Shown here: one piece after another, positions 1 to 64,000 of the stretch | Layout of the letters: every line of letters begins with the position of its first letter | Position numbering within the stretch: position 1 is the first letter of the stretch | Notes under the pieces: model-generated | Seen by the model: the letters and a program-made list of their open reading frames with translations, nothing else | Databases searched by the model: none | What the model was told of the DNA's origin: nothing | Position numbers and translations under genes: made by a program | Origin: Shewanella benthica | GTDB taxonomy: Bacteria; Pseudomonadota; Gammaproteobacteria; Enterobacterales; Shewanellaceae | Length of the DNA: 64,000 nt | Assembly: GCA_023284085.1 (NCBI GenBank) | Contig: JAKVHY010000018.1 | Coordinates: 1-64,000, forward strand | Direction of reading: 5' to 3'

Positions 1-106
1 GCATTGTGGCCCCACCTGATCCCATCTCGAACTCAGAAGTGAAACGCAATCGCGCCGATGGTAGTGTGGGGTCTCCCCATGTGAGAGTAGGTCATTTCCA
101 GGCGCC
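1..106 (+). rRNA. rrf: 5S ribosomal RNA, 3' part
   Basis: The window opens inside a 5S rRNA. The conserved segments CCACCTGATCCCAT, GAACTCAGAAGTGAAACG and GCGCCGATGGTAGTGTGG are present, and the gene closes with GAGAGTAGGTCAT and CCAGGCGCC. About 15 bases of the 5' end lie outside the window. A rho-independent terminator follows at once, so this is the end of an rRNA operon. Confidence 0.95.
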
Positions 107-119
107 TAATTAAGTAACT

Positions 120-146
120 AAGCCACCTTATTAAGGTGGCTTTTTT
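120..146 (+). terminator. rRNA operon terminator
   Basis: AAGCCACCTTA and TAAGGTGGCTT form a stem of about ten base pairs followed by six T residues, 14 bases after the 5S end. It is a canonical intrinsic terminator. Confidence 0.85.
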
Positions 147-346
147 GCGTCTGGATGTTTTTAAATATAGATTTTATTATCCATATCCAACGTCAATGTA
201 GGCAGGTGACTTATCCACTTAAGCACGTACGTGCAATGCCTACCCCCGATGTCGTCCCGCCGCTGAGCAGGCTCTCCCGCTACGAAACGAAGTTTCTCCG
301 CGTTCAATTAGGGCTGAATACTGGGTATTCAAAGCGCCGTAATTTC

Positions 347-404
347 ACCCCCATGTGTCCACTTCGTGGACTACGAGAGTAGGTCATTTCCAGGCGCCTA
401 ATTT
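347..404 (+). pseudogene. Degenerate 3' fragment of a second 5S rRNA
   Basis: The sequence CCCCATGTG, then an extra TCCAC-TTCGTGGACTAC segment, then GAGAGTAGGTCATTTCCAGGCGCCTAATT repeats the last 35-40 bases of the 5S gene at 71-112. The extra segment is itself a small hairpin. The 5' two thirds of a 5S gene cannot be recognised upstream, and a terminator follows at 424. It is probably the remnant of a duplicated 5S gene at the end of the operon, not a working rRNA. Confidence 0.6.
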
Positions 405-423
405 CTCGTAAAGAGAGTCGATA

Positions 424-453
424 AAGCCCGTTGCTAACGCAACGGGCTTTTTT
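424..453 (+). terminator. Intrinsic terminator
   Basis: AAAGCCCGTTG and CAACGGGCTTT pair across CTAACG and are followed by a T run. It lies just past the 5S remnant and is probably the final terminator of the rRNA operon. Confidence 0.85.
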
Positions 454-947
454 CGTTTTTAGCCTAGACTTTTTGTTGCAAGAAGTTACCGAACGAACAT
501 GGGGAATGTAAAAAGCCCGAACGCAGTGAGGTTCATTCTATGTGATAGGCAGTAAATAGCTCCTGCATTTACTGCATTCCCTACATCCATGTGGCTTGCT
601 CCCCAGCTTCATGACTACGTCATTACGCCCTACAAAGCAGCTGAATGCTGCGCATTCAAAAAAGCACTGTTTTCGGCCCTCATGTACAAGGTTGAGATTT
701 GCTCCTCCTCCCTAGCATCCAGCTCTACTTTCTTATGTGTTATCTCTTTGTAGATCATCTATACAGACATTGGCTGACAATGTATTAGGCCTATAAAAGG
801 GAGTTATCACAGGATATTAGTTGATTGTTTAACTGCATCTGCAACATTTCAATCGATAAATAGTGTATCTTGCTATAGCTTAGCTTGTTAAAATCTACCG
901 CTTCTTAGTAGAGCGTTTTTTCGTGTCTGTTTTTACTTTAGTTTTAG
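454..947. other. Intergenic gap with mini-hairpin repeat, no gene seen
   Basis: No convincing reading frame or RNA was found here. The stretch holds one member of a short hairpin family (549-575, entered separately), the linker ACATCCATGTGGCT at 583-596 that reappears near 62292, and a TCC-rich run near 690-720. The promoter of the following GGDEF/EAL gene should lie in the last 150 bases. Confidence 0.5.
549..575. repeat. Mini-hairpin with GCTCCTGC loop (copy A)
   Basis: GCAGTAAAT and ATTTACTGC form a perfect nine base pair stem around the loop AGCTCCTGC. Two other hairpins at 62168-62186 and 62191-62211 have the same loop but different stems. Confidence 0.6.
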
Positions 948-3467
948 GTGCTGTTAGATTTGTTAAAAATCAATCGACCCTCTTTGGTCTTTGTCGTGCC
1001 CATATTCGCGTTTATTCTATATCTCTGTTTAATGTCTGCAGATTTTTTTTATGAGCGAAGTGAAAGCCAGGCGGAAGCTCTATCTCAAACCCAAACTAGA
1101 ATTGAGCAGCATCTGATTCGAATGAAGTATATTGTCGAGTCAGCATTGGTTATTCAGGACACTGGGCGTATAGAGCAAGAGATATCTTTGGCCGCCACAG
1201 ATCTGGATGTGATGGTTTTTACTGTTTTATATCAGGATGGCGAGATCCGGTTTGCTAATCATCTGGTGTGGCGTGGAAGTCAGGCTAAATATGTCATCGA
1301 TGGCTATGATCCGAGTGTTCACAGTAAAGCCACTCAAGCCGATACACCGACTGTTCAGTTTAATCCTGCTCGTCTATCTATTCAGGCATATTACCCTATC
1401 AATAACATCACGACTCTGACTAAAGATCTGGGTAATATTATCTATCTGGAATATGATGTTTCTCCTTTGCTTTCAGAAGTTAAAGAGGCAAGTTTTCAGA
1501 GTGCTATTCGTTCATGGGCAGTAAGTCTTCTTGGTTTACTACTCTTCCTATTTTTCCTGCATTTGTATCTAATACGTCCGTTGAAACTTATGGCCCTGCA
1601 AGCTAACAAGGCTAATGATGTTGTGAAAAATAATGGGTCTCTGCCTAAATGGAAAGCTTCTCCTGTCAATGTGGCATTTAGTGAATTAGAGGTGATTCGA
1701 AATCACCTTGTCAATTTCTCGGACAAGCTTAAACGCAGTGAAAAGCAATTGGAGGATAGCCAGCAAAGGTGGTTATTTGCTATTGAAGTGTCTAGAAATG
1801 GCATATGGGATTGGAATTTTGCCACCGATGAGGTGTTCCTCTCAGATCGCTGGAAGGAGATGCTAGGTTACTCTGAAGATGAATTGGCCAATGAATTGTC
1901 GACCTGGGAAGCTTTATTACATCCGGAAGATAAGAAGGATGCATTATTTTGCCTAAATCAATATCTAAATAACGAGTTGGATGAATTTGAGAATGTTCAT
2001 CGACTCAGACATAAGCTGGGCCATTATATCTGGGTTTTAGATAGAGGCATGATTGTTGAGTGGGATGATAAAGGCAAGGCCACTCGAATGATCGGCACGC
2101 ATACGGATGTAACCAGTGACGTGAGAAATAAACAGGTCATTCTTCACCGGGAAAAACATGATTTGTTAACTGATTTGCCAAATCGTAGTAGCTTACTGGA
2201 TGCCCTCTATTCTCTTAAGGAGAGCAGACAAGAGGCTTCAGCGGGTCTGTTTCTTATCGATTTAGATAATTTCAAGATGATCAATGATGCTCTAGGACAT
2301 CATTATGGTGATAGATTACTCATCAAGGTTGCTGCGCGTCTCTCCAGTTTTTTTGCTTCTAATTCATTGATAGTTAGATTAGCCGCCGATGAATTTGTCG
2401 TTTTGGCTAAGAATCTCCCTCAGGATAAAAACGCTGCCAAGCGTCGAATTCATGCCTTGGCCAGCCAAGTGCGTCAGATTATCGGTCGTAGTTTTCATAT
2501 TAATAATCAGACCTTCAGTGTCTCAACCAGTGTCGGAGCTTGCTTCATCGATAGTCAGATCGACATCGAGCCTGAGTTATTACTCAAACAAGCATATGTG
2601 GCCATGCATCAGGTGAAGGAAAGGGGAAGAGACGGATACTTACTTTATAGTGCCGAGATGGAGGAGGTTGCCCAACATAGCCTGTTTATACAGAGTGAGT
2701 TACGCGGTGCTATAGCGGCGAATCAACTTTCTTTAGTTTACCAACCCATTGTCGATTCCAGAGGCCAGGTCGTTTGCGTAGAAGCCTTACTCAGGTGGAA
2801 TCACCCTCAGATGGGTAATATTCCACCATCGACCTTTATTCCTCTTGCCGAGGGTAGTGGTTTAATTGAAGAGTTGGGCGAGTGGGTACTGCTAGAGGCC
2901 TGCGCATTCATCAATAAGCTTCAGGAGAAAGGTGTACTCTTAGATGCGGTTGCTATTAATGTCAGCGCGAGACAGTTTAACCAAGGGGAGTTTGCCGAAG
3001 ATCTGTTAAGTGTTCTACACAGGCTTGGCGTTAAGCCTAATGCTATCGAATTAGAACTGACCGAGTATGCCCTATTGAGTAATTTAGACGTCGTTAAGCA
3101 GGCGATGGATAAGCTGAGGCAGGCTGGAATATCCATCGCGATAGATGATTTTGGCACCGGATACAGTTCATTAAGTTATTTGCAGAGTCTTCCTTTGTCT
3201 AGGCTGAAACTTGATGCGACTTTCGTCAGTAAGATAGATGTAAACGAGTCATCAAATGCTATCGTCAAGGCGATCATCGACATGGCTCATGGCCTGAATT
3301 TAAAAGTCGTTGCTGAGGGAGTAGAGACCCAAGCGCAATATGAGTTTTTACTGCAGCATGGATGTGATTCATTTCAAGGCTACCTCTTCTCTCGGCCATT
3401 AAAGCAAGCCGACCTCGTTAATTATATAGAGTCGGTTGCTGTTAATGGGCTTATATCTGTCGGCTAA
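948..3467 (+). CDS. Membrane PAS-GGDEF-EAL cyclic-di-GMP phosphodiesterase
   Basis: This is an 839-residue inner-membrane signalling protein beginning with GTG. It has a membrane segment at about residues 13-35, a periplasmic sensor region to about 180, a second membrane segment at about 187-207, a PAS domain of the PAS_3 type at about 275-390, a GGDEF domain at about 400-565 and an EAL domain at about 585-830. The GGDEF signature reads AADEF (around 478), so cyclase activity is probably lost. The EAL domain keeps EALLRW (around 611) and DDFGTGYSS (around 732), the metal and substrate motifs of active phosphodiesterases. The likely role is c-di-GMP breakdown in response to a periplasmic or PAS-sensed signal; the ligand is unknown. 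It stands alone and faces the hydrolase gene convergently. Confidence 0.9.
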   Translation: MLLDLLKINRPSLVFVVPIFAFILYLCLMSADFFYERSESQAEALSQTQTRIEQHLIRMKYIVESALVIQDTGRIEQEISLAATDLDVMVFTVLYQDGEIRFANHLVWRGSQAKYVIDGYDPSVHSKATQADTPTVQFNPARLSIQAYYPINNITTLTKDLGNIIYLEYDVSPLLSEVKEASFQSAIRSWAVSLLGLLLFLFFLHLYLIRPLKLMALQANKANDVVKNNGSLPKWKASPVNVAFSELEVIRNHLVNFSDKLKRSEKQLEDSQQRWLFAIEVSRNGIWDWNFATDEVFLSDRWKEMLGYSEDELANELSTWEALLHPEDKKDALFCLNQYLNNELDEFENVHRLRHKLGHYIWVLDRGMIVEWDDKGKATRMIGTHTDVTSDVRNKQVILHREKHDLLTDLPNRSSLLDALYSLKESRQEASAGLFLIDLDNFKMINDALGHHYGDRLLIKVAARLSSFFASNSLIVRLAADEFVVLAKNLPQDKNAAKRRIHALASQVRQIIGRSFHINNQTFSVSTSVGACFIDSQIDIEPELLLKQAYVAMHQVKERGRDGYLLYSAEMEEVAQHSLFIQSELRGAIAANQLSLVYQPIVDSRGQVVCVEALLRWNHPQMGNIPPSTFIPLAEGSGLIEELGEWVLLEACAFINKLQEKGVLLDAVAINVSARQFNQGEFAEDLLSVLHRLGVKPNAIELELTEYALLSNLDVVKQAMDKLRQAGISIAIDDFGTGYSSLSYLQSLPLSRLKLDATFVSKIDVNESSNAIVKAIIDMAHGLNLKVVAEGVETQAQYEFLLQHGCDSFQGYLFSRPLKQADLVNYIESVAVNGLISVG

Positions 3468-3497
3468 AATATTCGCTATAAATGGGCTCGTTATGGC

Positions 3498-4493
3498 TTA
3501 GACACTGTGGTGTGAGGCTAAGAACTTAAGCAGTTTATCTATGGCAAAGTTGCGACTTTCATCCATTTCCATAAATATCTCATGACGGGCATCGGCAATA
3601 TTGATCAGTTCGCACAAACCTCCTACAGCATGATACTGGGCGAAATTATCGACAACAGTGTCCTCATCGGCCTGAAGGATCAGAATCGGCGTCTTAGTTT
3701 CCTTGGCAGCTTTTACCGTTCTTGCACCGGCGTCGAGAGATTCGACTAGCCAGTGGTTGGTGGGTGAGCCAAGTTGCAGCTCCGGACGCTGCTGATAAAG
3801 CTTACGGTAATCCTCATAACGCGGCTGGCTCTTAGTCAGATCATTGTTGGCAAACTCATCGCCGTGGTAGTCCTTACCGCCCAATATGTAGTTAGGCTCA
3901 GTGCCATTTTTCGTGTCCAGTTTATTCGATAACCAGCGGATGAAACGACTGCTGATTGGCAGTTTGATGCCGTACATAGGTGCAGAGAAGACGGCCGCGG
4001 TGAAGGTGTCAGCATGCTTGTCCATATAAAGGGTGCCGATGGCCCCACCCATAGAGTGGCCCACCAGGAAAAGGTCTTGATACCGCTTAGGGGTAACCAC
4101 AGTGTCGATAAAGAAAGCAAAGTCATTGACATAAGTACTGAACTTATCGATATGGCCGTGATGTGGATTGCTTGTGGTGCGAGTGGATAACCCCTGGCCG
4201 CGATGATCCAGCGCGAAAACACTGTAACCCTGATGGTAGAGATCGAAGATAAGCTCTTTATATTTAAGGTAAGACTCGATGCGACCACTGCTGATCACTA
4301 TGGCTCGTTCACTGTCTGGATGTTCAATGTACATATAGGCGAGAGAGATATTGTCATCAGTGTTTATATTAGACTCTGTCACCTTATTCCAGAATGCGAC
4401 CTGCTCATGGGTATTGAGCATCAACTCAGAGGAGAGTGGTTTAGCTTGAACGCTAACTTGATCATTTACTTGTGATTCGACGGCTATCGACAT
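3498..4493 (-). CDS. Alpha/beta hydrolase, lysophospholipase PldB-like
   Basis: A serine hydrolase of the monoacylglycerol lipase/PldB group. The nucleophile elbow is GHSMGG, an early HRGQG motif marks the oxyanion region, and DEDTVV followed by a late histidine in DARHEIF completes the triad. Family members release fatty acids from lysophospholipids or monoglycerides at or near the membrane. I chose the ATG that gives MSIAVES; a GTG 14 codons upstream is also open but has no ribosome binding site. It is a single-gene unit, convergent with the upstream GGDEF/EAL gene. Confidence 0.8.
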   Translation of the reverse strand: MSIAVESQVNDQVSVQAKPLSSELMLNTHEQVAFWNKVTESNINTDDNISLAYMYIEHPDSERAIVISSGRIESYLKYKELIFDLYHQGYSVFALDHRGQGLSTRTTSNPHHGHIDKFSTYVNDFAFFIDTVVTPKRYQDLFLVGHSMGGAIGTLYMDKHADTFTAAVFSAPMYGIKLPISSRFIRWLSNKLDTKNGTEPNYILGGKDYHGDEFANNDLTKSQPRYEDYRKLYQQRPELQLGSPTNHWLVESLDAGARTVKAAKETKTPILILQADEDTVVDNFAQYHAVGGLCELINIADARHEIFMEMDESRNFAIDKLLKFLASHHSV

Positions 4494-4613
4494 GATATCT
4501 ACTGGGCTTATGTATGCTGTTTGCCAGTGTAGCACAGAGTAAAAAGCCGCCGCGAGTCACGAGTATTGCCTGAGGAGTTCTATTTACTCAATGCTCGTGA
4601 CTCTGTAGCTTGG

Positions 4614-6425
4614 TTAACTTTCTTCTGCGTTTTTTTGAGAGGAGATAAAGTCTATGATCTGTTGCTCTAGCACTGACATGGGCACAGAGCCATTTGCTAA
4701 GATGGCATCATGGAAGGCTCTGATATCAAACTTTTCACCTAGTTCCTCTTCAGCCTGAACTCGCAGACGCTTGATGGTGAGTTCGCCAATCTTGTATGAC
4801 AAGGCTTGGCCCGGCCATGAGATATAACGATCTATCTCTGTGGTGACATTGTGCATGGACAGAGCCGTGTTATCGGCCATAAAGTCCAGTGCTTGCTGTC
4901 GACTCCAGCCCTTAGCGTGCATGCCTGTGTCGACGACTAGGCGAGCCGCACGCCACATCTCATAGGTCAGGCGGCCAAAGTTGCTGTAGGGGTCTTGATA
5001 GAAGCCTGCTTCTAAGCCCAGATACTCTGAGTAAAGCCCCCAGCCCTCACCGAAGGCCGAAATATAGCTATAACGGCGGAAGTTCGGCAGATTGGTGAGC
5101 TCTTTATTGAGGGATATCTGTAGATGATGACCGGGTACGGCTTCGTGCAAGGTCAGGGCTTCCAGTTCATATAGAGGCCGTTTATCTAAGGCATAGGTGT
5201 TGACCCAGTAGTAACCGGGTTCATCGTCTCTGCTGGAGCCTGAGTAACGTCCAGTGGTGTATTTAGGCGCTATCTCGGCCGGAACGGCTTGAATGCCGTA
5301 TGGGGTCCTTGGTAGTTTGCCGAAGTATTTAGGTAGCATGGCATCGGCTTTCTTGGCGATGAATGCAGCTTCTTTCAAGAGTTCTTCGGCCGTTTTAGGG
5401 TAAAACTGAGGATCGGTACGCAAAAAATGTAAGAAGTCGGCGAAACTGCCCTCGAAATCGAGATCGTCGATGATGGTCTGCATCTCTGCGCGGATACGTT
5501 TTACTTCTTTAAGGCCAAGTTGATGAACTTCATCGGATGTCATATCGAGAGTGGTGTAATAACGGACTCGGTTTTCATAGAAGGCGGCGCCATCGGGGAG
5601 GCTGGCACTGGCGATATCTGTACGGGAACCGGGAATGTACTCCTTGGTCATGAAGTCATAAAACTGCTGATAAAGCGGCAGTACCTGGTGTTCTATGATT
5701 TTTTTGCCTCGGGCCGTCAGGTCATCTTTCTGAGCCTGAGTAAAATGCTTCGGATAGTGAGTGAAAGGCTTGAAGTAGCCACTGTCTTCGACTGGAACCA
5801 TGAAGGCGCTGATGCTGTCTTCGAAGCCATTGAGGGTGACTCTCGGCGGAGTGATCCCTGAATTTAAGCCCTGTGTTAGCCAATAGGTTTGCTGAGCGAA
5901 GTAGCTGGGGAGGTTTGATAATTTGGCTATATAGTGTTGGTAATCTTGCTCCGTTGCGAATCTTGCCTTAGCAATGGAGGCGATATAAGCATGAAAACCG
6001 CTCTCGGCTGTGATGGGCAGATAGTGATCCTTGTATCGATACAGGTCGACACTGTTTTGCAGTTGTCCCTGGAGGATCTGGGCATTAATTTTGTCCTCTT
6101 TCGAGAGGGTATCTCTGTCTAGTGCTTTGAGTATGGTGAGCAGCGCTTGCTTACGATGATTGAGTGAGGCTAAGTTGGCTGGAGATAGATCGGATAATTT
6201 ACCGGCTGCACTGGCATCACCCTCGGAGAAAGCCAGTGATGGGTCACTATTGAGTTGAATTAGCCAGTCAGCCTCGATAATCGATTTAAGCTTTAAATCG
6301 CTAACTCCCATCGTTAGCGGGCTCTCGGCAGGTGTCATAGACTGAGTTTGTTCTGTAGAGATGGAGTTGATTTGGCAAGCGCTGAGAGAAACGGCAAGTA
6401 AACCGGGAAGCAAAAGCTTAAGCAT
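4614..6425 (-). CDS. DUF885 family lipoprotein, putative zinc peptidase
   Basis: A 603-residue protein with a lipoprotein signal (LAVSLSAC, cysteine at about 17), so it should be anchored in the outer membrane or the periplasmic face. The rest is the large helical DUF885 domain, recognised by the metal-binding motif HEAVPGHHLQ at about residue 428 and a downstream EGWGLYSEY. DUF885 proteins resemble metallo-carboxypeptidases in fold and motif, but their substrates are mostly unknown. It starts with ATG and no partner gene is apparent. Confidence 0.85.
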   Translation of the reverse strand: MLKLLLPGLLAVSLSACQINSISTEQTQSMTPAESPLTMGVSDLKLKSIIEADWLIQLNSDPSLAFSEGDASAAGKLSDLSPANLASLNHRKQALLTILKALDRDTLSKEDKINAQILQGQLQNSVDLYRYKDHYLPITAESGFHAYIASIAKARFATEQDYQHYIAKLSNLPSYFAQQTYWLTQGLNSGITPPRVTLNGFEDSISAFMVPVEDSGYFKPFTHYPKHFTQAQKDDLTARGKKIIEHQVLPLYQQFYDFMTKEYIPGSRTDIASASLPDGAAFYENRVRYYTTLDMTSDEVHQLGLKEVKRIRAEMQTIIDDLDFEGSFADFLHFLRTDPQFYPKTAEELLKEAAFIAKKADAMLPKYFGKLPRTPYGIQAVPAEIAPKYTTGRYSGSSRDDEPGYYWVNTYALDKRPLYELEALTLHEAVPGHHLQISLNKELTNLPNFRRYSYISAFGEGWGLYSEYLGLEAGFYQDPYSNFGRLTYEMWRAARLVVDTGMHAKGWSRQQALDFMADNTALSMHNVTTEIDRYISWPGQALSYKIGELTIKRLRVQAEEELGEKFDIRAFHDAILANGSVPMSVLEQQIIDFISSQKNAEES

Positions 6426-6554
6426 GACTGAGACCTTAATGGCTATTATTGATTATTATGTCCTCGATTATGCCTCAGACTAGTTAGTGAACAAAATGGT
6501 ATATAAGAATATTTACAAAATACAAATATAAAACAGAGAGTCAAAATCGAGAGA

Positions 6555-6580
6555 CAAAAAAGCCGACTAGATGTCGGCTC
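6555..6580 (-). terminator. hemN terminator
   Basis: On the minus strand AGCCGAC and GTCGGCT pair across ATCTA and are followed by six T residues. It lies downstream of hemN and its duplicated tail. Confidence 0.75.
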
Positions 6581-6585
6581 TTATA

Positions 6586-6671
6586 CTCGGTTAAATTACC
6601 CTTGAGAATTGCTGTTGATGCGCTTTCTCTCGGTTAAATCACCCTTGAGAATTGCTGCTGACGAGCTTTCT
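6586..6671 (-). repeat. 43-bp tandem duplication of the hemN 3' end
   Basis: Two adjacent 43-bp units (6586-6628 and 6629-6671) differ at only a few positions. Both begin CTCGGTTAAAT and contain ACCCTTGAGAATTGCTG. The unit nearer the gene encodes the last residues of HemN (KARQQQFSRVI) and the stop codon; the other is an untranslated copy downstream. Confidence 0.85.
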
Positions 6672-8010
6672 CTCGGTAATAGACATCGAAACAGATACAG
6701 ACATTACGGATTAACAGTCGGCCTGTGGGGCTGATGGTTATCTTCCTGTCGGTGATGTCGACAAGCTTATCATCGATAAATGTTTGTAGTAGCTTGAGAT
6801 CTTCTGCGAAGTAGTCTTCGAACTTAATCTCTAGCTTGTCATCGATTTGAGCCATATCTAATTCGAAGTGGCAGATAAGCTGTTTAATGACTACGCGGCG
6901 GATTTCATCGTCACGGTTTAGGCCACAACCTTTCCATAACGCATGACCATTAGCATCGATAGACTCGAAGTAAGGGCGGATATCTTTCTGGTTCTGGGCA
7001 TAACAGTCGCCAATCTGGCTGATCGAAGAGACGCCCAGGCCTAATAAGTCACATTCTTCTTGGGTGGTGTAGCCCTGGAAGTTTCTGTGGAGTCTGCCTT
7101 CATTTTGCAAGATAGATAGCTCATCATCGGGCTTGGCGAAGTGATCCATGCCTATATACTGATAACCAGCACCGGTTAAGGTTTCGATTGTCTGGTGCAA
7201 CATCTCTAGTTTCTGCTGCGGTGAAGCCAGATCTTCATCTTTTATCTTACGTTGAGCCGCGAAACGAGAAGGTAGGTGCGCATAGTTAAATACAGAAAGA
7301 CGATCAGGATCCAGATCCAAGACTCGCTGCATGGTTTCTGCAAAGGTTTTCGGTGTCTGGTGAGGCAGACCATAGATCAGATCTATGTTGGTCGAGACGA
7401 AGCCCAGCTCTTTGGCCTTAGCCATAAGATCGAAGATGAACTGCTCGTCTTGCTCGCGGTTGACGGCAATCTGTACCTTCTTGTTGAAGTCCTGAACGCC
7501 GATAGAGATGCGGTTAAAACCCGCCTCTTTAAGCGTATCTAGCATGGTGAGCTCGATTTCACGGGGATCGACTTCAATCGAGTATTCGCCGACTTCGGCT
7601 ACGTTGAAGTTGGCCTTGATTAGCTCTGATAGCTTGAGGATCTGATCCGGACGCAGGAAGGTCGGCGTTCCACCGCCCCAATGGATCTGGGTGACGAGGT
7701 AGTCTTTAAATAACGGTGAGCGTTTGACAATTTCAGCTGCCAGATACTCAAGATATTGGTCGGCTTTATGCTGATGACGAGTGATGACCTTGTTACAACC
7801 ACAGTAGTAACAAAGCTTGGCGCAGTATGGAATATGGATATAAAGAGAAAGCTTATCACTCTTGCTGTTCTTAATCGAAGTCAGCAGTTTTTCTTCGGTG
7901 AATGAGTCTTCGAACTCAAGCGCCGTCGGGTAAGAGGTATAACGGGGACCGCTGTAATTGTATTTTTCGATCATTGACTGATCCCAACTAATTTGGGTGG
8001 GCTGCTTCAA
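6634..8010 (-). CDS. hemN: Oxygen-independent coproporphyrinogen III oxidase
   Basis: Radical SAM enzyme that converts coproporphyrinogen III to protoporphyrinogen IX in anaerobic haem synthesis, in the cytoplasm. The iron-sulfur motif is CAKLCYYCGC, followed by GGGTP for SAM binding; YSGPRYTSYP and GMDHFAK are typical HemN segments. The reading frame extends to 8040, but a ribosome binding site GGAGG lies seven bases before a TTG at 8010. That start gives LKQPTQISW and 458 residues, almost exactly the usual HemN length, so I prefer the TTG. The 3' end is duplicated just downstream. It is separated from the DUF2489 gene by about 230 bases. Confidence 0.93.
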   Translation of the reverse strand: MKQPTQISWDQSMIEKYNYSGPRYTSYPTALEFEDSFTEEKLLTSIKNSKSDKLSLYIHIPYCAKLCYYCGCNKVITRHQHKADQYLEYLAAEIVKRSPLFKDYLVTQIHWGGGTPTFLRPDQILKLSELIKANFNVAEVGEYSIEVDPREIELTMLDTLKEAGFNRISIGVQDFNKKVQIAVNREQDEQFIFDLMAKAKELGFVSTNIDLIYGLPHQTPKTFAETMQRVLDLDPDRLSVFNYAHLPSRFAAQRKIKDEDLASPQQKLEMLHQTIETLTGAGYQYIGMDHFAKPDDELSILQNEGRLHRNFQGYTTQEECDLLGLGVSSISQIGDCYAQNQKDIRPYFESIDANGHALWKGCGLNRDDEIRRVVIKQLICHFELDMAQIDDKLEIKFEDYFAEDLKLLQTFIDDKLVDITDRKITISPTGRLLIRNVCICFDVYYREKARQQQFSRVI

Positions 8011-8238
8011 GGCGTGTCCTCCAGAGTAATAGTTTAGCAAGATGTAAAGTATGCATGGTTATTGGTTAAATAACCTTGATCCATGTTGTATAAATTAAAG
8101 CTGAATAAGCAATTCGAGGGGAATATCCACGAAAAGAGGACGTTTGTCTGTGCTCTTATGGAGATTTTGTGCACAGACTCACGGGATAGGGCTATTTAGT
8201 CTTATATAGCGCTTGCTGAGTAGCAGAGCTTAACCGAG

Positions 8239-8706
8239 TTAATGAAGTGGGCTTGGTGTAAAACTGCTAAGTTGTTTCGCTTCTTCAAGAATATCGGCTT
8301 CGAGTTCGGCTTCGGAGCGTATGCGGGCAAAATCCAGCTTCATGCGTTGTTGCTTCTCCAGCGTTTTGCGTTGAGCCATGATGGGGTGATCTTGGATCAC
8401 CGCAAAATGTTTGAAAATAGCTGGATATTGAGCTTCTACCTGTTCCGACATAGATAAAATACTGAAAAGTTTGGCTATTCTCATTACGCCTTCTGAAAGC
8501 TCGCAGCGATCTTCTAACATCGCGGTGGCTATGTAGCGGATGCTGTTCAAGTGCTCGTCCAGGCGTGCCTGGTTTATGTCTTTTAATTCTTGTTGATGCT
8601 TCTTCTTTTGGATGCTTTGCTTACGCAGCTTAAGCAACAAAGCTGTGGCGTAGACCGCAAGGGCGGTAATTATGATAAAACCTATGACTATAAGGGCTGT
8701 TGTCAT
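8239..8706 (-). CDS. DUF2489 family single-pass membrane protein
   Basis: A 155-residue protein with one N-terminal membrane helix (about residues 3-25, ALIVIGFIIITALAVYATALLL) followed by a basic, helical cytoplasmic portion rich in Lys, Gln and Glu. I recognise it as the DUF2489 family, which commonly sits between hemN and yihI in this group. Its function is unknown. It follows yihI by about 80 bases and may be co-transcribed with it. Confidence 0.75.
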   Translation of the reverse strand: MTTALIVIGFIIITALAVYATALLLKLRKQSIQKKKHQQELKDINQARLDEHLNSIRYIATAMLEDRCELSEGVMRIAKLFSILSMSEQVEAQYPAIFKHFAVIQDHPIMAQRKTLEKQQRMKLDFARIRSEAELEADILEEAKQLSSFTPSPLH

Positions 8707-8784
8707 GCTCTGTCCTGTCGGTATAGATCGCTAATACTAAAAAAATGGCACCGATAAGATGCCGTTTTCATAGAGCACTAAGCG

Positions 8785-9330
8785 TTAATCTTTAGTCTGG
8801 TAGTCTTTTAGCAGATCTGCACCAGATTCAAACTTGTCTAACAAGTCGTCGTCGCTAACTGCAGCTGCTGACTCAATAACCTGACCAAGATCATCTTCCT
8901 CGGTGATGCCTAAGCGCTCCATGAGTGCTTCTATCTGATTAAGCGTCTTATTGAGCCACTTCTGATCGTCTTGGCTTAGATCTTTACCCTCTTCGAGCAT
9001 ATCGAGTAGCTGGTTTAGTCTTGGATCTTCTTCGAGCTTAAATAGCTTCTGCTCATCGGTCAGCTTTGGACCTTGCTCTTTCTTAGGGGCGATCACTTTG
9101 ACTTGGCTTGGAAGATCAAGTTTTATTGCCTTCTTGCTACCATGTCGTGGATCTTTCTTGCTGGCTGCGGAGCCCTCTTTTCCACCGACAATATTCGAAT
9201 TGTGACGGCTTCCTGCCTTGTTTCCTGATTTTTTCTTCTTGGCTTCAAGACCACGATCACTCTTCTTGGTTCTTGGAGCTAACTTAGGCGCATTTTCATT
9301 GGCTTTACGGGATTTCTTAGAGTGTGACAT
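8785..9330 (-). CDS. yihI: Der GTPase-activating protein YihI
   Basis: A small cytoplasmic protein with a very basic N-terminal half (MSHSKKSRKANE, then Lys/Arg-rich to about residue 60) and an acidic C-terminal half (LEEDPRLNQLLDMLEEGKDLS, split about residues 100-130). That is the YihI layout. In E. coli YihI stimulates the GTPase activity of Der/EngA and modulates 50S ribosome assembly. I chose the ATG at 9330 because the basic family start MSHSKK begins there; the longer frame adds nine unrelated residues. Another ribosome-assembly GTPase gene, engB, is nearby as in E. coli. Confidence 0.88.
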   Translation of the reverse strand: MSHSKKSRKANENAPKLAPRTKKSDRGLEAKKKKSGNKAGSRHNSNIVGGKEGSAASKKDPRHGSKKAIKLDLPSQVKVIAPKKEQGPKLTDEQKLFKLEEDPRLNQLLDMLEEGKDLSQDDQKWLNKTLNQIEALMERLGITEEDDLGQVIESAAAVSDDDLLDKFESGADLLKDYQTKD

Positions 9331-9377
9331 GGCTTTTCTCAATAACTGGTAATACAAATTTAGTGTAAATGCGCTGA

Positions 9378-10055
9378 TTACAGATCAATAAGCGAACTTG
9401 GGTCGCGTTTTATAGCAGATCCTGATGGTTTTTGCACCAAAATGAGATCATTTGCCGCGAATAATAGCCTAAAACCTGCCTGCTCGGCTAGAAACTCGAA
9501 GGTCTCTGGCTGATAAAAGCTGACATGTGTCAGGTTGTTCTTATGATGCCACCTATCGAAAGCGTGGATTTCGGTGAGTAACTTAGTGTTTATTGCCAAC
9601 CAGGCGCCGGGTTTCAAGAGTTTACACAGCAGTGACCACTCCTTGGATGGGAAGCGGAAATGCTCGAATACCCGATAACAGCAGATAAAGTCATATTCTT
9701 GTTTCAGCAGACTATGGTCGGGGGCAAAGTAAGGGTCATACTGACGTAAGTCATGTCCCTGGGCTCGTATTGTATCGAGTGTCTGAGTGTCGGCTAAACG
9801 GCCAAAGTTAAGCCCGATTAATGCTTGATCGGTTTCTTGTGCTATTTGCTGTACCAAGCTGAGCAAAAACTGCTTCAGGGGCTTTTGGTATTTGCTGGCG
9901 CTCTTTTGGTATCGCTTTTTCTCTACCTGGGGCGGGAGATGAGAGTTCGCATCGGAAAATACCAGCTGACAGTGATGACAGGTATAGATACTGCGTTTTC
10001 TATCTTGATTAAATAGTGAGGTGTTTTCGTTGTGACAAAGAGGGCATCTAAGCAT
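9378..10055 (-). CDS. Zinc-ribbon class I SAM-dependent methyltransferase
   Basis: The protein begins with a zinc ribbon (CPLC and CHHC, about residues 4-30) followed by a basic linker and a methyltransferase domain of the Methyltransf_23 type. The middle shows CCYRVFEHF, and the C-terminal part GAWLAINTKLL and HKNNLTHVSFY. The substrate is unknown. The frame is open to 10136, but that would start inside a strong terminator (10105-10134). The start giving MLRCPLC puts the zinc ribbon at the N-terminus as in relatives; MAKYYYS at 10103 is the alternative. It lies directly downstream of the CsrB-like RNA. Confidence 0.75.
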   Translation of the reverse strand: MLRCPLCHNENTSLFNQDRKRSIYTCHHCQLVFSDANSHLPPQVEKKRYQKSASKYQKPLKQFLLSLVQQIAQETDQALIGLNFGRLADTQTLDTIRAQGHDLRQYDPYFAPDHSLLKQEYDFICCYRVFEHFRFPSKEWSLLCKLLKPGAWLAINTKLLTEIHAFDRWHHKNNLTHVSFYQPETFEFLAEQAGFRLLFAANDLILVQKPSGSAIKRDPSSLIDL

Positions 10056-10104
10056 ATAGGTATGGATCTGCTCACCATGATAAGAATAGTAATATTTTGC
10101 CATA

Positions 10105-10134
10105 AAAAAAGGCGACAGTACGACTGTCGCCTTC
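10105..10134 (-). terminator. Terminator of the CsrB-like RNA
   Basis: On the minus strand AAGGCGACAGT and ACTGTCGCCTT form a stem of ten or more base pairs closed by CGT and followed by seven T residues. No protein gene ends here, which is the first sign that a non-coding transcript precedes it. Confidence 0.85.
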
Positions 10135-10520
10135 AAAAAGTGTCAGAGACACCAATTCTTATTTCAAGTATCCGTACTTGCTATGCGACTTTCCCGGTCA
10201 ATTTCCATCTTTTTTTAGTCTGCTTTCCATGCATGTTTTTTTAGTTTTCGGTCTTCCAGACGCTTTCTTAATAGTCCTGAGTCTTCCTGACTACAGCTTC
10301 CGTAGATGGTCTTCATGACACATCACAATCCTATCGTCATCTTTGACGCCTAATTTAACCATCCATGTTAAGGTTTACCGTTGGCTTAGTCTAGTGTTCT
10401 AAAACTGATACTAGGTATCGGCGGAACAACTTTCTCTAAACCTGCAAGGGAGTGCTATTACAGCGAAATGGCCTTCCTAACCAAGTTCCTTACAAAATTA
10501 TTCTGACCTGGATTTCAATC
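10105..10520 (-). ncRNA. CsrB/CsrC-family CsrA-sequestering RNA (candidate)
   Basis: The stretch has no credible reading frame, yet the minus strand carries twelve GGA triplets between 10170 and 10490. Many are in the CsrA-binding context (TCAGGAAG, TCAGGACT, ACGGAAG, TAGGATT, CATGGAT, TTAGGAAGG) and several lie in loops of short inverted repeats. The transcript would end at the terminator 10105-10134 and be about 350-420 nt, the size of CsrB. In E. coli csrC also lies between the engB (yihA) and yihI genes, the same neighbourhood as here. The 5' end is not defined. CsrB/CsrC RNAs titrate the translational regulator CsrA and are normally switched on by BarA/UvrY. Confidence 0.6.
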
Positions 10521-10750
10521 GAAATCACGACTCTTATTATTTTTAGTGAGTGGTCTTAATTATATTATTGTTATTGAATCTATTTATTCTTATATCTTAA
10601 ATGTCACTAATACCGAAAACTGTAAGTTATTATTTAATATTTTATACAAACAGATGGGTTCATCTCGGTACGGGCTTAATTAAACCTAAATCTGTGATCT
10701 CTGTCAAGTATGTTTTTTCAGGTAGTTTACGTAAAGGTCAATTTATGGGT
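10521..10750. other. AT-rich gap between cytochrome c4 and the CsrB-like RNA
   Basis: No gene is seen. On the minus strand this AT-rich sequence would hold the promoter and activator sites of the CsrB-like RNA. A half-site TGTAAG, resembling one arm of the UvrY/GacA box, is on the plus strand near 10620, but the second arm is poor. Confidence 0.4.
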
Positions 10751-10783
10751 GTTAAAAAAGGTGGGGGGACCACCTTTTTTAAC
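10751..10783. terminator. Strong bidirectional hairpin terminator
   Basis: GTTAAAAAAGGTGG and CCACCTTTTTTAAC form a long perfect inverted repeat with A and T tracts on the two sides. It sits 10 bases beyond the cytochrome c4 stop codon and would end that transcript. Confidence 0.85.
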
Positions 10784-10793
10784 ATGCCTAAAG

Positions 10794-11414
10794 TTACTTA
10801 AGGCTTGATATATATTTAGATAATGCCTCGATATCATCGCTAGTAAGCTTCTTCGCGATATCTTGCATCATGCCATTTAAGTCGTTGTTACGATTTGTAT
10901 CGCTAAACTTGTTAAGCTGTATTTTTAGGTAGTTGGCATGCTGACCACCGATATCAGGGAAGCCTGCTAGCTCTGTACCCGCACCTTCCGGGCCGTGACA
11001 AGCGATACAAGCGGTAATTCCGCGAGTCATGTCGCCACCCTTGTATAGCTGCTCACCTAGAGCCGGAATATCTTTTACTTCTACTACAACTTTTGTCTGT
11101 GAAGAGTAATATGCAGCGACATCTTCGATATCTTGATCGCTGAGCATAAGAGCCATCCCCCCCATAATTGGATCATTACGACCCTCTTTACCGCCTGTTT
11201 TAGCCGCACTACGGAAATCATGTAGCTGCTTCATCAGGTAGGTGGCTTGCTGTCCAGCAAGTTTTGGGTACATGTCTATCATGCTGTTACCATCAACACC
11301 GTGACAGGCAGAACAAACAATGGCTTTAGTTTTTCCCGCTTCAGCATTGCCTTCAGCCATTGCAGGCAATGAGATACAGGCTAACACTGATAGCGCAAGA
11401 GCTAACTTTTTCAT
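10794..11414 (-). CDS. Cytochrome c4, dihaem periplasmic electron carrier
   Basis: A 206-residue secreted protein with a cleavable signal peptide (MKKLALALSVLACISLPAMA, cut near residue 20). It has two class I cytochrome domains, each with a haem-binding CxxCH motif (CSACH at about 35 and CIACH at about 135) and a distal methionine (near MGGMALM and MMQDIA). Cytochrome c4 passes electrons in the periplasm, in many bacteria to cbb3-type oxidase. It is transcribed divergently from engB, about 170 bases away, an arrangement common in this group. Confidence 0.93.
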   Translation of the reverse strand: MKKLALALSVLACISLPAMAEGNAEAGKTKAIVCSACHGVDGNSMIDMYPKLAGQQATYLMKQLHDFRSAAKTGGKEGRNDPIMGGMALMLSDQDIEDVAAYYSSQTKVVVEVKDIPALGEQLYKGGDMTRGITACIACHGPEGAGTELAGFPDIGGQHANYLKIQLNKFSDTNRNNDLNGMMQDIAKKLTSDDIEALSKYISSLK

Positions 11415-11582
11415 GGCGTTCCAACTTATTGTTAAATTTTTTGTCCTGAGCTTACTAGCTGAGCCCGCAAGCGTGATAAAATGCTACTTATGTGATCGGG
11501 GTAATATTTTACACGAAATTGTGAAAATGTAAGCAACTCTTCGATATTTATAGTGCAACACCTAATATTTTTGGAGTCAGTA

Positions 11583-12272
11583 GTGACTGAATCTCGTATT
11601 GATTTTCGTAAAGCCAAGTTTTTAATCAGCGCCCCCGACATCGCACACTTGGATGAGTACCTGCCTGGAGATGTCGGAATCGAAATAGCCTTTGCAGGGC
11701 GTTCGAACGCGGGTAAGTCTAGCGCTCTGAATCTTCTCACAGATCAAAGGAGTCTGGCACGAACCAGTAAGACACCGGGAAGAACCCAATTAATCAATGT
11801 GTTCGAACTTGATGAGCATCGTAGATTGGTCGATCTTCCTGGTTATGGTTTCGCTCAAGTGCCACTAGCCCTTAAGAAAAAGTGGCAGCAAGCTCTGGGA
11901 GAGTATCTACAGGAACGTCAGTGTTTAGGTGGCATGGTGGTCTTGATGGATATCAGGCATCCATTGAAAGATCTCGATATGCAGATGATCCAATGGGGCG
12001 TCGAGAGTGAAATTCCTGTGCTAGCTCTGTTAACCAAAGCCGATAAGATGAAGCAGAGTGAGCGCATGAAGATGGTTAATGAAGTCAGAAAGCATCTGGG
12101 TGATTTTGGTGATCGGGTTAAGGTAGAGCCTTTCTCATCGCTTAAAGGCATAGGCAAGGCCAAGGTTTTAGACATCTTAAATACCTGGTGTCATCCTCAA
12201 TGGTTGGTTGACGCATTAGCCGAAGCTGAGGCGGCGGAAGCAGAGGACGACACATCTGCTACTAAGGGTTAA
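11583..12272 (+). CDS. engB: Ribosome biogenesis GTPase EngB/YsxC
   Basis: A 229-residue small GTPase needed for assembly of the 50S ribosomal subunit. The P-loop is GRSNAGKSS, the switch region TPGRTQ, the G3 motif DLPGYG and the G4 motif TKADK, with the family C-terminus WCHPQWL. A GTG at 11583 is preferred because GGAG lies six bases upstream and the product then begins with [17 protein letters not shown] as in relatives. The longer frame from 11553 has no such support. The extreme C-terminus is rich in Ala and Glu. Confidence 0.95.
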
Positions 12273-12308
12273 GCCTTACCTTTAAAGTCGAAAGCTAGTA
12301 ATAACAGA

Positions 12309-12342
12309 GCGCCTGCCATTTTACATGGTAGGCGTTTTTTTG
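12309..12342 (+). terminator. engB terminator
   Basis: GCGCCTGCCAT and ATGGTAGGCGT pair across TTTAC, with one mismatch, and are followed by seven T residues, about 40 bases after the engB stop. Confidence 0.8.
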
Positions 12343-12396
12343 GTTTAGATTGGTGAACTTGTTGGAAATTAATTTAGGCGGTGAGGAATTACAGGC

Positions 12397-12502
12397 AAAA
12401 AAATAGCCGAAGGAATAACCATCGGCCCAATTAGCTCTTTTGGGGAGAAGCTAAATTCAACAAGACTCAAGCGCCATCAAGATAGACTCAATGACTCTTA
12501 AT
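12397..12502 (-). ncRNA. Candidate small RNA downstream of Spot 42
   Basis: About 105 nt on the minus strand with all the marks of an independent small RNA and no reading frame. A promoter-like TATGCT (complement of 12509-12514) lies 17 bases after TTTAAA. A hairpin at 12431-12454 pairs TTAGCT with AGCTAA and exposes the loop TCTCCCC, which resembles an anti-Shine-Dalgarno. An intrinsic terminator at 12397-12427 (GCCGA paired with TCGGC, then seven T residues) closes it. I do not recognise its family. It could also be a read-through extension of Spot 42, but Spot 42 has its own strong terminator. Confidence 0.45.
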
Positions 12503-12565
12503 AACGACAGCATAGCGCGAATCAAAGCACATTTAAAGTAAATGCTCTAAAATTTATTTTGGGCG

Positions 12566-12674
12566 AAAAAAAGCCCCAGCAAATAAATTGCTGAGGCGCC
12601 ATAATTTGGCTGTTCATTTAAAAAATGAACTAAAAAGGTTTGAAAGATAGAACATCTTAACCTCTGTACCCTAC
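12566..12674 (-). ncRNA. spf: Spot 42 small RNA
   Basis: The minus strand begins GTAGGGTACAGAGG, continues AAGATGTTCTATCTTTCA and ACCTTTT, and ends with a terminator (GCCCCAGCAA pairing with TTGCTGAGGC, then seven T residues). The 5' segment is nearly identical to E. coli Spot 42, and the length of 109 nt and the position between engB and polA also agree. Spot 42 is an Hfq-dependent RNA that represses catabolic genes and is itself repressed by cAMP-CRP. The middle portion differs from E. coli. A TATTAT -10 element lies just upstream. Confidence 0.93.
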
Positions 12675-12737
12675 GCAGAGAATAATACTCCATTGGACGT
12701 TATTAGGAAAACAGTTTTTTATAAAAGGAGTCAATAT

Positions 12738-12753
12738 TGTGACTCAGATCTAA
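12738..12753. promoter_or_regulatory. Possible CRP site upstream of Spot 42
   Basis: TGTGA, six bases, TCTAA matches the left half of the CRP consensus perfectly and three of five bases of the right half. It is centred about 70 bases upstream of the Spot 42 start. CRP control of spf is known in E. coli; this site is inferred only. Confidence 0.35.
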
Positions 12754-13033
12754 CATTTTCGTAGATAAAATGTTGTTTTTTGATCCTAAATTATCATTTT
12801 AGTGATTGAAATTGAATCGCTTAGAGTGTTAGGGAGGAAAAATAATCATTTAGTGATCTTTTTTCAACATTTAGAGTATTTGCTTAAGTAAATTGGTAGG
12901 TTTTACTGTTTTAACAAGAAAACACCTGTCTCGTACGAATAATCAGACGACGAAAAGGCGAGGAGGAGCAAGGAAAAAGCCTTCGATTTCTATCAAAGGC
13001 TTTCTAGGAGATAATTAATGAAGCCAACAAGGA

Positions 13034-15787
13034 TTAGTGAGCCTGTTCCCAATTGTCACCTATTCCTGCTTCCGCAAGCAGTTCGACATCCAGGTTGACC
13101 GCATCGGCCATCAGCTGACAAACTTTCTCTTGCATCTCCTCAGCCTTATCGCTGTCGACCTCGAACACGAGTTCATCGTGTACCTGCATGATCATGTCGA
13201 TCTCACCCTGTGTCTCGGTAGCAATCCAATGTGCTATGTTGATCATGGCCTTCTTGATGATATCGGCTGCCGTGCCTTGCATTGGCGCGTTAATCGCCGC
13301 GCGCTCTGCTGCCTGACGTCTCATGGCATTTCTATCTTTAATAGCGGGTAGATAAAGTCGGCGACCGTAGAGCGTCGAGACGTAACCAAGATCTGCGGCT
13401 TCGGCACGAGTCTCTTCCATATATTTGAGTACACCCGGGTAACGTTTAAAGTAGGTGTCGATATACTTTTGAGCCTCAGGGCGAGGAATATCTAATTGCT
13501 TAGCGAGTCCAAATGCCGACATGCCATAAATGAGTCCAAAGTTTACCGCTTTGGCGCGACGGCGTTGCTCCGTGGTGACTTCATCGAAATCCACATCGAA
13601 TACTTCGGCTGCGGTTGCCCGATGAATATCCTTTCCTGCGGCAAAGGCGGTGAGTAGCCCCTTATCTTGGGACAGATGAGCCATGATACGTAATTCGATT
13701 TGTGAGTAATCTGCTGCGAGTACCTTCTTACCTTCTCGCGCAATGAAGGCGTGACGTATTCTGCGGCCCTCTTGGGTACGAATAGGGATGTTTTGCAGGT
13801 TAGGCTCACTGGAAGACAGGCGTCCGGTTGCTGTGTTGGCCTGATGGTAACTCGTGTGTACCCGGCCACTCTGAGCATTGACCATGAGGGGTAACTTGTC
13901 CGTGTAGGTACTCTTCAGCTTAGCTAAGCTTCTGTGCTGCAGTATTATCTTAGGTAGTGGGTAATCTAAGGCTAACTCGACTAATACGTCTTCGGCAGTC
14001 GAAGGTGCACCCTTAGGCGTCTTCTTGATAATGGGATAGCCTAATTTCTCAAAAAATAGTGCCTGAAGCTGCTTAGGTGAACTTAAGTTGAATTTCTCAC
14101 CCGCGATCTCGAAGGCTTTTTGCTCTAATTCATCTATGGTCCTGGCGAGCTCTTCACTCTGCTGGCCTAACATCATGCTATCGATTAAAACGCCGCCACG
14201 CTCAATATCTGACAGTATTTGTATGAGTGGTAGTTCAATATCGGTAAACACTGCAGCCAGTTCCGGCTCTCTCTCTAATCTTGGCCATAAGTGCTGGTGT
14301 AATCTAAGGGTAATGTCGGCGTCTTCTGCAGCGTAGGGAGCCGCAGTTTCCAGATCGATCTGATTGAAAGTGAGCTGTTTGACACCTTTGCCCGCGATAT
14401 CTTCGAAGCTGATATTCTTGTGACCTAGATATTTAAGTGCCAGATCATCCATGTTGTGCTTAGTTGCGACCGAGTTGAATACGTAAGACTCGAGCATAGT
14501 ATCGAAGGCTATACCTTGTAGTTTAATGCCCACATTGGCAAAAATACTGATGTCGTATTTAAGGTTTTGGCCTACTTTTTTAAGTTCGGGATTTTCTAAC
14601 AAAGGCTTTAGTTTTGCTAAGGCTTCTGCTTGATCCAGTTGCTCTGGTGCATCGAGATAGTCGTGGCCTAGCGGAAGGTAGGCTGCCTTACCCACTTCAA
14701 TCGCGAAGGAGATACCGACTAATTTGGCCTCCATATAGTTGAGGCTGGTCGTCTCTGTATCTATGGCGATGAGCTCTGCATTAGCGAGTTTATCTATCCA
14801 GAGGTCTAATTCTTCGTGGGTGTATATAGTGGTGTATTCGGTTTGAATATCTTGCTTGATTACCTCTTCATCGGTTGCTGCCTCGCCTTTACTCGAGCCC
14901 GTCTTATTATCGAGTACTTCGGCTAACCAACGTTTGAACTCCATTTCACCGAAACATTTGATCAATTCATCCCGGTCGGCCGGCTTGATAGTGAGCTCTT
15001 GCCAGTCTTGTTCGAGTTCAACATCTAACTTAATCGTCGCTAATTCATAAGATAACTTGAGTATGTCACTGTGTTCGGCCAGTTTAGCCGGCATGGTCTT
15101 AGAGCCTCTGAAGCCAAGTTCCGGCATCTTCTCCGGAGCGGCAAGAATTTTATCTATGCCGCCGGCCCCGGTTAGCATGGCCACGGCGGTTTTCTCGCCT
15201 ACACCTGGAAGCCCGGGAATATTATCGGCCTTGTCACCCTGTAGGGCTAATAAGTCGATAATGAGTTCGGGTCCGACACCAAATTTTTCGGTGACTTCGT
15301 CCGGCCCCATGATGGTATTGGTCATGGTGTTGATCAGCGTGACATTCTCATCGACGAGCTGGGCCATATCCTTATCGCCAGTGCTGATAAGCACGGCTCT
15401 GCCTTCTTTACTCGCTTGGGTTGAGATAGTGCCGATAACATCGTCGGCCTCGACTCCGGAAATACATACTAGAGGCAGTCCCATAGCACGTATAATTCTA
15501 TGGAGAGGCTCTATCTGAGTACGAAGATCATCTGGCATGGGTGGCCTTTGGGCCTTGTAATCTGCATACATGTCGTTACGGAACGTTTTACCTTTCGCAT
15601 CGAAAATTACCGCCATCTGAGTCGGTTCATACTGTCTGAGAAGGCTGCGTAACATGTTAATTACGCCATAAACAGCGCCGGTGGCTTCACCCTTAGAATT
15701 GGTAAGATGTGGTGGTGAATAATAGGCACGATAAAGGTAGGAAGAGCCATCTACTAGAACTAACGGATTTTCGGCAATTTTAGGCAT
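13034..15787 (-). CDS. polA: DNA polymerase I
   Basis: A 917-residue three-domain polymerase for Okazaki-fragment processing and repair. Residues 1 to about 290 form the 5'-3' exonuclease ([38 protein letters not shown]). About 320-510 form the 3'-5' exonuclease, with IDTETTS supplying the catalytic Asp and Glu, so proofreading is probably retained. The rest is the family A polymerase with [15 protein letters not shown] (motif A), [15 protein letters not shown] (motif B) and [10 protein letters not shown] (motif C). Length and domain order are normal. It is preceded by about 420 bases without a gene. Confidence 0.97.
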
Positions 15788-16211
15788 AATTTAGGTTTCG
15801 ATTTAGGTTTCGAGAGCGGTGAATGACTCTGATTTTGAGTGCATTTTTGATATAGACGCTAGCATGCCACAGAAGGGGAATTTCAGCCACGTCAAATAAC
15901 GCACAGCCTGTGGATAAGTCTGTGAGTTAAACTTTTAATTCATTACGGAACTGAGTGATACAGTAGAAATGGAAGGGTTGTAACTTATTGATTTTAAGTT
16001 GAAACTAAAAAAAGTGTGAACTAGACATTAGTTTCTTGAAAATCATCCTAATTTGTGGACTTAATTATTTCCCTGTCTTTCTTGACTCAACTCTTGGCTA
16101 AATATTCAGCGCTTGGTAAAGTCGATGCACTAACTTAGCACGAAAAATAATCGGATCAAGGGCTTTGTAGTCATCTTGTTAAAATAAAAAGATATATGGA
16201 GATTAGTTTTA
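15788..16211. other. Divergent intergenic region, no gene seen
   Basis: This AT-rich stretch between polA (minus) and the broken elbB (plus) should hold both promoters. I see no RNA gene or strong hairpin. A ribosome binding site GGAG stands about ten bases before the elbB ATG. Confidence 0.4.
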
Positions 16212-16860
16212 ATGAAAAAAATAGCAGTCTTATTGAGTGGCTCCGGTGTATTCGATGGTAGTGAGATACATGAATCTGTTTTGTCTATGTTAGCGCTTGC
16301 AAAGCTGGGCGTGGACTACCAGTGTTTTGCGCCTAATATTTGACAGATGCATGTGGTTAATCGTCTCACTGGTGAGGTGGAATCGAACCAGAGCAGAAAT
16401 GTTTTAGTTGAATCGGCTCGTATTGCCAGAGGCGAAATTAAGGCGACCGAAGAGCTTGAACTCGATGAGTTTGATGCGCTGATCATTCCTGGTGGCTTCG
16501 GGGCCGCGAAAAATTTATGCAACTTTGCCACTAATGGTAGTGATTGCGCCGGAAGTCACAAGTTTTATCGGTCAGTTTGCCAATAGTAACAAGCCGGTTG
16601 GCTTTATCTGTATCGCACCGGTAATGATCCCTCTGTTATACGGCGAGGGTGTCATAGGCACTATTGGTAATGACAGCGAGACTGCACAAGCCTTCAACTT
16701 GATGGGCGGGAAGCATCAGGAGGCCGTGGTTCAGGACATCATAGTCGATGAGATCAATCAGGTGGTGAGCACCCCAGCCTATATGCTGGCGGGTAATATC
16801 GCCGAAGCGAGTGTCGGTATCGACAAGCTAGTGAAGAAGGTGGTTGAGATGGTAGGGTGA
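16212..16860 (+). pseudogene. elbB: Broken elbB, DJ-1/PfpI-like glyoxalase III family
   Basis: The frame starts MKKIAVLLSGSGVFDGSEIHE, clearly ElbB, but reaches an in-frame TGA at 16341-16343, where relatives continue through CFAP into the VVNRLTGE segment. The same frame then continues (RNVLVESARIARGEI, LIIPGGFGAAKNL) to about 16545. There it loses register: the conserved remainder (KPVGFICIAP, TPAYMLAGNIAEAS, GIDKLV) is in another frame up to 16860. Two independent lesions, a nonsense codon and a frameshift, mark it as a pseudogene unless both are sequencing errors. The intact E. coli protein has glyoxalase activity in vitro and was linked to isoprenoid synthesis. Confidence 0.88.
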
Positions 16861-16867
16861 GAGATGA

Positions 16868-17060
16868 GCGCTTCGCTTCTAGCACGGCACTGCGTGCCTT
16901 CGAGATCGCTGCGCTTCGAGAACGCCAACAAGTTGGCTACGAGGAGAGAGCAAAGCTTGAACTCGTTTTCTCGTTTTCGCGTAGCGACGCTCTCGAAGGC
17001 GTTCTTTAGCCGCCCTTAAAGTGACAAAGTCACTTCCTCGAAGCAGCTCTGCTGCGGGCT
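16868..17060. repeat. Mosaic mini-hairpin repeat element (E1)
   Basis: A chain of small inverted repeats: GGCAC-TGC-GTGCC, AACGCCAACAAGTTGGC, AAGTGACAAAGTCACTT and GCAGCTCTGCTGC, joined by recurring linkers of the TTCGAG or CTCGAAGGCG type. The segment 16914-16945 is the reverse complement of 38503-38533 except for its apical stem. It lies between the broken elbB and glpG. Confidence 0.65.
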
Positions 17061-17898
17061 ATCTCTTAATTCTTTTACTATCAATCAGACCTTGTGCGAG
17101 TCCGACGAGTAATCCGCCTATGTGGGCACCATTGGCGATAGAGAGTCCGAACATATCGGTAAAACCAAACACTAACCAGATTAGCATGAAGCCCATGTAG
17201 GCCGGCGGCAGGCCAATGCCTAATTCGGGGCGCTTAGTGCCCATGATCCAGGTGTAACCGACCACGGCATAGACGACACCGGAAAGACCACCGAAGTTTG
17301 GTCCACCGACGAAGTACTGGGCTATGTTAGGTAAGGTTCCCGCAACGATCAGCAAGGTGAGTAGCGGAATTAGGCCTAATTTATTCTCTATCTTGCCTCC
17401 CAGGTACCACCACCAGAGCAAGTTGAAGATAATATGCAGGGCGGAGAAGTGCAGTAGACTTGGGGTGAACAGTCGCCAAAACTCACTCAGGCCAGATCCA
17501 GGCACGGCATTAAAAAATGATAGATGTTGGTATATCGGCTCGGCAAAGCCCAGATTAAACCCGGCGAATACTAAGATGCAGATGAAGATGATGCCTAAGG
17601 TCAACGGGCCTGCACCGGTAATAAATTGTGTGACCAGTTGCAGGTAGGGGGAGCCGTAGTCGAGTTTAAGCTTGCTATCACCATTATCCCAGGAAGCCTG
17701 CAGATACTTAGGGTCGTGAGGATTGTGGGTAAAGCGTTCAAATTCCTGTCTGGCACGAGTACTATGATTTTCGTTGAGTACACAGATACTGACGCCCTGT
17801 TCCGCAGGCAAAATTTTACACTCAATCTTCTCGCCTTTAAGGTAATCGATCAGCGCTTGAGCGGCTCGCTCGTTGGGGAGCCTACCTATTTCAACCAT
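17059..17898 (-). CDS. glpG: Rhomboid intramembrane serine protease GlpG
   Basis: A 279-residue inner-membrane protease with the cytoplasmic N-terminal domain typical of GlpG (about residues 1-85) and six membrane helices. The catalytic serine is in GLSGVVYA (about residue 202) and the histidine in NGAHIGGLLVG (about 254). The HIIFNLLWWWYLG helix carries the conserved His-Asn pair. Rhomboids cleave membrane proteins within the bilayer. glpE lies immediately upstream (26 bases), the same pairing as in the E. coli glpEGR operon, but no glpR follows. Confidence 0.95.
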   Translation of the reverse strand: MVEIGRLPNERAAQALIDYLKGEKIECKILPAEQGVSICVLNENHSTRARQEFERFTHNPHDPKYLQASWDNGDSKLKLDYGSPYLQLVTQFITGAGPLTLGIIFICILVFAGFNLGFAEPIYQHLSFFNAVPGSGLSEFWRLFTPSLLHFSALHIIFNLLWWWYLGGKIENKLGLIPLLTLLIVAGTLPNIAQYFVGGPNFGGLSGVVYAVVGYTWIMGTKRPELGIGLPPAYMGFMLIWLVFGFTDMFGLSIANGAHIGGLLVGLAQGLIDSKRIKR

Positions 17899-17924
17899 AG
17901 AGTATCCTTAAGGAATTTATCTGT

Positions 17925-18233
17925 TTATGCGTGAGCTTGGTGCCAAGCTTGATAGCCACCATCTAGGCTGTAGACATCATCGAATCCCTGCTCGACTAAA
18001 TATTCTGCTGCGCCCTGGCTGCTGATGCCATGATAACAGACAACAATAAGAGGTTGATCCATATTGGCTTCTGCTACGAAACTCGCGAGGTTTTCGTTAT
18101 TAAGATTGACGGCACCTTGCACATGACCCGAGGCAAAGCTGGCTGCGTCGCGAATATCTACGATCTGAATATCTGAGTGACTCTCTGAGAGCTGAATTAA
18201 TTGATTGACGCTAAAATGTTGGAAGTTAGACAT
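17925..18233 (-). CDS. glpE: Thiosulfate sulfurtransferase GlpE (rhodanese)
   Basis: A single-domain rhodanese of 102 residues. The active-site loop is CYHGISSQGA, with the persulfide-forming cysteine at about residue 65 and the six-residue loop found in GlpE. IVDIRDAASFASGHVQGAVNL is the usual CH2A-type segment, split here over residues 24-44. It transfers sulfur from thiosulfate to cyanide or thioredoxin in vitro. First gene of a glpE-glpG unit. Confidence 0.93.
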   Translation of the reverse strand: MSNFQHFSVNQLIQLSESHSDIQIVDIRDAASFASGHVQGAVNLNNENLASFVAEANMDQPLIVVCYHGISSQGAAEYLVEQGFDDVYSLDGGYQAWHQAHA

Positions 18234-18327
18234 AGAACCTTACAGCAAAAATTGAGGGTATAGATTAATTGTGCGATAAGGAGCCGTAATAGTACAGCCC
18301 CTTATGTAGCACTCACTATTATATCAA

Positions 18328-19353
18328 TTAATCCCAGCTGAGGATAACTTTGCCAGATTGACCCGAACGCATGGCGTCGAAGCCTTGCTGGAAGTCATCG
18401 ATCTTGTAGTGATGGGTAATGATAGGTGAGATATCCAGACCCGATTGGATCAGGCTGGCCATCTTGTACCAGGTTTCGAACATTTCACGGCCATAGATGC
18501 CTTTAATGATCAATCCCTTAAAGATAATCTTGCTCCAGTCGATGGCCATATCATCGCCAGGAATACCTAGCATAGCGATTTTTCCGCCGTGATTCATGGT
18601 ATCTAACATAGAGTGGAATGCACTCGGTACTCCAGACATCTCCAAGCCGACATCGAAGCCTTCTGTCATGCCAAGGTCAGCCATGACATCTTCTAATTTC
18701 TCTTTAGTCACATTGACCGTACGAGTCGCACCCATCTTCTTGGCCAGTTCGAGTCTGTATTCGTTGACGTCGGTGATCACCACATGGCGAGCACCCACAT
18801 GGCGACATACTGCGGCAGCCATGATACCGATAGGACCGGCGCCGGTGATCAATACATCTTCACCGACCAAGTCAAATGATAGGGCGGTATGCACGGCATT
18901 GCCGAAAGGATCGAAGATAGCGGCAAGATCGTCTGAAATATCATCGGGAATTTTAAATGCATTAAACGCCGGAATAACCAGATATTCCGCGAATGCACCG
19001 TCACGATTTACGCCGACACCTGAGGTGTTACGGCATAGGTGAGTTCGGCCCGCACGGCAGTTACGGCAATGGCCACAGGTGATATGTCCTTCACCGGAGA
19101 CGCGGTCACCAAGGGTAAAACCACGGACTTCCTGGCCTATTTCGACAACTTCACCCACATATTCATGACCGACAACCATAGGTACCGGAATTGTATTTTG
19201 CGACCAGGTATCCCAGTTATAGATATGGATGTCGGTACCACAGATGGCTGTCTTGCGGATCTTGATCAATAGATCGTTATGCCCTAGCTCTGGCTTAGGT
19301 GCATCGACCATCCAGATGCCTGGTTCAGGCTTTAATTTGCTTAATGCTTTCAT
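18328..19353 (-). CDS. tdh: L-threonine 3-dehydrogenase
   Basis: A 341-residue zinc-dependent alcohol dehydrogenase family enzyme oxidising L-threonine to 2-amino-3-ketobutyrate with NAD. Cys38 in [10 protein letters not shown] and His/Glu in GHEYVGEVV bind the catalytic zinc. [15 protein letters not shown] holds the structural zinc. [10 protein letters not shown] is the NAD-binding turn. The start codon directly abuts the kbl stop, so the two are translated from one message and channel the unstable intermediate. Confidence 0.97.
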
Positions 19354-20547
19354 TTAAATAATGCCCATCTCTTTGGCGATGCGTGTAAATGACTCGATAG
19401 CTTTATCCAGCTGCTCTTTAGTATGAGCGGCAGACATCTGCGTGCGGATACGCGCCTGTCCCTTAGGGACAACAGGGAAAGAGAAACCAACCACATAGAT
19501 GTGTTCTTCGAGTAGACGATTAGCGAAGTCACCTGCCAGTTTTGCATCGCCAATCATCACGGGAATGATTGCGTGATCGGCGCCACCTAAGGTAAAGCCT
19601 GCTGCGGTCATTTTTTCACGGAAGTAACGGCTGTTTTCCCACACGGCTTCACGCAGTGCCTGTCCTGTTTTTAGCATCTCGAGCACATGGATAGAGGCCG
19701 TGACAATCGAAGGTGCTAAGGAGTTAGAGAATAGGTAAGGGCGTGAACGCTGACGTAGCCAGTCAACGACTTCTTTCTTGGCCGCGGTGAATCCACCCGA
19801 CGCTCCACCTAATGCCTTACCTAAAGTGCCAGTGATGATGTCGACACGATCCATCACTTGACAATATTCGTGAGTACCTCGGCCATTTTCACCGATAAAG
19901 CCTACTGCGTGAGAGTCGTCGACCATGACGAGTGCACCATATTGGTCGGCAAGATCACACACACCTTTGAGGTTAGCGATAACACCGTCCATAGAGAATA
20001 CGCCATCGGTAGCGATCAAAATGTTACGTGCGCCAGCTTCTTTGGCTGCCTTAAGCTGCTCTTCGAGGGCGGCCATGTCGTTGTTGGCGTAACGGAAACG
20101 TTTCGCCTTACAAAGACGAACACCATCGATAATAGATGCATGGTTCAGGGCGTCAGAGATAATGGCGTCTTCCTTGCTGAGCAAGGTTTCAAACAGACCC
20201 GCGTTGGCATCGAAACAAGATGAATAAAGAATCGTGTCTTCCATGCCGAGGAATTCGCTGAGGCTAGCCTCAAGTTGCTTGTGTATGTCTTGGGTGCCGC
20301 AGATAAATCTGACCGAAGCCATACCGAAACCATGATTATTTAAGCCGTCTTTCGCCGCCTTGATGAGTTCAGGATGATTCGCTAAACCAAGGTAGTTATT
20401 TGCACAGAAGTTGATGACTTCTGCGTCATTAACTCGAATTTCGGTCTGCTGAGGAGAGACGATTATGCGCTCGCTCTTATATAAGCCTTCGGCTTTCACT
20501 TCAGCAAGTTGTTGATTGATCTGGTCGTAGAATGAGGTCGTTGCCAC
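19354..20547 (-). CDS. kbl: Glycine C-acetyltransferase (2-amino-3-ketobutyrate CoA ligase)
   Basis: A 397-residue PLP enzyme of the alpha-oxoamine synthase family that cleaves 2-amino-3-ketobutyrate with CoA into glycine and acetyl-CoA. The Schiff-base lysine lies in [13 protein letters not shown] (about residue 244), with [10 protein letters not shown] and [14 protein letters not shown] as further family motifs. It is the first gene of the kbl-tdh threonine-degradation operon, with no bases between the two. Confidence 0.97.
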
Positions 20548-20832
20548 CTGAATTCTCCTTAATTAGCATTATTTTGAGTATTGGAGTGGCGGCATTTTAA
20601 CCTTAAAGCCGCTCGCCCTACAGCCTTTTTTTTACCTGTGATAGCAAGATGAATTAGTTTAGGGCTAGTGGGTTTTTACATTAATAAAACTAATCCATAA
20701 CAAATGGGCTGGTTCAGCTGGCTGTATTAACATAAGCCTTGATTGTAGAAGACATTTACACGTTTTGATGGCTTTATTGTGATTAACATATCGGAGGGAA
20801 ATATCGCCGATATCTAGTCGGCGATATGTGTA

Positions 20833-21489
20833 TTAGGCTAGTTCTTCGGCCGGTGCCGTGGCTAACGCTTGATAATGCTGCTCGAGTCTGACAAATGTCG
20901 CATGGGAATTTGGCGTCGAATAGGCCTTAGACAGCATCAAGATCCTCAGCAGCCCTTCATAGAGGGATGATTTAGTGATCTTGGTATCCGGGGAGTGGGT
21001 CTGCTTATAGCTGATCCAGAAACAGACAATCATTCTGATGGTTTCTGCCAGTGGGGGGATCTCATTTTGCTCGATAGCGATCACACCATCTTGCTCGAGT
21101 TTACTCAGTACATGGCTGCAACGGGTAAGTACTTGTTGCTGCACCTGTAAATATTGCCGCTTAAGTTCATCATCACGACTCAATATATCGGTGAGGTTGG
21201 CATACATAAACCTAAACTCCCACATGGCATAGAAGATGGCATCGAAGTAGCCGATCAAGAGGTCGATAGTGACGGGTTTGCCTTCATAGGGCTGAAAGCT
21301 GGTCTCAAGGTGACTTTTGTAAAGGGAGAATATAGAGCGAATAATGTCCTCTTTATTACGAAAATGGTAATAGAGATTACCCGGGCTAATGCCTAAGTGT
21401 GCGGCGATATGATTGGTGGTGATAGTCCTTTCACCATGCTCGTTAAACAGCTCCAGGCTGGCATGTATAATTTTATCGCGGGTTTTCAT
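20833..21489 (-). CDS. TetR/AcrR family transcriptional regulator
   Basis: A 218-residue repressor-like protein. The N-terminal DNA-binding domain (about residues 5-50) has the helix-turn-helix ITTNHIAAHLGISPGNLYYHF, split across residues 23-43. The helical ligand domain shows no motif pointing to a ligand. It is divergent from waaA across 320 bases and does not obviously belong to either neighbouring pathway. Confidence 0.88.
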   Translation of the reverse strand: MKTRDKIIHASLELFNEHGERTITTNHIAAHLGISPGNLYYHFRNKEDIIRSIFSLYKSHLETSFQPYEGKPVTIDLLIGYFDAIFYAMWEFRFMYANLTDILSRDDELKRQYLQVQQQVLTRCSHVLSKLEQDGVIAIEQNEIPPLAETIRMIVCFWISYKQTHSPDTKITKSSLYEGLLRILMLSKAYSTPNSHATFVRLEQHYQALATAPAEELA

Positions 21490-21809
21490 TTTCGTCCTAA
21501 TGGCATTTTACTTAATAACTTAGTTGACAAACATACTAGCACTGACGGAATTCATCAGGCAAAACTCATTTGTCAGATACTGTAATATTGGTTGTAACTA
21601 GTGGGTCTGATGTAAAGGATATTAGGTGAGATGAAAAGAAACGCTGAACCGACCAGTAATGGTCTCACTTCTCTTTTGTAGATCGCAGCCAGAGAATATT
21701 AAGTGATGCGGCTTGACCGCTAGATACTCGCTCTGTGACATTATCGCTGAGTTTAGTGCTGTGATAGCATGACACATTCAACTGCCAAATATTTTAAGTA
21801 CCTGTTCCT
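21490..21809. other. Divergent intergenic region
   Basis: Lies between the tetR-type gene and waaA. A TTGACA hexamer at about 21522 on the plus strand could be a -35 element. No hairpin or RNA gene was recognised. Confidence 0.35.
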
Positions 21810-23075
21810 ATGAATCGTTTTTTCTACTCTGCCTTACTTTACCTGTTACTGCCGTTATTGGTTATATATCTAGCCATTCGTGGGGTGAAGAGCGCTGACT
21901 ATCGTGGCCGTTGGGGTGAGAGGTTTGGCCTGACATCACTTAAGCAAAGCGATCTGCTAATTCATTGCGTGTCCATGGGGGAGACATTGGCGGCGGTGCC
22001 CTTGATTAAAGCGATTCAGCAAGCATTTCCCCAGCTGACCATTACAGTGACCACCACTAGCCCTACCGGCTCTGCCGAAGTGGTAAAAGCCTTTGGTGAG
22101 AGTGTGCAGCACTGTTACTTACCCTTCGATATCTCCATCTGTGTCAGGCGTTTCCTCAAGCAGGTTGCGCCTAAATCTTGCATCATAATGGAGACGGAGC
22201 TCTGGCCTAACCTGATTCATCAAGCATCGAAGTCTGGGATCAACTTGATGCTGGCGAACGCCCGCTTATCTGAAAAGTCGGCGGGGAAGTATCGAAAACA
22301 AGCCACTCTGACCTTGCCCATGTTACAGAGCCTAGATCGGATAGCGGCTCAATCTAAGCAGGCGGCGGCACGTTTTATCGATTTAGGCGTCAAGCCTGAA
22401 AATATCAGCGTTTGTGGCAGCCTAAAGTTCGATCTCAATATATCGACAGATAAAATAGCGCAAGCAAAGGCATTGCGCCTGGAGTGGCAGAGGGGCAATA
22501 GTCCAATCTGGGTGGCCGGCAGTGTGCACCCTGGGGAGTTTGATGCCATCTTGAAGGCGCACCGTCAGGTTTTAGCGGATAATCCCGATGCCTTGCTTAT
22601 CATGGTTCCCCGTCATCCAGAGCAGTTTAATACCGCCGCAGGTAAGATTGCTGATGCTGGATTTAACTTAGCTCGTCGCAGCTTCAATGAGCCGGTACAG
22701 CCAAATACTCAAGTGCTATTAGGCGATACCATGGGGGAGCTACTCACCTTCTATGGCGCCGCGGATCAGGCTTTTGTCGGTGGCACTCTAATCGATAGCG
22801 GTGGCCATAACCCATTGGAGCCTGCTGCATTTGGGGTGCCCGTATTCGTCGGCCCACAGCATTGGGATTTCGCCGAGATAACTGATTTGCTTCAAGATGC
22901 CGGGGCTTTGCAGGTGATCGCTACGGATAGTGAGCTAGCAAATGAATTGATCAATAAGTTTAATGACGAGTCGGCCTATGATGCCGCCAGCAAGGCAGGG
23001 CTTAAGGTAGTCGCCGCTAACAGAGGCGCACTGAAGCAGCAGTTTGAGATCGCCTGTAAATTGATAGCGTCTTAA
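21810..23075 (+). CDS. waaA: 3-deoxy-D-manno-octulosonic acid (Kdo) transferase
   Basis: A 421-residue GT-B glycosyltransferase that adds Kdo to lipid A on the cytoplasmic face of the inner membrane. It begins with a hydrophobic anchor (FYSALLYLLLPLLVIYLAI) and shows the family segments GRWGERFG, HCVSMGET, TVTTTSPTGS, ETELWPN, GSVHPGE, VPRHPE and GGHNPLEPAAFG. It converges with kdkA and the two coding regions overlap by four bases at their ends. Confidence 0.96.
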   Translation: MNRFFYSALLYLLLPLLVIYLAIRGVKSADYRGRWGERFGLTSLKQSDLLIHCVSMGETLAAVPLIKAIQQAFPQLTITVTTTSPTGSAEVVKAFGESVQHCYLPFDISICVRRFLKQVAPKSCIIMETELWPNLIHQASKSGINLMLANARLSEKSAGKYRKQATLTLPMLQSLDRIAAQSKQAAARFIDLGVKPENISVCGSLKFDLNISTDKIAQAKALRLEWQRGNSPIWVAGSVHPGEFDAILKAHRQVLADNPDALLIMVPRHPEQFNTAAGKIADAGFNLARRSFNEPVQPNTQVLLGDTMGELLTFYGAADQAFVGGTLIDSGGHNPLEPAAFGVPVFVGPQHWDFAEITDLLQDAGALQVIATDSELANELINKFNDESAYDAASKAGLKVVAANRGALKQQFEIACKLIAS

Positions 23076-23854
23076 GGTTTCGCATAACCTTTTAGTAACT
23101 CTTGCCAGTTGGAAGCGGTGAATGCCAAAGCCGGGAGTTTTCCCTTCTCCTTATTGAACGAGCGTAATAAGCGCTCAAGGTTTGCAGCTTGCCACTTAGC
23201 ATTCGGCGCGCGGATCTCTCCTCTGTCGAAGTCGATAAGATAAAACTCATCATCTGTGATGAGGATGTTTTTGGCATTGAGATCGGCATGATAGACGCCG
23301 CGCTGGTGGAACTTAGCTATGCAAGTCCCCAGCTGTCGCCACTGCTGGTGCGTCATTATTTCTGTGCTTAGCTTAGCCACAAGATCTTGTGCGCCCGACA
23401 CCCGCTCGATAATGATATCGGCGCGGTAGTGCAAACCGCTGCGCACAACATTGGCGGCAATAGGCCTAGGCACGGCAAAGCCTTCATTAAACAGTTGGGT
23501 CAGTAGAGCCAGCTCCGCCACCGCCCGCGTCTTGTGTAATCCGGTGAACAGGTATTTGTCCTTGCTTAGCTTCTCTATCAGGCCGCCGCGATAGTAATGG
23601 CGCAACACCCATTCACTGTCGCTATCTACTAGTGCTTCGTTCTGAGAGGCTTCCAGAGCCGGCTTCACAAACCAGGTGATATAGCGCCCCTTCGATGAGC
23701 CAGTGACTGCCGCCTGTTGCTGCCAAAAACCAACATCGAACCATTCAGTGGTGATCGCTTGTGCCGCGGCGACGCAATATGCGATAGCGCCTCGGCTGGT
23801 CTGTTTTATCTGCATGGTCATCTTGGGTTGATCTGTTTGCACGTTAGCTGGCAT
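23072..23854 (-). CDS. kdkA: 3-deoxy-D-manno-octulosonic acid kinase
   Basis: A 260-residue kinase that phosphorylates Kdo at position 4 in lipopolysaccharides with a single Kdo. The eukaryotic-kinase-like core is visible: GVYHADLNAKNIL holds the catalytic Asp and Asn, and DFDRGEIR the magnesium-binding Asp. Kdo kinase usually accompanies a monofunctional WaaA, which fits the neighbouring gene. MTMQIKQ, 11 codons in, is an alternative start. Confidence 0.93.
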   Translation of the reverse strand: MPANVQTDQPKMTMQIKQTSRGAIAYCVAAAQAITTEWFDVGFWQQQAAVTGSSKGRYITWFVKPALEASQNEALVDSDSEWVLRHYYRGGLIEKLSKDKYLFTGLHKTRAVAELALLTQLFNEGFAVPRPIAANVVRSGLHYRADIIIERVSGAQDLVAKLSTEIMTHQQWRQLGTCIAKFHQRGVYHADLNAKNILITDDEFYLIDFDRGEIRAPNAKWQAANLERLLRSFNKEKGKLPALAFTASNWQELLKGYAKP

Positions 23855-23936
23855 AGAGTCTGACTTAAGTGATTAAAAATAAAGTGAAGCCTTAGGGCTG
23901 GGCTCATTCTACATCAAGTTATATGATTCGAAAAAA

Positions 23937-24803
23937 TTATAGCTGTTTCAGTACCGCCGTCAGATTTTCTTGCCAAGGTTTTGCCGTCATTATCTGCCGT
24001 GAGGCCGTTATATCGAGCAAGCTAAATTGGGGACGTGATGCCGCACTGGAGAACTGACTGGATGAGATAGGCTCAATTGGGATACGAGTATCGAGTTTAC
24101 CCAAATCCAGTGCTATATCTTGAATGGCCAGGGCGAATTGATACCAGCTCGCGGTACCTGCATCGCTCCAGTGATAGATAGGGGCTAACTTTTCTTGTTG
24201 GCTCAGACTCCAGATAAACTGACCTAGCTCAGATGCCGACGTTGGGCATGATGTCTGGTCATCAATAACCGATAATTTAGGCTGCTGTGTCATGAGCCTG
24301 AGCATGGTCTTGACGAAATTAGTGCCAAATGGAGAGTAGAGCCAGGAACTGCGTACTATGCTGGCCTCCTCATATTCGGCCGCTATGACAGCTTGTTCTC
24401 CGGCTAGCTTAGAGGCGCCATATACATTGATCGCACTTGGCTTATCATCGATGCAGTAGGCCTTGCTTTGCTGGCCGTTAAATACGTAATCGGTTGAAAG
24501 GTGGATCAGGCGAGTCTGGGTCAGCTTCGCCGCCAATGCGATATTGCCTGCGCCATCTCGATTGACTGAAAATGCCTTTTCTCGTTGTGATTCAGCCATG
24601 TCGACTTGGGTATAGGCGGCGGTATTGATGATGAGCTCGGCCCGGGTCAGTTTAATCGCGGCTATGATTGACTCTAATGAGCCGATATCGACATCGTCTC
24701 GGCCCATGGCCGTGGCATTTATCCATTTTGGCTTACTGGCGATTAAAGCTTGGGCCAGTTGGCCATGCTTACCTATGATGAGGGCGCGGGATATCGACGT
24801 CAT
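23937..24803 (-). CDS. rfbD: dTDP-4-dehydrorhamnose reductase
   Basis: A 288-residue short-chain dehydrogenase completing dTDP-L-rhamnose synthesis. It has a nucleotide-binding turn [10 protein letters not shown], an [12 protein letters not shown] segment, [10 protein letters not shown] and the catalytic YGASKLAGE. It overlaps rfbB by four bases (ATGA) and is the last gene of the rfbC-rfbB-rfbD unit. Confidence 0.94.
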
Positions 24804-25867
24804 CGAGTCTGGCCATCTGAATTAATGATCTCTTGGTACCATTCTGGGTTATTGATATACCAGTTTAAGGTGCTGGCTAAGCCAGATTCAAAACTCTGCA
24901 CCGGCTGCCAGCCCAACTCTTGCTCTATTTTACTGGCATCTATGGCATAGCGTTGATCATGACCCGGCCTGTCAGTCACAAAAGTGATCAGTTGTTTGAA
25001 ATCATCAATACCTTTGGGCTTATCTAAGATGCGTGTGTTTAACAGTTCACAGATCTCAGTCACCACCTCTAGGTTGGTCTTCTCGTTACCGCCACCAATG
25101 TTGTAGGTTTCACCTAGCTTGCCCCTCAAGGCCACAAGGTAGAGTGCCCGCACATGATCTTCCACATGGAGCCAGTCTCTGATCTGTTGTCCATCTCCAT
25201 ATATGGGCAAGGACTCGCCAGCTAAAGCCTTGTGCAGTACTAGGGGGATGAGTTTTTCAGGGTATTGATAGGGGCCATAGTTATTCGAGCAGTTACTCAG
25301 CACGACCGGCAGTTTATAGGTGCGACTCCAGGCCCGCACCAGATGATCTGCAGCCGCCTTGCTTGCCGAGTAGGGAGAGCTTGGTTGGTAAGGGCTATTT
25401 TCGGTAAATAGCCCTGTGTCGCCTAACTCACCGAAGACTTCATCGGTTGAGACATGATGAAATCTAAATGTCGTCTGTTTTTCGGTATCTAATCGAGCAA
25501 AATAATTGCGGCAGGCCTCGAGGAGGCAGTAGGTGCCGACAATATTGGTCTGGATGAATTCAGCTGAGCCGTCGATGGAGCGATCCACATGGCTTTCGGC
25601 CGCCAGGTGCATGACGATATCCGGAGTGTATTGGCTCAATAACCGCTGAATAAGCTCGCTATTACAGATATCCCCATGGATAAAATTGTAGCGTCGATTG
25701 GTCTCGATACTGGTCAGCGATTTAAGGTTGCCTGCATAAGTCAGCTTGTCTAAGTTGATGACTGTGTGTGACGTGTCATTTATAAGGAAGCGTATTAACG
25801 CCGAACCGACAAAGCCTGCGCCGCCGGTGACTAAAATTGTTTGGTTGCTATGAGTATCCATAATCAC
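24800..25867 (-). CDS. rfbB: dTDP-glucose 4,6-dehydratase
   Basis: A 355-residue extended short-chain dehydrogenase that converts dTDP-glucose to dTDP-4-keto-6-deoxyglucose. Motifs are [11 protein letters not shown] for [27 protein letters not shown] and the catalytic [11 protein letters not shown]. It overlaps both neighbours by four bases, so the three genes are translationally coupled. Confidence 0.96.
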
Positions 25868-26409
25868 ACGCCCTTAGTTATGGCATCGAAGGAGAGGCCC
25901 ATATTATCTTTGCTTGATAATATGGGGACTTGCCCCTCTAAAGGCCAGTCAATGGCTAAGCTTGCATCGTCCCAGGCGAGGGTTTTCTCGAACTCAGGGG
26001 CATAATAATCGGTACACTTGTAGATTATTTCCGCAGAGTTTGAGGTGACATAAAAGCCGTGGGCAAAGCCTGCGGGGAGCCACATCTGCTGACAGTTCTT
26101 TGCCGATAGATAGGTGCCGAACCATTGGCCTAAGCTTGGGCTGTCTTCGCGTAGATCGACTGCTACATCGAATATCTCGCCAACAACTACACGAATCAAC
26201 TTGCCTTGGCTGCGAGGCGATTGAAAGTGTAAGCCTCTCAAACAGCCTTTTATCGAACAGCTATGATTCTCCTGCACGAAAGTGACATCGGCTATCCGCT
26301 GCCTAAACCAGGAGTCACGGAAGGTTTCGCAGAAACTGCCGCGCTCGTCTTCATGGATGCGAGGAGAGAGTAGTTTTAAACCCGCAATTGGTGTGTCGGT
26401 GATATTCAT
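25864..26409 (-). CDS. rfbC: dTDP-4-dehydrorhamnose 3,5-epimerase
   Basis: A cupin-fold epimerase acting between RfbB and Rfb[27 protein letters not shown] with the catalytic histidine, and [12 protein letters not shown] are all present. The frame is open to 26469, but the ATG giving [13 protein letters not shown] starts the protein where relatives start. It is first in the rfbCBD unit. No rfbA (glucose-1-phosphate thymidylyltransferase) is in the window, so that step must be encoded elsewhere. Confidence 0.94.
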
Positions 26410-26594
26410 AGGGCCATTATATTCTGAGCTGAGTGTCACTGTATTTATAATAAGGGACTTTGCTCCCAATGTTGAGGGGCATATGGGTGAGAGTTAAGAT
26501 TTTAGCTATATATCAATGGAACTTGATTGAAATCTTGGAACCTAATCCAGATCTCAATTAAACTCTCTGGCTGCATCTCTAATTCTCGGACCCT

Positions 26595-27638
26595 ATGAGC
26601 TTAAAACTAGATAATATCAATTCCTTGTGTTTGTTGCGCTTGTCTGCAATCGGTGATGTGTGCCATGCCGTGGCTATGGTACAGGCGATACAGAGGCAAT
26701 ATCCCAAGCTTAAGATCACTTGGATTATCGGTAAGGTTGAATATCAGCTGCTTAAGCATCTGGACGGTGTCGAGTTTGTCATTTTTGACAAGTCACTGGG
26801 CTGGCGTAGCTATTTCAAGTTACACAGGGATTTGGCGGGGCAAAAGTTCGATGTGCTCTTGCACATGCAAGTGGCCTTGAGAGCGACAATTGCTTCACTG
26901 GCAATATCCGCTAAGGTGCGGATTGGCTTCGATCGCGCACGAGCGAAAGAGGGCCAATGGCTGGTGACTAACCAGAGCGTAGAGCCTCTCGCCACTCCCC
27001 ATGTGCTCGAAGGTTTCATGGGCTTCGCTAAAGCGATAGGGGTGACAGACCTGACCCCCAACTGGGAGATCCCCGTGCCTCTCGCCGATAGCGAATTTGC
27101 TCAGAAGATGATCCCCGATGGCGATAAAACCTTAGTTATCTGCGCCGCCGCCAGTAAGGCGGAGCGCAACTGGCTACCTGAGCGCTACGCCGCGGTGGCA
27201 GAGCATGCGATATCCCAAGGTTTCAGAGTGATCTTGTGTGGTGGACCTGTGCGCCTGGAAGTAGAGTTAGCCAAAGCCATCGAACAGGCTTGCTCACAGA
27301 CTCTTGAAAACCAGGTGGGTAAGACGTCTCTCACTCAGTTATTGGCCGTATTAAAGCAAGCCTCTATAGTGTTGGCACCCGACACTGGCCCAGCACATAT
27401 GGCCGTGACTCAAGGCACACCGGTAATTGGGCTGTATGCCCATTCAAACCCAGGACGTACTGGTCCCTATACAAGTCTGGGAAATGTGGTGAGTGTTTAT
27501 GATGATGTAATTAAAGAGCAGAGAGAGGGAGGCGTGTCCTGGGGAACAAGGGCCAAGGGGAAGGAAATAATGAATTTGATAAATATTGATTCAGTTGTCT
27601 CGAAGTTTGACATGCTATCGCAAGGGTTGACTGACTAA
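26595..27638 (+). CDS. Glycosyltransferase family 9, heptosyltransferase-like
   Basis: A 347-residue GT-B enzyme of the ADP-heptose:LPS heptosyltransferase family. It opens with LCLLRLSAIGDVCHAVAMVQAIQ, recognisable over residues 12-34, and the C-terminal half has VLAPDTGPAHMA, the donor-binding motif. It probably adds a core sugar on the cytoplasmic face. The exact acceptor cannot be read from sequence. It stands alone, divergent from rfbC. Confidence 0.88.
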   Translation: MSLKLDNINSLCLLRLSAIGDVCHAVAMVQAIQRQYPKLKITWIIGKVEYQLLKHLDGVEFVIFDKSLGWRSYFKLHRDLAGQKFDVLLHMQVALRATIASLAISAKVRIGFDRARAKEGQWLVTNQSVEPLATPHVLEGFMGFAKAIGVTDLTPNWEIPVPLADSEFAQKMIPDGDKTLVICAAASKAERNWLPERYAAVAEHAISQGFRVILCGGPVRLEVELAKAIEQACSQTLENQVGKTSLTQLLAVLKQASIVLAPDTGPAHMAVTQGTPVIGLYAHSNPGRTGPYTSLGNVVSVYDDVIKEQREGGVSWGTRAKGKEIMNLINIDSVVSKFDMLSQGLTD

Positions 27639-27740
27639 TGGTACAATGATTTTGGTTATGTGTAGGGGCGCCAAAATAGCGGAGTCTGCTTTCAAGGAAG
27701 TAATAGCGGCTAAGCTGGCTTAGCAGTAAGGATATATTTG

Positions 27741-28826
27741 ATGTTGTCGGCACCAAAATTTTTGTTTGTTCCAGTTTCTACTCCTGAAGGGATTGGGGAG
27801 TACATGCGCTCTAAAATCATCGCCGATGAGGTGATGAATCGCTGGCCGGAAGCGCAAATTGATTTCGTTCTCAATCGACATGTTTCTTACATTGATGATT
27901 GCCCATATTCAACTCACCTGGTCGATGACACGCCAACTAAAAAAACCCGTGAAGTTAACCAGCTAATAACTGAACTTAAGCCTGATGTGGTTATTTTCGA
28001 TGCTGCGGGTCGTAAAGCCCAACTTAAGCACGCCCATCGTATGGGGGCAAAAGTTATTTTTATTAGTCAGCACCGTAGAAAACGGTCGCGTGGGATGAAG
28101 ATTGCCCGAGCACGGGTGACCGATAGTCATTGGGTCGTTCAGCCTAAGTTTGTTATTGGAGATATCAGTCGATTCGATAAATTGAAATTAGGCATGATAA
28201 AGCGAGAGCATCCGATATATACAGGTAGTATTTTCACATCTCCAACGAGTGAACAGAAAAAGTATCTCTATGATAAATATGAGATTAAACAAAGAGGGTA
28301 CTTGCTATATAGTGCTGGGTCTGGTGGCCACAGCTTGAAAGAGGGTTTGGCAGCCGATCTATTTGCTCAAGTGGCTAAGACTATTTTCCGAGAAACAGGG
28401 ATCCCGAGTCTAATGGTTTTTGGTCCAAACTATCCGAAGCCTCTACCAGATATGGAAGGGGTCATTGCCATTCCTCATCTTAATACCCGTGAGTTTATTA
28501 ACCTATTGGACGGTGCTAAGGCTGCTATTTTGAGTGGGGGAGATACCATGCTGCAATCCATTGCCCTGAAGACACCAGCACTCGCTGTGGCAGTATCTAA
28601 GGATCAGCCGCCTCGTATCAATAGCTGCGCCGCTGCTAACTTGATCTTAGCCTGCGGAAGTGACCAGCAGGAGATGCTGACTAGGACGCGTAAGTTGATC
28701 GATGTCAAATCGCTCAATAACTTACAAGCAAGCATGGCTGGCTTGAATGATACCAATGGCTTGGATATTGGTATGTCAGAGATTGCCCGCCTAATAGGGA
28801 GCCTGGAAACGATAAGAAACGCCTAA
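27741..28826 (+). CDS. Putative GT-B glycosyltransferase of unknown specificity
   Basis: About 361 residues with two Rossmann-like halves. The first has FVPVSTPEGIGEYMRSKII and a basic SQHRRKRSRG patch at about residue 112. The second has SAGSGGHSLKEG and an ILSGGDTMLQSIAL segment that resembles the donor-binding loop of MurG or UDP-sugar epimerases. I do not recognise the family precisely. The ATG at 27741 has AAGGA about eight bases upstream and is preferred over the adjacent TTG. Its stop codon lies inside a large inverted repeat. Confidence 0.7.
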   Translation: MLSAPKFLFVPVSTPEGIGEYMRSKIIADEVMNRWPEAQIDFVLNRHVSYIDDCPYSTHLVDDTPTKKTREVNQLITELKPDVVIFDAAGRKAQLKHAHRMGAKVIFISQHRRKRSRGMKIARARVTDSHWVVQPKFVIGDISRFDKLKLGMIKREHPIYTGSIFTSPTSEQKKYLYDKYEIKQRGYLLYSAGSGGHSLKEGLAADLFAQVAKTIFRETGIPSLMVFGPNYPKPLPDMEGVIAIPHLNTREFINLLDGAKAAILSGGDTMLQSIALKTPALAVAVSKDQPPRINSCAAANLILACGSDQQEMLTRTRKLIDVKSLNNLQASMAGLNDTNGLDIGMSEIARLIGSLETIRNA

Positions 28827-28852
28827 ATTCCGGAGATGCCGGTATTTAGGCG
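28820..28852. terminator. Inverted repeat between convergent genes
   Basis: CGCCTAAAT and ATTTAGGCG flank CCGG and CCGG around AGATG, a 13 base pair stem with one internal mismatch. It overlaps the stop of the glycosyltransferase gene and faces the GT8-like gene. No long T run follows, so it may act as a bidirectional barrier or processing hairpin. Confidence 0.55.
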
Positions 28853-28862
28853 GAGTGACCTA

Positions 28863-29711
28863 TTAGTGCTTATGTGAGGGATGGAATAGGCCAAAGATAA
28901 AGCTTAGAAAGCGAATGGGAAGTTTCGTTTTACGGTATTGTTTTAACATATACCAATGCCAAGATTGTTGCTTATATTCGAGCTTCTCTGACTCAGAGAG
29001 TGAATCGGCGAAAAGATCACAATAATCAATAATGTACTTAAGCTCTCGCATGGGGACTTTTTGTCGGTAGCCTCTTCCAGAATAATGGATGAAGTCGGCA
29101 TTTTTATAGTCATCATAACCGAGTAGCTGCATGCGATTGAAGTTAGACTCTACAGCAACACTCTTAATACCATCTCTTCTGATGAGATAATTGATGTAAG
29201 TTTGATCATAAAACTTAACTTCATTACAGATGGCCTGCATCTCTTCTACGCTTGCATTATTAAATAGGCCTGTTTCTTTGGAAACCAAGAACATACCTGA
29301 ATTGTAGTAGACAACTTGTTCATTTTCTTTGGGCCAATGAACAGCACCAAGCACATCGTTTATCTGTTCTGCCTGTTGCCCTCTATCTCTATGGCAGCCT
29401 TCATTAAACATGTATACAGTATCAAGATCTGGATAGAGTTCGAAAATATCTCTAGCTTCTGGTGTCACTATAATATCAGCATCAAGATATAGCACTCGAT
29501 CGTACTCTTTTAGCAGAACCGTGATATAGAGTTTCTCACACCAAGCTGGACTGGCATCAAATTTGGGGTTCTTGATATCTACTTTATAATGGAGTCGATC
29601 CGAGACAATAACATCGGCACCCACTTTTTTTCCATATGCTTTAAAGCTCTCTACAGCAGCTTTATACATAGGGTTATCGCCTATGGCGAGAGTGAAAATA
29701 GCTTTTTTCAT
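28863..29711 (-). CDS. GT-A type glycosyltransferase (family 8-like)
   Basis: A 282-residue protein with the metal-binding DxD motif in RVLYLDADIIV (about residue 75) and the N-terminal FTLAIGDNPMYKAA typical of family 8-like nucleotide-sugar transferases. YNSGMFLV and YDQTYINYL fit the same fold. No signal peptide. It probably works on the outer core or a surface sugar. It follows the family 9 gene upstream by nine bases on the same strand. Confidence 0.8.
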   Translation of the reverse strand: MKKAIFTLAIGDNPMYKAAVESFKAYGKKVGADVIVSDRLHYKVDIKNPKFDASPAWCEKLYITVLLKEYDRVLYLDADIIVTPEARDIFELYPDLDTVYMFNEGCHRDRGQQAEQINDVLGAVHWPKENEQVVYYNSGMFLVSKETGLFNNASVEEMQAICNEVKFYDQTYINYLIRRDGIKSVAVESNFNRMQLLGYDDYKNADFIHYSGRGYRQKVPMRELKYIIDYCDLFADSLSESEKLEYKQQSWHWYMLKQYRKTKLPIRFLSFIFGLFHPSHKH

Positions 29712-29720
29712 TGAAATACC

Positions 29721-30875
29721 TTAATTAGCAATCTTGGTCATCTGTTGATACTGCTTAAAAACCGTATCAACAGAAATATCAGAAATATGTCCCCTACCTT
29801 TACTCGCATATAATACATGTGACTGTTTGCTTGCTGGAGGAGCCCAATAGGGCTTCTTTTGTCGCATCATAGCGAGAAGAGGGCGCTTGGCTGCAAAGGC
29901 GAAATGTAAAATTGCAGTATCTACGGTTATCACAAAATCGGCACGTGCTATGAGTGAAGGCAGTTCAAAAAAGTGTTCTTTAACTGTGAATACGGCTACC
30001 TGATGCTGGCTTTGTTGGACGAAGTCTTCGGTGAGGGTCGATACCTGTTGAAAATCTTCTTGAGTAACATTGATTACAAAGCGGTAAGAGATGCCATCTT
30101 GAGCAATCTTATCGATTAATTCGAAGAGCTGTGTCAGCTGCCAATCTTTTTTCGGGTTAGTGGAAAGGTGATTTAAGAAAATCAATGGTCCCTGTTTATT
30201 ACGGTCACTGAAGTGGCTCGATAGCCATTCGTCCGTAACAGGTTCAACCTTAGCGGGTATGATTAAATTCGGCATTAGCTCTGCTTTAGTCAGAGAAAGA
30301 CCTGTGATATGACGAAAAATGTTTTCATATCTGTCTGTGATGTGATGAGCGCTGGGTAACTCGTCTGCCTTAAGGCAAAAAGTACGGTCTGAGTGGCGAT
30401 AAGTTATCGGGTTAAATAACCCCCAGGCTTTTTGCTTGGGCAGGCTAGAGACAATAAAAGCCTTAGGGCTAATCTGACGGGCAATTTTTGAATACTGTTG
30501 GCTCTTACTCACCGAGTGGCAAATGATAACATCATATTGATATTTCTTGGCTTGCTCTATTTGAGCCTTACTCGCCTCAACAGAATCAGTACATCCATAA
30601 CTACGTGTAAAGCAACCTTCGGTTTCGATCCATTGCTGAAGGATCTTACTACGCGATAGACGCCAACTCTCTGTATTACACCTGTTATCATCCAACCAAA
30701 TATCGAGTTCTATATGGGGATAGTGTTTCTTTAATGCAATAAGAAAGGTTTTTAGGTATAGAAAGTCTCCTAAGGCTACAGGAGAAATAAATAACAGGCG
30801 TTGACACTGTTTAAACTGTTCATCGGTTACAATCGACATAAAACTGATTTTGTTGCTTTTCGTTACTGCAAGCAT
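29721..30875 (-). CDS. Glycosyltransferase family 9 protein
   Basis: A 384-residue heptosyltransferase-family protein. LFISPVALGDFLYLKTFLIALK at about 28-50 resembles the GDxL N-terminal loop, and FVITVDTAILHFAFAA replaces the usual DTGPxHLA donor motif with DTAILHFA. It is more divergent than the other two family 9 enzymes here. It forms a two-gene unit with the GT8-like gene. Confidence 0.75.
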   Translation of the reverse strand: MLAVTKSNKISFMSIVTDEQFKQCQRLLFISPVALGDFLYLKTFLIALKKHYPHIELDIWLDDNRCNTESWRLSRSKILQQWIETEGCFTRSYGCTDSVEASKAQIEQAKKYQYDVIICHSVSKSQQYSKIARQISPKAFIVSSLPKQKAWGLFNPITYRHSDRTFCLKADELPSAHHITDRYENIFRHITGLSLTKAELMPNLIIPAKVEPVTDEWLSSHFSDRNKQGPLIFLNHLSTNPKKDWQLTQLFELIDKIAQDGISYRFVINVTQEDFQQVSTLTEDFVQQSQHQVAVFTVKEHFFELPSLIARADFVITVDTAILHFAFAAKRPLLAMMRQKKPYWAPPASKQSHVLYASKGRGHISDISVDTVFKQYQQMTKIAN

Positions 30876-31062
30876 ACCTTGAAAATCCCAATATTAAAAA
30901 GTTTTAGCATATTTTTGAGATAACAAGTTAAGGTGTACGTTGGCTGGTGGATCTTGAATGCTGTGAGCTAGTATAGATGCAAAGGTGTGTTATGATCCGC
31001 GGAATTTTACTCGATTAGTTTATCTAATTCTTATATGTATACTTCAGTAAAGAAGGTCTATT

Positions 31063-32133
31063 TTGATTTGCTTTGATATGCTGCATCCCTATTATTTACC
31101 GCAATATTTGCCCGTTATGGATGAATTGATTGCTCGTGGTGAATCGATACATTTCATTGTCTACCGTAGTGAAGATCAGCAAGCTGCATTAGATGCTTTG
31201 GTAGGGAAACACAAGTTGACCGTTACTTGGGTTGATAATGAAGAGCAAGCCTTGAGTTATTACCTTAAAGCGAAACCTACTTGGGTTGTTTTTGGTAATA
31301 CTTTTGCTAATGCAGCAAAACTGAAAGGGATAAGTAGAACGGCCTTAATGCAGCATGGTATAGGTCCTAAATCCTGTTATTACACCGTATCTGAATCAGA
31401 TATGGATGTTCGCTTTGTCGAAGGAGATTATCGACTCAAGCGTTTACAACAGCTGTTTCCAACTAAGACGTTTGTCGACACTGGCTACGCTAAACTCGAT
31501 CCAATTATTCGAGGCGTGGAACCTGGTTTAGATATTGAATCGTTAGGTTTAGACCCGAGTAAACCCACACTGCTTTACGCTCCAACGTTTTACCCTAGTA
31601 GTATTGAAAAAATGGGCCGGGATTGGCCTGCAGCATTTGCTGAATATAATATCTTGCTTAAGCCGCATTATTTCTCGCTGAGTAAGTCTAATTATAAAAA
31701 GCAAAAGCAATTACTTGAGCATTGGGGGCGATTCGATAACGTCTACCTTGCACCTGTTGAGCAGGCAAATTTATTGCCTTTCATGGCGAGTGCGGATCTA
31801 CTTATTAGCGATGCATCTTCTGCTTTATTTGAATTTTCGGCACTCGATAAGCCGGTTGTTTGGTGTGATTTTTATCATCTGCGCTGGAGTTATAGAGGCA
31901 TTTTTAAATTTCGTTTCACTAATCGTATGGATGAAGACCTCTATAAGTATGCGGGTGTTGCTATGCATGCGGCTTCATACAAAAATTTAAAGTCTGTGGT
32001 GGATGAGCAGATTGCTAGTCCCGAATCGTTTGCGGCGCAAAGGGCAAAATATACCTATGAGCTTGCGGGAAAAGTTGATGGCTTGTGTAGCCAGCGAATT
32101 GTCGATTACCTTTTATCTGATGAGGTTTCATGA
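31063..32133 (+). CDS. CDP-glycerol:glycerophosphate transferase-like protein (TagB/TagF family)
   Basis: A 356-residue protein whose C-terminal half is the glycerophosphotransferase domain: PTLLYAPTFYPS, ILLKPHYFS, LISDASSALFEF and KPVVWCDF. Such enzymes transfer glycerol phosphate from CDP-glycerol, classically onto teichoic acids. The start is a TTG; AGAAGG lies six bases upstream and no in-frame ATG precedes it. It overlaps the cytidylyltransferase gene by four bases, so donor synthesis and transfer are coupled. In a Gram-negative core cluster it probably decorates lipopolysaccharide or capsule with glycerol phosphate. Confidence 0.82.
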   Translation: MICFDMLHPYYLPQYLPVMDELIARGESIHFIVYRSEDQQAALDALVGKHKLTVTWVDNEEQALSYYLKAKPTWVVFGNTFANAAKLKGISRTALMQHGIGPKSCYYTVSESDMDVRFVEGDYRLKRLQQLFPTKTFVDTGYAKLDPIIRGVEPGLDIESLGLDPSKPTLLYAPTFYPSSIEKMGRDWPAAFAEYNILLKPHYFSLSKSNYKKQKQLLEHWGRFDNVYLAPVEQANLLPFMASADLLISDASSALFEFSALDKPVVWCDFYHLRWSYRGIFKFRFTNRMDEDLYKYAGVAMHAASYKNLKSVVDEQIASPESFAAQRAKYTYELAGKVDGLCSQRIVDYLLSDEVS

Positions 32134-32522
32134 GAATAATTACCTTTGGTACCTTCGATATGTTCCATATTGGACATCTCAGCATCATTGAGCGGGCAAA
32201 AGAATTAGGCGGGCATCTGACTGTTGGAGTCTCTTCAGACGCATTGAATTTTTCTAAAAAACAGCGATTTCCTATCTGCAGTGAAAGAGACAGAATGCGT
32301 ATAGTGAAAGCCCTTTCATGTGTTGATGAAGTATTTCTTGAAGAGTCGCTCGAACTAAAAGCAGAATATATAAATGCTCATCGTGCGGATTGTCTGGTGA
32401 TGGGAGATGATTGGCTAGGTAAATTTGATGAACTAAAGCCGCTTTGTGATGTGATTTACCTGCCTCGTACTCCAGCGATCTCTACTACTCAATTAATCGA
32501 AGTGGTTCGAGAGATAAAATAA
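32130..32522 (+). CDS. tagD: Glycerol-3-phosphate cytidylyltransferase
   Basis: A 130-residue nucleotidyltransferase. GTFDMFHIGHL contains the HxGH signature, and RTPAISTTQLIE the ISTT(S/T) segment of TagD/GCT proteins. It makes CDP-glycerol from CTP and glycerol 3-phosphate. Its ATG overlaps the stop of the TagB-like gene. The two-gene set is the only CDP-glycerol module in the window. Confidence 0.85.
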   Translation: MRIITFGTFDMFHIGHLSIIERAKELGGHLTVGVSSDALNFSKKQRFPICSERDRMRIVKALSCVDEVFLEESLELKAEYINAHRADCLVMGDDWLGKFDELKPLCDVIYLPRTPAISTTQLIEVVREIK

Positions 32523-32530
32523 AAAGTCGT

Positions 32531-32560
32531 TCGCCAAATAGTTTATAGACTATTTGGCGA
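32531..32560. terminator. Bidirectional terminator between tagD and hldD
   Basis: TCGCCAAATAGT and ACTATTTGGCGA form a perfect 12 base pair stem. On the minus strand a T-rich tract follows, so it should end hldD transcription; the plus-strand side has a weaker tail. Confidence 0.8.
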
Positions 32561-32574
32561 TTCACCAGATTGGA

Positions 32575-33534
32575 TTATTGGCCGATAAAGTGTTGTGTCT
32601 TAAGCCAGTCCAGATATTCAGGTACAGCTTGCTCTACCGTTTTAAATGCCTCTGTGTAACCTGCTTGACGAAGCCGAGTTAAATCGGCTTGAGTGTAATG
32701 TTGATAAGCGCCCTTCAACTTCTCTGGGAAGGGGATGTACTCAATTTTGCCTTTGCCGTGATAGTCAATGACGGCATTCGCCACATCGTTAAAGCTCTGA
32801 GCCTCACCCGTTCCGCAATTAAACACACCCGATATCTCAGGGTTCTGCCATAGCCACAAATTTACCTTAACTACGTCTTCGACGTACACAAAATCACGTA
32901 ACTGTTGGCCATTCTGATAACCTTCAACGCCCTCGAAAAGTCGACAGACTTCAGTCGCGTTAATTTGATTATTAAAGTGAAATGCAACGCTGGCCATGCC
33001 ACCTTTATGCTGTTCACGGGGGCCGTAAACATTGAAGTAACGCAGGCCTGCGACTTGAGAGGTTAATTTCTGCTGTCTAACATATTGATCGAAGAGGAAC
33101 TTAGAATAAGCATAGACGTTTAATGGCTTCTCGAATTCGCGCTGTTCAACGAATTTATCGCTGCCACCATAAACAGAGGCCGAAGAGGCGTAAATAAACT
33201 GACAATTGTTGGCCTGGCAATAATGGAGCATGCTCTTCGAATACTCATAGTTATTTGCCATCATGAATTTTCCATCCCACTCAGTAGTTGATGAGCAAGC
33301 ACCTTGATGGAATATCACTTCAAGTTGGCCGTCGAAGACGCCAGACTTTATCTTGGCAAGAAAATCATCTTTATCAAGATAGTCGGCGATTTCACAGTCT
33401 GCTAAATTAAACATCTGTGTACCATCGCTGAGATCGTCAACGGCAATAATGTCGTTGCGTCCCATATCGTTGAGTGCTTTGACTAAGTTACTGCCGATAA
33501 ATCCTGCGGCACCTGTGACAACAATCATATTCAT
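32575..33534 (-). CDS. hldD: ADP-L-glycero-D-manno-heptose 6-epimerase
   Basis: A 319-residue extended short-chain dehydrogenase that makes the heptose donor for the inner core. It has [25 protein letters not shown], the catalytic [11 protein letters not shown] and [12 protein letters not shown]. It follows a family 9 heptosyltransferase gene by about 65 bases on the same strand. Confidence 0.96.
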
Positions 33535-33598
33535 CTTCCAATTTTCAGGCGAGTTGAGCGGATCTCAAGTCGCGATAATTATTCACTACTTGCTTAAT

Positions 33599-34612
33599 TT
33601 AAGCATAATGAGTATCTAAGTAAGCCACTACATCTTTTTCGACAGTGTTAAAATCGATTAGCGCCATGTTTCGACCCGTTTTTTTACCTATTGGTGGCGT
33701 GTAAGATAAACGTTTATCTCTATGAGACAGTGTTTGCCAGCGAACTATAGGTGCGGAACGTCTGCCGGCATAAAAACCAACGGTTGCCACATTATGTAAG
33801 CCTGCGATATGTAGTGGACCCGTTGAGCCCGCTATAAACATATCTGCTGCAACGATAGATTTTGCAAAGTCAGCCAGACTCGAAAGCGGTTTTGCCATGA
33901 TAACTTTGACAGATTCTTGGTCGAGTTTGTCGAAAATCTCTTGGGCTAATCGCTCTTCATCTCCGCTAAACGTCAAAACGAATTTGCAGTTTACTCGTGT
34001 TTTACGGTTAATATTGATTAATAATCTTGCAAAATCAGCAGGTGACAAGCTTCCAGATGAACCGCCTGTTCCTGGATGCGCGAAAATTAATTTTTCATCG
34101 CCTTGGTGGTGGTAATAACTTTGCCACTTTTCACGTTCGGCACTCATGTCCCAATATTGCTGAGGTAGTGTTGGGATTGGGTAGCCATGCTGTGTTAGAA
34201 AGTGCTCCACAAGCATGCATCCACCACGCCAACAAGGCTCTCCGATCTTGTATCTCGCGTCTGCCGTATGGCGGTATAAATATTGGTACCAATTGTGTTT
34301 AGGTGCCAGCTTATAGGCGGTATCGAGATGGTGTACCATCTTGTAAATTCTAAACTCTGAACATGAGACGATCACAGCGTCGTATTTGCGAGCAATAAAT
34401 TTTTCGGTAATGGCTTTATCATCACCAGTATCGACAATGACATGATCTACATATGGACAAGCTTCTGCGAGTGCTTGTACCGCGGGAGCGACGAATACCT
34501 CAATACTGGCTTTGGGCATTGCTGTCTTTAACAAACACAATGCCGGCCAATAAAGGACAAAATCGCCAATCTTGTCATGGCGGATAGCTAAAACTCTTTT
34601 GATCATATGCAA
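33599..34612 (-). CDS. Glycosyltransferase family 9, heptosyltransferase
   Basis: A 337-residue GT-B enzyme. VLAIRHDKIGDFVLYWPALCLLK at about 6-28 is the family N-terminus, and MFIAGSTGPLHIAGL carries the donor-binding STGPLH motif. FAHPGTGGSSGSLSP resembles the heptosyltransferase loop at the phosphate site. Because hldD lies next to it, a heptosyltransferase of the inner core is likely, but waaC and waaF roles cannot be separated here. Confidence 0.87.
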   Translation of the reverse strand: MHMIKRVLAIRHDKIGDFVLYWPALCLLKTAMPKASIEVFVAPAVQALAEACPYVDHVIVDTGDDKAITEKFIARKYDAVIVSCSEFRIYKMVHHLDTAYKLAPKHNWYQYLYRHTADARYKIGEPCWRGGCMLVEHFLTQHGYPIPTLPQQYWDMSAEREKWQSYYHHQGDEKLIFAHPGTGGSSGSLSPADFARLLININRKTRVNCKFVLTFSGDEERLAQEIFDKLDQESVKVIMAKPLSSLADFAKSIVAADMFIAGSTGPLHIAGLHNVATVGFYAGRRSAPIVRWQTLSHRDKRLSYTPPIGKKTGRNMALIDFNTVEKDVVAYLDTHYA

Positions 34613-34994
34613 GCAACCAATTTTTGGGAATTATTCATCATATTCAATATGCAGCTAATATCTGCATCCCCGATAAACATTTAATCTGAAAACGAGAAAA
34701 TCATCGCAAATGATAACAGTTTTATAGTGGTTAAACTCTACTATTGACTCCGGGATAAATGGATTTTCAGATTAGATTTCGATTAACAATAGCGATATAA
34801 CTCTCGCCTTAGTCTTGTGATGGTAAATGTTGTTAAGGAGTGGCTAAATGACATGTTTTTTCTGTCTTGCTAGGTAATACCAGTTGCATTAAATATATGA
34901 ACAACAGCCTTAAACAGAAATAGACTGTAAAGGTAACAGCGGCAAGAAAAATTAGGTACAATCAGTGTCTAATTTTGCAAAAGATAAGAGTGTT
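34613..34994. other. Divergent intergenic region, no gene seen
   Basis: Separates the heptosyltransferase (minus) from hldE (plus). It is AT-rich and should contain promoters in both directions; no repeat or RNA was recognised. Confidence 0.4.
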
Positions 34995-36907
<1,913 letters not shown>

Positions 36908-36914
36908 TTAAGTC

Positions 36915-38406
36915 ATGATAAAATTGTTAACTCTTCTCTTGCCAAACTAGGATTAGTTTTTAGTCTGGTTTTCTCATCTTCCCTGTTGGCTGCGCCTTGG
37001 GTAGATGTTGCCGATATCTATCTCAGAGCAGATATTCAAGCCCTTGCCGATGCTGGTGTTATTACCGTGCCCGTCAATACCTATCCTCTTATGTGGTCTG
37101 GTATTGGCGTCGATCTAGCTAAGACTGAGCCATCAGTTTTGACCCCAGCCTTGGCTGAGGCATATGCGAGGGTGAATTATTATTACCGCAGTGCCGTCGG
37201 CAATCGGGGTAATACTCGTATCAAGGCCGCCGCGGCAACAGATGCGGCGCGCTTTCAACATTTTGGTGCAGATTATCGAGAGCAAGGTGATTTTCAGGTT
37301 TCCCACGAGTACATGGGTGAGCGTTTTGCTTTCAAGGTGTCGGCATCGGCTCATTACGAGCCCGCAGATGATTCATATTTCGCCTCGATGATTCATATTT
37401 CGCTATGGCTCTGGGTAATTGGATGATCACTGCCGGGGCTGTCGAGCAGTGGTGGGGACCAGGTTTCGACTCCGCATTACACCGGTCGAACAACGCCCGA
37501 CCTCTTCCGTCAGTGATGGTGAGTCGAAATAATGCCGCTGCCTTTGAGACCCCTTGGTTGTCTTGGCTTGGCCCTTGGACGCTCACCGCAGGTATCAGTC
37601 AACTGGAGGAAGACCGCGCCGTCGCTAATCCGCTGTTGTGGAATTTCCGCAGCTCGATTCGTCCATTGCGTCAGCTAGAGATAGGCTTTTCCTGGTCGAC
37701 TCAGTTTTGTGGTGAAGGTGAGGAGTGTAGCTGGGAGAGTGCGCTTAAATCGATAACCGGTCAGCGTGATTGCCGCGGTGCAGGTGAGGCCGGATGTACC
37801 AATTATGGTAACCAGATGGCGGGCTATGATATTCGTTTCAGCGATACCTGGTTCAATATCCCATTTGGTGTCTATTACGAAAAAACCTGTGAAGATGCCA
37901 AAGGTTCAGCACCTTGGGATATTGTCGACTGTGGTCATTTTGGCGGTATAGATACTCGTTTCAATTTTGACAATGCTCAGTATAAGTTATTTTTTGAGTA
38001 TACAGATACCATGGTTGCCTGCGGTGAAGATGATAATGCCTTCAACTGTATGTATGAGCATTCAACTTATCAATCAGGCTCACGCTATTATGGTAAAACC
38101 TACGGCAGTACCTATGAAAGTGACGCGACTGTCTATGCCCTGGGGCTCATTGGCCAGTTCAAAGATAGCAAGGGGATCACTTCGATACTCAGATATGCCC
38201 AGTTAAATAAAGATGGCTCTAGCCCTGGAAGTGTTTGGGTGGCACAACGGCCGAAAGAAGACCTGTTGATGTTGGAGCTTAGCTATCGCATGCCTATCTG
38301 GAAGGGCATGATGAGTGTCGGCGGTACCGTGTCACGTTCCGAGTTTGATACTCAGGAGAGCGAGTCCGATGCTAGCCTGTTTGGCACTTATGAGTATAGG
38401 TTTTAG
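36915..38406 (+). pseudogene. Broken Wzi-family capsule assembly protein
   Basis: The protein would be a secreted outer-membrane barrel of the Wzi/capsule assembly family (signal-like LGLVFSLVFSSSLLAA, then WVDVADIYLRADIQALAD, later GAVEQWWGPGFDS and SNNARP). Two lesions interrupt it. First, the ATG at 36915 (MIKLLT) is out of frame with the signal peptide. Second, a near-perfect 20-bp tandem duplication at 37367-37406 adds 20 bases and shifts the frame, so the 5' part stops at 37426 and the rest resumes from YFAMALGNW. Removing one repeat copy restores a continuous frame. The 3' part from 37405 is open to 38406. Wzi proteins attach capsule to the cell surface. Confidence 0.8.
37367..37406 (+). 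repeat. 20-bp tandem duplication causing a frameshift
   Basis: GATGATTCATATTTCGC occurs twice, at 37367 and 37387, with a 20-base period. The second copy is followed by the sequence that continues the Wzi reading frame. It is a probable recent slippage or duplication event. Confidence 0.9.
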
Positions 38407-38412
38407 AAGGCT

Positions 38413-38545
38413 TGAGTTCCTAGGTGCGAGCGGTAAGGTTCGCACCTCGTCCTTAGTTTCCTAGAAGCAGCTCGCTGCGCTCTTGCAGTGAGCCTGCGAA
38501 CGTCCTCGTAGCCACATAGTGGCGTTCTCGAAGGCGTTTTTTCAG
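38413..38545. repeat. Mosaic mini-hairpin repeat element (E2)
   Basis: Begins with the hairpin AGGTGCGA-GCGGTAAGG-TTCGCACCT (38421-38447), continues with GAAGCAGCTCGCTGCGCTC and ends with TCCTCGTAGCCACATAGTGGCGTTCTCGAAG at 38503-38533. The last part is the reverse complement of 16914-16945 apart from the apical bases. It lies between the Wzi pseudogene and mutM. Confidence 0.65.
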
Positions 38546-38549
38546 CCTT

Positions 38550-39365
38550 CTACCTCGCCTGGCAGATACCGCAAAATACCGTAGCCCGCTGCCCCTGTTT
38601 TATCTCGCTGAGTAGATTGCCGCATTGGGTGCAAGTCTTGCCGCCGCGACCATAGACATGCAGTTTTTGAGCAAAATAGCCTGGTTTACCGTCGGCATTA
38701 GTGAAGTCTTTCAGTGTCGTGCCGCCTTGTTTGATGGCACTAGCGAGTATCTGCTTAACGTCGGTAACTAAGATGGTTAAGCGTTCGATATCTAGTCTTC
38801 CTGCCTCGGTCTGTGGGTGGATCCCCGCCGCAAATAGCGCCTCATTGGCGTAAATATTACCTACACCGACCACGATATGGTTATCCATCAGGCAGAGCTT
38901 TATCGCTTTTTTCTTGTTCTTTAGTGACTCAAACAAATACTTAGGGGTAAAGTCATCTTTTAGCGGCTCAGGTCCTAACTTTGATAACAGTGGATGTGCT
39001 TCTTCCGGCAGTTCACACCAGAGCCAGGCCCCGAAACGGCGGGGGTCGTTAAACCTGAGTATCTTACCGCTGGCAAGCTCGAGATCGATATGATCATGCT
39101 TCTCCACTGGGGTACTTTTAGACACTATGCGTAAACTGCCCGACATGCCCAAGTGGACAATCGTGGTGCCGGCGTCGGTGTCGATAAGTAAATATTTAGC
39201 CCTGCGGCGCACGTTACGTATCACCTGACCGACTATCTGCTGCGCTATCTGGGGCACGGGCCAGCGCAGGCTAGCATTGCGTACCACTAGGCCGATGACT
39301 TCTTGGTCGACAAGATGTGGACTGATTCCTTGGCGGGTAACTTCAACTTCAGGCAGTTCGGGCAT
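38550..39365 (-). CDS. mutM: Formamidopyrimidine-DNA glycosylase
   Basis: A 271-residue DNA repair enzyme that removes oxidised purines such as 8-oxoguanine. The catalytic N-terminus is [10 protein letters not shown] after removal of Met. The helix-two-turn-helix region shows [12 protein letters not shown], and the C-terminal zinc finger has CTQCGN and CGICQ. Length and layout are normal. Confidence 0.96.
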
Positions 39366-39410
39366 AATGAGTTCTCTGGATAAAGATATGGTTAGCTGAT
39401 TTTCGGCCGG

Positions 39411-39899
39411 CTAATTGTCGATTACAGCTTTGGCCTTGATAATAGGTGATAGGGCTTCACGTTGACTGGGGGGGATCAGATACCAGTTTTTGGCAGGCGA
39501 CTCGAGTAGCCCTTGCTTAGGGTAAAACTGCCATAATTGCGGCTGCTGTTTATCGGCTATCTGGATCACGACTCTCTGCGCACCGTGTTTATCAGTATCT
39601 TCATCAATAGTAGCGGGAAAATCAATATCTTGGCCTAGGGCTGACAAATGAATTTCACTCCATGACTTAGCCCAGGACTGGCAGTTGAGTACATCTGGGT
39701 GGCATTGCCAGGCTTTACTGCCCTTGTTGAGCCAGAGAGTATCGAGTTGTAGCTGTACTAAGGGAGAGTTGTCGTCGAATAGCGGCTGGGCATCGTCGGG
39801 GAGTTTTGCCGTTTTCTTATCTAACAGGGTGAGGATAGATATCATCATGATCGATGCGAGAATAATGATATTGTTCCACTTTTTCCGTGATAGCGCCAT
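39411..39899 (-). CDS. Conserved hypothetical single-pass membrane protein
   Basis: A 162-residue protein with an N-terminal membrane helix (about 11-26, IIILASIMMISILTLL) and a periplasmic remainder with two cysteines (CHPDVLNC) that could form a disulfide. No family was recognised. It lies 45 bases upstream of mutM on the same strand and may share its transcript. Confidence 0.65.
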   Translation of the reverse strand: MALSRKKWNNIIILASIMMISILTLLDKKTAKLPDDAQPLFDDNSPLVQLQLDTLWLNKGSKAWQCHPDVLNCQSWAKSWSEIHLSALGQDIDFPATIDEDTDKHGAQRVVIQIADKQQPQLWQFYPKQGLLESPAKNWYLIPPSQREALSPIIKAKAVIDN

Positions 39900-39989
39900 G
39901 ATGTCCGGTTTCAGTCTTGAGGTGACGATAAGAGATAAACGCAGTTTAGCATGCCATAAAACCAGCGGCTAATACCGCTTAATCACTTG

Positions 39990-40588
39990 TCCCATTGATG
40001 AAACGTTTCGCCTTCAGCATCAAATACGTGGCTGTTCAGCCACCGGTCGCATTCATAAAACGCAGTATCTGCACTTCGCCTTCCATATCAAACACATGTT
40101 CCTTGGGCTTGAGTTTAATCGCATCTACAATATGATGGTTTTTAGTTTTCTATGTCGGCGGGGGACTCTCGACTCAGCCCCCGGTCGCATTCATAAAACG
40201 CAGTATCTGCACTTCGCCTTCCATATCAAACACATGCTCCTTGGGCTTGAGCTTGAGCTTCATCGCATCTACAATATGGTGGTTTTTAGTTCTCTATGTC
40301 GGCGGGGGGCTCTCGAACTCAGCCACCGGTCGCATTCATAAAACGCAGTATCTGCGCTTCGCCTTCCATATCAAACACATGCTCCTTAGGCTTAATCGCA
40401 TCTACAATATGGTGGTTTTTAGTTCTCTATGTCGGCGGGGGACTCTCGAACTCAGCCACCGGTCGCATTCATAAAACGCAGTATCTGCACTTCGCCTTCC
40501 ATATCAAACACATGCTCCTTGGGCTTAAGTTTAATCGCGTCTAAAATCGCGGTTTTTAACTTCTCTATGTCGCCGGGAAACTCACGTA
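39990..40588 (-). repeat. Tandem copies of the moaA 3' end
   Basis: The last stretch of about 130 bp of moaA is present in the gene (from 40455) and again at 40322, 40177 and 40039 (starts of the GCCACCGGTCGCATTC segment), with periods of 133, 145 and 138 bp. A still more decayed copy is visible at about 39990-40035. The units contain the coding sequence for EHVFDMEGEVQILRFMNATGG, split across 20 residues, with substitutions and small insertions that block translation. They lie downstream of the moaA stop codon. Confidence 0.9.
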
Positions 40589-41438
40589 CTATAACCTTGA
40601 GATCCACCGAGTGTTCATTGCCGAGGCAGAGTAGTAAGCGTCCCTCGACGGTGACGCGCACTCGGTTACACTCGTGGCAGAAGTTATTGCTATGAGGAGA
40701 GATGAAGCCGACATGGATCGAGCTGCCGGGCATAGTGTAGTAACGCGCCGGACCACCGGTACGCTTATTGGAGACACTAAGTTGATAGCGTTTGGAGATA
40801 ATCGATTTGACCTCGTCACTGCTGCAGTGACGGCTCTTCTTGCGTTCATCGATAATGCCCAGTGGCATCTCTTCGATAAAGGCGATATCCAGCTCACGAT
40901 CGCGACAAAACTCGATAAGGTCTAACACTTCATCGTCATTCTGACCGCGCAGGATCACCGCATTGATCTTGATACGTTTAAACCCGGCGGCCTTGGCGGC
41001 ATCGATACCCGCGATGACTCGCTCGACCTTGCCATTGCGGGTGAGCTCGGTAAATAGTTCAGGCTTGAGGGTATCCAGGCTGATATTGAGCCTGCTTAAG
41101 CCTGAGTCGCGCATCTTTTCGGCAAACTTAGTTAGCCGAGAGCCATTGGTGGTCATCGACAATTCTGCCAAGCCTGGCAGTGCACCGAGTTGCTTGACCA
41201 GTTTGTCGCAGTCGCTACGAACCAAGGGCTCGCCACCGGTGAGGCGGATCTTACTGACGCCAAGTTCGGTAAACGCCTGTCCCACCCATGCCAGTTCCTC
41301 AAGGCTAAGCACCTGCTCTCGTTCTAGAAAACATGGATCTTCACTCATGCAGTAGACGCAACGAAAATCACATCTGTCGGTGACAGAAAGGCGCAAGTAT
41401 TCCACTTTGCGACCAAAGGTATCGACCATCAAACTCAT
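40452..41438 (-). CDS. moaA: GTP 3',8-cyclase MoaA
   Basis: A 328-residue radical SAM enzyme for the first step of molybdopterin synthesis. The N-terminal cluster motif is CDFRCVYC, with TGGEPLVR for SAM. The C-terminal cluster is FCHECNRVR followed by LLLCLG. The protein ends in GG, the C-terminal motif that enters the active site in MoaA. It is the last gene of the tup-mob-moe-moa operon, 75 bases after mobB/moeA. The coding end has been copied several times downstream. moaB, moaC, moaD and moaE are not in the window. Confidence 0.95.
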   Translation of the reverse strand: MSLMVDTFGRKVEYLRLSVTDRCDFRCVYCMSEDPCFLEREQVLSLEELAWVGQAFTELGVSKIRLTGGEPLVRSDCDKLVKQLGALPGLAELSMTTNGSRLTKFAEKMRDSGLSRLNISLDTLKPELFTELTRNGKVERVIAGIDAAKAAGFKRIKINAVILRGQNDDEVLDLIEFCRDRELDIAFIEEMPLGIIDERKKSRHCSSDEVKSIISKRYQLSVSNKRTGGPARYYTMPGSSIHVGFISPHSNNFCHECNRVRVTVEGRLLLCLGNEHSVDLKVIVREFPGDIEKLKTAILDAIKLKPKEHVFDMEGEVQILRFMNATGG

Positions 41439-41513
41439 ACTAATTACCTACAACGGGGCGCTAACTGCGCAATTTCCTGCTTGATTTAGACCATATACAG
41501 AGCATATGGTTAA

Positions 41514-43313
41514 TTACAGAAGATCGGCAAAGGGTTGAATATAAACGGTTTCACCAGAATTTAACTGCTCATCTTGCTCACCTATGATGATCAGGCAATT
41601 GCCTTTAACCATAGAACTCAACATCCCTGAGCCCTGTGCGCCTGTTGTTGTTACGTGTAGCTTGCCATCCTGACCTAAGTGGTAGACACCGCGGATAAAT
41701 TCAGTACGTCCCTCGCGGCTGCGCATTTTGCAATCGGCAATCGCGGGAACTAGGCTAGGTTGCCAGTCTTTCTCTCCGGCGAGTTTACGCAGGGCCGGTT
41801 GCACGAATTGTATGAAGGAGACCATGACTGCAACTGGGTTACCCGGTAAACCGAAGAATAAACAGTCGCCAATCTGACCGAAGGCCAGTGGTCGTCCCGG
41901 ACGCATATTGATACGCCAGAAGTTAATTTGACCGACTCGATCTAAGGCAAGCTTGATGAAGTCGGCGTCACCGACCGATACGCCGCCTGAGCTTATTACC
42001 ATATCTGCATCCACGGCGGCCTGTTGTAACGCCTCAGCGAGGGCATCTTCTGAGTCGTGAATGATGCCTAAATCGATCACCTCACAACCTAGTTTACGCA
42101 CCATGGACTTGATGGTGAAGCGGTTAGAGTCGTAGATACAGTTGTCTTTTAATGGCTCGCCGGGTTGGCAGACTTCATCACCGGTGGAAAAAACGGCTAC
42201 CTTAGGGCGTCTAAATACCGGCAGTTGGCCGAATCCTAAGGATGCTAACATGCCTTGCTCCGGCGCCTGCATGCGCTTATGGGCTGCAAGTGCTGTCTTG
42301 CCTTTAGCGATATCTTCTCCGGCTAAACGCACGTGTTGGCCCAAGGTTATCTCTCCCTGAAAGCTGACATCTGCACCTTGTTCGTTAGCAAGCTCCTTCG
42401 CCTGTATGGTGTCGGCGCCAGCGGGCAAGGGGGCACCTGTCATGATGCGCACGGCTTCGCCGTCCTGTAGTGTGCCTTTATAATGATGCCCGGCCATCAC
42501 GTCGGCGACTATGGTGTAGCGCTCGAGCCTAGGCTCGGAGAGCTTGAATGCATAGCCATCCATAGCCGAATTGGTATTTTGTGGCACATTTACCGGAGAA
42601 ATAGCATCTTCGGCGAGCACCCTACCGCTAAGATCATCTAATGCTAGCTGCTCGGTGTCGGTGATCGGTTTTACGAAGGAGAGAATATTATCTACGCCCT
42701 GTCTGACGGAGAGCGTCTTACTCATCTCGAATTCACAGCCAGCAGAGGGAGCTAGCGGTAGAGCGACCGGAGATGCCTGCCACTTGCCGATATATTCGAT
42801 GACAAAATCGGCTATCTGAGCGACATCGTTGATATCCAAGCGACGTAATTCACCGGGTACTTGGGTGTCATCACAGCAGGCGATAGCCTGGATATTATCA
42901 TCATGAGTGTGAATAAATGGCTTGCCATGAATGGCTCTGTGTAGCTCGATTTTTGGTAACTCAAGTTTCTTGAAACCTTCGACCAAAACGATGTCGACCT
43001 TGTCTTGTTCTATTTGTTGCAACAGATGTGGCAGCTGAGGATCTCCTTCGACCGCATCTTCGGTCATGAGAGCCCAGCGAACGTGGGAGGCGACCAACAC
43101 CTGACGAGCACCCGCCTTGCGCATCTCGAAGCTGTCCTTTCCAGGAATATCCACATCGAAGTTATGGTGGGCGTGTTTAATCACCGCCAACTTAACCCCA
43201 CGACTATTTAACTCAGGAATGAGTTTCTTGAGTAGGGTGGTTTTTCCTGTGCCGCTATAGGCACAAAATCCGAGTACTGGGATCGATAGCGGATTGGTAA
43301 AAGGGATGCTCAT
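41514..43313 (-). CDS. MobB-MoeA fusion: MGD adaptor and molybdopterin molybdotransferase
   Basis: A 599-residue fusion. Residues 1 to about 175 are MobB, a P-loop GTP-binding adaptor (GFCAYSGTGKTTLLKKLI, VIKHAHHNFDVD). From about 200 the protein is MoeA, which inserts molybdenum into adenylylated molybdopterin (PQNTNSAMDGYA, GEAVRIMTGAPLP, STGDEV, SSGGVSVGDAD, LPGNPVAV). The join lies in an Ala/Pro-rich linker. MobA is encoded 14 bases upstream, so three cofactor-assembly activities are adjacent. Confidence 0.94.
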   Translation of the reverse strand: MSIPFTNPLSIPVLGFCAYSGTGKTTLLKKLIPELNSRGVKLAVIKHAHHNFDVDIPGKDSFEMRKAGARQVLVASHVRWALMTEDAVEGDPQLPHLLQQIEQDKVDIVLVEGFKKLELPKIELHRAIHGKPFIHTHDDNIQAIACCDDTQVPGELRRLDINDVAQIADFVIEYIGKWQASPVALPLAPSAGCEFEMSKTLSVRQGVDNILSFVKPITDTEQLALDDLSGRVLAEDAISPVNVPQNTNSAMDGYAFKLSEPRLERYTIVADVMAGHHYKGTLQDGEAVRIMTGAPLPAGADTIQAKELANEQGADVSFQGEITLGQHVRLAGEDIAKGKTALAAHKRMQAPEQGMLASLGFGQLPVFRRPKVAVFSTGDEVCQPGEPLKDNCIYDSNRFTIKSMVRKLGCEVIDLGIIHDSEDALAEALQQAAVDADMVISSGGVSVGDADFIKLALDRVGQINFWRINMRPGRPLAFGQIGDCLFFGLPGNPVAVMVSFIQFVQPALRKLAGEKDWQPSLVPAIADCKMRSREGRTEFIRGVYHLGQDGKLHVTTTGAQGSGMLSSMVKGNCLIIIGEQDEQLNSGETVYIQPFADLL

Positions 43314-43327
43314 TTAGACCTCGAAAT

Positions 43328-43918
43328 TTATTTGGCAATTGCCTCAGCAAGTTGTTGTTTTTGTTCTGGCGTGTTTACGTTAACAAAGGCATTGGGTTGA
43401 TCTGAAAAATCAGTGACAACACAGTTATGTTTGGCGTACCAAAAATCTATTTTTCGTTCGCCAGCATCTAAGAAGGCTTTCATCGAGTCTCTTAGGCTGG
43501 GCTTGAGCAACAAGATCACCGGTTGCTCTCTCTTGCCGTCACTGGCAACGGCTAGCTCGGCATCTTGGCTCTCTACTTGTGCCAGCATGCGTGACACTAG
43601 GTCGGTTGGTAGCAGGGGACAGTCACAAGGTACGACTAACAAATAGTCTGCCTGGGTATTACCCATGGCGGTGATCATTCCCGCTAGTGGGCCTAGGTAA
43701 CCTGTATCTTCATCACTGATGACAGGGTAACCAAACTCAGCATAACGGGTTTGATTGCGATTTGCGTTGATCATGATCCCCTTAACTTGAGGTTTTATCC
43801 GATCGATAGCATGTTTTATCATAGGTTGTTCATTCAGTTCGACTAAACCTTTATCGTTTCCACCCATGCGCCTAGCCATTCCGCCGGCTAAGATTACGGC
43901 ATCAATTTGCAATGACAT
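43328..43918 (-). CDS. mobA: Molybdenum cofactor guanylyltransferase
   Basis: A 196-residue nucleotidyltransferase that attaches GMP to molybdopterin to form [18 protein letters not shown] is the GTP-binding signature, with [10 protein letters not shown] and VPCDCPLLP further in. Its start overlaps the end of the tupC gene by 17 bases, showing that tungstate uptake and cofactor synthesis share one transcript. Confidence 0.94.
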
Positions 43919-44621
43919 ATTGAGAGTCCTGTATGTTTATTGGAGCTGTATTCGTTGGATTAGCACTTGCTGCCGACGATATTATCGTCTTGTCTTTTAT
44001 AATCCAAGTCTGATTGCATAAGCTGGTCAGCACGCAAGCCTGATGGCTGCTGATCAACATGCCTGTACCAAACTCTTGCAGTTCACTGATCATAGTGAGC
44101 ACCAGCTGTTGAGAATACTTATCCATGTTGGAGGTGGGTTCATCCAACATTAATAACTTGGGCCGCATTACCCAGGCTCTGGCGATGGCGAGTCTCTGCC
44201 TCTCACCGCCGGATAGGCTGGAGGCCGACTGTTCACAGAGATGTGTTAGCTGGGCCATCTCGATCGCGGCAAGAGTGCGTTTATTGAGGTCACTCGCTGT
44301 CATATCGCTGAATGGATGTGGGTAGCGCAGGTTATATTCGACGCTACCATCGAACAAGTAAGGGTGCTGATGTAAGTAAACCGCCTTACCCAACAGAGGA
44401 TTGGAACGCCACCAAGGCAGTGGCGCGAAACCTTCGGCGGTGATGGTGCCGCGGCTTGGTTTCAGCAAGCCGGCGAACAGCTTCATTAAGGTGCTCTTGC
44501 CGCTGCCGTTATCACCCTGCAGGTGTATGGTTTTTCCCTCAGACAGTTGTACCCTGTCAATGGTGAATAGCTGTCTGTCATCGAAGTACATCTCGATATC
44601 TTGTGCTATCAAGTTGGCCAT
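43902..44621 (-). CDS. tupC: Tungstate ABC transporter ATP-binding protein
   Basis: A 239-residue ABC ATPase with Walker [10 protein letters not shown], signature [14 protein letters not shown] and Walker [10 protein letters not shown]. With TupA and TupB it forms a tungstate importer of the inner membrane. It is separated from tupB by three bases and overlaps mobA. Confidence 0.88.
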
Positions 44622-44624
44622 AAG

Positions 44625-45332
44625 TTAGTGGCTCCTCGGTTCGGCTTTGCCTCTGAGAATACCTAAGGTGAAGTTAAGCACCAGGGAGAGTATGAGTAAG
44701 ACTAAACCTAAGGCTATCGCTTGGGCAAAATCACCTTTACTGGTTTCCAAAGCGATAGCGGTGGGGATATTACGAGTCACGTCGGCAATATTACCGCCTA
44801 CCATCATGGAGCAACCGACTTCGGTCAAGATACGACTGAATGCTGCCACAAGGGCCATCAGCAAGGGGACTTTCAACTCCCTGCACAAGGTCCAGATCGA
44901 TCTTAGCCAGGAGGCACCTAAGGTTCGGGATGTTTCCCAGGCTCTGCGGTCAACACTGGTAAAGGCGGCTTGACTCATGGCTATCAGCACCGGGGCACAG
45001 ATTAGCATTTGGCCTAAGATCATGCCTTTTTGAGTGAACAACCACTTGAGATCACCCAGAGGCCCCATACGGGTTAACATCAGATAGACGAGTAAACCTA
45101 TGACCACAGTGGGGATAGATTGTAGGGTTTGAATGAGATTGGTGATAAGCCAGCGGCCGGGAAAGCGTCCGAAAGCCAGCACAAATCCTAGTATCATAGA
45201 GGGCAGCAAGGTGATCACTAGCGCTGCAAAAGATACAGAAAAAGAGACGGAGACAATGGACCACACTTCGGGGTCCAATGAAAACAGCAGGCTCATGGCC
45301 TGCTGTAAAAGGGCTAACCAGCCTTCATTCAT
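44625..45332 (-). CDS. tupB: Tungstate ABC transporter permease
   Basis: A 235-residue integral membrane protein with five or six helices and the EAA-like cytoplasmic loop WETSRTLGASWLRSIW (about 140-155). It resembles TupB/ModB permeases. Its start overlaps tupA by four bases. Confidence 0.88.
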   Translation of the reverse strand: MNEGWLALLQQAMSLLFSLDPEVWSIVSVSFSVSFAALVITLLPSMILGFVLAFGRFPGRWLITNLIQTLQSIPTVVIGLLVYLMLTRMGPLGDLKWLFTQKGMILGQMLICAPVLIAMSQAAFTSVDRRAWETSRTLGASWLRSIWTLCRELKVPLLMALVAAFSRILTEVGCSMMVGGNIADVTRNIPTAIALETSKGDFAQAIALGLVLLILSLVLNFTLGILRGKAEPRSH

Positions 45333-46141
45333 TCGCTATAAGTTGCCTTAAATAGTTGCTCACCTTTAACTTTATAACTATTGATCATGCCTTGAGCTTC
45401 GGCGCCGATCAACCAATCACTTAGGGCTCTCGCGCCTTTGTGGTTCAGATCTGGGTATTTAGCCGGATTAATTAGCATGATCTGATATGGGTTAGCTAAT
45501 GCTTGTCCGCCATCGAAATCGATTGCCATATCCAACTTGGCCTGATAAGCCACGAAAGTACCTCGGTCTGATAGAGTATAGCCTTGTAATTCATTAGCCA
45601 TAAGTAAGGTCTTACCCATGCCTTGGCCTACTGACTTATATCCTGCGAAAGAAGGATCTACCTGGGCATTTTTCCAGATGATCAGCTCTTTCATGTTAGT
45701 GCCTGAATTATCTCCACGAGAGATAAACAGCTCACCAGACTTAGCTATTTTAGCAAATGCTTGTTCGACTGTCTTACTGCTACGTATATTTGCCGGGTCA
45801 TTTTTAGGGCCCAAGATCACAAAATCGTTCATCATGATGCCACGAGGGAGCAGACCATAACCTTCATCGACAAATTTTGCTTCGGCGGCGGGAGCATGAG
45901 TCATGATGACATCGACATCACCTTGGCGAGCTAGCTTTAATGCCTTGCCTGTGCCTGTTGCAATGACCTGCACCTGGTAACCCGACTCGGCTTCAAATTT
46001 TGGTAGTAAATTTTTCAATAAACCAGAGTTTTCGGTACTGGTGGTGGTGGCTAATTTTATTATCTCTTCGGCGTGGGCTGGTATGCCCGTTATTAACGTC
46101 GCGGCTAAGGCAATACTGAAGATCGATTTTAGGTTTAACAT
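45329..46141 (-). CDS. tupA: Tungstate ABC transporter substrate-binding protein
   Basis: A 270-residue periplasmic protein with signal peptide (cut after PAHA, about residue 24). It has the TupA hallmark ATTTSTENSGLL just after the signal, and SRGDNSGTN in the second lobe, both lining the oxyanion pocket. TupA proteins prefer tungstate, some also bind molybdate. It is the first gene of the operon tupA-tupB-tupC-mobA-mobB/moeA-moaA, which runs to 40452. Confidence 0.9.
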   Translation of the reverse strand: MLNLKSIFSIALAATLITGIPAHAEEIIKLATTTSTENSGLLKNLLPKFEAESGYQVQVIATGTGKALKLARQGDVDVIMTHAPAAEAKFVDEGYGLLPRGIMMNDFVILGPKNDPANIRSSKTVEQAFAKIAKSGELFISRGDNSGTNMKELIIWKNAQVDPSFAGYKSVGQGMGKTLLMANELQGYTLSDRGTFVAYQAKLDMAIDFDGGQALANPYQIMLINPAKYPDLNHKGARALSDWLIGAEAQGMINSYKVKGEQLFKATYSE

Positions 46142-46412
46142 GCTTACTCCTTGGCTATTCTAATAAGAGGACCCATTGCCATGTGTAGTCATCCAATAAT
46201 TTATCTAGAACAAGCAATTACAGTGCCAAGTAACAGCTAATTACATTGGCTTCACGAAATGGCAGAAAGTGCGAGTCGCGTCGCAAATTTTGTCAACGCT
46301 AGACAGACATATTGTCCCAAGCGTCGCATTCTTTGGTTCACAGTGACCTTTTTGGCTAAACTTGATGCTAGAATCAGTATTAAATGAGTCAAAATGTCCT
46401 AAAGTAGACAAT

Positions 46413-47795
46413 ATGAGCCAATTAAAGAAAGATTCCAAACCACTTCCCTCTGCGGTTTCTGTGCTGATTGTAGATGATGAGCCGGGAATGCGTAGTTTCC
46501 TGAAAAAAGCCTTATCCAAGAAGTTTGCCTTAGTGGAGACGGCCGCGAGCGTCGAAGACGCCGAACAGCTGAGAAGTCGTTGTCACTTCGATCTACTCAT
46601 TGTCGATATACGCTTACCAGGGCGCTCAGGCATTGAATGGCATGAGGCGCTCGATGATCAGGAACGTCGCTCGGATGTCATCTTTATGACAGGCTACGCC
46701 GATATGGATGTTGCCATTAGGGCTCTGCGAGCCGGTGCTTCCGATTTTATCATGAAACCATTTCATCTTGAGCAGATGATGAAGGCGGTCGACCGATGCA
46801 TAGAGCGCCGCCTACTCAAGCGTGAAAATTTGATGCTGCGCCGTGAAGTCTCTATCGGTCAATCTTCTACCATAATAGGTAGCAGTGATGCCATGCAGGA
46901 GGTCAAACACGTGATCGAGCGTGTCGCACCAACCAATGCGGTGATCTTGATCGAGGGAGAGTCCGGCACCGGCAAAGAGCTGGTGGCCAGGCAGTTGCAT
47001 CTGCTCAGTGGTAGACAGGGACCCTTCGTGGCAGTGAATTGTGGCGCGATCGCCCCAGACCTGTTGGAGAGTGAGCTATTTGGTCATTCAGCCGGTGCTT
47101 TTACCGGTGCTAAGGGCAGTCGTGAGGGCTTGTTTAGCTTTGCCTCTGGCGGGACACTGTTTCTCGATGAAATTGGTGAGATGCCACTCAAGATGCAGAC
47201 GGCCCTGTTAAGGGTGCTGGAGCAGAAAACGATACGTCCGGTAGGCAGCGAGAAAGAGATTAATATCGATGTCAGGGTGCTAGCGGCGACGAACAGAAAG
47301 CTGTCGGAAGAGGTTGAGCAAGGTAACTTCAGACGAGATCTCTATTACCGTATCAATGTAATAGATATTGTCATCCCGCCACTGAGGGAGCGACCCGAAG
47401 ATGTGGTCGAACTGACCCATCATTTCACCTTGAAGTTGGCGGCCGAGCTCGGGGTCAAAGAGGTGGTCTGGAGTCATGAGGACATGCTTAAGCTACAGCA
47501 ATATAGTTGGCCCGGTAATATTCGTGAGCTGCGCAATATGATCGAGCGTTGCATCTTATTAGGTAAGCCACCGGCAGAATATTGGAAGCAACAACCTAAG
47601 AGTGAATCGTCAAACGAATCGGGTTATCCACTGGACTGGAGCTTAAAGGAAGTTGAGAAGCACCATGTGATGCAAGTTGTCGATATACATCAAGGCAATA
47701 AATCTGCTGCTGCCAGAGACTTGGGAGTGTCGCGCAAGACCTTAGATCGCAAGTATAAAGAGTGGTTCAGTGCACATAAAGAAGAGGAAACTTAA
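46413..47795 (+). CDS. Sigma-54-dependent response regulator (NtrC family)
   Basis: A 460-residue activator. The receiver domain has the phosphorylatable Asp in LLIVDIRLPG (about 62) after VDDEPGMRSF. The AAA+ domain has GESGTGKE (Walker A, about 181) and GAFTGA (about 228), the loop that contacts sigma-54. A Fis-type helix-turn-helix (NKSAAARDLGVSRKTLDRK) ends the protein. I chose the ATG giving MSQLKKDSK. The histidine kinase gene follows at once, so it is a two-component pair. Target genes are not evident, although divergence from tupA leaves the tup-moe operon as one possibility. Confidence 0.92.
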   Translation: MSQLKKDSKPLPSAVSVLIVDDEPGMRSFLKKALSKKFALVETAASVEDAEQLRSRCHFDLLIVDIRLPGRSGIEWHEALDDQERRSDVIFMTGYADMDVAIRALRAGASDFIMKPFHLEQMMKAVDRCIERRLLKRENLMLRREVSIGQSSTIIGSSDAMQEVKHVIERVAPTNAVILIEGESGTGKELVARQLHLLSGRQGPFVAVNCGAIAPDLLESELFGHSAGAFTGAKGSREGLFSFASGGTLFLDEIGEMPLKMQTALLRVLEQKTIRPVGSEKEINIDVRVLAATNRKLSEEVEQGNFRRDLYYRINVIDIVIPPLRERPEDVVELTHHFTLKLAAELGVKEVVWSHEDMLKLQQYSWPGNIRELRNMIERCILLGKPPAEYWKQQPKSESSNESGYPLDWSLKEVEKHHVMQVVDIHQGNKSAAARDLGVSRKTLDRKYKEWFSAHKEEET

Positions 47796-47796
47796 G

Positions 47797-49914
47797 GTGT
47801 CTTTTTTCCCTAAGGTATTCGGTGTTAATTGGAAGCAGATGCAGGCTAAGGTACGCTATCGAATTCTTATTCTGACGCTGTTACCGATATTACTGACCTT
47901 AGTCAGTTTAGTGTTTATCACTATCTACTGGAATATCAGTTATACGGGTAAGCAATTGTTTATGAAGGTTAAGGCTGACCTTACTGTTGCTAGTAATACT
48001 TTGATTTCGGTGCAGAAAAGTCAAGAGAAACAGCTAGAATTAGTGATGAATTCCTGGGCATTCCAGAATGAGTTTAGACAGTTCGACAGCAACCAAGATG
48101 ACTCCCGTCAGCGGCTAGATGTCTTTTTGGAGGCGCAAAAACGAAAGTTAGATTTGGATTTCCTAAGCTTGGTCAGTGTATCTGAAGCCGCTGCGGATCC
48201 GGATCTTCGCTTTATGTTGCCTAAGGTGAAGGGGAGTGATGCCTATTCAGGTATGATGGTGTTGAGCCCCAATCGACTTGCCAGGATCGACCCTGATTTG
48301 GTTACGGTCGCCAATATTCTTCTAGTTGAAACTCCCAGATCCCAGAAGCTCACTAAGACGGTTGAAGATAGGGGCCTGCTCAGCCGTAGCTTGTTACCTA
48401 TTCCTGACGCTAATGGCAATATCGCCTGGTATCTGGATGGTGGCATCCTATTTAACCGCAACACTCGTATAGTCGATCAGATTCGTGATCTGGTTTATGA
48501 CAAAGGTACCTTGCCTGAGCGCTCTATAGGCACGGTGACCATCTTCCTCGATAATATTCGCATCAGTACCAATGTCCCCTTACATTTCTTTCCTCAAAAT
48601 GGTGAAAGCCAGGGACGCGCCTTGGGCAGCCTGGTATCGGAAGAGGTGAAACAGAAAGTATTGTCTCAGGGGCAGCTCTGGGTCGATCGGGCTTTTGTGT
48701 TTAATGATTGGTTCATCTCGGCATATTCGCCATTGGTGGATATTCAGGGTAACCGCATCGGCATGATCTATACTGGTTTCTCAGAATCGCCGTTTATTCA
48801 TAACTATCTTCTGAATATCATGGAGTTGGGTACCATCTTAATGTTGGTTCTTTTGGTGTCTGGACTCTTAGTCTATCGCGGCGCTTACAGCTTGCTACAA
48901 CCGATAGAGCGAATTCACCATGTGGTTAAAGCGGTCCAGTCCGGGCGTAATCTACGCATCGGCTCTTTAGGTTTAGAGCGGGATAATGAACTATCTAATT
49001 TAGCCGAACAGTTTGATCGTATGTTAGATCTGCTGCAGCGTCGAAATTCGCAGATCCAGGCGGCATCGGAGCTATTAGAGGATAAAGTCGAGGAGCGTAC
49101 CCGTAGCCTGCAGGAGAAGACCGAAGAGCTACAGAACAACGTCGCTCTATTAAATGAGACTCGACAGCAGCTGGTTACTAACGAAAAGCTGACTGCCTTA
49201 GGCGAACTGACCGCCGGAATAGCACACGAGATCAACAATCCGACAGCGGTGATCTTGGGCAATATGGAGCTGCTTAAGTCTGAACTCGGTGATAATGCAG
49301 ATATAGTCGAGGAAGAGATCGATCTGGTTATTCAGCAGGTCGGACGTATTAGTACGATTATTCGTAGCCTATTACAGTACAGTCGCCCAGGAGAGTTCAA
49401 TGCGCCGCTGGAGATGCATCAACTGACCCCTATCATCGAAGAGATGCTGGTGTTGGTGAGACATTCGATTCAGGAGCAGGAAGTTATTTTGAATCAAGAA
49501 CTCAATGCCAGTTATCCCATCGAGGTGAACCGGCCTCAGCTGCTACAAGTTTTGATTAATCTGGTGGTCAACGCAGCCCATGCCATGGATGAGCAGGGAA
49601 GGATATGGATCAGGACCTATGATTGGGTTCATATGGATGAACCTATTGGCGTCAAGATAGAAATTGAAGATGAAGGCAGGGGGATACCTCAGGAACAGCT
49701 GAGTCGAATCTTCGATCCCTTCTATACCACTCGAAAGGACGGTACAGGTTTAGGCCTATCTCTAAGCTACGGCATCATCAAACGTATTGGTGGCACAATC
49801 GAGGTAAGCTCTACTGTGGGCAAGGGCACCTTGTTTACCATAGGCTTATATCATCATGCCAAAGAGGAGCGGACTGATACACCCTATGAGGGGCTACACT
49901 TCAATGGTACGTAA
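47797..49914 (+). CDS. Membrane sensor histidine kinase
   Basis: About 705 residues. Two membrane helices (about 20-45 and 340-362) enclose a periplasmic cache-like sensor domain of about 290 residues. A HAMP domain follows, then a coiled coil (about 420-470), a HisKA domain with the phosphate-accepting His in GIAHEINNP (about 476) and an ATPase domain with DEGRGIPQ and GTGLGLSLS. A GTG at 47797, one base after the regulator's stop, has GAGG nine bases upstream and is preferred over a GTG at 47770 inside the preceding gene. It partners the sigma-54 regulator. The ligand is unknown. Confidence 0.9.
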   Translation: MSFFPKVFGVNWKQMQAKVRYRILILTLLPILLTLVSLVFITIYWNISYTGKQLFMKVKADLTVASNTLISVQKSQEKQLELVMNSWAFQNEFRQFDSNQDDSRQRLDVFLEAQKRKLDLDFLSLVSVSEAAADPDLRFMLPKVKGSDAYSGMMVLSPNRLARIDPDLVTVANILLVETPRSQKLTKTVEDRGLLSRSLLPIPDANGNIAWYLDGGILFNRNTRIVDQIRDLVYDKGTLPERSIGTVTIFLDNIRISTNVPLHFFPQNGESQGRALGSLVSEEVKQKVLSQGQLWVDRAFVFNDWFISAYSPLVDIQGNRIGMIYTGFSESPFIHNYLLNIMELGTILMLVLLVSGLLVYRGAYSLLQPIERIHHVVKAVQSGRNLRIGSLGLERDNELSNLAEQFDRMLDLLQRRNSQIQAASELLEDKVEERTRSLQEKTEELQNNVALLNETRQQLVTNEKLTALGELTAGIAHEINNPTAVILGNMELLKSELGDNADIVEEEIDLVIQQVGRISTIIRSLLQYSRPGEFNAPLEMHQLTPIIEEMLVLVRHSIQEQEVILNQELNASYPIEVNRPQLLQVLINLVVNAAHAMDEQGRIWIRTYDWVHMDEPIGVKIEIEDEGRGIPQEQLSRIFDPFYTTRKDGTGLGLSLSYGIIKRIGGTIEVSSTVGKGTLFTIGLYHHAKEERTDTPYEGLHFNGT

Positions 49915-50009
49915 TTGAAGTCAGGCATCTAGGCATTAGCTTGAAAACCACTAGCATTTGAAGAGGCTAGATGAGAAATCTAGGGCGTAGGGCTAGCGCG
50001 ATACAGACA

Positions 50010-50145
50010 AAAAAAAGCCTGGGAAATATAATCCAGGCTATAAAGAGTGTGTGAGCAATGTCGTGCTTGATAACCCAACTTCATTATGACCTATGACATG
50101 AAACATAGGCTGAATCACATAAGTAAGTATGAATCATTGGAACGC
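50010..50145 (-). ncRNA. RyhB-type iron-responsive small RNA, copy 1
   Basis: The minus strand contains AAGCACGACATTGCTCAC (complement of 50051-50068), the core by which E. coli RyhB pairs with its targets. A terminator (AGCCTGGA and TCCCAGGCT with eight T residues) ends it at about 50010. The promoter is read as TTGCGC, 17 bases, TATTAT, giving a start near 50145 at GCGTTCC, and a Fur box overlaps it. Between core and start the sequence differs from copies 2 and 3. RyhB RNAs repress iron-using proteins when iron is scarce. Confidence 0.85.
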
Positions 50146-50149
50146 ATGC

Positions 50150-50169
50150 AAATAATAATCATTATCGTT
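50150..50169 (-). promoter_or_regulatory. Fur box and promoter of RyhB copy 1
   Basis: AATAATAATCATTATC matches the 19-base Fur consensus (GATAATGATAATCATTATC) at 16 of 19 positions when read on the plus strand. It overlaps the -10 element of the small RNA. Confidence 0.8.
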
Positions 50170-50337
50170 TGGTTGCGCAAGTGTTTTGTGGGCGTTTTAT
50201 GTTAATAAGCTTTGTGGTTGCATTTTAAATATTTAAAATCAAATGCTTACTCTATGTTTTGCGGGGTGGGCTTTACAAACTATTGCTCATTGTAAGCTGG
50301 AGGGTGGCGCTAAGCTTTAGTTGAATAAAATTATAGG

Positions 50338-50518
50338 CAAAAAAATACCGGGATAAAAAATATCCCGGCTATAAGAGTGTGTGAGCAATGTCGTGCTATG
50401 CGAAACCCGCTTAACTTTCTATTTAGTTAACTCTTTAACAAAAATCAATTAAATAGTGGGCTAATTAAAACAGAGATGAAGTGTTTACCTTAGCTTGTAG
50501 AGTGAGTCCTTGGAACGC
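50338..50518 (-). ncRNA. RyhB-type small RNA, copy 2
   Basis: It carries the same core GCACGACATTGCTCAC (complement of 50382-50397), followed by ACACTCTTATAGCC and a terminator in which CCGGGATA pairs with TATCCCGG before seven T residues. The predicted promoter is TTGCCA, 17 bases, TATTAT. The predicted RNA is about 180 nt, with an AT-rich 5' part (TTAATTAGCCCACTATTTAA) shared with copy 3 but not copy 1. Confidence 0.85.
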
Positions 50519-50522
50519 ACTT

Positions 50523-50542
50523 GAATAATAATCATTATCATT
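50523..50542 (-). promoter_or_regulatory. Fur box and promoter of RyhB copy 2
   Basis: GAATAATAATCATTATCATT on the plus strand matches the Fur consensus closely and overlaps the -10 and spacer of the small RNA promoter. Confidence 0.8.
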
Positions 50543-50796
50543 AAGGTTGGCAAGTTTTATTTGTATTAATTTTAGGTATATATTGTTGTCAGTTTTAACT
50601 CCCTGGATAAGCATTTGTTTTTAAGGCATTTTTAAATCATTTTTATGAGTAGGGTTTACGTAGGCTAGTCTGCTTGATATTGATACCGTATCGAGAAATA
50701 AACCCCTTTGTCAGGCAATGCTTATTCCTATTGGGATTACAAACTGCGAGCACATTTTTATATGTGCAAGACAGCTTCCGCAGGGCGAAAATCAGG

Positions 50797-50978
50797 CAAA
50801 AAAATACCGGGATAAGAGATATCCCGGCTATAAGAGTGTGTGAGCAATGTCGTGCTATGCAAAACTCGCTTAACTTTTCTATTGAGTTAACTCTTGATAA
50901 AAGTTAATTAAATAGTGAGCTAATTAAAACAGAGATGAAGTGCTTACCTTAGCCTTGTAGAGTGAGTTCTTGGAACGC
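50797..50978 (-). ncRNA. RyhB-type small RNA, copy 3
   Basis: Nearly identical to copy 2 across about 180 bases, including core (complement of 50841-50856), terminator stem CCGGGATA/TATCCCGG and 5' region. The promoter is TTGCCA, 17 bases, TAGTAT. The close match to copy 2, at a distance of about 460 bp, suggests a recent tandem duplication, while copy 1 is older. Confidence 0.85.
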
Positions 50979-50982
50979 ATGC

Positions 50983-51002
50983 AAATACTAATCATTATCA
51001 TT
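50983..51002 (-). promoter_or_regulatory. Fur box and promoter of RyhB copy 3
   Basis: AAATACTAATCATTATCATT is a Fur-like site at the same distance from the predicted start as in the other two copies. Confidence 0.78.
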
Positions 51003-51183
51003 AAGCTTGGCAAGGTGTTTTATTGTAAAGATTTGGGTTTTGGGTATATTATTGCTGTGCAATCTTTATAAGCTGTTGTAAATAAATACTTTTTATCTTC
51101 TTATCTCGAGACGTATTGCACTGACACTTGGGCGATATTCTCATGGGTAAACTTGAGTACCGCCCAGGCATGGCCAGTGAAGG

Positions 51184-51840
51184 CTATCTGTTCGACGCTT
51201 GCCTTATATTGACGATTCTTTGTTCTAAAACTTTTAATAAAATGCCATACGCAGGTAGGAACAGGCATAAGCTCACAATAAGTTTGAAACCATAATCAAC
51301 ACTGGCAATCTCAGGCCAGTTCTCTGCCATAAAGCTATCGCTGGAGGCGTAAAAAGCGATGCCAAAGAAGACGATAGTATCGATCAGGTTACCGACTAAT
51401 GTTGAAGCGGCAGGCGCTACCCACCAGGACTTAGTATCTCTTAATTTTGCAAAAACAGTGATATCCATTAATTGGCCAACAAGATAGGCCGCAAAACTCG
51501 CAAATGCGATCCTAAATACAAAGCTATTAAATTCTGCTAAAGCGCCAATACCTTGAAAACTAGCCTGGTGAAACAGGACACCCATTAAATAAGAGATCAC
51601 TAAAGCGGGGAACATGGCCTTAAAAATAATTTTTCTCGCATTACTTTGGCCAAAAATTCTTACGGTCAGGTCTGTAGCAAGATAAACGAATGGGAAGCTA
51701 AATGCTCCCCAGGTTGTATGTAAGCCAAATACTTGAAATGGCATCTGAACTAAATAGTTACTGGCGCATATGATCAATATGTGGAAGCCGACGAGCAGAA
51801 GCAGCGCACGACGAATTTGCGTTGTCGATAAGGATAGCAT
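51184..51840 (-). CDS. yhhQ: Queuosine precursor transporter YhhQ
   Basis: A 218-residue inner-membrane protein of the COG1738 family with about six helices. It is recognised by FPFVYLATDLTVRIFG (about 50-65), FASFAAYLVGQLMDITVF and STLVGNLIDTIVFFGIAF. YhhQ takes up preQ0 and preQ1 for queuosine in tRNA. AAGG sits about eight bases before the ATG. It lies just downstream of menF on the same strand, with a hairpin leader between them. Confidence 0.92.
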   Translation of the reverse strand: MLSLSTTQIRRALLLLVGFHILIICASNYLVQMPFQVFGLHTTWGAFSFPFVYLATDLTVRIFGQSNARKIIFKAMFPALVISYLMGVLFHQASFQGIGALAEFNSFVFRIAFASFAAYLVGQLMDITVFAKLRDTKSWWVAPAASTLVGNLIDTIVFFGIAFYASSDSFMAENWPEIASVDYGFKLIVSLCLFLPAYGILLKVLEQRIVNIRQASNR

Positions 51841-51871
51841 TTTGTGACCTTTTTATAGAATGAGCTTTGAT

Positions 51872-51890
51872 GCGGGGTGAGGGAACCCGC
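51872..51890 (-). promoter_or_regulatory. Hairpin in yhhQ leader, possible preQ1-like element
   Basis: On the minus strand GCGGGTTCCCTCACCCCGC folds as a short stem-loop containing GGTTC-like and ACC elements, followed 10-25 bases later by an A-rich tract and the ribosome binding site. preQ1-I riboswitches have a comparable plan and often precede COG1738 transporters. The expected loop-to-tail pairing cannot be drawn convincingly. Confidence 0.25.
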
Positions 51891-52066
51891 TGGTTATGAG
51901 TAACACTGTATTAAGTGGCTAATAAAATAGGCGTCTTAGAAGTGTTTTTTGATTATTTTGCCCCTGTAGGGGCGGCACAGTATATAGGTGAAAAATTGAC
52001 TGGCAAGTAAAAAAATGCAGATTAGTGATCAAATAGTCGCTTTAGCATCTAAAATTTCTGCAGGGT

Positions 52067-53425
52067 TTAGAGTTCCGTTAATATCGAGAGTATCGTGGTG
52101 AGCTTATTTTCAAGCTCTACCCACTCCGCATCAGCCTCAGAACCAGATACTATGCCTGCACCAGCAAACAAATTAATTCGACCTGGTTCAATCAGCGCAC
52201 TGCGAATAGCGACGGCAAATTCACTTTCATTTTTATTAAAATATCCACACGCGCCAGCATACCAACCTCTATTATAGCCTTCTCGCTGACGAATAAAGTT
52301 CATGGCCGGTTCTTTGGGTAATCCTCCCACGGCTGGGGTTGGGTGCAGGGCAAGTAATAACTGGAAATCATCGACGCCAGGTTTTAACTCGGCGCGAATG
52401 GAGCGATGTAGGTGCTGAATATGACTTAGTTTAAACACCTTAGGTGTCTCTTCTGCACCGACATAGTTACTTAAGGGGGTGAGCACATCGACGATATGCT
52501 GTCTTACCAACTGGTTTTCATGGCTATTTTTGCTATCTTCCATTAGCTGGGTTGCGAGTAAGGCATCTTCTTCTTGATTGAGTCCTCGCGTGGTCGTGCC
52601 CGCCAACGCTTCCGTAAATAGCTCTCTCTGACGGCGGCGAAATAGTCGCTCCGGTGTACAGGATATAAAGGTACGATCCGGGCTAAATTGAAAGCCAAAT
52701 TGAAAGCTATTGGGGTTACGGCCCTGCCAACAGGCAAGCAACATCCAAGGATTAATTTCCTCGTTAACTTCCAGTTGAGTCAGACGAGATAACACTACTT
52801 TAGGGGTCTCTTTGATAAATTTAGGGTGAGTTACCCTGTTGACTAATTCTGTCCAATGATAGTGATCCGGCCTATCGCTGCGACCTAGCAAACTGACCTT
52901 GTTTGGCGGTGGTAGTGGTCTAGGGGCGGCTAAGCTAGCTAATCCCTCGATTGCCTGTTGGCGCTCCGACTCGGTATCCTGATTTTCACAATTCAAATTG
53001 ACCAGTAATTTATATTCAGTACCACTGCGTCTTAGCTCTATTCTGGGTAAAACAAATCTGGCTCTGCCAAATTCTGGCCAAGGCTCAGTCGTTCTGTCGA
53101 AGGCGACACCGCCGTAATAGCGAATGTCTTGATTATTGGTTAGTGCGCGCTGTTCCTGGTATGCCATGGCTAGCTGGTTATCGTCTACAGCCTCGTCATA
53201 GAAGAAGTCTTTGCAGCTACCAATAGCGGAGACTTCTTCTTCTGTATCTCTGCCTTTCCAATAGATCCTTGGATAGATTGGTTGAGCCGATAACCAGGCT
53301 ATAACGGGTAAGGATTTTATGCTGACTGACAGTTGAATGATGGGATCGCTAGGGGACTGGAAATTAAATTGTTTCAGCTTATCGGTAAGAGACGAGATAG
53401 CCTGTGACAGCATTAGATCAGCCAA
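52067..53425 (-). CDS. menF: Isochorismate synthase MenF
   Basis: A chorismate-using enzyme of the anthranilate synthase I/isochorismate synthase family, making isochorismate for menaquinone. The C-terminal chorismate-binding domain has TPERLFRR, FTEALAGTTTRG, DSKNSHENQLV, LHPTPAVGGLP, GWYAGACGYF and FAGAGIVSGSEADAEW. Menaquinone fits a Shewanella-like respiratory lifestyle; a siderophore EntC role is less likely because no ent genes are near. The start is uncertain: a TTG at 53425 has GGAG six bases upstream, an ATG lies at 53413, and the frame is open to 53437. Confidence 0.88.
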   Translation of the reverse strand: MADLMLSQAISSLTDKLKQFNFQSPSDPIIQLSVSIKSLPVIAWLSAQPIYPRIYWKGRDTEEEVSAIGSCKDFFYDEAVDDNQLAMAYQEQRALTNNQDIRYYGGVAFDRTTEPWPEFGRARFVLPRIELRRSGTEYKLLVNLNCENQDTESERQQAIEGLASLAAPRPLPPPNKVSLLGRSDRPDHYHWTELVNRVTHPKFIKETPKVVLSRLTQLEVNEEINPWMLLACWQGRNPNSFQFGFQFSPDRTFISCTPERLFRRRQRELFTEALAGTTTRGLNQEEDALLATQLMEDSKNSHENQLVRQHIVDVLTPLSNYVGAEETPKVFKLSHIQHLHRSIRAELKPGVDDFQLLLALHPTPAVGGLPKEPAMNFIRQREGYNRGWYAGACGYFNKNESEFAVAIRSALIEPGRINLFAGAGIVSGSEADAEWVELENKLTTILSILTEL

Positions 53426-53437
53426 TAAACACTCCAA

Positions 53438-53770
53438 ACGGGTCAGAACAATGAACGGTCATGTAGCGACATGAACTTAGCGATTAAGACTCATAAAAAC
53501 AATTGGTAATAAGAATCTTTACCACAAAGTAAAGGGCGAGCCGAAAACTGTCAAGTTGTAGGCCCTCAAGCTGTGAACTTGCACTTGATTTCGGTCGTTT
53601 AACCTCCATTTTTACTGTAGAAATAAAAATGAAAATGTGAGTAATTTTGTCCAGCTCGATAGCCTGGTGAGACTTTTTGTCTTCGCGCGTAGGGTCGAAC
53701 CACAGACGTTGTTCAAATAACTCGATCTAGGTTCGTTTTAGGGATTTGTTTGCTTGATACAAAAGCTCCT
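53438..53770. other. Divergent region between menF and the TonB receptor
   Basis: No gene is seen. CCGAAA at 53541-53546 and TTTCGG at 53589-53594 close a larger imperfect stem-loop containing CAAGTT and AACTTG. It could be a leader structure or simply a chance inverted repeat. No standard riboswitch signature (cobalamin, TPP, Moco) was found. Confidence 0.4.
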
Positions 53771-53789
53771 GATAATGAGAATACCAGCG
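53771..53789 (+). promoter_or_regulatory. Fur-like operator and promoter of the TonB receptor operon
   Basis: GATAATGAGAAT matches 11 of the first 12 bases of the Fur consensus; the right half (ACCAGCG) is poor. It lies 48 bases before the ATG and overlaps a possible -10 element 17 bases downstream of TTGCTT. Iron repression is therefore plausible. Confidence 0.45.
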
Positions 53790-53818
53790 AATAAGCTCAT
53801 CTCAGGATAAAGATAAGT

Positions 53819-55873
53819 ATGAAAGCTCAAGCTAAAATAATAAAAATATCAGCCCTTGCAGTGGCAATCTCAAGCTGTGGTGTGATTAATCTGGCCAATG
53901 CAGATGAAGCGATTGAACGTGACCCCATACTGAGCATAGGAGATGTGATAGTTGTTCATGGCGAAAGAGCAACGGCGACAGAATTATCAACGACTCATTG
54001 GAGTATTGATGAGGATGAAATAAGGGCTTTAGGTGCACAGACCTTAGATCAATTGCTTAAGAATGTACCTGGGTTATATGTACGTACCGGTGGTCAGGGA
54101 ACCCCTAGAGTCGATATTCGTGGCTTCAAGACTCGGCACGTTACCTTTCTTATTAACGGCGTTCCGGCCAATGGTGCCGAAGACGGACAATTTGATCCCA
54201 GTGTTATACCAAGCAGTCAGATAGCGTCGGTCGAAGTTTCTGTAGGACCAACTTCGGTATTGTATGGTCCAGGAGGTGCCGGCGGCGTGATTAATGTTAT
54301 CACCAAGCAAGGTGATAACTCTCCACTTTTGTCTGGCAAGTTAGAAGTCGCTGCTGACAATACGTATAACGGTGATATTAGTGCCGCAAGCTCTGGTGAT
54401 AACTGGCAAAGCCTCATCTCTGTTTCTCATCAGCAAACCGATGGTTTCCTTCTCTCAGGCGACTATCCTGATAATGAAAATCAGCAGGGAGATATCAGAA
54501 ATAATTCAGATAAAAGTGTAGATAATATTTATGCTCAGGGCAGCTACTGGTTATCTGAAGAGACTCAAATCACCGCTAACATGAGTTTTCGCTCTGGTGA
54601 GTGGGGCAAGCCATCGAGAGATGGTACCAGCAGTGGCAGTATTAAATTTGAAAGAGTCGATGATTATCAGTCGCAAACTTTTCAACTTGGTATGGCCCAT
54701 AGATTCGGTGATATGTTTATTTTCAGAGGCTTTGGTTACCACAATCAGAGTGATGTTGTAGAAAATCAATATACCAATGAGCAATACAATACGCTGAAAC
54801 AGAGCCAGGATGGTCGTTCTACTGTTCAAGGGGCTAATCTGCAATTGATAAGTGATTTCTCTGAGTCGGGGTCCCTGACAACAGCATTTATTGCCGAAAA
54901 TCAAAGTTGGACTTCAGCGTCTGAAAGTTATTCCAAAAATAAATCCATTCATCCTGCCCCTCTAGCTGCGCCAGCTTATGTTACAGGCAAGGGTGGAGGT
55001 AGCGGTGGAGGTAGTGGTGGAGGAAATGAAGCATTTGATGATTCGGCCTGGCTATATACATTAGCGGGTGAGTATCAGTACCAAAGTGATGGTGATTACG
55101 GTGTAACTCTTGGTGCCGCTTACCATGATCAGGATCGTAAGTCAGTTGCTGAAAGCGATTACTCGGGACAGGTATCAGGCTATTGGCGGCTATTTGAGCA
55201 CACTAAACTTAATGCTGGTATAGCGAAAAAAGTCCGTTTCCCGTCCATGAGAAACCTCTATGCCCAGTCTTCAGGTAATGCTGACTTAGTCGCCGAAAAA
55301 TCCCAGCACTTTGAGCTGGGCCTAGTTCAGGGGATCGGGGGCGATACTGAGTTAAATATTGCCGGCTATTATACCGATGCCGAGAACTATATTGCCAAAG
55401 ACACATCTGGCGTGTACCAGAACATGGGCCGATATCAGTTCAAGGGGGTTGATTTATCATTGAATAATCAATCTATTGATGCGCTGTCGGTGACCTTGGC
55501 CTATAGCTTCTTAGATACGGAAGATAAAGATGCCCAAGATGGTATGGATACTCTGGAATATCGCCCCCGCCATCAATTCCGCTTACAGGCCGATTACCAA
55601 TTACCTTTCTCTATGCGGATTAATATGAACTTAGAGCGGATCATGGGCCAGGTCTATTACGCCCAGAAAAAAGCGAACGGCAATAAACTTTGGCTTGAGC
55701 AGAGCCTGGCAGATTACACTTTATTGGATCTAAATCTGACCCAAGTTGTAATGGATGACAAGCTTGAACTCTACCTAAGAGCGACTAACTTGCTAGATGA
55801 GAATTACTACCAGAGTGAAGCCATTCCTCAGGCTGGTCGTCAGTTATTTGTAGGCATTAACTGGCAAATATAG
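53819..55873 (+). CDS. TonB-dependent outer-membrane receptor
   Basis: A 684-residue receptor. It has a signal peptide (about 1-28), a TonB box-like DVIVVHGER (about 42), a plug domain to about 170 (TLDQLLKNVPGLYVR, PRVDIRGF, VGPTSVLYGPGGAGGVINVIT) and a 22-strand-type barrel ending GRQLFVGINWQI. An extracellular-loop position at about 390-405 holds a glycine-serine run encoded by three 12-bp repeats (GGTGGAGGTAGC-like). It is the first gene of an operon with an ECF transporter; only 17 bases separate it from the ATPase gene. Substrate unknown: siderophore, haem, cobamide or another cofactor are possible. Confidence 0.92.
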   Translation: MKAQAKIIKISALAVAISSCGVINLANADEAIERDPILSIGDVIVVHGERATATELSTTHWSIDEDEIRALGAQTLDQLLKNVPGLYVRTGGQGTPRVDIRGFKTRHVTFLINGVPANGAEDGQFDPSVIPSSQIASVEVSVGPTSVLYGPGGAGGVINVITKQGDNSPLLSGKLEVAADNTYNGDISAASSGDNWQSLISVSHQQTDGFLLSGDYPDNENQQGDIRNNSDKSVDNIYAQGSYWLSEETQITANMSFRSGEWGKPSRDGTSSGSIKFERVDDYQSQTFQLGMAHRFGDMFIFRGFGYHNQSDVVENQYTNEQYNTLKQSQDGRSTVQGANLQLISDFSESGSLTTAFIAENQSWTSASESYSKNKSIHPAPLAAPAYVTGKGGGSGGGSGGGNEAFDDSAWLYTLAGEYQYQSDGDYGVTLGAAYHDQDRKSVAESDYSGQVSGYWRLFEHTKLNAGIAKKVRFPSMRNLYAQSSGNADLVAEKSQHFELGLVQGIGGDTELNIAGYYTDAENYIAKDTSGVYQNMGRYQFKGVDLSLNNQSIDALSVTLAYSFLDTEDKDAQDGMDTLEYRPRHQFRLQADYQLPFSMRINMNLERIMGQVYYAQKKANGNKLWLEQSLADYTLLDLNLTQVVMDDKLELYLRATNLLDENYYQSEAIPQAGRQLFVGINWQI
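54991..55028 (+). repeat. 12-bp tandem repeat coding Gly-Gly-Gly-Ser
   Basis: GGTGGAGGTAGC, GGTGGAGGTAGT and GGTGGAGGAAAT follow one another in frame inside the receptor gene and code for a flexible GGGSGGGSGGGN segment. Confidence 0.8.
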
Positions 55874-55890
55874 AGACGATAGGCAGGGGG

Positions 55891-57252
55891 ATGGAGCATA
55901 GGGTGGACTTACTCAAATTATCTGACTTGAGCTTTCGTTATCGAAGTGATGAAGGCTACATTCTGGATGAAATATCATTATCGATTAACCGAGGGGAATG
56001 CCACTGCATTAATGGCCCTACTGGCTCGGGTAAGTCAACCTTACTTAATGTGCTTATAGGGACATTATCCAGGCCGTTTGAAGGAGAACTTGTAGTTTCT
56101 GAAGGCGTTACACTTGGCTTGGTAATGCAAGATCCCAATGCACAATTTATACGTCAAAGTATCGGTGCCGAAGTCGCCTTCGCGTTAGAAAATCTCGCCG
56201 TGCCTTCAGAACTTATGCTTGAGAAGGTACAAGGTGCCTTAAGACGTGTGGGTTTGTTTGTCAGCCTAGATAGGTCAATCCAATCCCTGTCTTTAGGGCA
56301 AAAATATCGCTTAATGATAGCTGCACAACTCGTATTCCATCCGGATATCTTGCTGCTGGATGAACCTTGGGCTCAACTCGATGATAGCGGAGTCTGTGAA
56401 TTGATATCTGTCCTCAAGGGGCTCAAAGATGAAGGCGTCGCTATTGTTTTAGTTGAGCACAATCCAAGTGTTTTCGGGAACGTGGTGGACACTTTCTGGC
56501 AATTGGATCAAGGCAAGCTAACACAGGGTTGCTTTATGCCTGAGCCAATCCATTTTGCATATTCTCAGAAGGCACTCGTAGGAGAGAGTTACATACAGAT
56601 CGATCCTTTGGTATTCCGCTTTGCTAACCATGATCCCCTATTTACTTGCTCTGAACGTCTGCAATTGTATAGCGGTGAGATAGTTGCTTTAGTCGGTGAC
56701 AATGGCACCGGGAAGAGTAGCTTGCTTAAAAGCCTTGCGGGTATGCAGCCACACATACCTCCCTTGCCGATCCAGGTGTTGGCAAGGCAACCTAAACTGG
56801 GGATTTATGGCGGTGAGTTAGGCTTGTTATTCCAGCGGCCTAACAGGCAGTTATTTGAAATCAGCGTACTGGAAGAGCTGCGCTTTAGTCTTAAGCGTTT
56901 TGGCTTGCCATTAGATAATGCCGATAGGGTGCTTGATGAGATGGGGCTGCAGCATTTAAGCGAGCATTCGCCTCATCTCTTGTCTTATGGGCAGCAGCAT
57001 TTGGTTGCCCTTGCATCTGTTAGTGTCTACCAACCTAAAGTCTTGTTGTTAGACGATCCGTTTGCTGGATTAGATCACTTGTACACCTGCCGGGTATGGC
57101 AACAACTTGTTGCCTTGAGTCAGCAAGGCACGGCCATATTATTAACTAGCCATAGGATGTTGCCCCATACGCCCGTTACACGTTATTGGCGGCTCAATAA
57201 CGGTGAGTTGTTAGGAGAAGGACAAGCAGCGGATACCGTGAATGTGGGCTAA
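55891..57252 (+). CDS. ECF transporter ATPase, fused EcfA1-EcfA2
   Basis: A 453-residue protein with two complete ABC ATPase domains. Domain 1 (about 5-220) has GPTGSGKST, a Q-loop MQDPNAQFI, LSLGQKYRL and LLLDEPW. Domain 2 (about 240-445) has GDNGTGKSS, LLFQRPNRQLF, LSYGQQHLV and LLLDDPF. In domain 2 the catalytic Glu after Walker B is Asp, which may make the two ATP sites unequal. The Q-loop sequences (DPNxQ) are those of ECF ATPases for vitamins and metals. It overlaps the T-subunit gene by 11 bases. Confidence 0.9.
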   Translation: MEHRVDLLKLSDLSFRYRSDEGYILDEISLSINRGECHCINGPTGSGKSTLLNVLIGTLSRPFEGELVVSEGVTLGLVMQDPNAQFIRQSIGAEVAFALENLAVPSELMLEKVQGALRRVGLFVSLDRSIQSLSLGQKYRLMIAAQLVFHPDILLLDEPWAQLDDSGVCELISVLKGLKDEGVAIVLVEHNPSVFGNVVDTFWQLDQGKLTQGCFMPEPIHFAYSQKALVGESYIQIDPLVFRFANHDPLFTCSERLQLYSGEIVALVGDNGTGKSSLLKSLAGMQPHIPPLPIQVLARQPKLGIYGGELGLLFQRPNRQLFEISVLEELRFSLKRFGLPLDNADRVLDEMGLQHLSEHSPHLLSYGQQHLVALASVSVYQPKVLLLDDPFAGLDHLYTCRVWQQLVALSQQGTAILLTSHRMLPHTPVTRYWRLNNGELLGEGQAADTVNVG

Positions 57253-57919
57253 AGGCGGAAAACATGGGTTTGGTGCTAGCGAAAAGCTAGCTACCCGCAA
57301 AAGTGGACGGCTGCGAGCCTACGTGACAGCCATTTCATTGCTGCTGGTTTTGGTGTTATCTAGCTCAGCATTTTTTGTGTCTGACACCTATCTCCCCGTC
57401 CTGTGTATTTTCAGTGGGATTTTAGTACTGCATGGCTTGCTGCTCAGGGGCAATATTAGCGTGATAGGTCGAGTATTTATGGTGCAGTTAGTCATCACCA
57501 TGAGTCTCTACTATTTACTTCATGGCCAGAGCCAGATGGCGCAAGGCATGATTGTCGTACTCAGGATATTGCTGGCATTTATTCCTGGATGGTGGCTATC
57601 GGTAAGCACTACACCTGAAAAAATAGCTCAAGTACTCACTTGGGTGTTACCCGCTAAGTGGGCATTTGTTATCGGAGCATCGATCGGTTTATTACCTTTT
57701 ATGACCAGAGAGCTGCGCGAGATATATCAGGTGCAATGTTTAAGGGGGGCCAGAATCACACCCAAGGCGTTAAGAGATCCTAGAAACTGGCAAGAGCTGA
57801 TGACCTGTGTCGTCTTCCCGCTATTGATCCAGCTACTCAAGTTATCGCGGCAGATGGCGATTGCTGCGCAGCTGAGATATTACGGCAAAACAAATAAACC
57901 AACACATTGGCAAGAATAG
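57242..57919 (+). CDS. ECF transporter transmembrane subunit EcfT
   Basis: A 225-residue membrane protein with five or so helices. The cytoplasmic coupling region has MTRELREIYQVQCLRGARI (about 158-176), the Ala-Arg-Gly-type motif through which EcfT contacts its ATPases. It connects the ATPase pair to a substrate-binding S subunit. It begins inside the end of the ATPase gene. Confidence 0.88.
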   Translation: MWAKGGKHGFGASEKLATRKSGRLRAYVTAISLLLVLVLSSSAFFVSDTYLPVLCIFSGILVLHGLLLRGNISVIGRVFMVQLVITMSLYYLLHGQSQMAQGMIVVLRILLAFIPGWWLSVSTTPEKIAQVLTWVLPAKWAFVIGASIGLLPFMTRELREIYQVQCLRGARITPKALRDPRNWQELMTCVVFPLLIQLLKLSRQMAIAAQLRYYGKTNKPTHWQE

Positions 57920-57939
57920 CGATCCCGAAGAGAGATAAT

Positions 57940-58497
57940 ATGAATAAGAGAATGCACTTCAGTCTGCAAGATGCACTGTTTATCGGTTTTTGTGCCACCT
58001 TGCTGGTGGCATTAAAAAGTATGCTGCGGCTTAAGCTGGGATTGTCTGGACACTCGATGTTTTTGATGACGTTTTTCTATCTTATTTGCTATGGGGTTGT
58101 CGGAAGATTAGGCGCTATCACGGCCTGTGGACTGTTATCTGGTGTCGTTGCCATGATCTTGAGTATAGGTAAAGGCGGACCGTTAATTCTAGTCAAATTT
58201 GCCCTACCGGCATTAGCTATGGATCTGAGCCTGATTGTGTTGCTAGGCCTGTTTACCCTGAGGTGGCGATGTATCACAGTTGGGCTGGTGGGGTGCTTGG
58301 CATGGGCGGTGAAGGGATGGGTGGAAGATCTTTTGCTGGGCATGACAATGCAGGTTGCACTGGTACAATTTGGCTTAAGCATGTTGAAGGGCGGGGCGTT
58401 TACTGTACTCGCTGCCAGCTTGGTTCCGCCAGTATTGGAACGTCTTAGATCACATGACTTATTAGGTGACAATTTAAAGAGTAAAGGAAAAATCTAA
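57940..58497 (+). CDS. ECF transporter substrate-binding S subunit
   Basis: A 185-residue hydrophobic protein with five or six helices (for example FIGFCATLLVALKSMLRL, LISGVVAMIL-like and VLAASLVPPVLERL). Its size, position behind EcfT and topology identify it as the S subunit that decides substrate specificity, but the sequence does not match an S family I can name. The ATG at 57940 with GAGAG upstream is preferred to a TTG 11 codons earlier. Its stop overlaps the next ATG (TAATG). Confidence 0.8.
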   Translation: MNKRMHFSLQDALFIGFCATLLVALKSMLRLKLGLSGHSMFLMTFFYLICYGVVGRLGAITACGLLSGVVAMILSIGKGGPLILVKFALPALAMDLSLIVLLGLFTLRWRCITVGLVGCLAWAVKGWVEDLLLGMTMQVALVQFGLSMLKGGAFTVLAASLVPPVLERLRSHDLLGDNLKSKGKI

Positions 58498-59282
58498 TGG
58501 AAAAATCACAGAGGAAGTCTTGGCTTATCTGCATCGATGATACCGACGATATAGGGACTAAGGGGACGGGAGAAATCGCTGAAGAAATTGCAGCTTTACT
58601 ACTTGGTAATGCAGAGGACATTTCAACCTATGTGACCCGTCATCAACTATTTATCCACCCAGATATTCCCTACACTTCACATAATAGTGCTATGTGCTTC
58701 AAGTTGGTGTCGCAAAAGCCCCTAGCCGAGATTCAATCTATCGCTGTGGAGCACTTGCTAACTCAAAGTGCGGCGGCTGCAGATCCTGGCCTAGCCATCT
58801 TAGATTTATCCGCAAGTTTCGATCGACAAGCGCTTATAGAGTTTGGTTTACAGGCTAAATCTGAAGTTATAACCAAGCAAGATGCTTACGATTTGGCTGC
58901 TGCTCAGGGGATCAGTTTGAGCGAGCATGGGGGAACTGGCCAAGGTGTTATTGGTGCGCTTGCGGGGATAGGGCTAAGGCTTTATGGCCGAGATGGACGA
59001 GTCAAAGGCCAGATTAACTTATGTGAGCCTGACTCAGGTCAAAATCTTTTCGGTCGAGGGAGTATTGAATCAGGAATCGATATCTCGGTGGCTGAGTTTT
59101 TGCGACTTTCTAAGTTAGATTGCGTGGTGTCGACTAGCGGTGATCTGCTTAAGCCGGATGAGTTCATACAGCTTAGCGGAAAAATTAAAGCTATTTATTG
59201 GCAGCATCAGTTTTCTCTATTGGTTTATAGCAAGCAAGGTCGTTGGTGTAACGCACTTAAACAACATTTAAAGGAGTACTAG
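58497..59282 (+). CDS. TiaS-like IDDTD-domain protein
   Basis: A 261-residue protein beginning with CIDDTDDIGTKGTGE, the nucleotide-binding signature of TiaS, the archaeal tRNA(Ile2) agmatinylcytidine synthetase. It also has SLSEHGGTGQGVIGALAGIG, split over residues 140-160, typical of the same family. It lacks the OB-fold and zinc-ribbon C-terminus, and bacteria use TilS instead for that tRNA, so a tRNA role is unlikely. Its place in a transporter operon suggests an ATP-dependent enzyme acting on the imported compound (inference). Confidence 0.75.
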   Translation: MEKSQRKSWLICIDDTDDIGTKGTGEIAEEIAALLLGNAEDISTYVTRHQLFIHPDIPYTSHNSAMCFKLVSQKPLAEIQSIAVEHLLTQSAAAADPGLAILDLSASFDRQALIEFGLQAKSEVITKQDAYDLAAAQGISLSEHGGTGQGVIGALAGIGLRLYGRDGRVKGQINLCEPDSGQNLFGRGSIESGIDISVAEFLRLSKLDCVVSTSGDLLKPDEFIQLSGKIKAIYWQHQFSLLVYSKQGRWCNALKQHLKEY

Positions 59283-59504
59283 ATGGGGCTGCTTTTACCT
59301 TGGTATGAACAAGATGGTAATAGTCTTCGTTTTAAATTTGGCCATGATGATTATCAGGCTTCACGTGAGGCTGCAGATGTTTGTTTACATTTTAGTCCCG
59401 ATGATGAAGATGAACAGATCGATGATGTGCCAATTTCATGCTTTAACTGTATGAAACGGCGATGGTTGAAGTCGGGTTTAGAATGTATTCAACTTAAATT
59501 GTGA
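59283..59504 (+). CDS. Small CxxC protein of the ECF operon
   Basis: A 73-residue acidic protein whose C-terminal part reads CFNCMKRRWLKSGLEC. The three cysteines plus a possible fourth ligand could form a small metal site. The start ATG directly follows the stop of the TiaS-like gene, so it is co-translated. No family recognised. It may replace the zinc ribbon missing from the TiaS-like protein or serve as a metal-binding accessory. Confidence 0.65.
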   Translation: MGLLLPWYEQDGNSLRFKFGHDDYQASREAADVCLHFSPDDEDEQIDDVPISCFNCMKRRWLKSGLECIQLKL

Positions 59505-59790
59505 CTTTCATAAATGCTTCATGTTGTCTTAGCCTTTAAATTAAGCAGTTACTAAACTAAATAATATGTTCACAGTATGTTTTTAAATCGAGTGGTTCTG
59601 TTATTGATATTTTAAAGTGGTGATTTAACCTTTGTAGGAATAGAATACCCCTCCTCACGCAAATAAAAAAACAACATGTCGATAAGGCTGCTGGCGTACT
59701 AGAATAATCATATGAAGATGTATCAAGCAAAGAGCCTAATTTTAATAAGCAGGCTCTAGGCCCGTAGGTCATTTGGGGGGATGTGAGCAC

Positions 59791-60969
59791 ATGGTCGGTT
59801 CGATAGATTCTAAAGCATTAGTTAAATTTCCTGTGTCTAAATTGACCATAGGTATGTTTGTGTCGGCCATAGATCAGCGAGGTCAGATAGCCATCGCCAA
59901 TGCAGGACAGATCCGTACTCAAAATTCGATTATCAAGCTGAAGAAAAATGGCATCGAATATGTGTGGATAGATATCGAACGTTCGGCGGATAGCTGTGGA
60001 CTCAAGCGCGCCATCTCACCTAAACCCGTCGTCAAGAAAATCCAGCCAAGCAGAGACCAGTCTCAGCAACAAGCCAAGAAATTGATCGTCGAGGCGAAAG
60101 ACCTGCTCAAGAAAGTATTGTCAGAGGTCTTCGAGGGCAAAGCCATCGAGGTTGCGCCATTTGAAGCGCTGGCAGACAACATGATCGAATCTGCACTGCT
60201 CGACGCTGACGCTCTCAAGTGTGTATCGGCCCTGAGAACTAAAGATGCCTATCTGTTAGAGCACTCGATCAACGTCGCATTTCTGCTGGTAACCTTCGGT
60301 AAATACCTCAAGCTGGATAAAGAGATCCTCAGGCAGATGGCCGTGGGTGGGATCTTACATGATATTGGTAAGATTAAGGTCGATAATAAGGTGCTTCACA
60401 AGCCGGGGAAATTAACCCCCCAAGAGTTCGAGCACATGAAACTGCATCAGGTATTTGCCATAGAGATTATGGCCGAGACCAAAGGATTATCGGACCTCAG
60501 TAAAGATATTTGTCTGATGCATCATGAGAAGCTGGATGGTAATGGTTATCCTCGAGGTCTTAAGGGAGATGAAATCCCCCTCCATGGGCGCATGAGCTGT
60601 ATCGTGGATATATTCGATGCCCTTACAGCAACACGTTGTTATAAGGAGGCGATGAGCCCAGCAGCGGCCTTTAAGATCCTCCTTAGCCTGACTCCGTTTC
60701 ATCTGGATGAGAAATTAGTTTACGAGTTTATCCGCTGTGTGGGGGTCTATCCTGTGGGGTCTTTGGTGGAACTATCGGACGGCCGAATAGGCATAGTCTG
60801 GGAGGCAAAGGACAGGGATGCGCTGCATCCTATACTCAAATGTTTCTATTCCATCAAACTTAAACGCTATACCAGTGTGACCATGGTCGATCTGCTTAAG
60901 TCTGATTTGCATATCGAGCGTGGTGTTTCCCCAAGTAGCTTGAATGTCGATCCAGCTCCATTTTACTAG
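59791..60969 (+). CDS. HD-GYP domain cyclic-di-GMP phosphodiesterase
   Basis: A 392-residue cytoplasmic protein. The N-terminal DUF3391-type region (about 1-130) precedes an HD-GYP domain with LLEHSINVAFL, LHDIGKIKV (HD pair, about 189) and MHHEKLDGNGYPRGL (the GYP motif, about 246). HD-GYP enzymes hydrolyse c-di-GMP to pGpG or GMP. The ATG at 59791 gives MVGSIDSKALVKFPVSKL; a TTG six codons earlier is less likely. A single-gene unit and the second c-di-GMP hydrolase of the window. Confidence 0.92.
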   Translation: MVGSIDSKALVKFPVSKLTIGMFVSAIDQRGQIAIANAGQIRTQNSIIKLKKNGIEYVWIDIERSADSCGLKRAISPKPVVKKIQPSRDQSQQQAKKLIVEAKDLLKKVLSEVFEGKAIEVAPFEALADNMIESALLDADALKCVSALRTKDAYLLEHSINVAFLLVTFGKYLKLDKEILRQMAVGGILHDIGKIKVDNKVLHKPGKLTPQEFEHMKLHQVFAIEIMAETKGLSDLSKDICLMHHEKLDGNGYPRGLKGDEIPLHGRMSCIVDIFDALTATRCYKEAMSPAAAFKILLSLTPFHLDEKLVYEFIRCVGVYPVGSLVELSDGRIGIVWEAKDRDALHPILKCFYSIKLKRYTSVTMVDLLKSDLHIERGVSPSSLNVDPAPFY

Positions 60970-61057
60970 TTTCTGCCTCTCTTCAAAATTAGGCTCTTTT
61001 TGATCTGACTATTACATCACAGGTATAATCCGGTATTCACTATCTGCTGGGCACAAC

Positions 61058-61699
61058 ATGAAGCGTATATTACCTGCAATCGTTATTTTACTCTCTCTGG
61101 CCTTACTGATCCCAGGCGTGACTCAGCCCATTCTAAGTATCAGTGGCAGCATAGAGAAATCTGAGCTGGCTCAGGCTGGGATCTCCCATCTGGCTGATGG
61201 CAGTGGTAGCGCCAGAGATATGCTTACTATGATGTCGAGCATGTTAGGATTAGACACGATTCAGGGTGAGGTAGAGGTCTTTCAGAAAACGCGCAGTATC
61301 TGGGGCACAGTCGAGGAGTTATACCAATCTGGGAATATCCTGGTGGCTCTGCTGGTGGGGTTATTCAGTGTCGTCATTCCTGCATTGAAACTGATGTTGA
61401 TGTTGATACAGCAAGCGCCTATTACACCGGAGGCTAAATTCAGACTCAGCCAGTTTACTGGCATCATAGCTAAATGGTCGATGGCCGATGTGTTCGTGGT
61501 GGCACTTATGGTGAGTTATATGGCGGGCAACGCCTCGGCGGGAATGGGAGAGCTGTTAAAAACCACTGCGAGTTTCGGTGTGGGTTTCTATTACTTCTGT
61601 GCTTACTGTGTTTTTTCTATTCTCAGCGGTTATCTAATGCGCCACGAACGCGCAGTCATTGACACCAAAGATGAGCTGGGGCTTGAGTCTAGGACTTAG
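61058..61699 (+). CDS. PqiA-like membrane protein
   Basis: A 213-residue inner-membrane protein of the paraquat-inducible protein A family: LPAIVILLSLALLIPGVTQPIL at the N-terminus, then further helices at about 92-112, 137-157 and 172-195. The hallmark KWSMADVFVVALMVSYM is present. PqiA homologues work with MCE proteins in lipid transport across the envelope, but no pqiB/pqiC neighbour exists here. Confidence 0.82.
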   Translation: MKRILPAIVILLSLALLIPGVTQPILSISGSIEKSELAQAGISHLADGSGSARDMLTMMSSMLGLDTIQGEVEVFQKTRSIWGTVEELYQSGNILVALLVGLFSVVIPALKLMLMLIQQAPITPEAKFRLSQFTGIIAKWSMADVFVVALMVSYMAGNASAGMGELLKTTASFGVGFYYFCAYCVFSILSGYLMRHERAVIDTKDELGLESRT

Positions 61700-61962
61700 G
61701 TAATGGCTTTCTGAATCAAGATCTGACTTGAGCAAAAATTCTATCTCATCTTTGATAATAAGTTATTTATATTCAGCCTTAGCCGATCTAGTTATTTGTT
61801 AGTAAAAACGAGTATTTGGGATTAAATCGCAATTTGATAAATAATAATCACTCCAGATAGATCTGCTGCGCATTTCTATTTATGCCACTTTGTGGCGTTA
61901 TTAGGGCTATTTCCAGAGTCGTTGAGCTCCAGCCCTATTCAATGTCTGTCGGAGGTTAGAGA

Positions 61963-62115
61963 GTGAAACATTGGTTAATTATCTTATGTTGTGTCGTCTT
62001 CGTTATCGCCTCAATGCTCACCAGCGGCCTAATCAGAGCCTTAATCGATCTCGGCGCCTTCGCGTGCTTGTTATGGATCGTGCTCGGGTATAAGCCCGCT
62101 TCATTAAATAAGTGA
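61963..62115 (+). CDS. Small hydrophobic membrane protein (50 residues)
   Basis: A short frame starting with GTG at 61963, preceded by a perfect GGAGG seven bases upstream. The product (MKHWLIILCCVVFVIASMLT at the start, 50 residues) has two hydrophobic stretches, about 4-19 and 29-43, around a short SGLIRAL turn. The strong ribosome binding site and the clean hydrophobic pattern support translation. No family recognised. Confidence 0.6.
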   Translation: MKHWLIILCCVVFVIASMLTSGLIRALIDLGAFACLLWIVLGYKPASLNK

Positions 62116-62167
62116 TCATTCAGCGGGAATTTAAAACGCTGTAGGCAAGGGCTATATTTGCTCCTCG

Positions 62168-62211
62168 GTAACTGCTCCTGCGTTACTCTCGATAATAGCT
62201 CCTGCATTATC
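62168..62211. repeat. Two mini-hairpins with GCTCCTGC loop (copies B and C)
   Basis: GTAAC and GTTAC enclose TGCTCCTGC (62168-62186), and GATAAT and ATTATC enclose AGCTCCTGC (62191-62211). The loop equals that of 549-575 while the stems differ but still pair. Confidence 0.6.
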
Positions 62212-62266
62212 CTACCTTCGTCCTTCCTTGGTCTCGTACCTCCTATACCATATAGTCGTGCAATAT

Positions 62267-62287
62267 CGACACTCGACACTCGACACT
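62267..62287 (+). repeat. Heptamer repeat CGACACT x3
   Basis: CGACACT occurs three times in direct succession within the gap before the DUF4156 gene. The surrounding 62116-62391 has no gene. Confidence 0.7.
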
Positions 62288-62391
62288 CGCCACATCCGTG
62301 TGGCTATAAGGGGATTGAAGCTAATAGTTTTTGTTCAACAGAGCTGATGCAAGTCATTTATATTTTAGTTAGACGAACTTAGACGTTTTAT

Positions 62392-62790
62392 TTACGATCT
62401 ATTGCGTTCCATTTCTGTGCATTTAAATGCATCACCAATGAGTGTGCTGCTATAAGTGCCCTTGGTACTTGAAACGCCAAAAAAATCACTGTCTCCATAA
62501 GCGCTAACACCCTCATTGCTGTTATCTACACTCTTTTTAATTACTATGATGTTTGCTCCAATTGCAGCGGCTTGATTTTTAGCCTGGTTCCTTGCCCCAA
62601 CTAAAATATTCTTATCAGGTGTATAATCAGCTGTAAGCCAATTGCCCTGAGAGCCAACGACCTCTCCGATGAAAGTACAATTTTCTGGTTCACTATCGAG
62701 TATTCGCACCGCTTCGGCTCCATCGGAGAGTGGGTGGGCCGCGCAGCCAACGAGTGAGGCAGTTAATAGTAATAAAATCATTTTATTCAT
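62392..62790 (-). CDS. DUF4156 family lipoprotein
   Basis: A 132-residue protein with a lipoprotein signal (MNKMILLLLTASLVGCAAHP, cysteine about residue 16). The mature part resembles DUF4156, with the recognisable CTFIGEVVGSQGN, NQAKNQAAAIGANIIVI and a late cysteine (FKCTEM). The function is unknown. I chose the ATG at 62790, which puts the lipobox at the usual distance; the frame is open eight codons further. Confidence 0.8.
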   Translation of the reverse strand: MNKMILLLLTASLVGCAAHPLSDGAEAVRILDSEPENCTFIGEVVGSQGNWLTADYTPDKNILVGARNQAKNQAAAIGANIIVIKKSVDNSNEGVSAYGDSDFFGVSSTKGTYSSTLIGDAFKCTEMERNRS

Positions 62791-62915
62791 TAAGTTAATT
62801 TCCAAATAATTCATTTGTTACATACTCACGCCCGATTACTTATACCTTTTAGAAACGAGCGTGCTTGAATACACCAATTATAAATATTTGTGGCACGTCC
62901 TGGCCACTTTTACCG

Positions 62916-63743
62916 TTAATAACGGAGGACTTCAATCCAGTCAATTGTCGCTAAGTAATCTAGTGTATCTTTATTTAGAGGGTTGTTCTCAATATTAACA
63001 CTTTTAAGTTTGGGGTTATTATCAAACCTAATGTGTTCAATATTATTCCCTATTGCACCTAACACCTCAAGATCTAGATTGTATGAAGTATCTAAAGTGT
63101 TAATTTCGGTGTTATACAGAATTAATGTTTTTAAATCGTGAAGGTTGGACAAATTAACATTGGTGAGCGGATTACCATTTAAAGTTAAATCACGAATGCT
63201 GTGTGCATTGCTTAGGTCAATGTTTTCAATTAAATTATTTTCAACGTTTAGGTACGCAACATCAGTGCCATCGAGTTTAACTGTTTTAATCAAATTATCG
63301 CTTAGAAAGACAACGGTAAGTTTGGGTAAGTTTGAAAGATTCACTTCCTCTACTGAATTATCGTAGATATAGATTGTGGTTAGTTCTAGATTCTGAGATA
63401 AATTGACCGATTTGAGATAAGGGTTGTCACCTATATTGACATAGTCTAATTTAGGGTTACCACTGAGATCTAACTCTTTGAGCGCGGTATAGCTAAGAGT
63501 TAACCTTTTTAGGTTATAAAGCTGTTCTATGCCTGCAATTGAATCTATGCCATTACGGCTACAACCTAACATCGTGACTTCTTCAACACTGGTCCAGCCC
63601 CACTCATCAGCCCAGCTAATCAAGCACTGCTTCATGGCAGGATGTTCAAAATACACCTCATCATACCATTGCTTGGCTGTGTCCTCAGAGGAGTTACAAC
63701 CCATCATTAAAGCGGTAATAAATAAAAAATAAACGTTTTTCAT
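62916..63743 (-). CDS. Leucine-rich-repeat lipoprotein
   Basis: About 275 residues with a lipobox (ALMMGC, cysteine near 16) and about eight leucine-rich repeats of 20-22 residues from about residue 70 to the end, such as LKRLTLSYTALKELDLSGNP and LKTLILYNTEINTLD. The pattern LxxLxLxxNxLxxVDLS is typical of secreted internalin-like LRRs. Two or three cysteines lie in the N-terminal cap. The likely role is binding at the cell surface. The ATG at 63743 gives MKNVYFLF; upstream Mets are less likely. Confidence 0.82.
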   Translation of the reverse strand: MKNVYFLFITALMMGCNSSEDTAKQWYDEVYFEHPAMKQCLISWADEWGWTSVEEVTMLGCSRNGIDSIAGIEQLYNLKRLTLSYTALKELDLSGNPKLDYVNIGDNPYLKSVNLSQNLELTTIYIYDNSVEEVNLSNLPKLTVVFLSDNLIKTVKLDGTDVAYLNVENNLIENIDLSNAHSIRDLTLNGNPLTNVNLSNLHDLKTLILYNTEINTLDTSYNLDLEVLGAIGNNIEHIRFDNNPKLKSVNIENNPLNKDTLDYLATIDWIEVLRY

Positions 63744-63809
63744 CGGTTCCATTCCCATTGGAGCGCTACTGATGTAGCACTCCACTTAGCGATATAATGT
63801 GAAATCAGG

Positions 63810-64000
63810 TTAGTTATAGGTTTGCTGTAAATCATCTATCACGTTCTGATAATCTTCGCCTTTAATGGTATTAAGGTAGTTGGCGGTTAGGCTACTGATT
63901 TTATTTCTCGCCATGCTGCTATTGATACCACCATGGTCTTGGTATCGATAGCGATAGGTTGATCCATCTAAATTATCTGTCACAGTGTAGTCATAACAAA
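63810..64000 (-). CDS. C-terminal fragment of an unidentified protein (runs off the window)
   Basis: The minus strand is open from the window edge to a TAA at 63810-63812, giving a C-terminus of about 62 residues that includes DNLDGSTYRYRYQDHGGINS and ends DDLQQTYN. It looks like real coding sequence and lies upstream of the LRR gene on the same strand, 66 bases away. Not recognised; most of the gene is outside. Confidence 0.6.
   Translation of the reverse strand, partial: CYDYTVTDNLDGSTYRYRYQDHGGINSSMARNKISSLTANYLNTIKGEDYQNVIDDLQQTYN

Follow-up and report, generated by a model that had tools for sequence, protein, structure and literature searches.

What does an operon of Shewanella benthica bring into the cell when it joins an outer-membrane receptor and a complete ECF transporter to a TiaS-like protein and a small CxxC protein? 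The sequence-only reading of the window (i.e., the whole stretch of 64,000 nucleotides analysed here) had proposed six packed genes between positions 53819 and 59504, with gaps or overlaps of fewer than 25 bases, encoding an import-and-convert pathway for a cofactor or a metal chelate. The packing was confirmed: the six genes are on the same strand and their junctions, in gene order, are a gap of 17, an overlap of 11, a gap of 20, an overlap of 1 and a gap of 0 bases (an S subunit starting at TTG 57907 would overlap the T gene by 13 instead of leaving the gap of 20). The parts list was borne out as well:

53819..55873, + strand: TonB-dependent outer-membrane receptor (684 aa; Pfam PF07715 and PF00593 above cut-off)
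55891..57252, + strand: fused ECF ATPase, A-A' (453 aa; two ABC_tran stretches)
57242..57919, + strand: ECF T subunit (225 aa; PF02361 CbiQ at 46 bits, cut-off 25)
57940..58497, + strand: ECF S subunit of an unnamed family (185 aa from ATG; TTG 57907 as alternative start)
58497..59282, + strand: TiaS-like protein (261 aa; TiaS kinase domain, TCKD, then about 80 further residues)
59283..59504, + strand: CxxC protein (73 aa; acidic DDEDE stretch, then C-x-N-C-x(2)-RRW...C)

The operon's neighbours, YhhQ (queuosine precursor transporter) and MenF, have the opposite orientation; both were excluded as system members, being absent beside the operons of several carriers. Gene order, families, folds and conservation are established directly. 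Beyond these, we propose, with a probability of roughly 0.55, that the operon is an ATP-dependent uptake-and-processing module for tungsten (possibly also molybdenum) cofactor supply.

The receptor has both the plug (PF07715) and the barrel (PF00593), and its best NCBIfam matches are B12, heme and siderophore receptor models, all below their cut-offs. In the double ATPase, PF00005 matches two stretches (147 bits, for a cut-off of 25), the best NCBIfam matches being ECF ATPases, below cut-off. The predicted structure of the S subunit (six helices, pLDDT 89) is an ECF S fold: its match to 5edl, which we take to be the thiamin-precursor subunit YkoE, has a Z of 17.4 (rmsd 3.2 over 172 residues), and the first 18 entries of the fold search all belong to ECF S subunits or to chains of ECF/transition-metal transporters. 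That it matches no vitamin family that can be named, as had been claimed, held up: the window's S subunit has no family above cut-off in Pfam or NCBIfam, while PF09819 weakly matches three of 28 aligned S proteins, with a best score of 20.8 bits (homologue L165) for a cut-off of 25.2. Residues L33, G37, H38, K78, G80 and K86 are invariant across these 28 sequences, i.e., the window and 27 homologues, out of 55 S genes detected by tblastn (L008, L019 and L025 are absent owing to a broken frame, the remainder having been omitted for size). An S profile matched one of 274 gammaproteobacterial genomes, the source genome itself, and gave 11 matches (E 1e-4) in 398 Clostridia-phylum genomes, three strong (140–161 bits, two of them L164/L165) and eight weak (23–39 bits). 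Five of the S regions were examined (G634, strong; G790, G559, G488 and G699, weak) and showed neither a TiaS-like gene nor a riboswitch; the weak matches were treated as probable other S subunits.

The TiaS-like protein matches TiaS in its kinase domain only. Pfam TiaS_TCKD scores 16.4 bits (cut-off 27) and NCBIfam TiaS NF040849 scores 32 bits (cut-off 600), the latter over residues 11–162. By sequence, the match is confined to about residues 1–160, and the family profile reaches TiaS at E 4.5e-6. The IDDTD motif and the column of TiaS Thr18 are conserved in the family, the Thr18 column being invariant, and the model of family member L064 has a Z of 21.5 to both TiaS 4rvz and 3amt (rmsd 1.9 over 155 residues for 4rvz). 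Below TiaS, that search returns mostly ferredoxin-like chains at Z 8 or less, which we take as probably reflecting a common arrangement. A TiaS serving AUA decoding would be expected in a cell devoid of TilS; here, TilS is above cut-off in 51/52 carriers (10/14 control genomes), in agreement with the earlier view that such a protein is not expected to serve tRNA modification in a bacterium. The protein also scores 43.1 bits on methanogenesis marker 11 (TIGR03280, cut-off 255.8), a distant match shared by 24 of the 25 family members scanned. Finally, the CxxC protein is fused to the TiaS-like protein in six loci of other bacteria (L064, L071, L073, L075, L077 and L079).

In other bacteria, the TiaS-like family is statistically linked with importers, Moco/W riboswitches and AOR. 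Concerning importers, the expected neighbourhood of S and TiaS-like genes is kept in Shewanella, where all 55 loci counted have the S gene and the CxxC motif beside the TiaS-like gene and 51 also the TonB gene, on the same strand; these loci were retrieved with the TiaS-like gene as query and thus measure linkage given that gene, not its frequency, and these counts, like those for the 57 loci outside Shewanella, omit L006 (which duplicates L052), L007 and four short loci, L001–L004. Outside Shewanella, the linkage survives in part: the TiaS-like gene lies beside at least one importer in 36/57 loci (FecCD in 31, TonB in three, ECF S in four), but none was detected next to it in the other 21, some of which are cut by contig ends. 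Likewise, all three strong Clostridia-phylum S matches are in TiaS-like carriers, yet just two adjoin the TiaS-like gene. The CxxC motif occurs in at least 32 of the 57 loci, its counts being lower bounds from a motif search (in the Shewanella loci L034, L041 and L049, tblastn at 1e-5 missed the protein). The closest model to the FecCD permease of L063 is BtuC, below cut-off, and Mo/W genes are close by in L058, L062 and L066.

Two statistics, neither corrected for shared ancestry (L164 and L165 appear to be near-duplicates, as do L168 and L169), tie the family to Mo/W cofactors in the Clostridia phylum: an RF01055-type Moco/W riboswitch lies at most 6 kb upstream, on the same strand, in 12/30 TiaS-like loci (18/30 having none within 6 kb), for 0.29 expected, a low estimate because the background density was obtained with strict filtering and with 50 candidates scored in each genome; and AOR is found in 26/26 carriers versus 202/372 non-carriers (398 genomes, p 2.7e-7). 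Of the 37 TiaS-like places in this phylum, that of G423, which is L063, and that of G647, a fragment interrupted by stops, were not added to the loci. Adding L071, L076, L079, L082 and L085, a riboswitch occurs within 6.5 kb in 17/57 non-Shewanella loci. L165 has two riboswitches: the first is about 90 bp ahead of the TiaS-like gene, the second about 0.5 kb ahead of a homologous ECF S gene, with one small frame in between. P3 is absent from all six alignments shown, of ten matches, and PMC2408646 ties Moco/W riboswitches without P3 to the tungsten cofactor. Since 202 of the 228 AOR genomes in the 398-genome sample are devoid of the TiaS-like gene, the latter is accessory, as expected of an acquisition route. 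MoaC is matched in 25 of 28 carrier genomes, the three misses (the genomes of L069, L076 and L086, in which AOR is present) being drafts or MAGs. No AOR match was found in the window's genome, in six Shewanellaceae non-carriers or in four of 26 other carriers (G419, G437, G440 and G443); among four Shewanellaceae carriers, two contain a single distant AOR homologue apiece (98–100 bits), the other two none.

In Shewanella itself, part of the evidence comes from a Mo/W cofactor gene cluster outside the operon, 8–13 kb away in the window:

40452..46141, - strand: Mo/W cofactor cluster, made of the following genes
45329-46141, - strand: TupA (NCBIfam model matched below cut-off)
44625-45332, - strand: TupB (NCBIfam model matched below cut-off)
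43902-44621, - strand: TupC (NCBIfam model matched below cut-off)
43328-43918, - strand: MobA (NCBIfam above cut-off)
41514-43313, - strand: MobB-MoeA (NCBIfam above cut-off)
40452-41438, - strand: MoaA (NCBIfam above cut-off)

The cluster is upstream of the operon in 14/20 regions (14/17 Shewanella, chosen among loci with a menF neighbour, and 0/3 others), a proximity that may be plain synteny. The operon itself is preceded by a conserved region:

53640..53782, + strand: conserved upstream region, with TTTTGTC repeats, (A)CTCGATCTAGGTTcGTTTT and a sigma-70-like TTGATA-17-GAGAAT (53754-53782)

A 25-base core of this region is found with at most six mismatches in 40/54 upstream regions, the other 14 having more mismatches or no match. 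Its sigma-70-like element matches 9/12 positions, and such sites are no commoner than in shuffled sequence; a sigma-54 promoter was rejected, the GG-to-GC spacing varying between species (judged by eye). Searching the genome with the upstream motif returned 19 sites (the operon's own exact site and 18 at three mismatches) against 25 for a reversed-pattern control, and thus indicates no regulon. At the Rfam gathering score, the window contains Spot 42 and 5S rRNA only, without RF01055, B12 or TPP riboswitch, while L008, L013, L030 and L050 have no riboswitch and no cobalamin riboswitch appears in the window or in the loci scanned. Nine of 57 Shewanella-type sources, none of which has menF as a neighbour, carry upstream of the TonB gene, in opposite orientation, a relative of the PBP_like HTH regulators (an assignment from a Pfam run on L015 only). 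In the operon-bearing laboratory species S. decolorationis (strain S12, locus L084), an NtrC-type regulator is encoded nearby.

With no AOR match in the window's genome and no riboswitch match on the operon, the Shewanella reading rests on homology and on the nearby TupABC-Moco cluster. What we infer is transport, the identity of the cargo, the chemistry, and that the findings in Clostridia carry over to Shewanella, as follows. The cargo would be a scarce compound of tungsten, too large or too rare to use porins; it would cross the outer membrane through the TonB receptor, then the inner membrane through a dedicated ECF transporter (S, T, A-A'). Once inside, it would meet the TiaS-derived kinase-fold protein and the Cys-rich protein, a single chain in some bacteria, which would act together, the former spending ATP on phosphorylation or another activation of the cargo, and the metal or cofactor would so become usable for the Mo/W insertion pathway. 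The import-and-convert pathway proposed earlier fits the tests run, and the neighbourhood, riboswitch and AOR evidence narrows its cargo to tungsten/molybdenum cofactor metabolism. As TupABC already serves bare tungstate, a second route requires another cargo form, and we lean towards a chelated metal. More specifically, and with a little less than even confidence, we envisage a dedicated pathway for organically bound tungsten, in which a surface receptor and one of several interchangeable inner-membrane importers (the new ECF S family or a FecCD-type ABC) would feed a TiaS-derived, ATP-using enzyme that opens the complex with its Cys-rich partner.

The strongest competitor, which we consider unlikely though worth keeping in sight, is the salvage of an intact pterin: the W/Mo cofactor, or a nucleotide form of it, would be imported and the TiaS-like enzyme, a relative of which acts on a pyrimidine carbonyl, would remodel its nucleotide or pterin part. 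In favour of salvage, other cofactors are imported by TonB, BtuCD-like and ECF systems alike; the proximity of the S fold to 5edl (YkoE), riboswitch feedback by the cofactor itself and the three AOR genomes without a MoaC match point the same way. However, the MoaC matches of the other 25 carriers indicate that the pterin can probably be made in-house, the misses being drafts or MAGs, and free Moco is very oxygen-labile.

Still less probable is the import of bare tungstate, molybdate or thio-oxyanions, the TiaS-like protein then leaving the cargo untouched and serving cofactor assembly or the handling of the metal. In L085, a truncated TiaS-like gene behind a riboswitch adjoins an ABC transporter that looks, by eye, of Tup/Mod type; in L079, L153, L168 and L169, the TiaS-like gene closely follows a riboswitch and no importer was detected; moreover, the conserved Lys and His of the S subunit would suit an anion. 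Yet oxyanions cross porins and have TupABC/ModABC, which would make a TonB receptor odd, and, with so many AOR genomes devoid of its gene, the protein is no core cofactor enzyme.

That the operon belongs to the usual uptake systems for vitamins, heme or siderophores and has Mo/W neighbours by chance, as the receptor's best models and the BtuC-like permease of L063 (all below cut-off) might suggest, seems very improbable in view of the Moco/W riboswitch and AOR enrichment, of the window's lack of a B12 or TPP riboswitch at gathering score, and of the 37 upstream regions searched with a 19-base Fur consensus, in which no Fur-like box stood out (best 9–13/19). As for a tRNA modifier incidentally linked to transport, the kinase-domain alignment with its invariant Thr18 column and a Cys-rich partner reminiscent of the TiaS zinc domain weigh so little against the near-universal TilS, the truncated TiaS match and the frequent importer linkage that we give it almost no credence.

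Altogether, gene neighbourhoods and RNA switches of distant bacteria suggest the tungsten pathway, which is undescribed within the limits of the open-access literature (RegPrecise, SEED and subscription papers being outside this scope). There, we found no report of another tungsten cargo form of the kind required, no relevant paper joining tungsten/tungstate, molybdate and a TonB-dependent receptor, nothing linking TiaS with an ECF transporter and no paper on methanogenesis marker protein 11; PMC13119186 is a cobalt CbiMNQO study. Few metals used in biology are as rare as tungsten. To our knowledge, the uptake systems known for it handle bare tungstate, and the proposed W/Mo class is not among known ECF cargoes. 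If true, our reading would imply a cargo of complexed tungsten (or molybdenum), taken up by TonB/ECF/FecCD and handled in the cytoplasm by an enzyme belonging to the route. It would also add an ECF S family whose cargo is neither a vitamin nor cobalt or nickel, and provide a role for bacterial TiaS relatives, perhaps also for methanogenesis marker 11. The more specific pathway for organically bound tungsten would further mean that the environment offers natural carriers of this metal as a shared resource, be they a tungstophore or the pterin cofactor itself, and that metal cofactor supply took over a kinase fold from tRNA modification. The operon being present in cultured Shewanella, the prediction is directly testable.

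Compared with known systems, the operon resembles other ECF transporters in having all subunits (S, T, two ATPases) in one operon, a six-helix S fold and a CbiQ-family T, but its S subunit is outside the curated vitamin/metal families found and has a TonB receptor and a TiaS-like enzyme as partners. With archaeal TiaS, the tRNA(Ile2) agmatidine synthetase, its TiaS-like family shares the kinase fold (Z 21.5), the IDDTD motif and the Thr18 column, whereas the match ends near residue 160, with 32 bits versus 600, in carriers that nearly all have TilS (51/52). Methanogenesis marker 11 is distantly matched across the family (24/25), yet the two TiaS-like proteins tabled reach 43–44 bits versus 255.8, and the family is bacterial and importer-linked. 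Like TupABC/ModABC under Moco/W riboswitches, some non-Shewanella TiaS-like loci have the riboswitch upstream, and TupABC-like genes are near the operon; unlike them, the operon family relies on TonB together with importers of the ECF or FecCD type, and has a kinase-fold enzyme in the cytoplasm. Finally, B12 uptake (BtuB-BtuCDF and its ECF versions) likewise brings in a single nutrient through these three transporter classes and has a riboswitch that responds to the cofactor, but the operon's TonB receptor scores 137 bits versus 599.7 on the TonB-B12 model and is accompanied by no cobalamin riboswitch at gathering score.

The operon of this 5.7-Mb genome, here considered most likely to serve the uptake and ATP-dependent processing of a tungsten (or molybdenum) compound, consists of six consecutive genes:

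53819-59504, forward strand: TonB-dependent receptor, fused double ABC ATPase, ECF T component, small membrane protein (S), TiaS-like protein, CxxC protein (73 residues)

The junctions are, in gene order, a gap of 17 nt, an overlap of 11, a gap of 20 (an overlap of 13 with an alternative TTG start of S), an overlap of 1 and a gap of 0, so that the tight packing of receptor, ECF set, TiaS-like and CxxC genes described in the sequence-only reading holds. The identities of receptor, ATPase and T are upheld by Pfam and NCBIfam, S has no match in either collection, and the TiaS-like protein scores far under their cut-offs for TiaS and methanogenesis marker 11. A DNA element at 53640-53782, upstream of the operon, is conserved in 40/54 Shewanella regions and has one exact site in its own genome.

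That reading had also placed S outside the vitamin families it could name, which is borne out: the window protein has no Pfam family match, and PF09819 is touched, below cut-off, by 3/28 aligned S proteins. A sequence search against solved chains gave no match up to E 1. A structure model computed from the 28 aligned sequences has six helices (mean pLDDT 89), and its closest solved structure is the ECF S component 5edl (Z 17.4, rmsd 3.2 over 172 residues). All of the best 18 structural matches belong to ECF S subunits or to ECF or transition-metal transporter chains, the types including folate, riboflavin, thiamin, biotin, pantothenate and cobalt. Invariant or near-invariant residues of the alignment include K32, H38, K78 and K86, which would suit an anionic ligand.

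Profiles of the TiaS-like family detect TiaS chains with E values of 6e-9 to 5e-6; the sequence match corresponds to the kinase domain (residues ~1-158), and the structural alignment reaches residues up to 250. The model of a fused TiaS-like-CxxC protein (non-Shewanella locus L064) aligns with TiaS (4rvz, 3amt) at Z 21.5 and rmsd 1.9-2.0 over 155-156 residues, its C-terminal Cys part having a pLDDT < 50. All 23 aligned TiaS-like proteins share the IDDTD motif and have the same residue at the position of TiaS Thr18, the autophosphorylation site. Because the CxxC protein, encoded by its own gene in Shewanella, is fused to the TiaS-like protein in L064, L071, L073, L075, L077 and L079, a joint function of the two is very probable. 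TilS exceeds its cut-off in 51/52 genomes carrying the TiaS-like gene (carriers), and therefore AUA decoding in carriers with TilS need not depend on the TiaS-like protein. Tandem TiaS-like genes, two or three, occur in loci L150 (9359-11668), L152 and L156, one copy per set representing a second subfamily, ~38-40% identical to the L063 protein.

Within the order of the window, the TiaS-like gene was found in 4/148 genomes searched, i.e., 3/9 listed genomes of its genus and one other of its family. Scanning the GTDB species collection with two short peptide patterns yielded at least 80 loci; the matches listed comprise 53 from Shewanella and 27 others (including Oceanospirillum, Ferrimonas, Kiritimatiellales, Clostridia-type bacteria, Coriobacteriia, Spirochaetes, Geomesophilobacter and a Desulfobacteraceae MAG). 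The linkage between S and the TiaS-like gene, proposed from the window, is kept in 55/55 Shewanella loci (window and L005 counted; some come from closely related species, and L005 is possibly a duplicate of another locus), where a CxxC motif also adjoins, while TonB adjoins on the same strand in 51/55. Three Shewanella loci (L014, L048, L052) have the ECF, TiaS-like and CxxC genes with no TonB match alongside; in L061, the TonB and TiaS-like matches are split in two (5363-7298; 10001-10782), as if by frameshift or mis-assembly. In Ferrimonas (L060), which has no TonB match nearby, the CxxC gene (7139-7357) lies upstream of the ATPase instead of behind the TiaS-like gene, and in Oceanospirillum (L057, 7072-9333) double ATPase and T apparently form one fused frame of 753 residues.

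Across 57 non-Shewanella loci, the TiaS-like gene neighbours a FecCD-type importer (31), a TonB receptor (3) or an ECF S (4); at least one of these adjoins in 36/57, and none in 21/57, partly owing to contig ends. In L063, the FecCD-type importer consists of an ATPase, a Peripla_BP_2 binding protein and a permease that most resembles BtuC. L165 has an adjoining ECF transporter with an S that shares 26% identity with the window S, as has its near-copy L164 by tblastn. The enzyme pair is therefore constant and the importer type variable, as would be expected of an enzyme that serves the cargo brought in. Big_5-domain surface proteins, found alongside TiaS-like/importer genes or ECF S in L063, L068, L165 (Pfam) and L202 (tblastn), might replace the TonB receptor for capture.

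The nature of the cargo is suggested by Moco/W riboswitches (RF01055), detected by Rfam in 8 of the first 27 non-Shewanella loci (L062, L063, L064, L071, L076, L079, L082, L085). None of the three elements of L064 is upstream of the TiaS-like gene, and that of L062 lies behind it, ahead of an AOR gene. In L085, a truncated TiaS-like gene (9989-10282) adjoins, behind the riboswitch, an ABC transporter that by eye looks of tungstate/molybdate type. With a model built from the RF01055 matches in non-Shewanella loci and applied to evenly drawn Clostridia-phylum genomes, 12/30 loci have a riboswitch at most 6 kb upstream of the TiaS-like gene on the same strand, vs. 0.29 expected from riboswitch density in the same genomes, a low estimate since strict filters were used for that density. 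L164 and L165 have it ~90 bp away, and L153, L168 and L169 330-360 bp away; in the remaining seven, the separation is 2.4-4.1 kb, roughly the length of an operon. Among ten re-scored matches, the P3 hairpin is deleted in 6/6 alignments shown:

L153, 8718-8839: upstream of TiaS-like gene
L150, 5151-5269: upstream of TiaS-like gene
L164, 5516-5635: upstream of ECF S
L153, 427 and 617, and L150, 17047: three located elsewhere

Tungsten-cofactor genes accompany such P3-lacking RNAs, according to Regulski et al. (2008; PMC2408646). Some Clostridia-type carriers have many Moco/W riboswitches per genome (G828 26, G506 18, G488 17, G634 17).

Independent support comes from AOR, a tungsten-enzyme family, present in 26/26 genomes with the TiaS-like gene vs. 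202/372 without (Fisher p 2.7e-7, uncorrected for ancestry), and in 22/26 non-Shewanellaceae carriers of a second genome set. Since 202/228 AOR genomes of the sample lack it, the TiaS-like gene does not belong to the core of cofactor assembly. Related genes include MoeA, a MoaA-type radical SAM and a MOSC/MoCF protein (Pfam), with MobB and MoaC (by eye), ahead of the TonB gene in L058, an AOR (Pfam) and, behind the TiaS-like gene, a MoaD-like gene (by eye) in L062, and a PBP_like regulator in L066.

In the window, a Tup-Moco cluster precedes the operon:

40452-46141: TupA, TupB, TupC, MobA, MobB-MoeA and MoaA, then NtrC-type regulator and sensor kinase

It is also upstream in 14/17 Shewanella regions fetched (0/3 other), a proximity that may be mere synteny. 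A PBP_like-HTH-related gene (Pfam on L015) lies upstream of TonB, in opposite orientation, in 9/57 Shewanella-type sources, all nine without a menF neighbour, and L054 has an NtrC-like gene immediately before TonB (by eye). Against the tungsten reading, no riboswitch reaches the Rfam gathering score at the window operon, its genome gave no AOR match, and the sole RF01055 element found there is near moaC (contig 23), so that for Shewanella this reading rests on homology and neighbourhood.

Because MoaC is matched in 25/28 carriers and free Moco is labile, we favour a chelated metal over an intact pterin as cargo. Salvage of the intact pterin cofactor nevertheless stays a serious rival, since the three carriers without a MoaC match (genomes of L069, L076 and L086) have AOR; these are possibly incomplete assemblies or cofactor auxotrophs. 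In the most likely scheme, the TonB receptor would bind the tungsten- (or molybdenum-) bearing compound, the ECF complex would move it across the inner membrane, and the cytoplasmic TiaS-like protein and its Cys-rich partner would work on it using ATP, making metal or cofactor available. In the open-access PMC literature searched, neither this gene combination nor the S family nor a tungsten link of a TiaS relative was found, and every part of the operon falls in a known superfamily.
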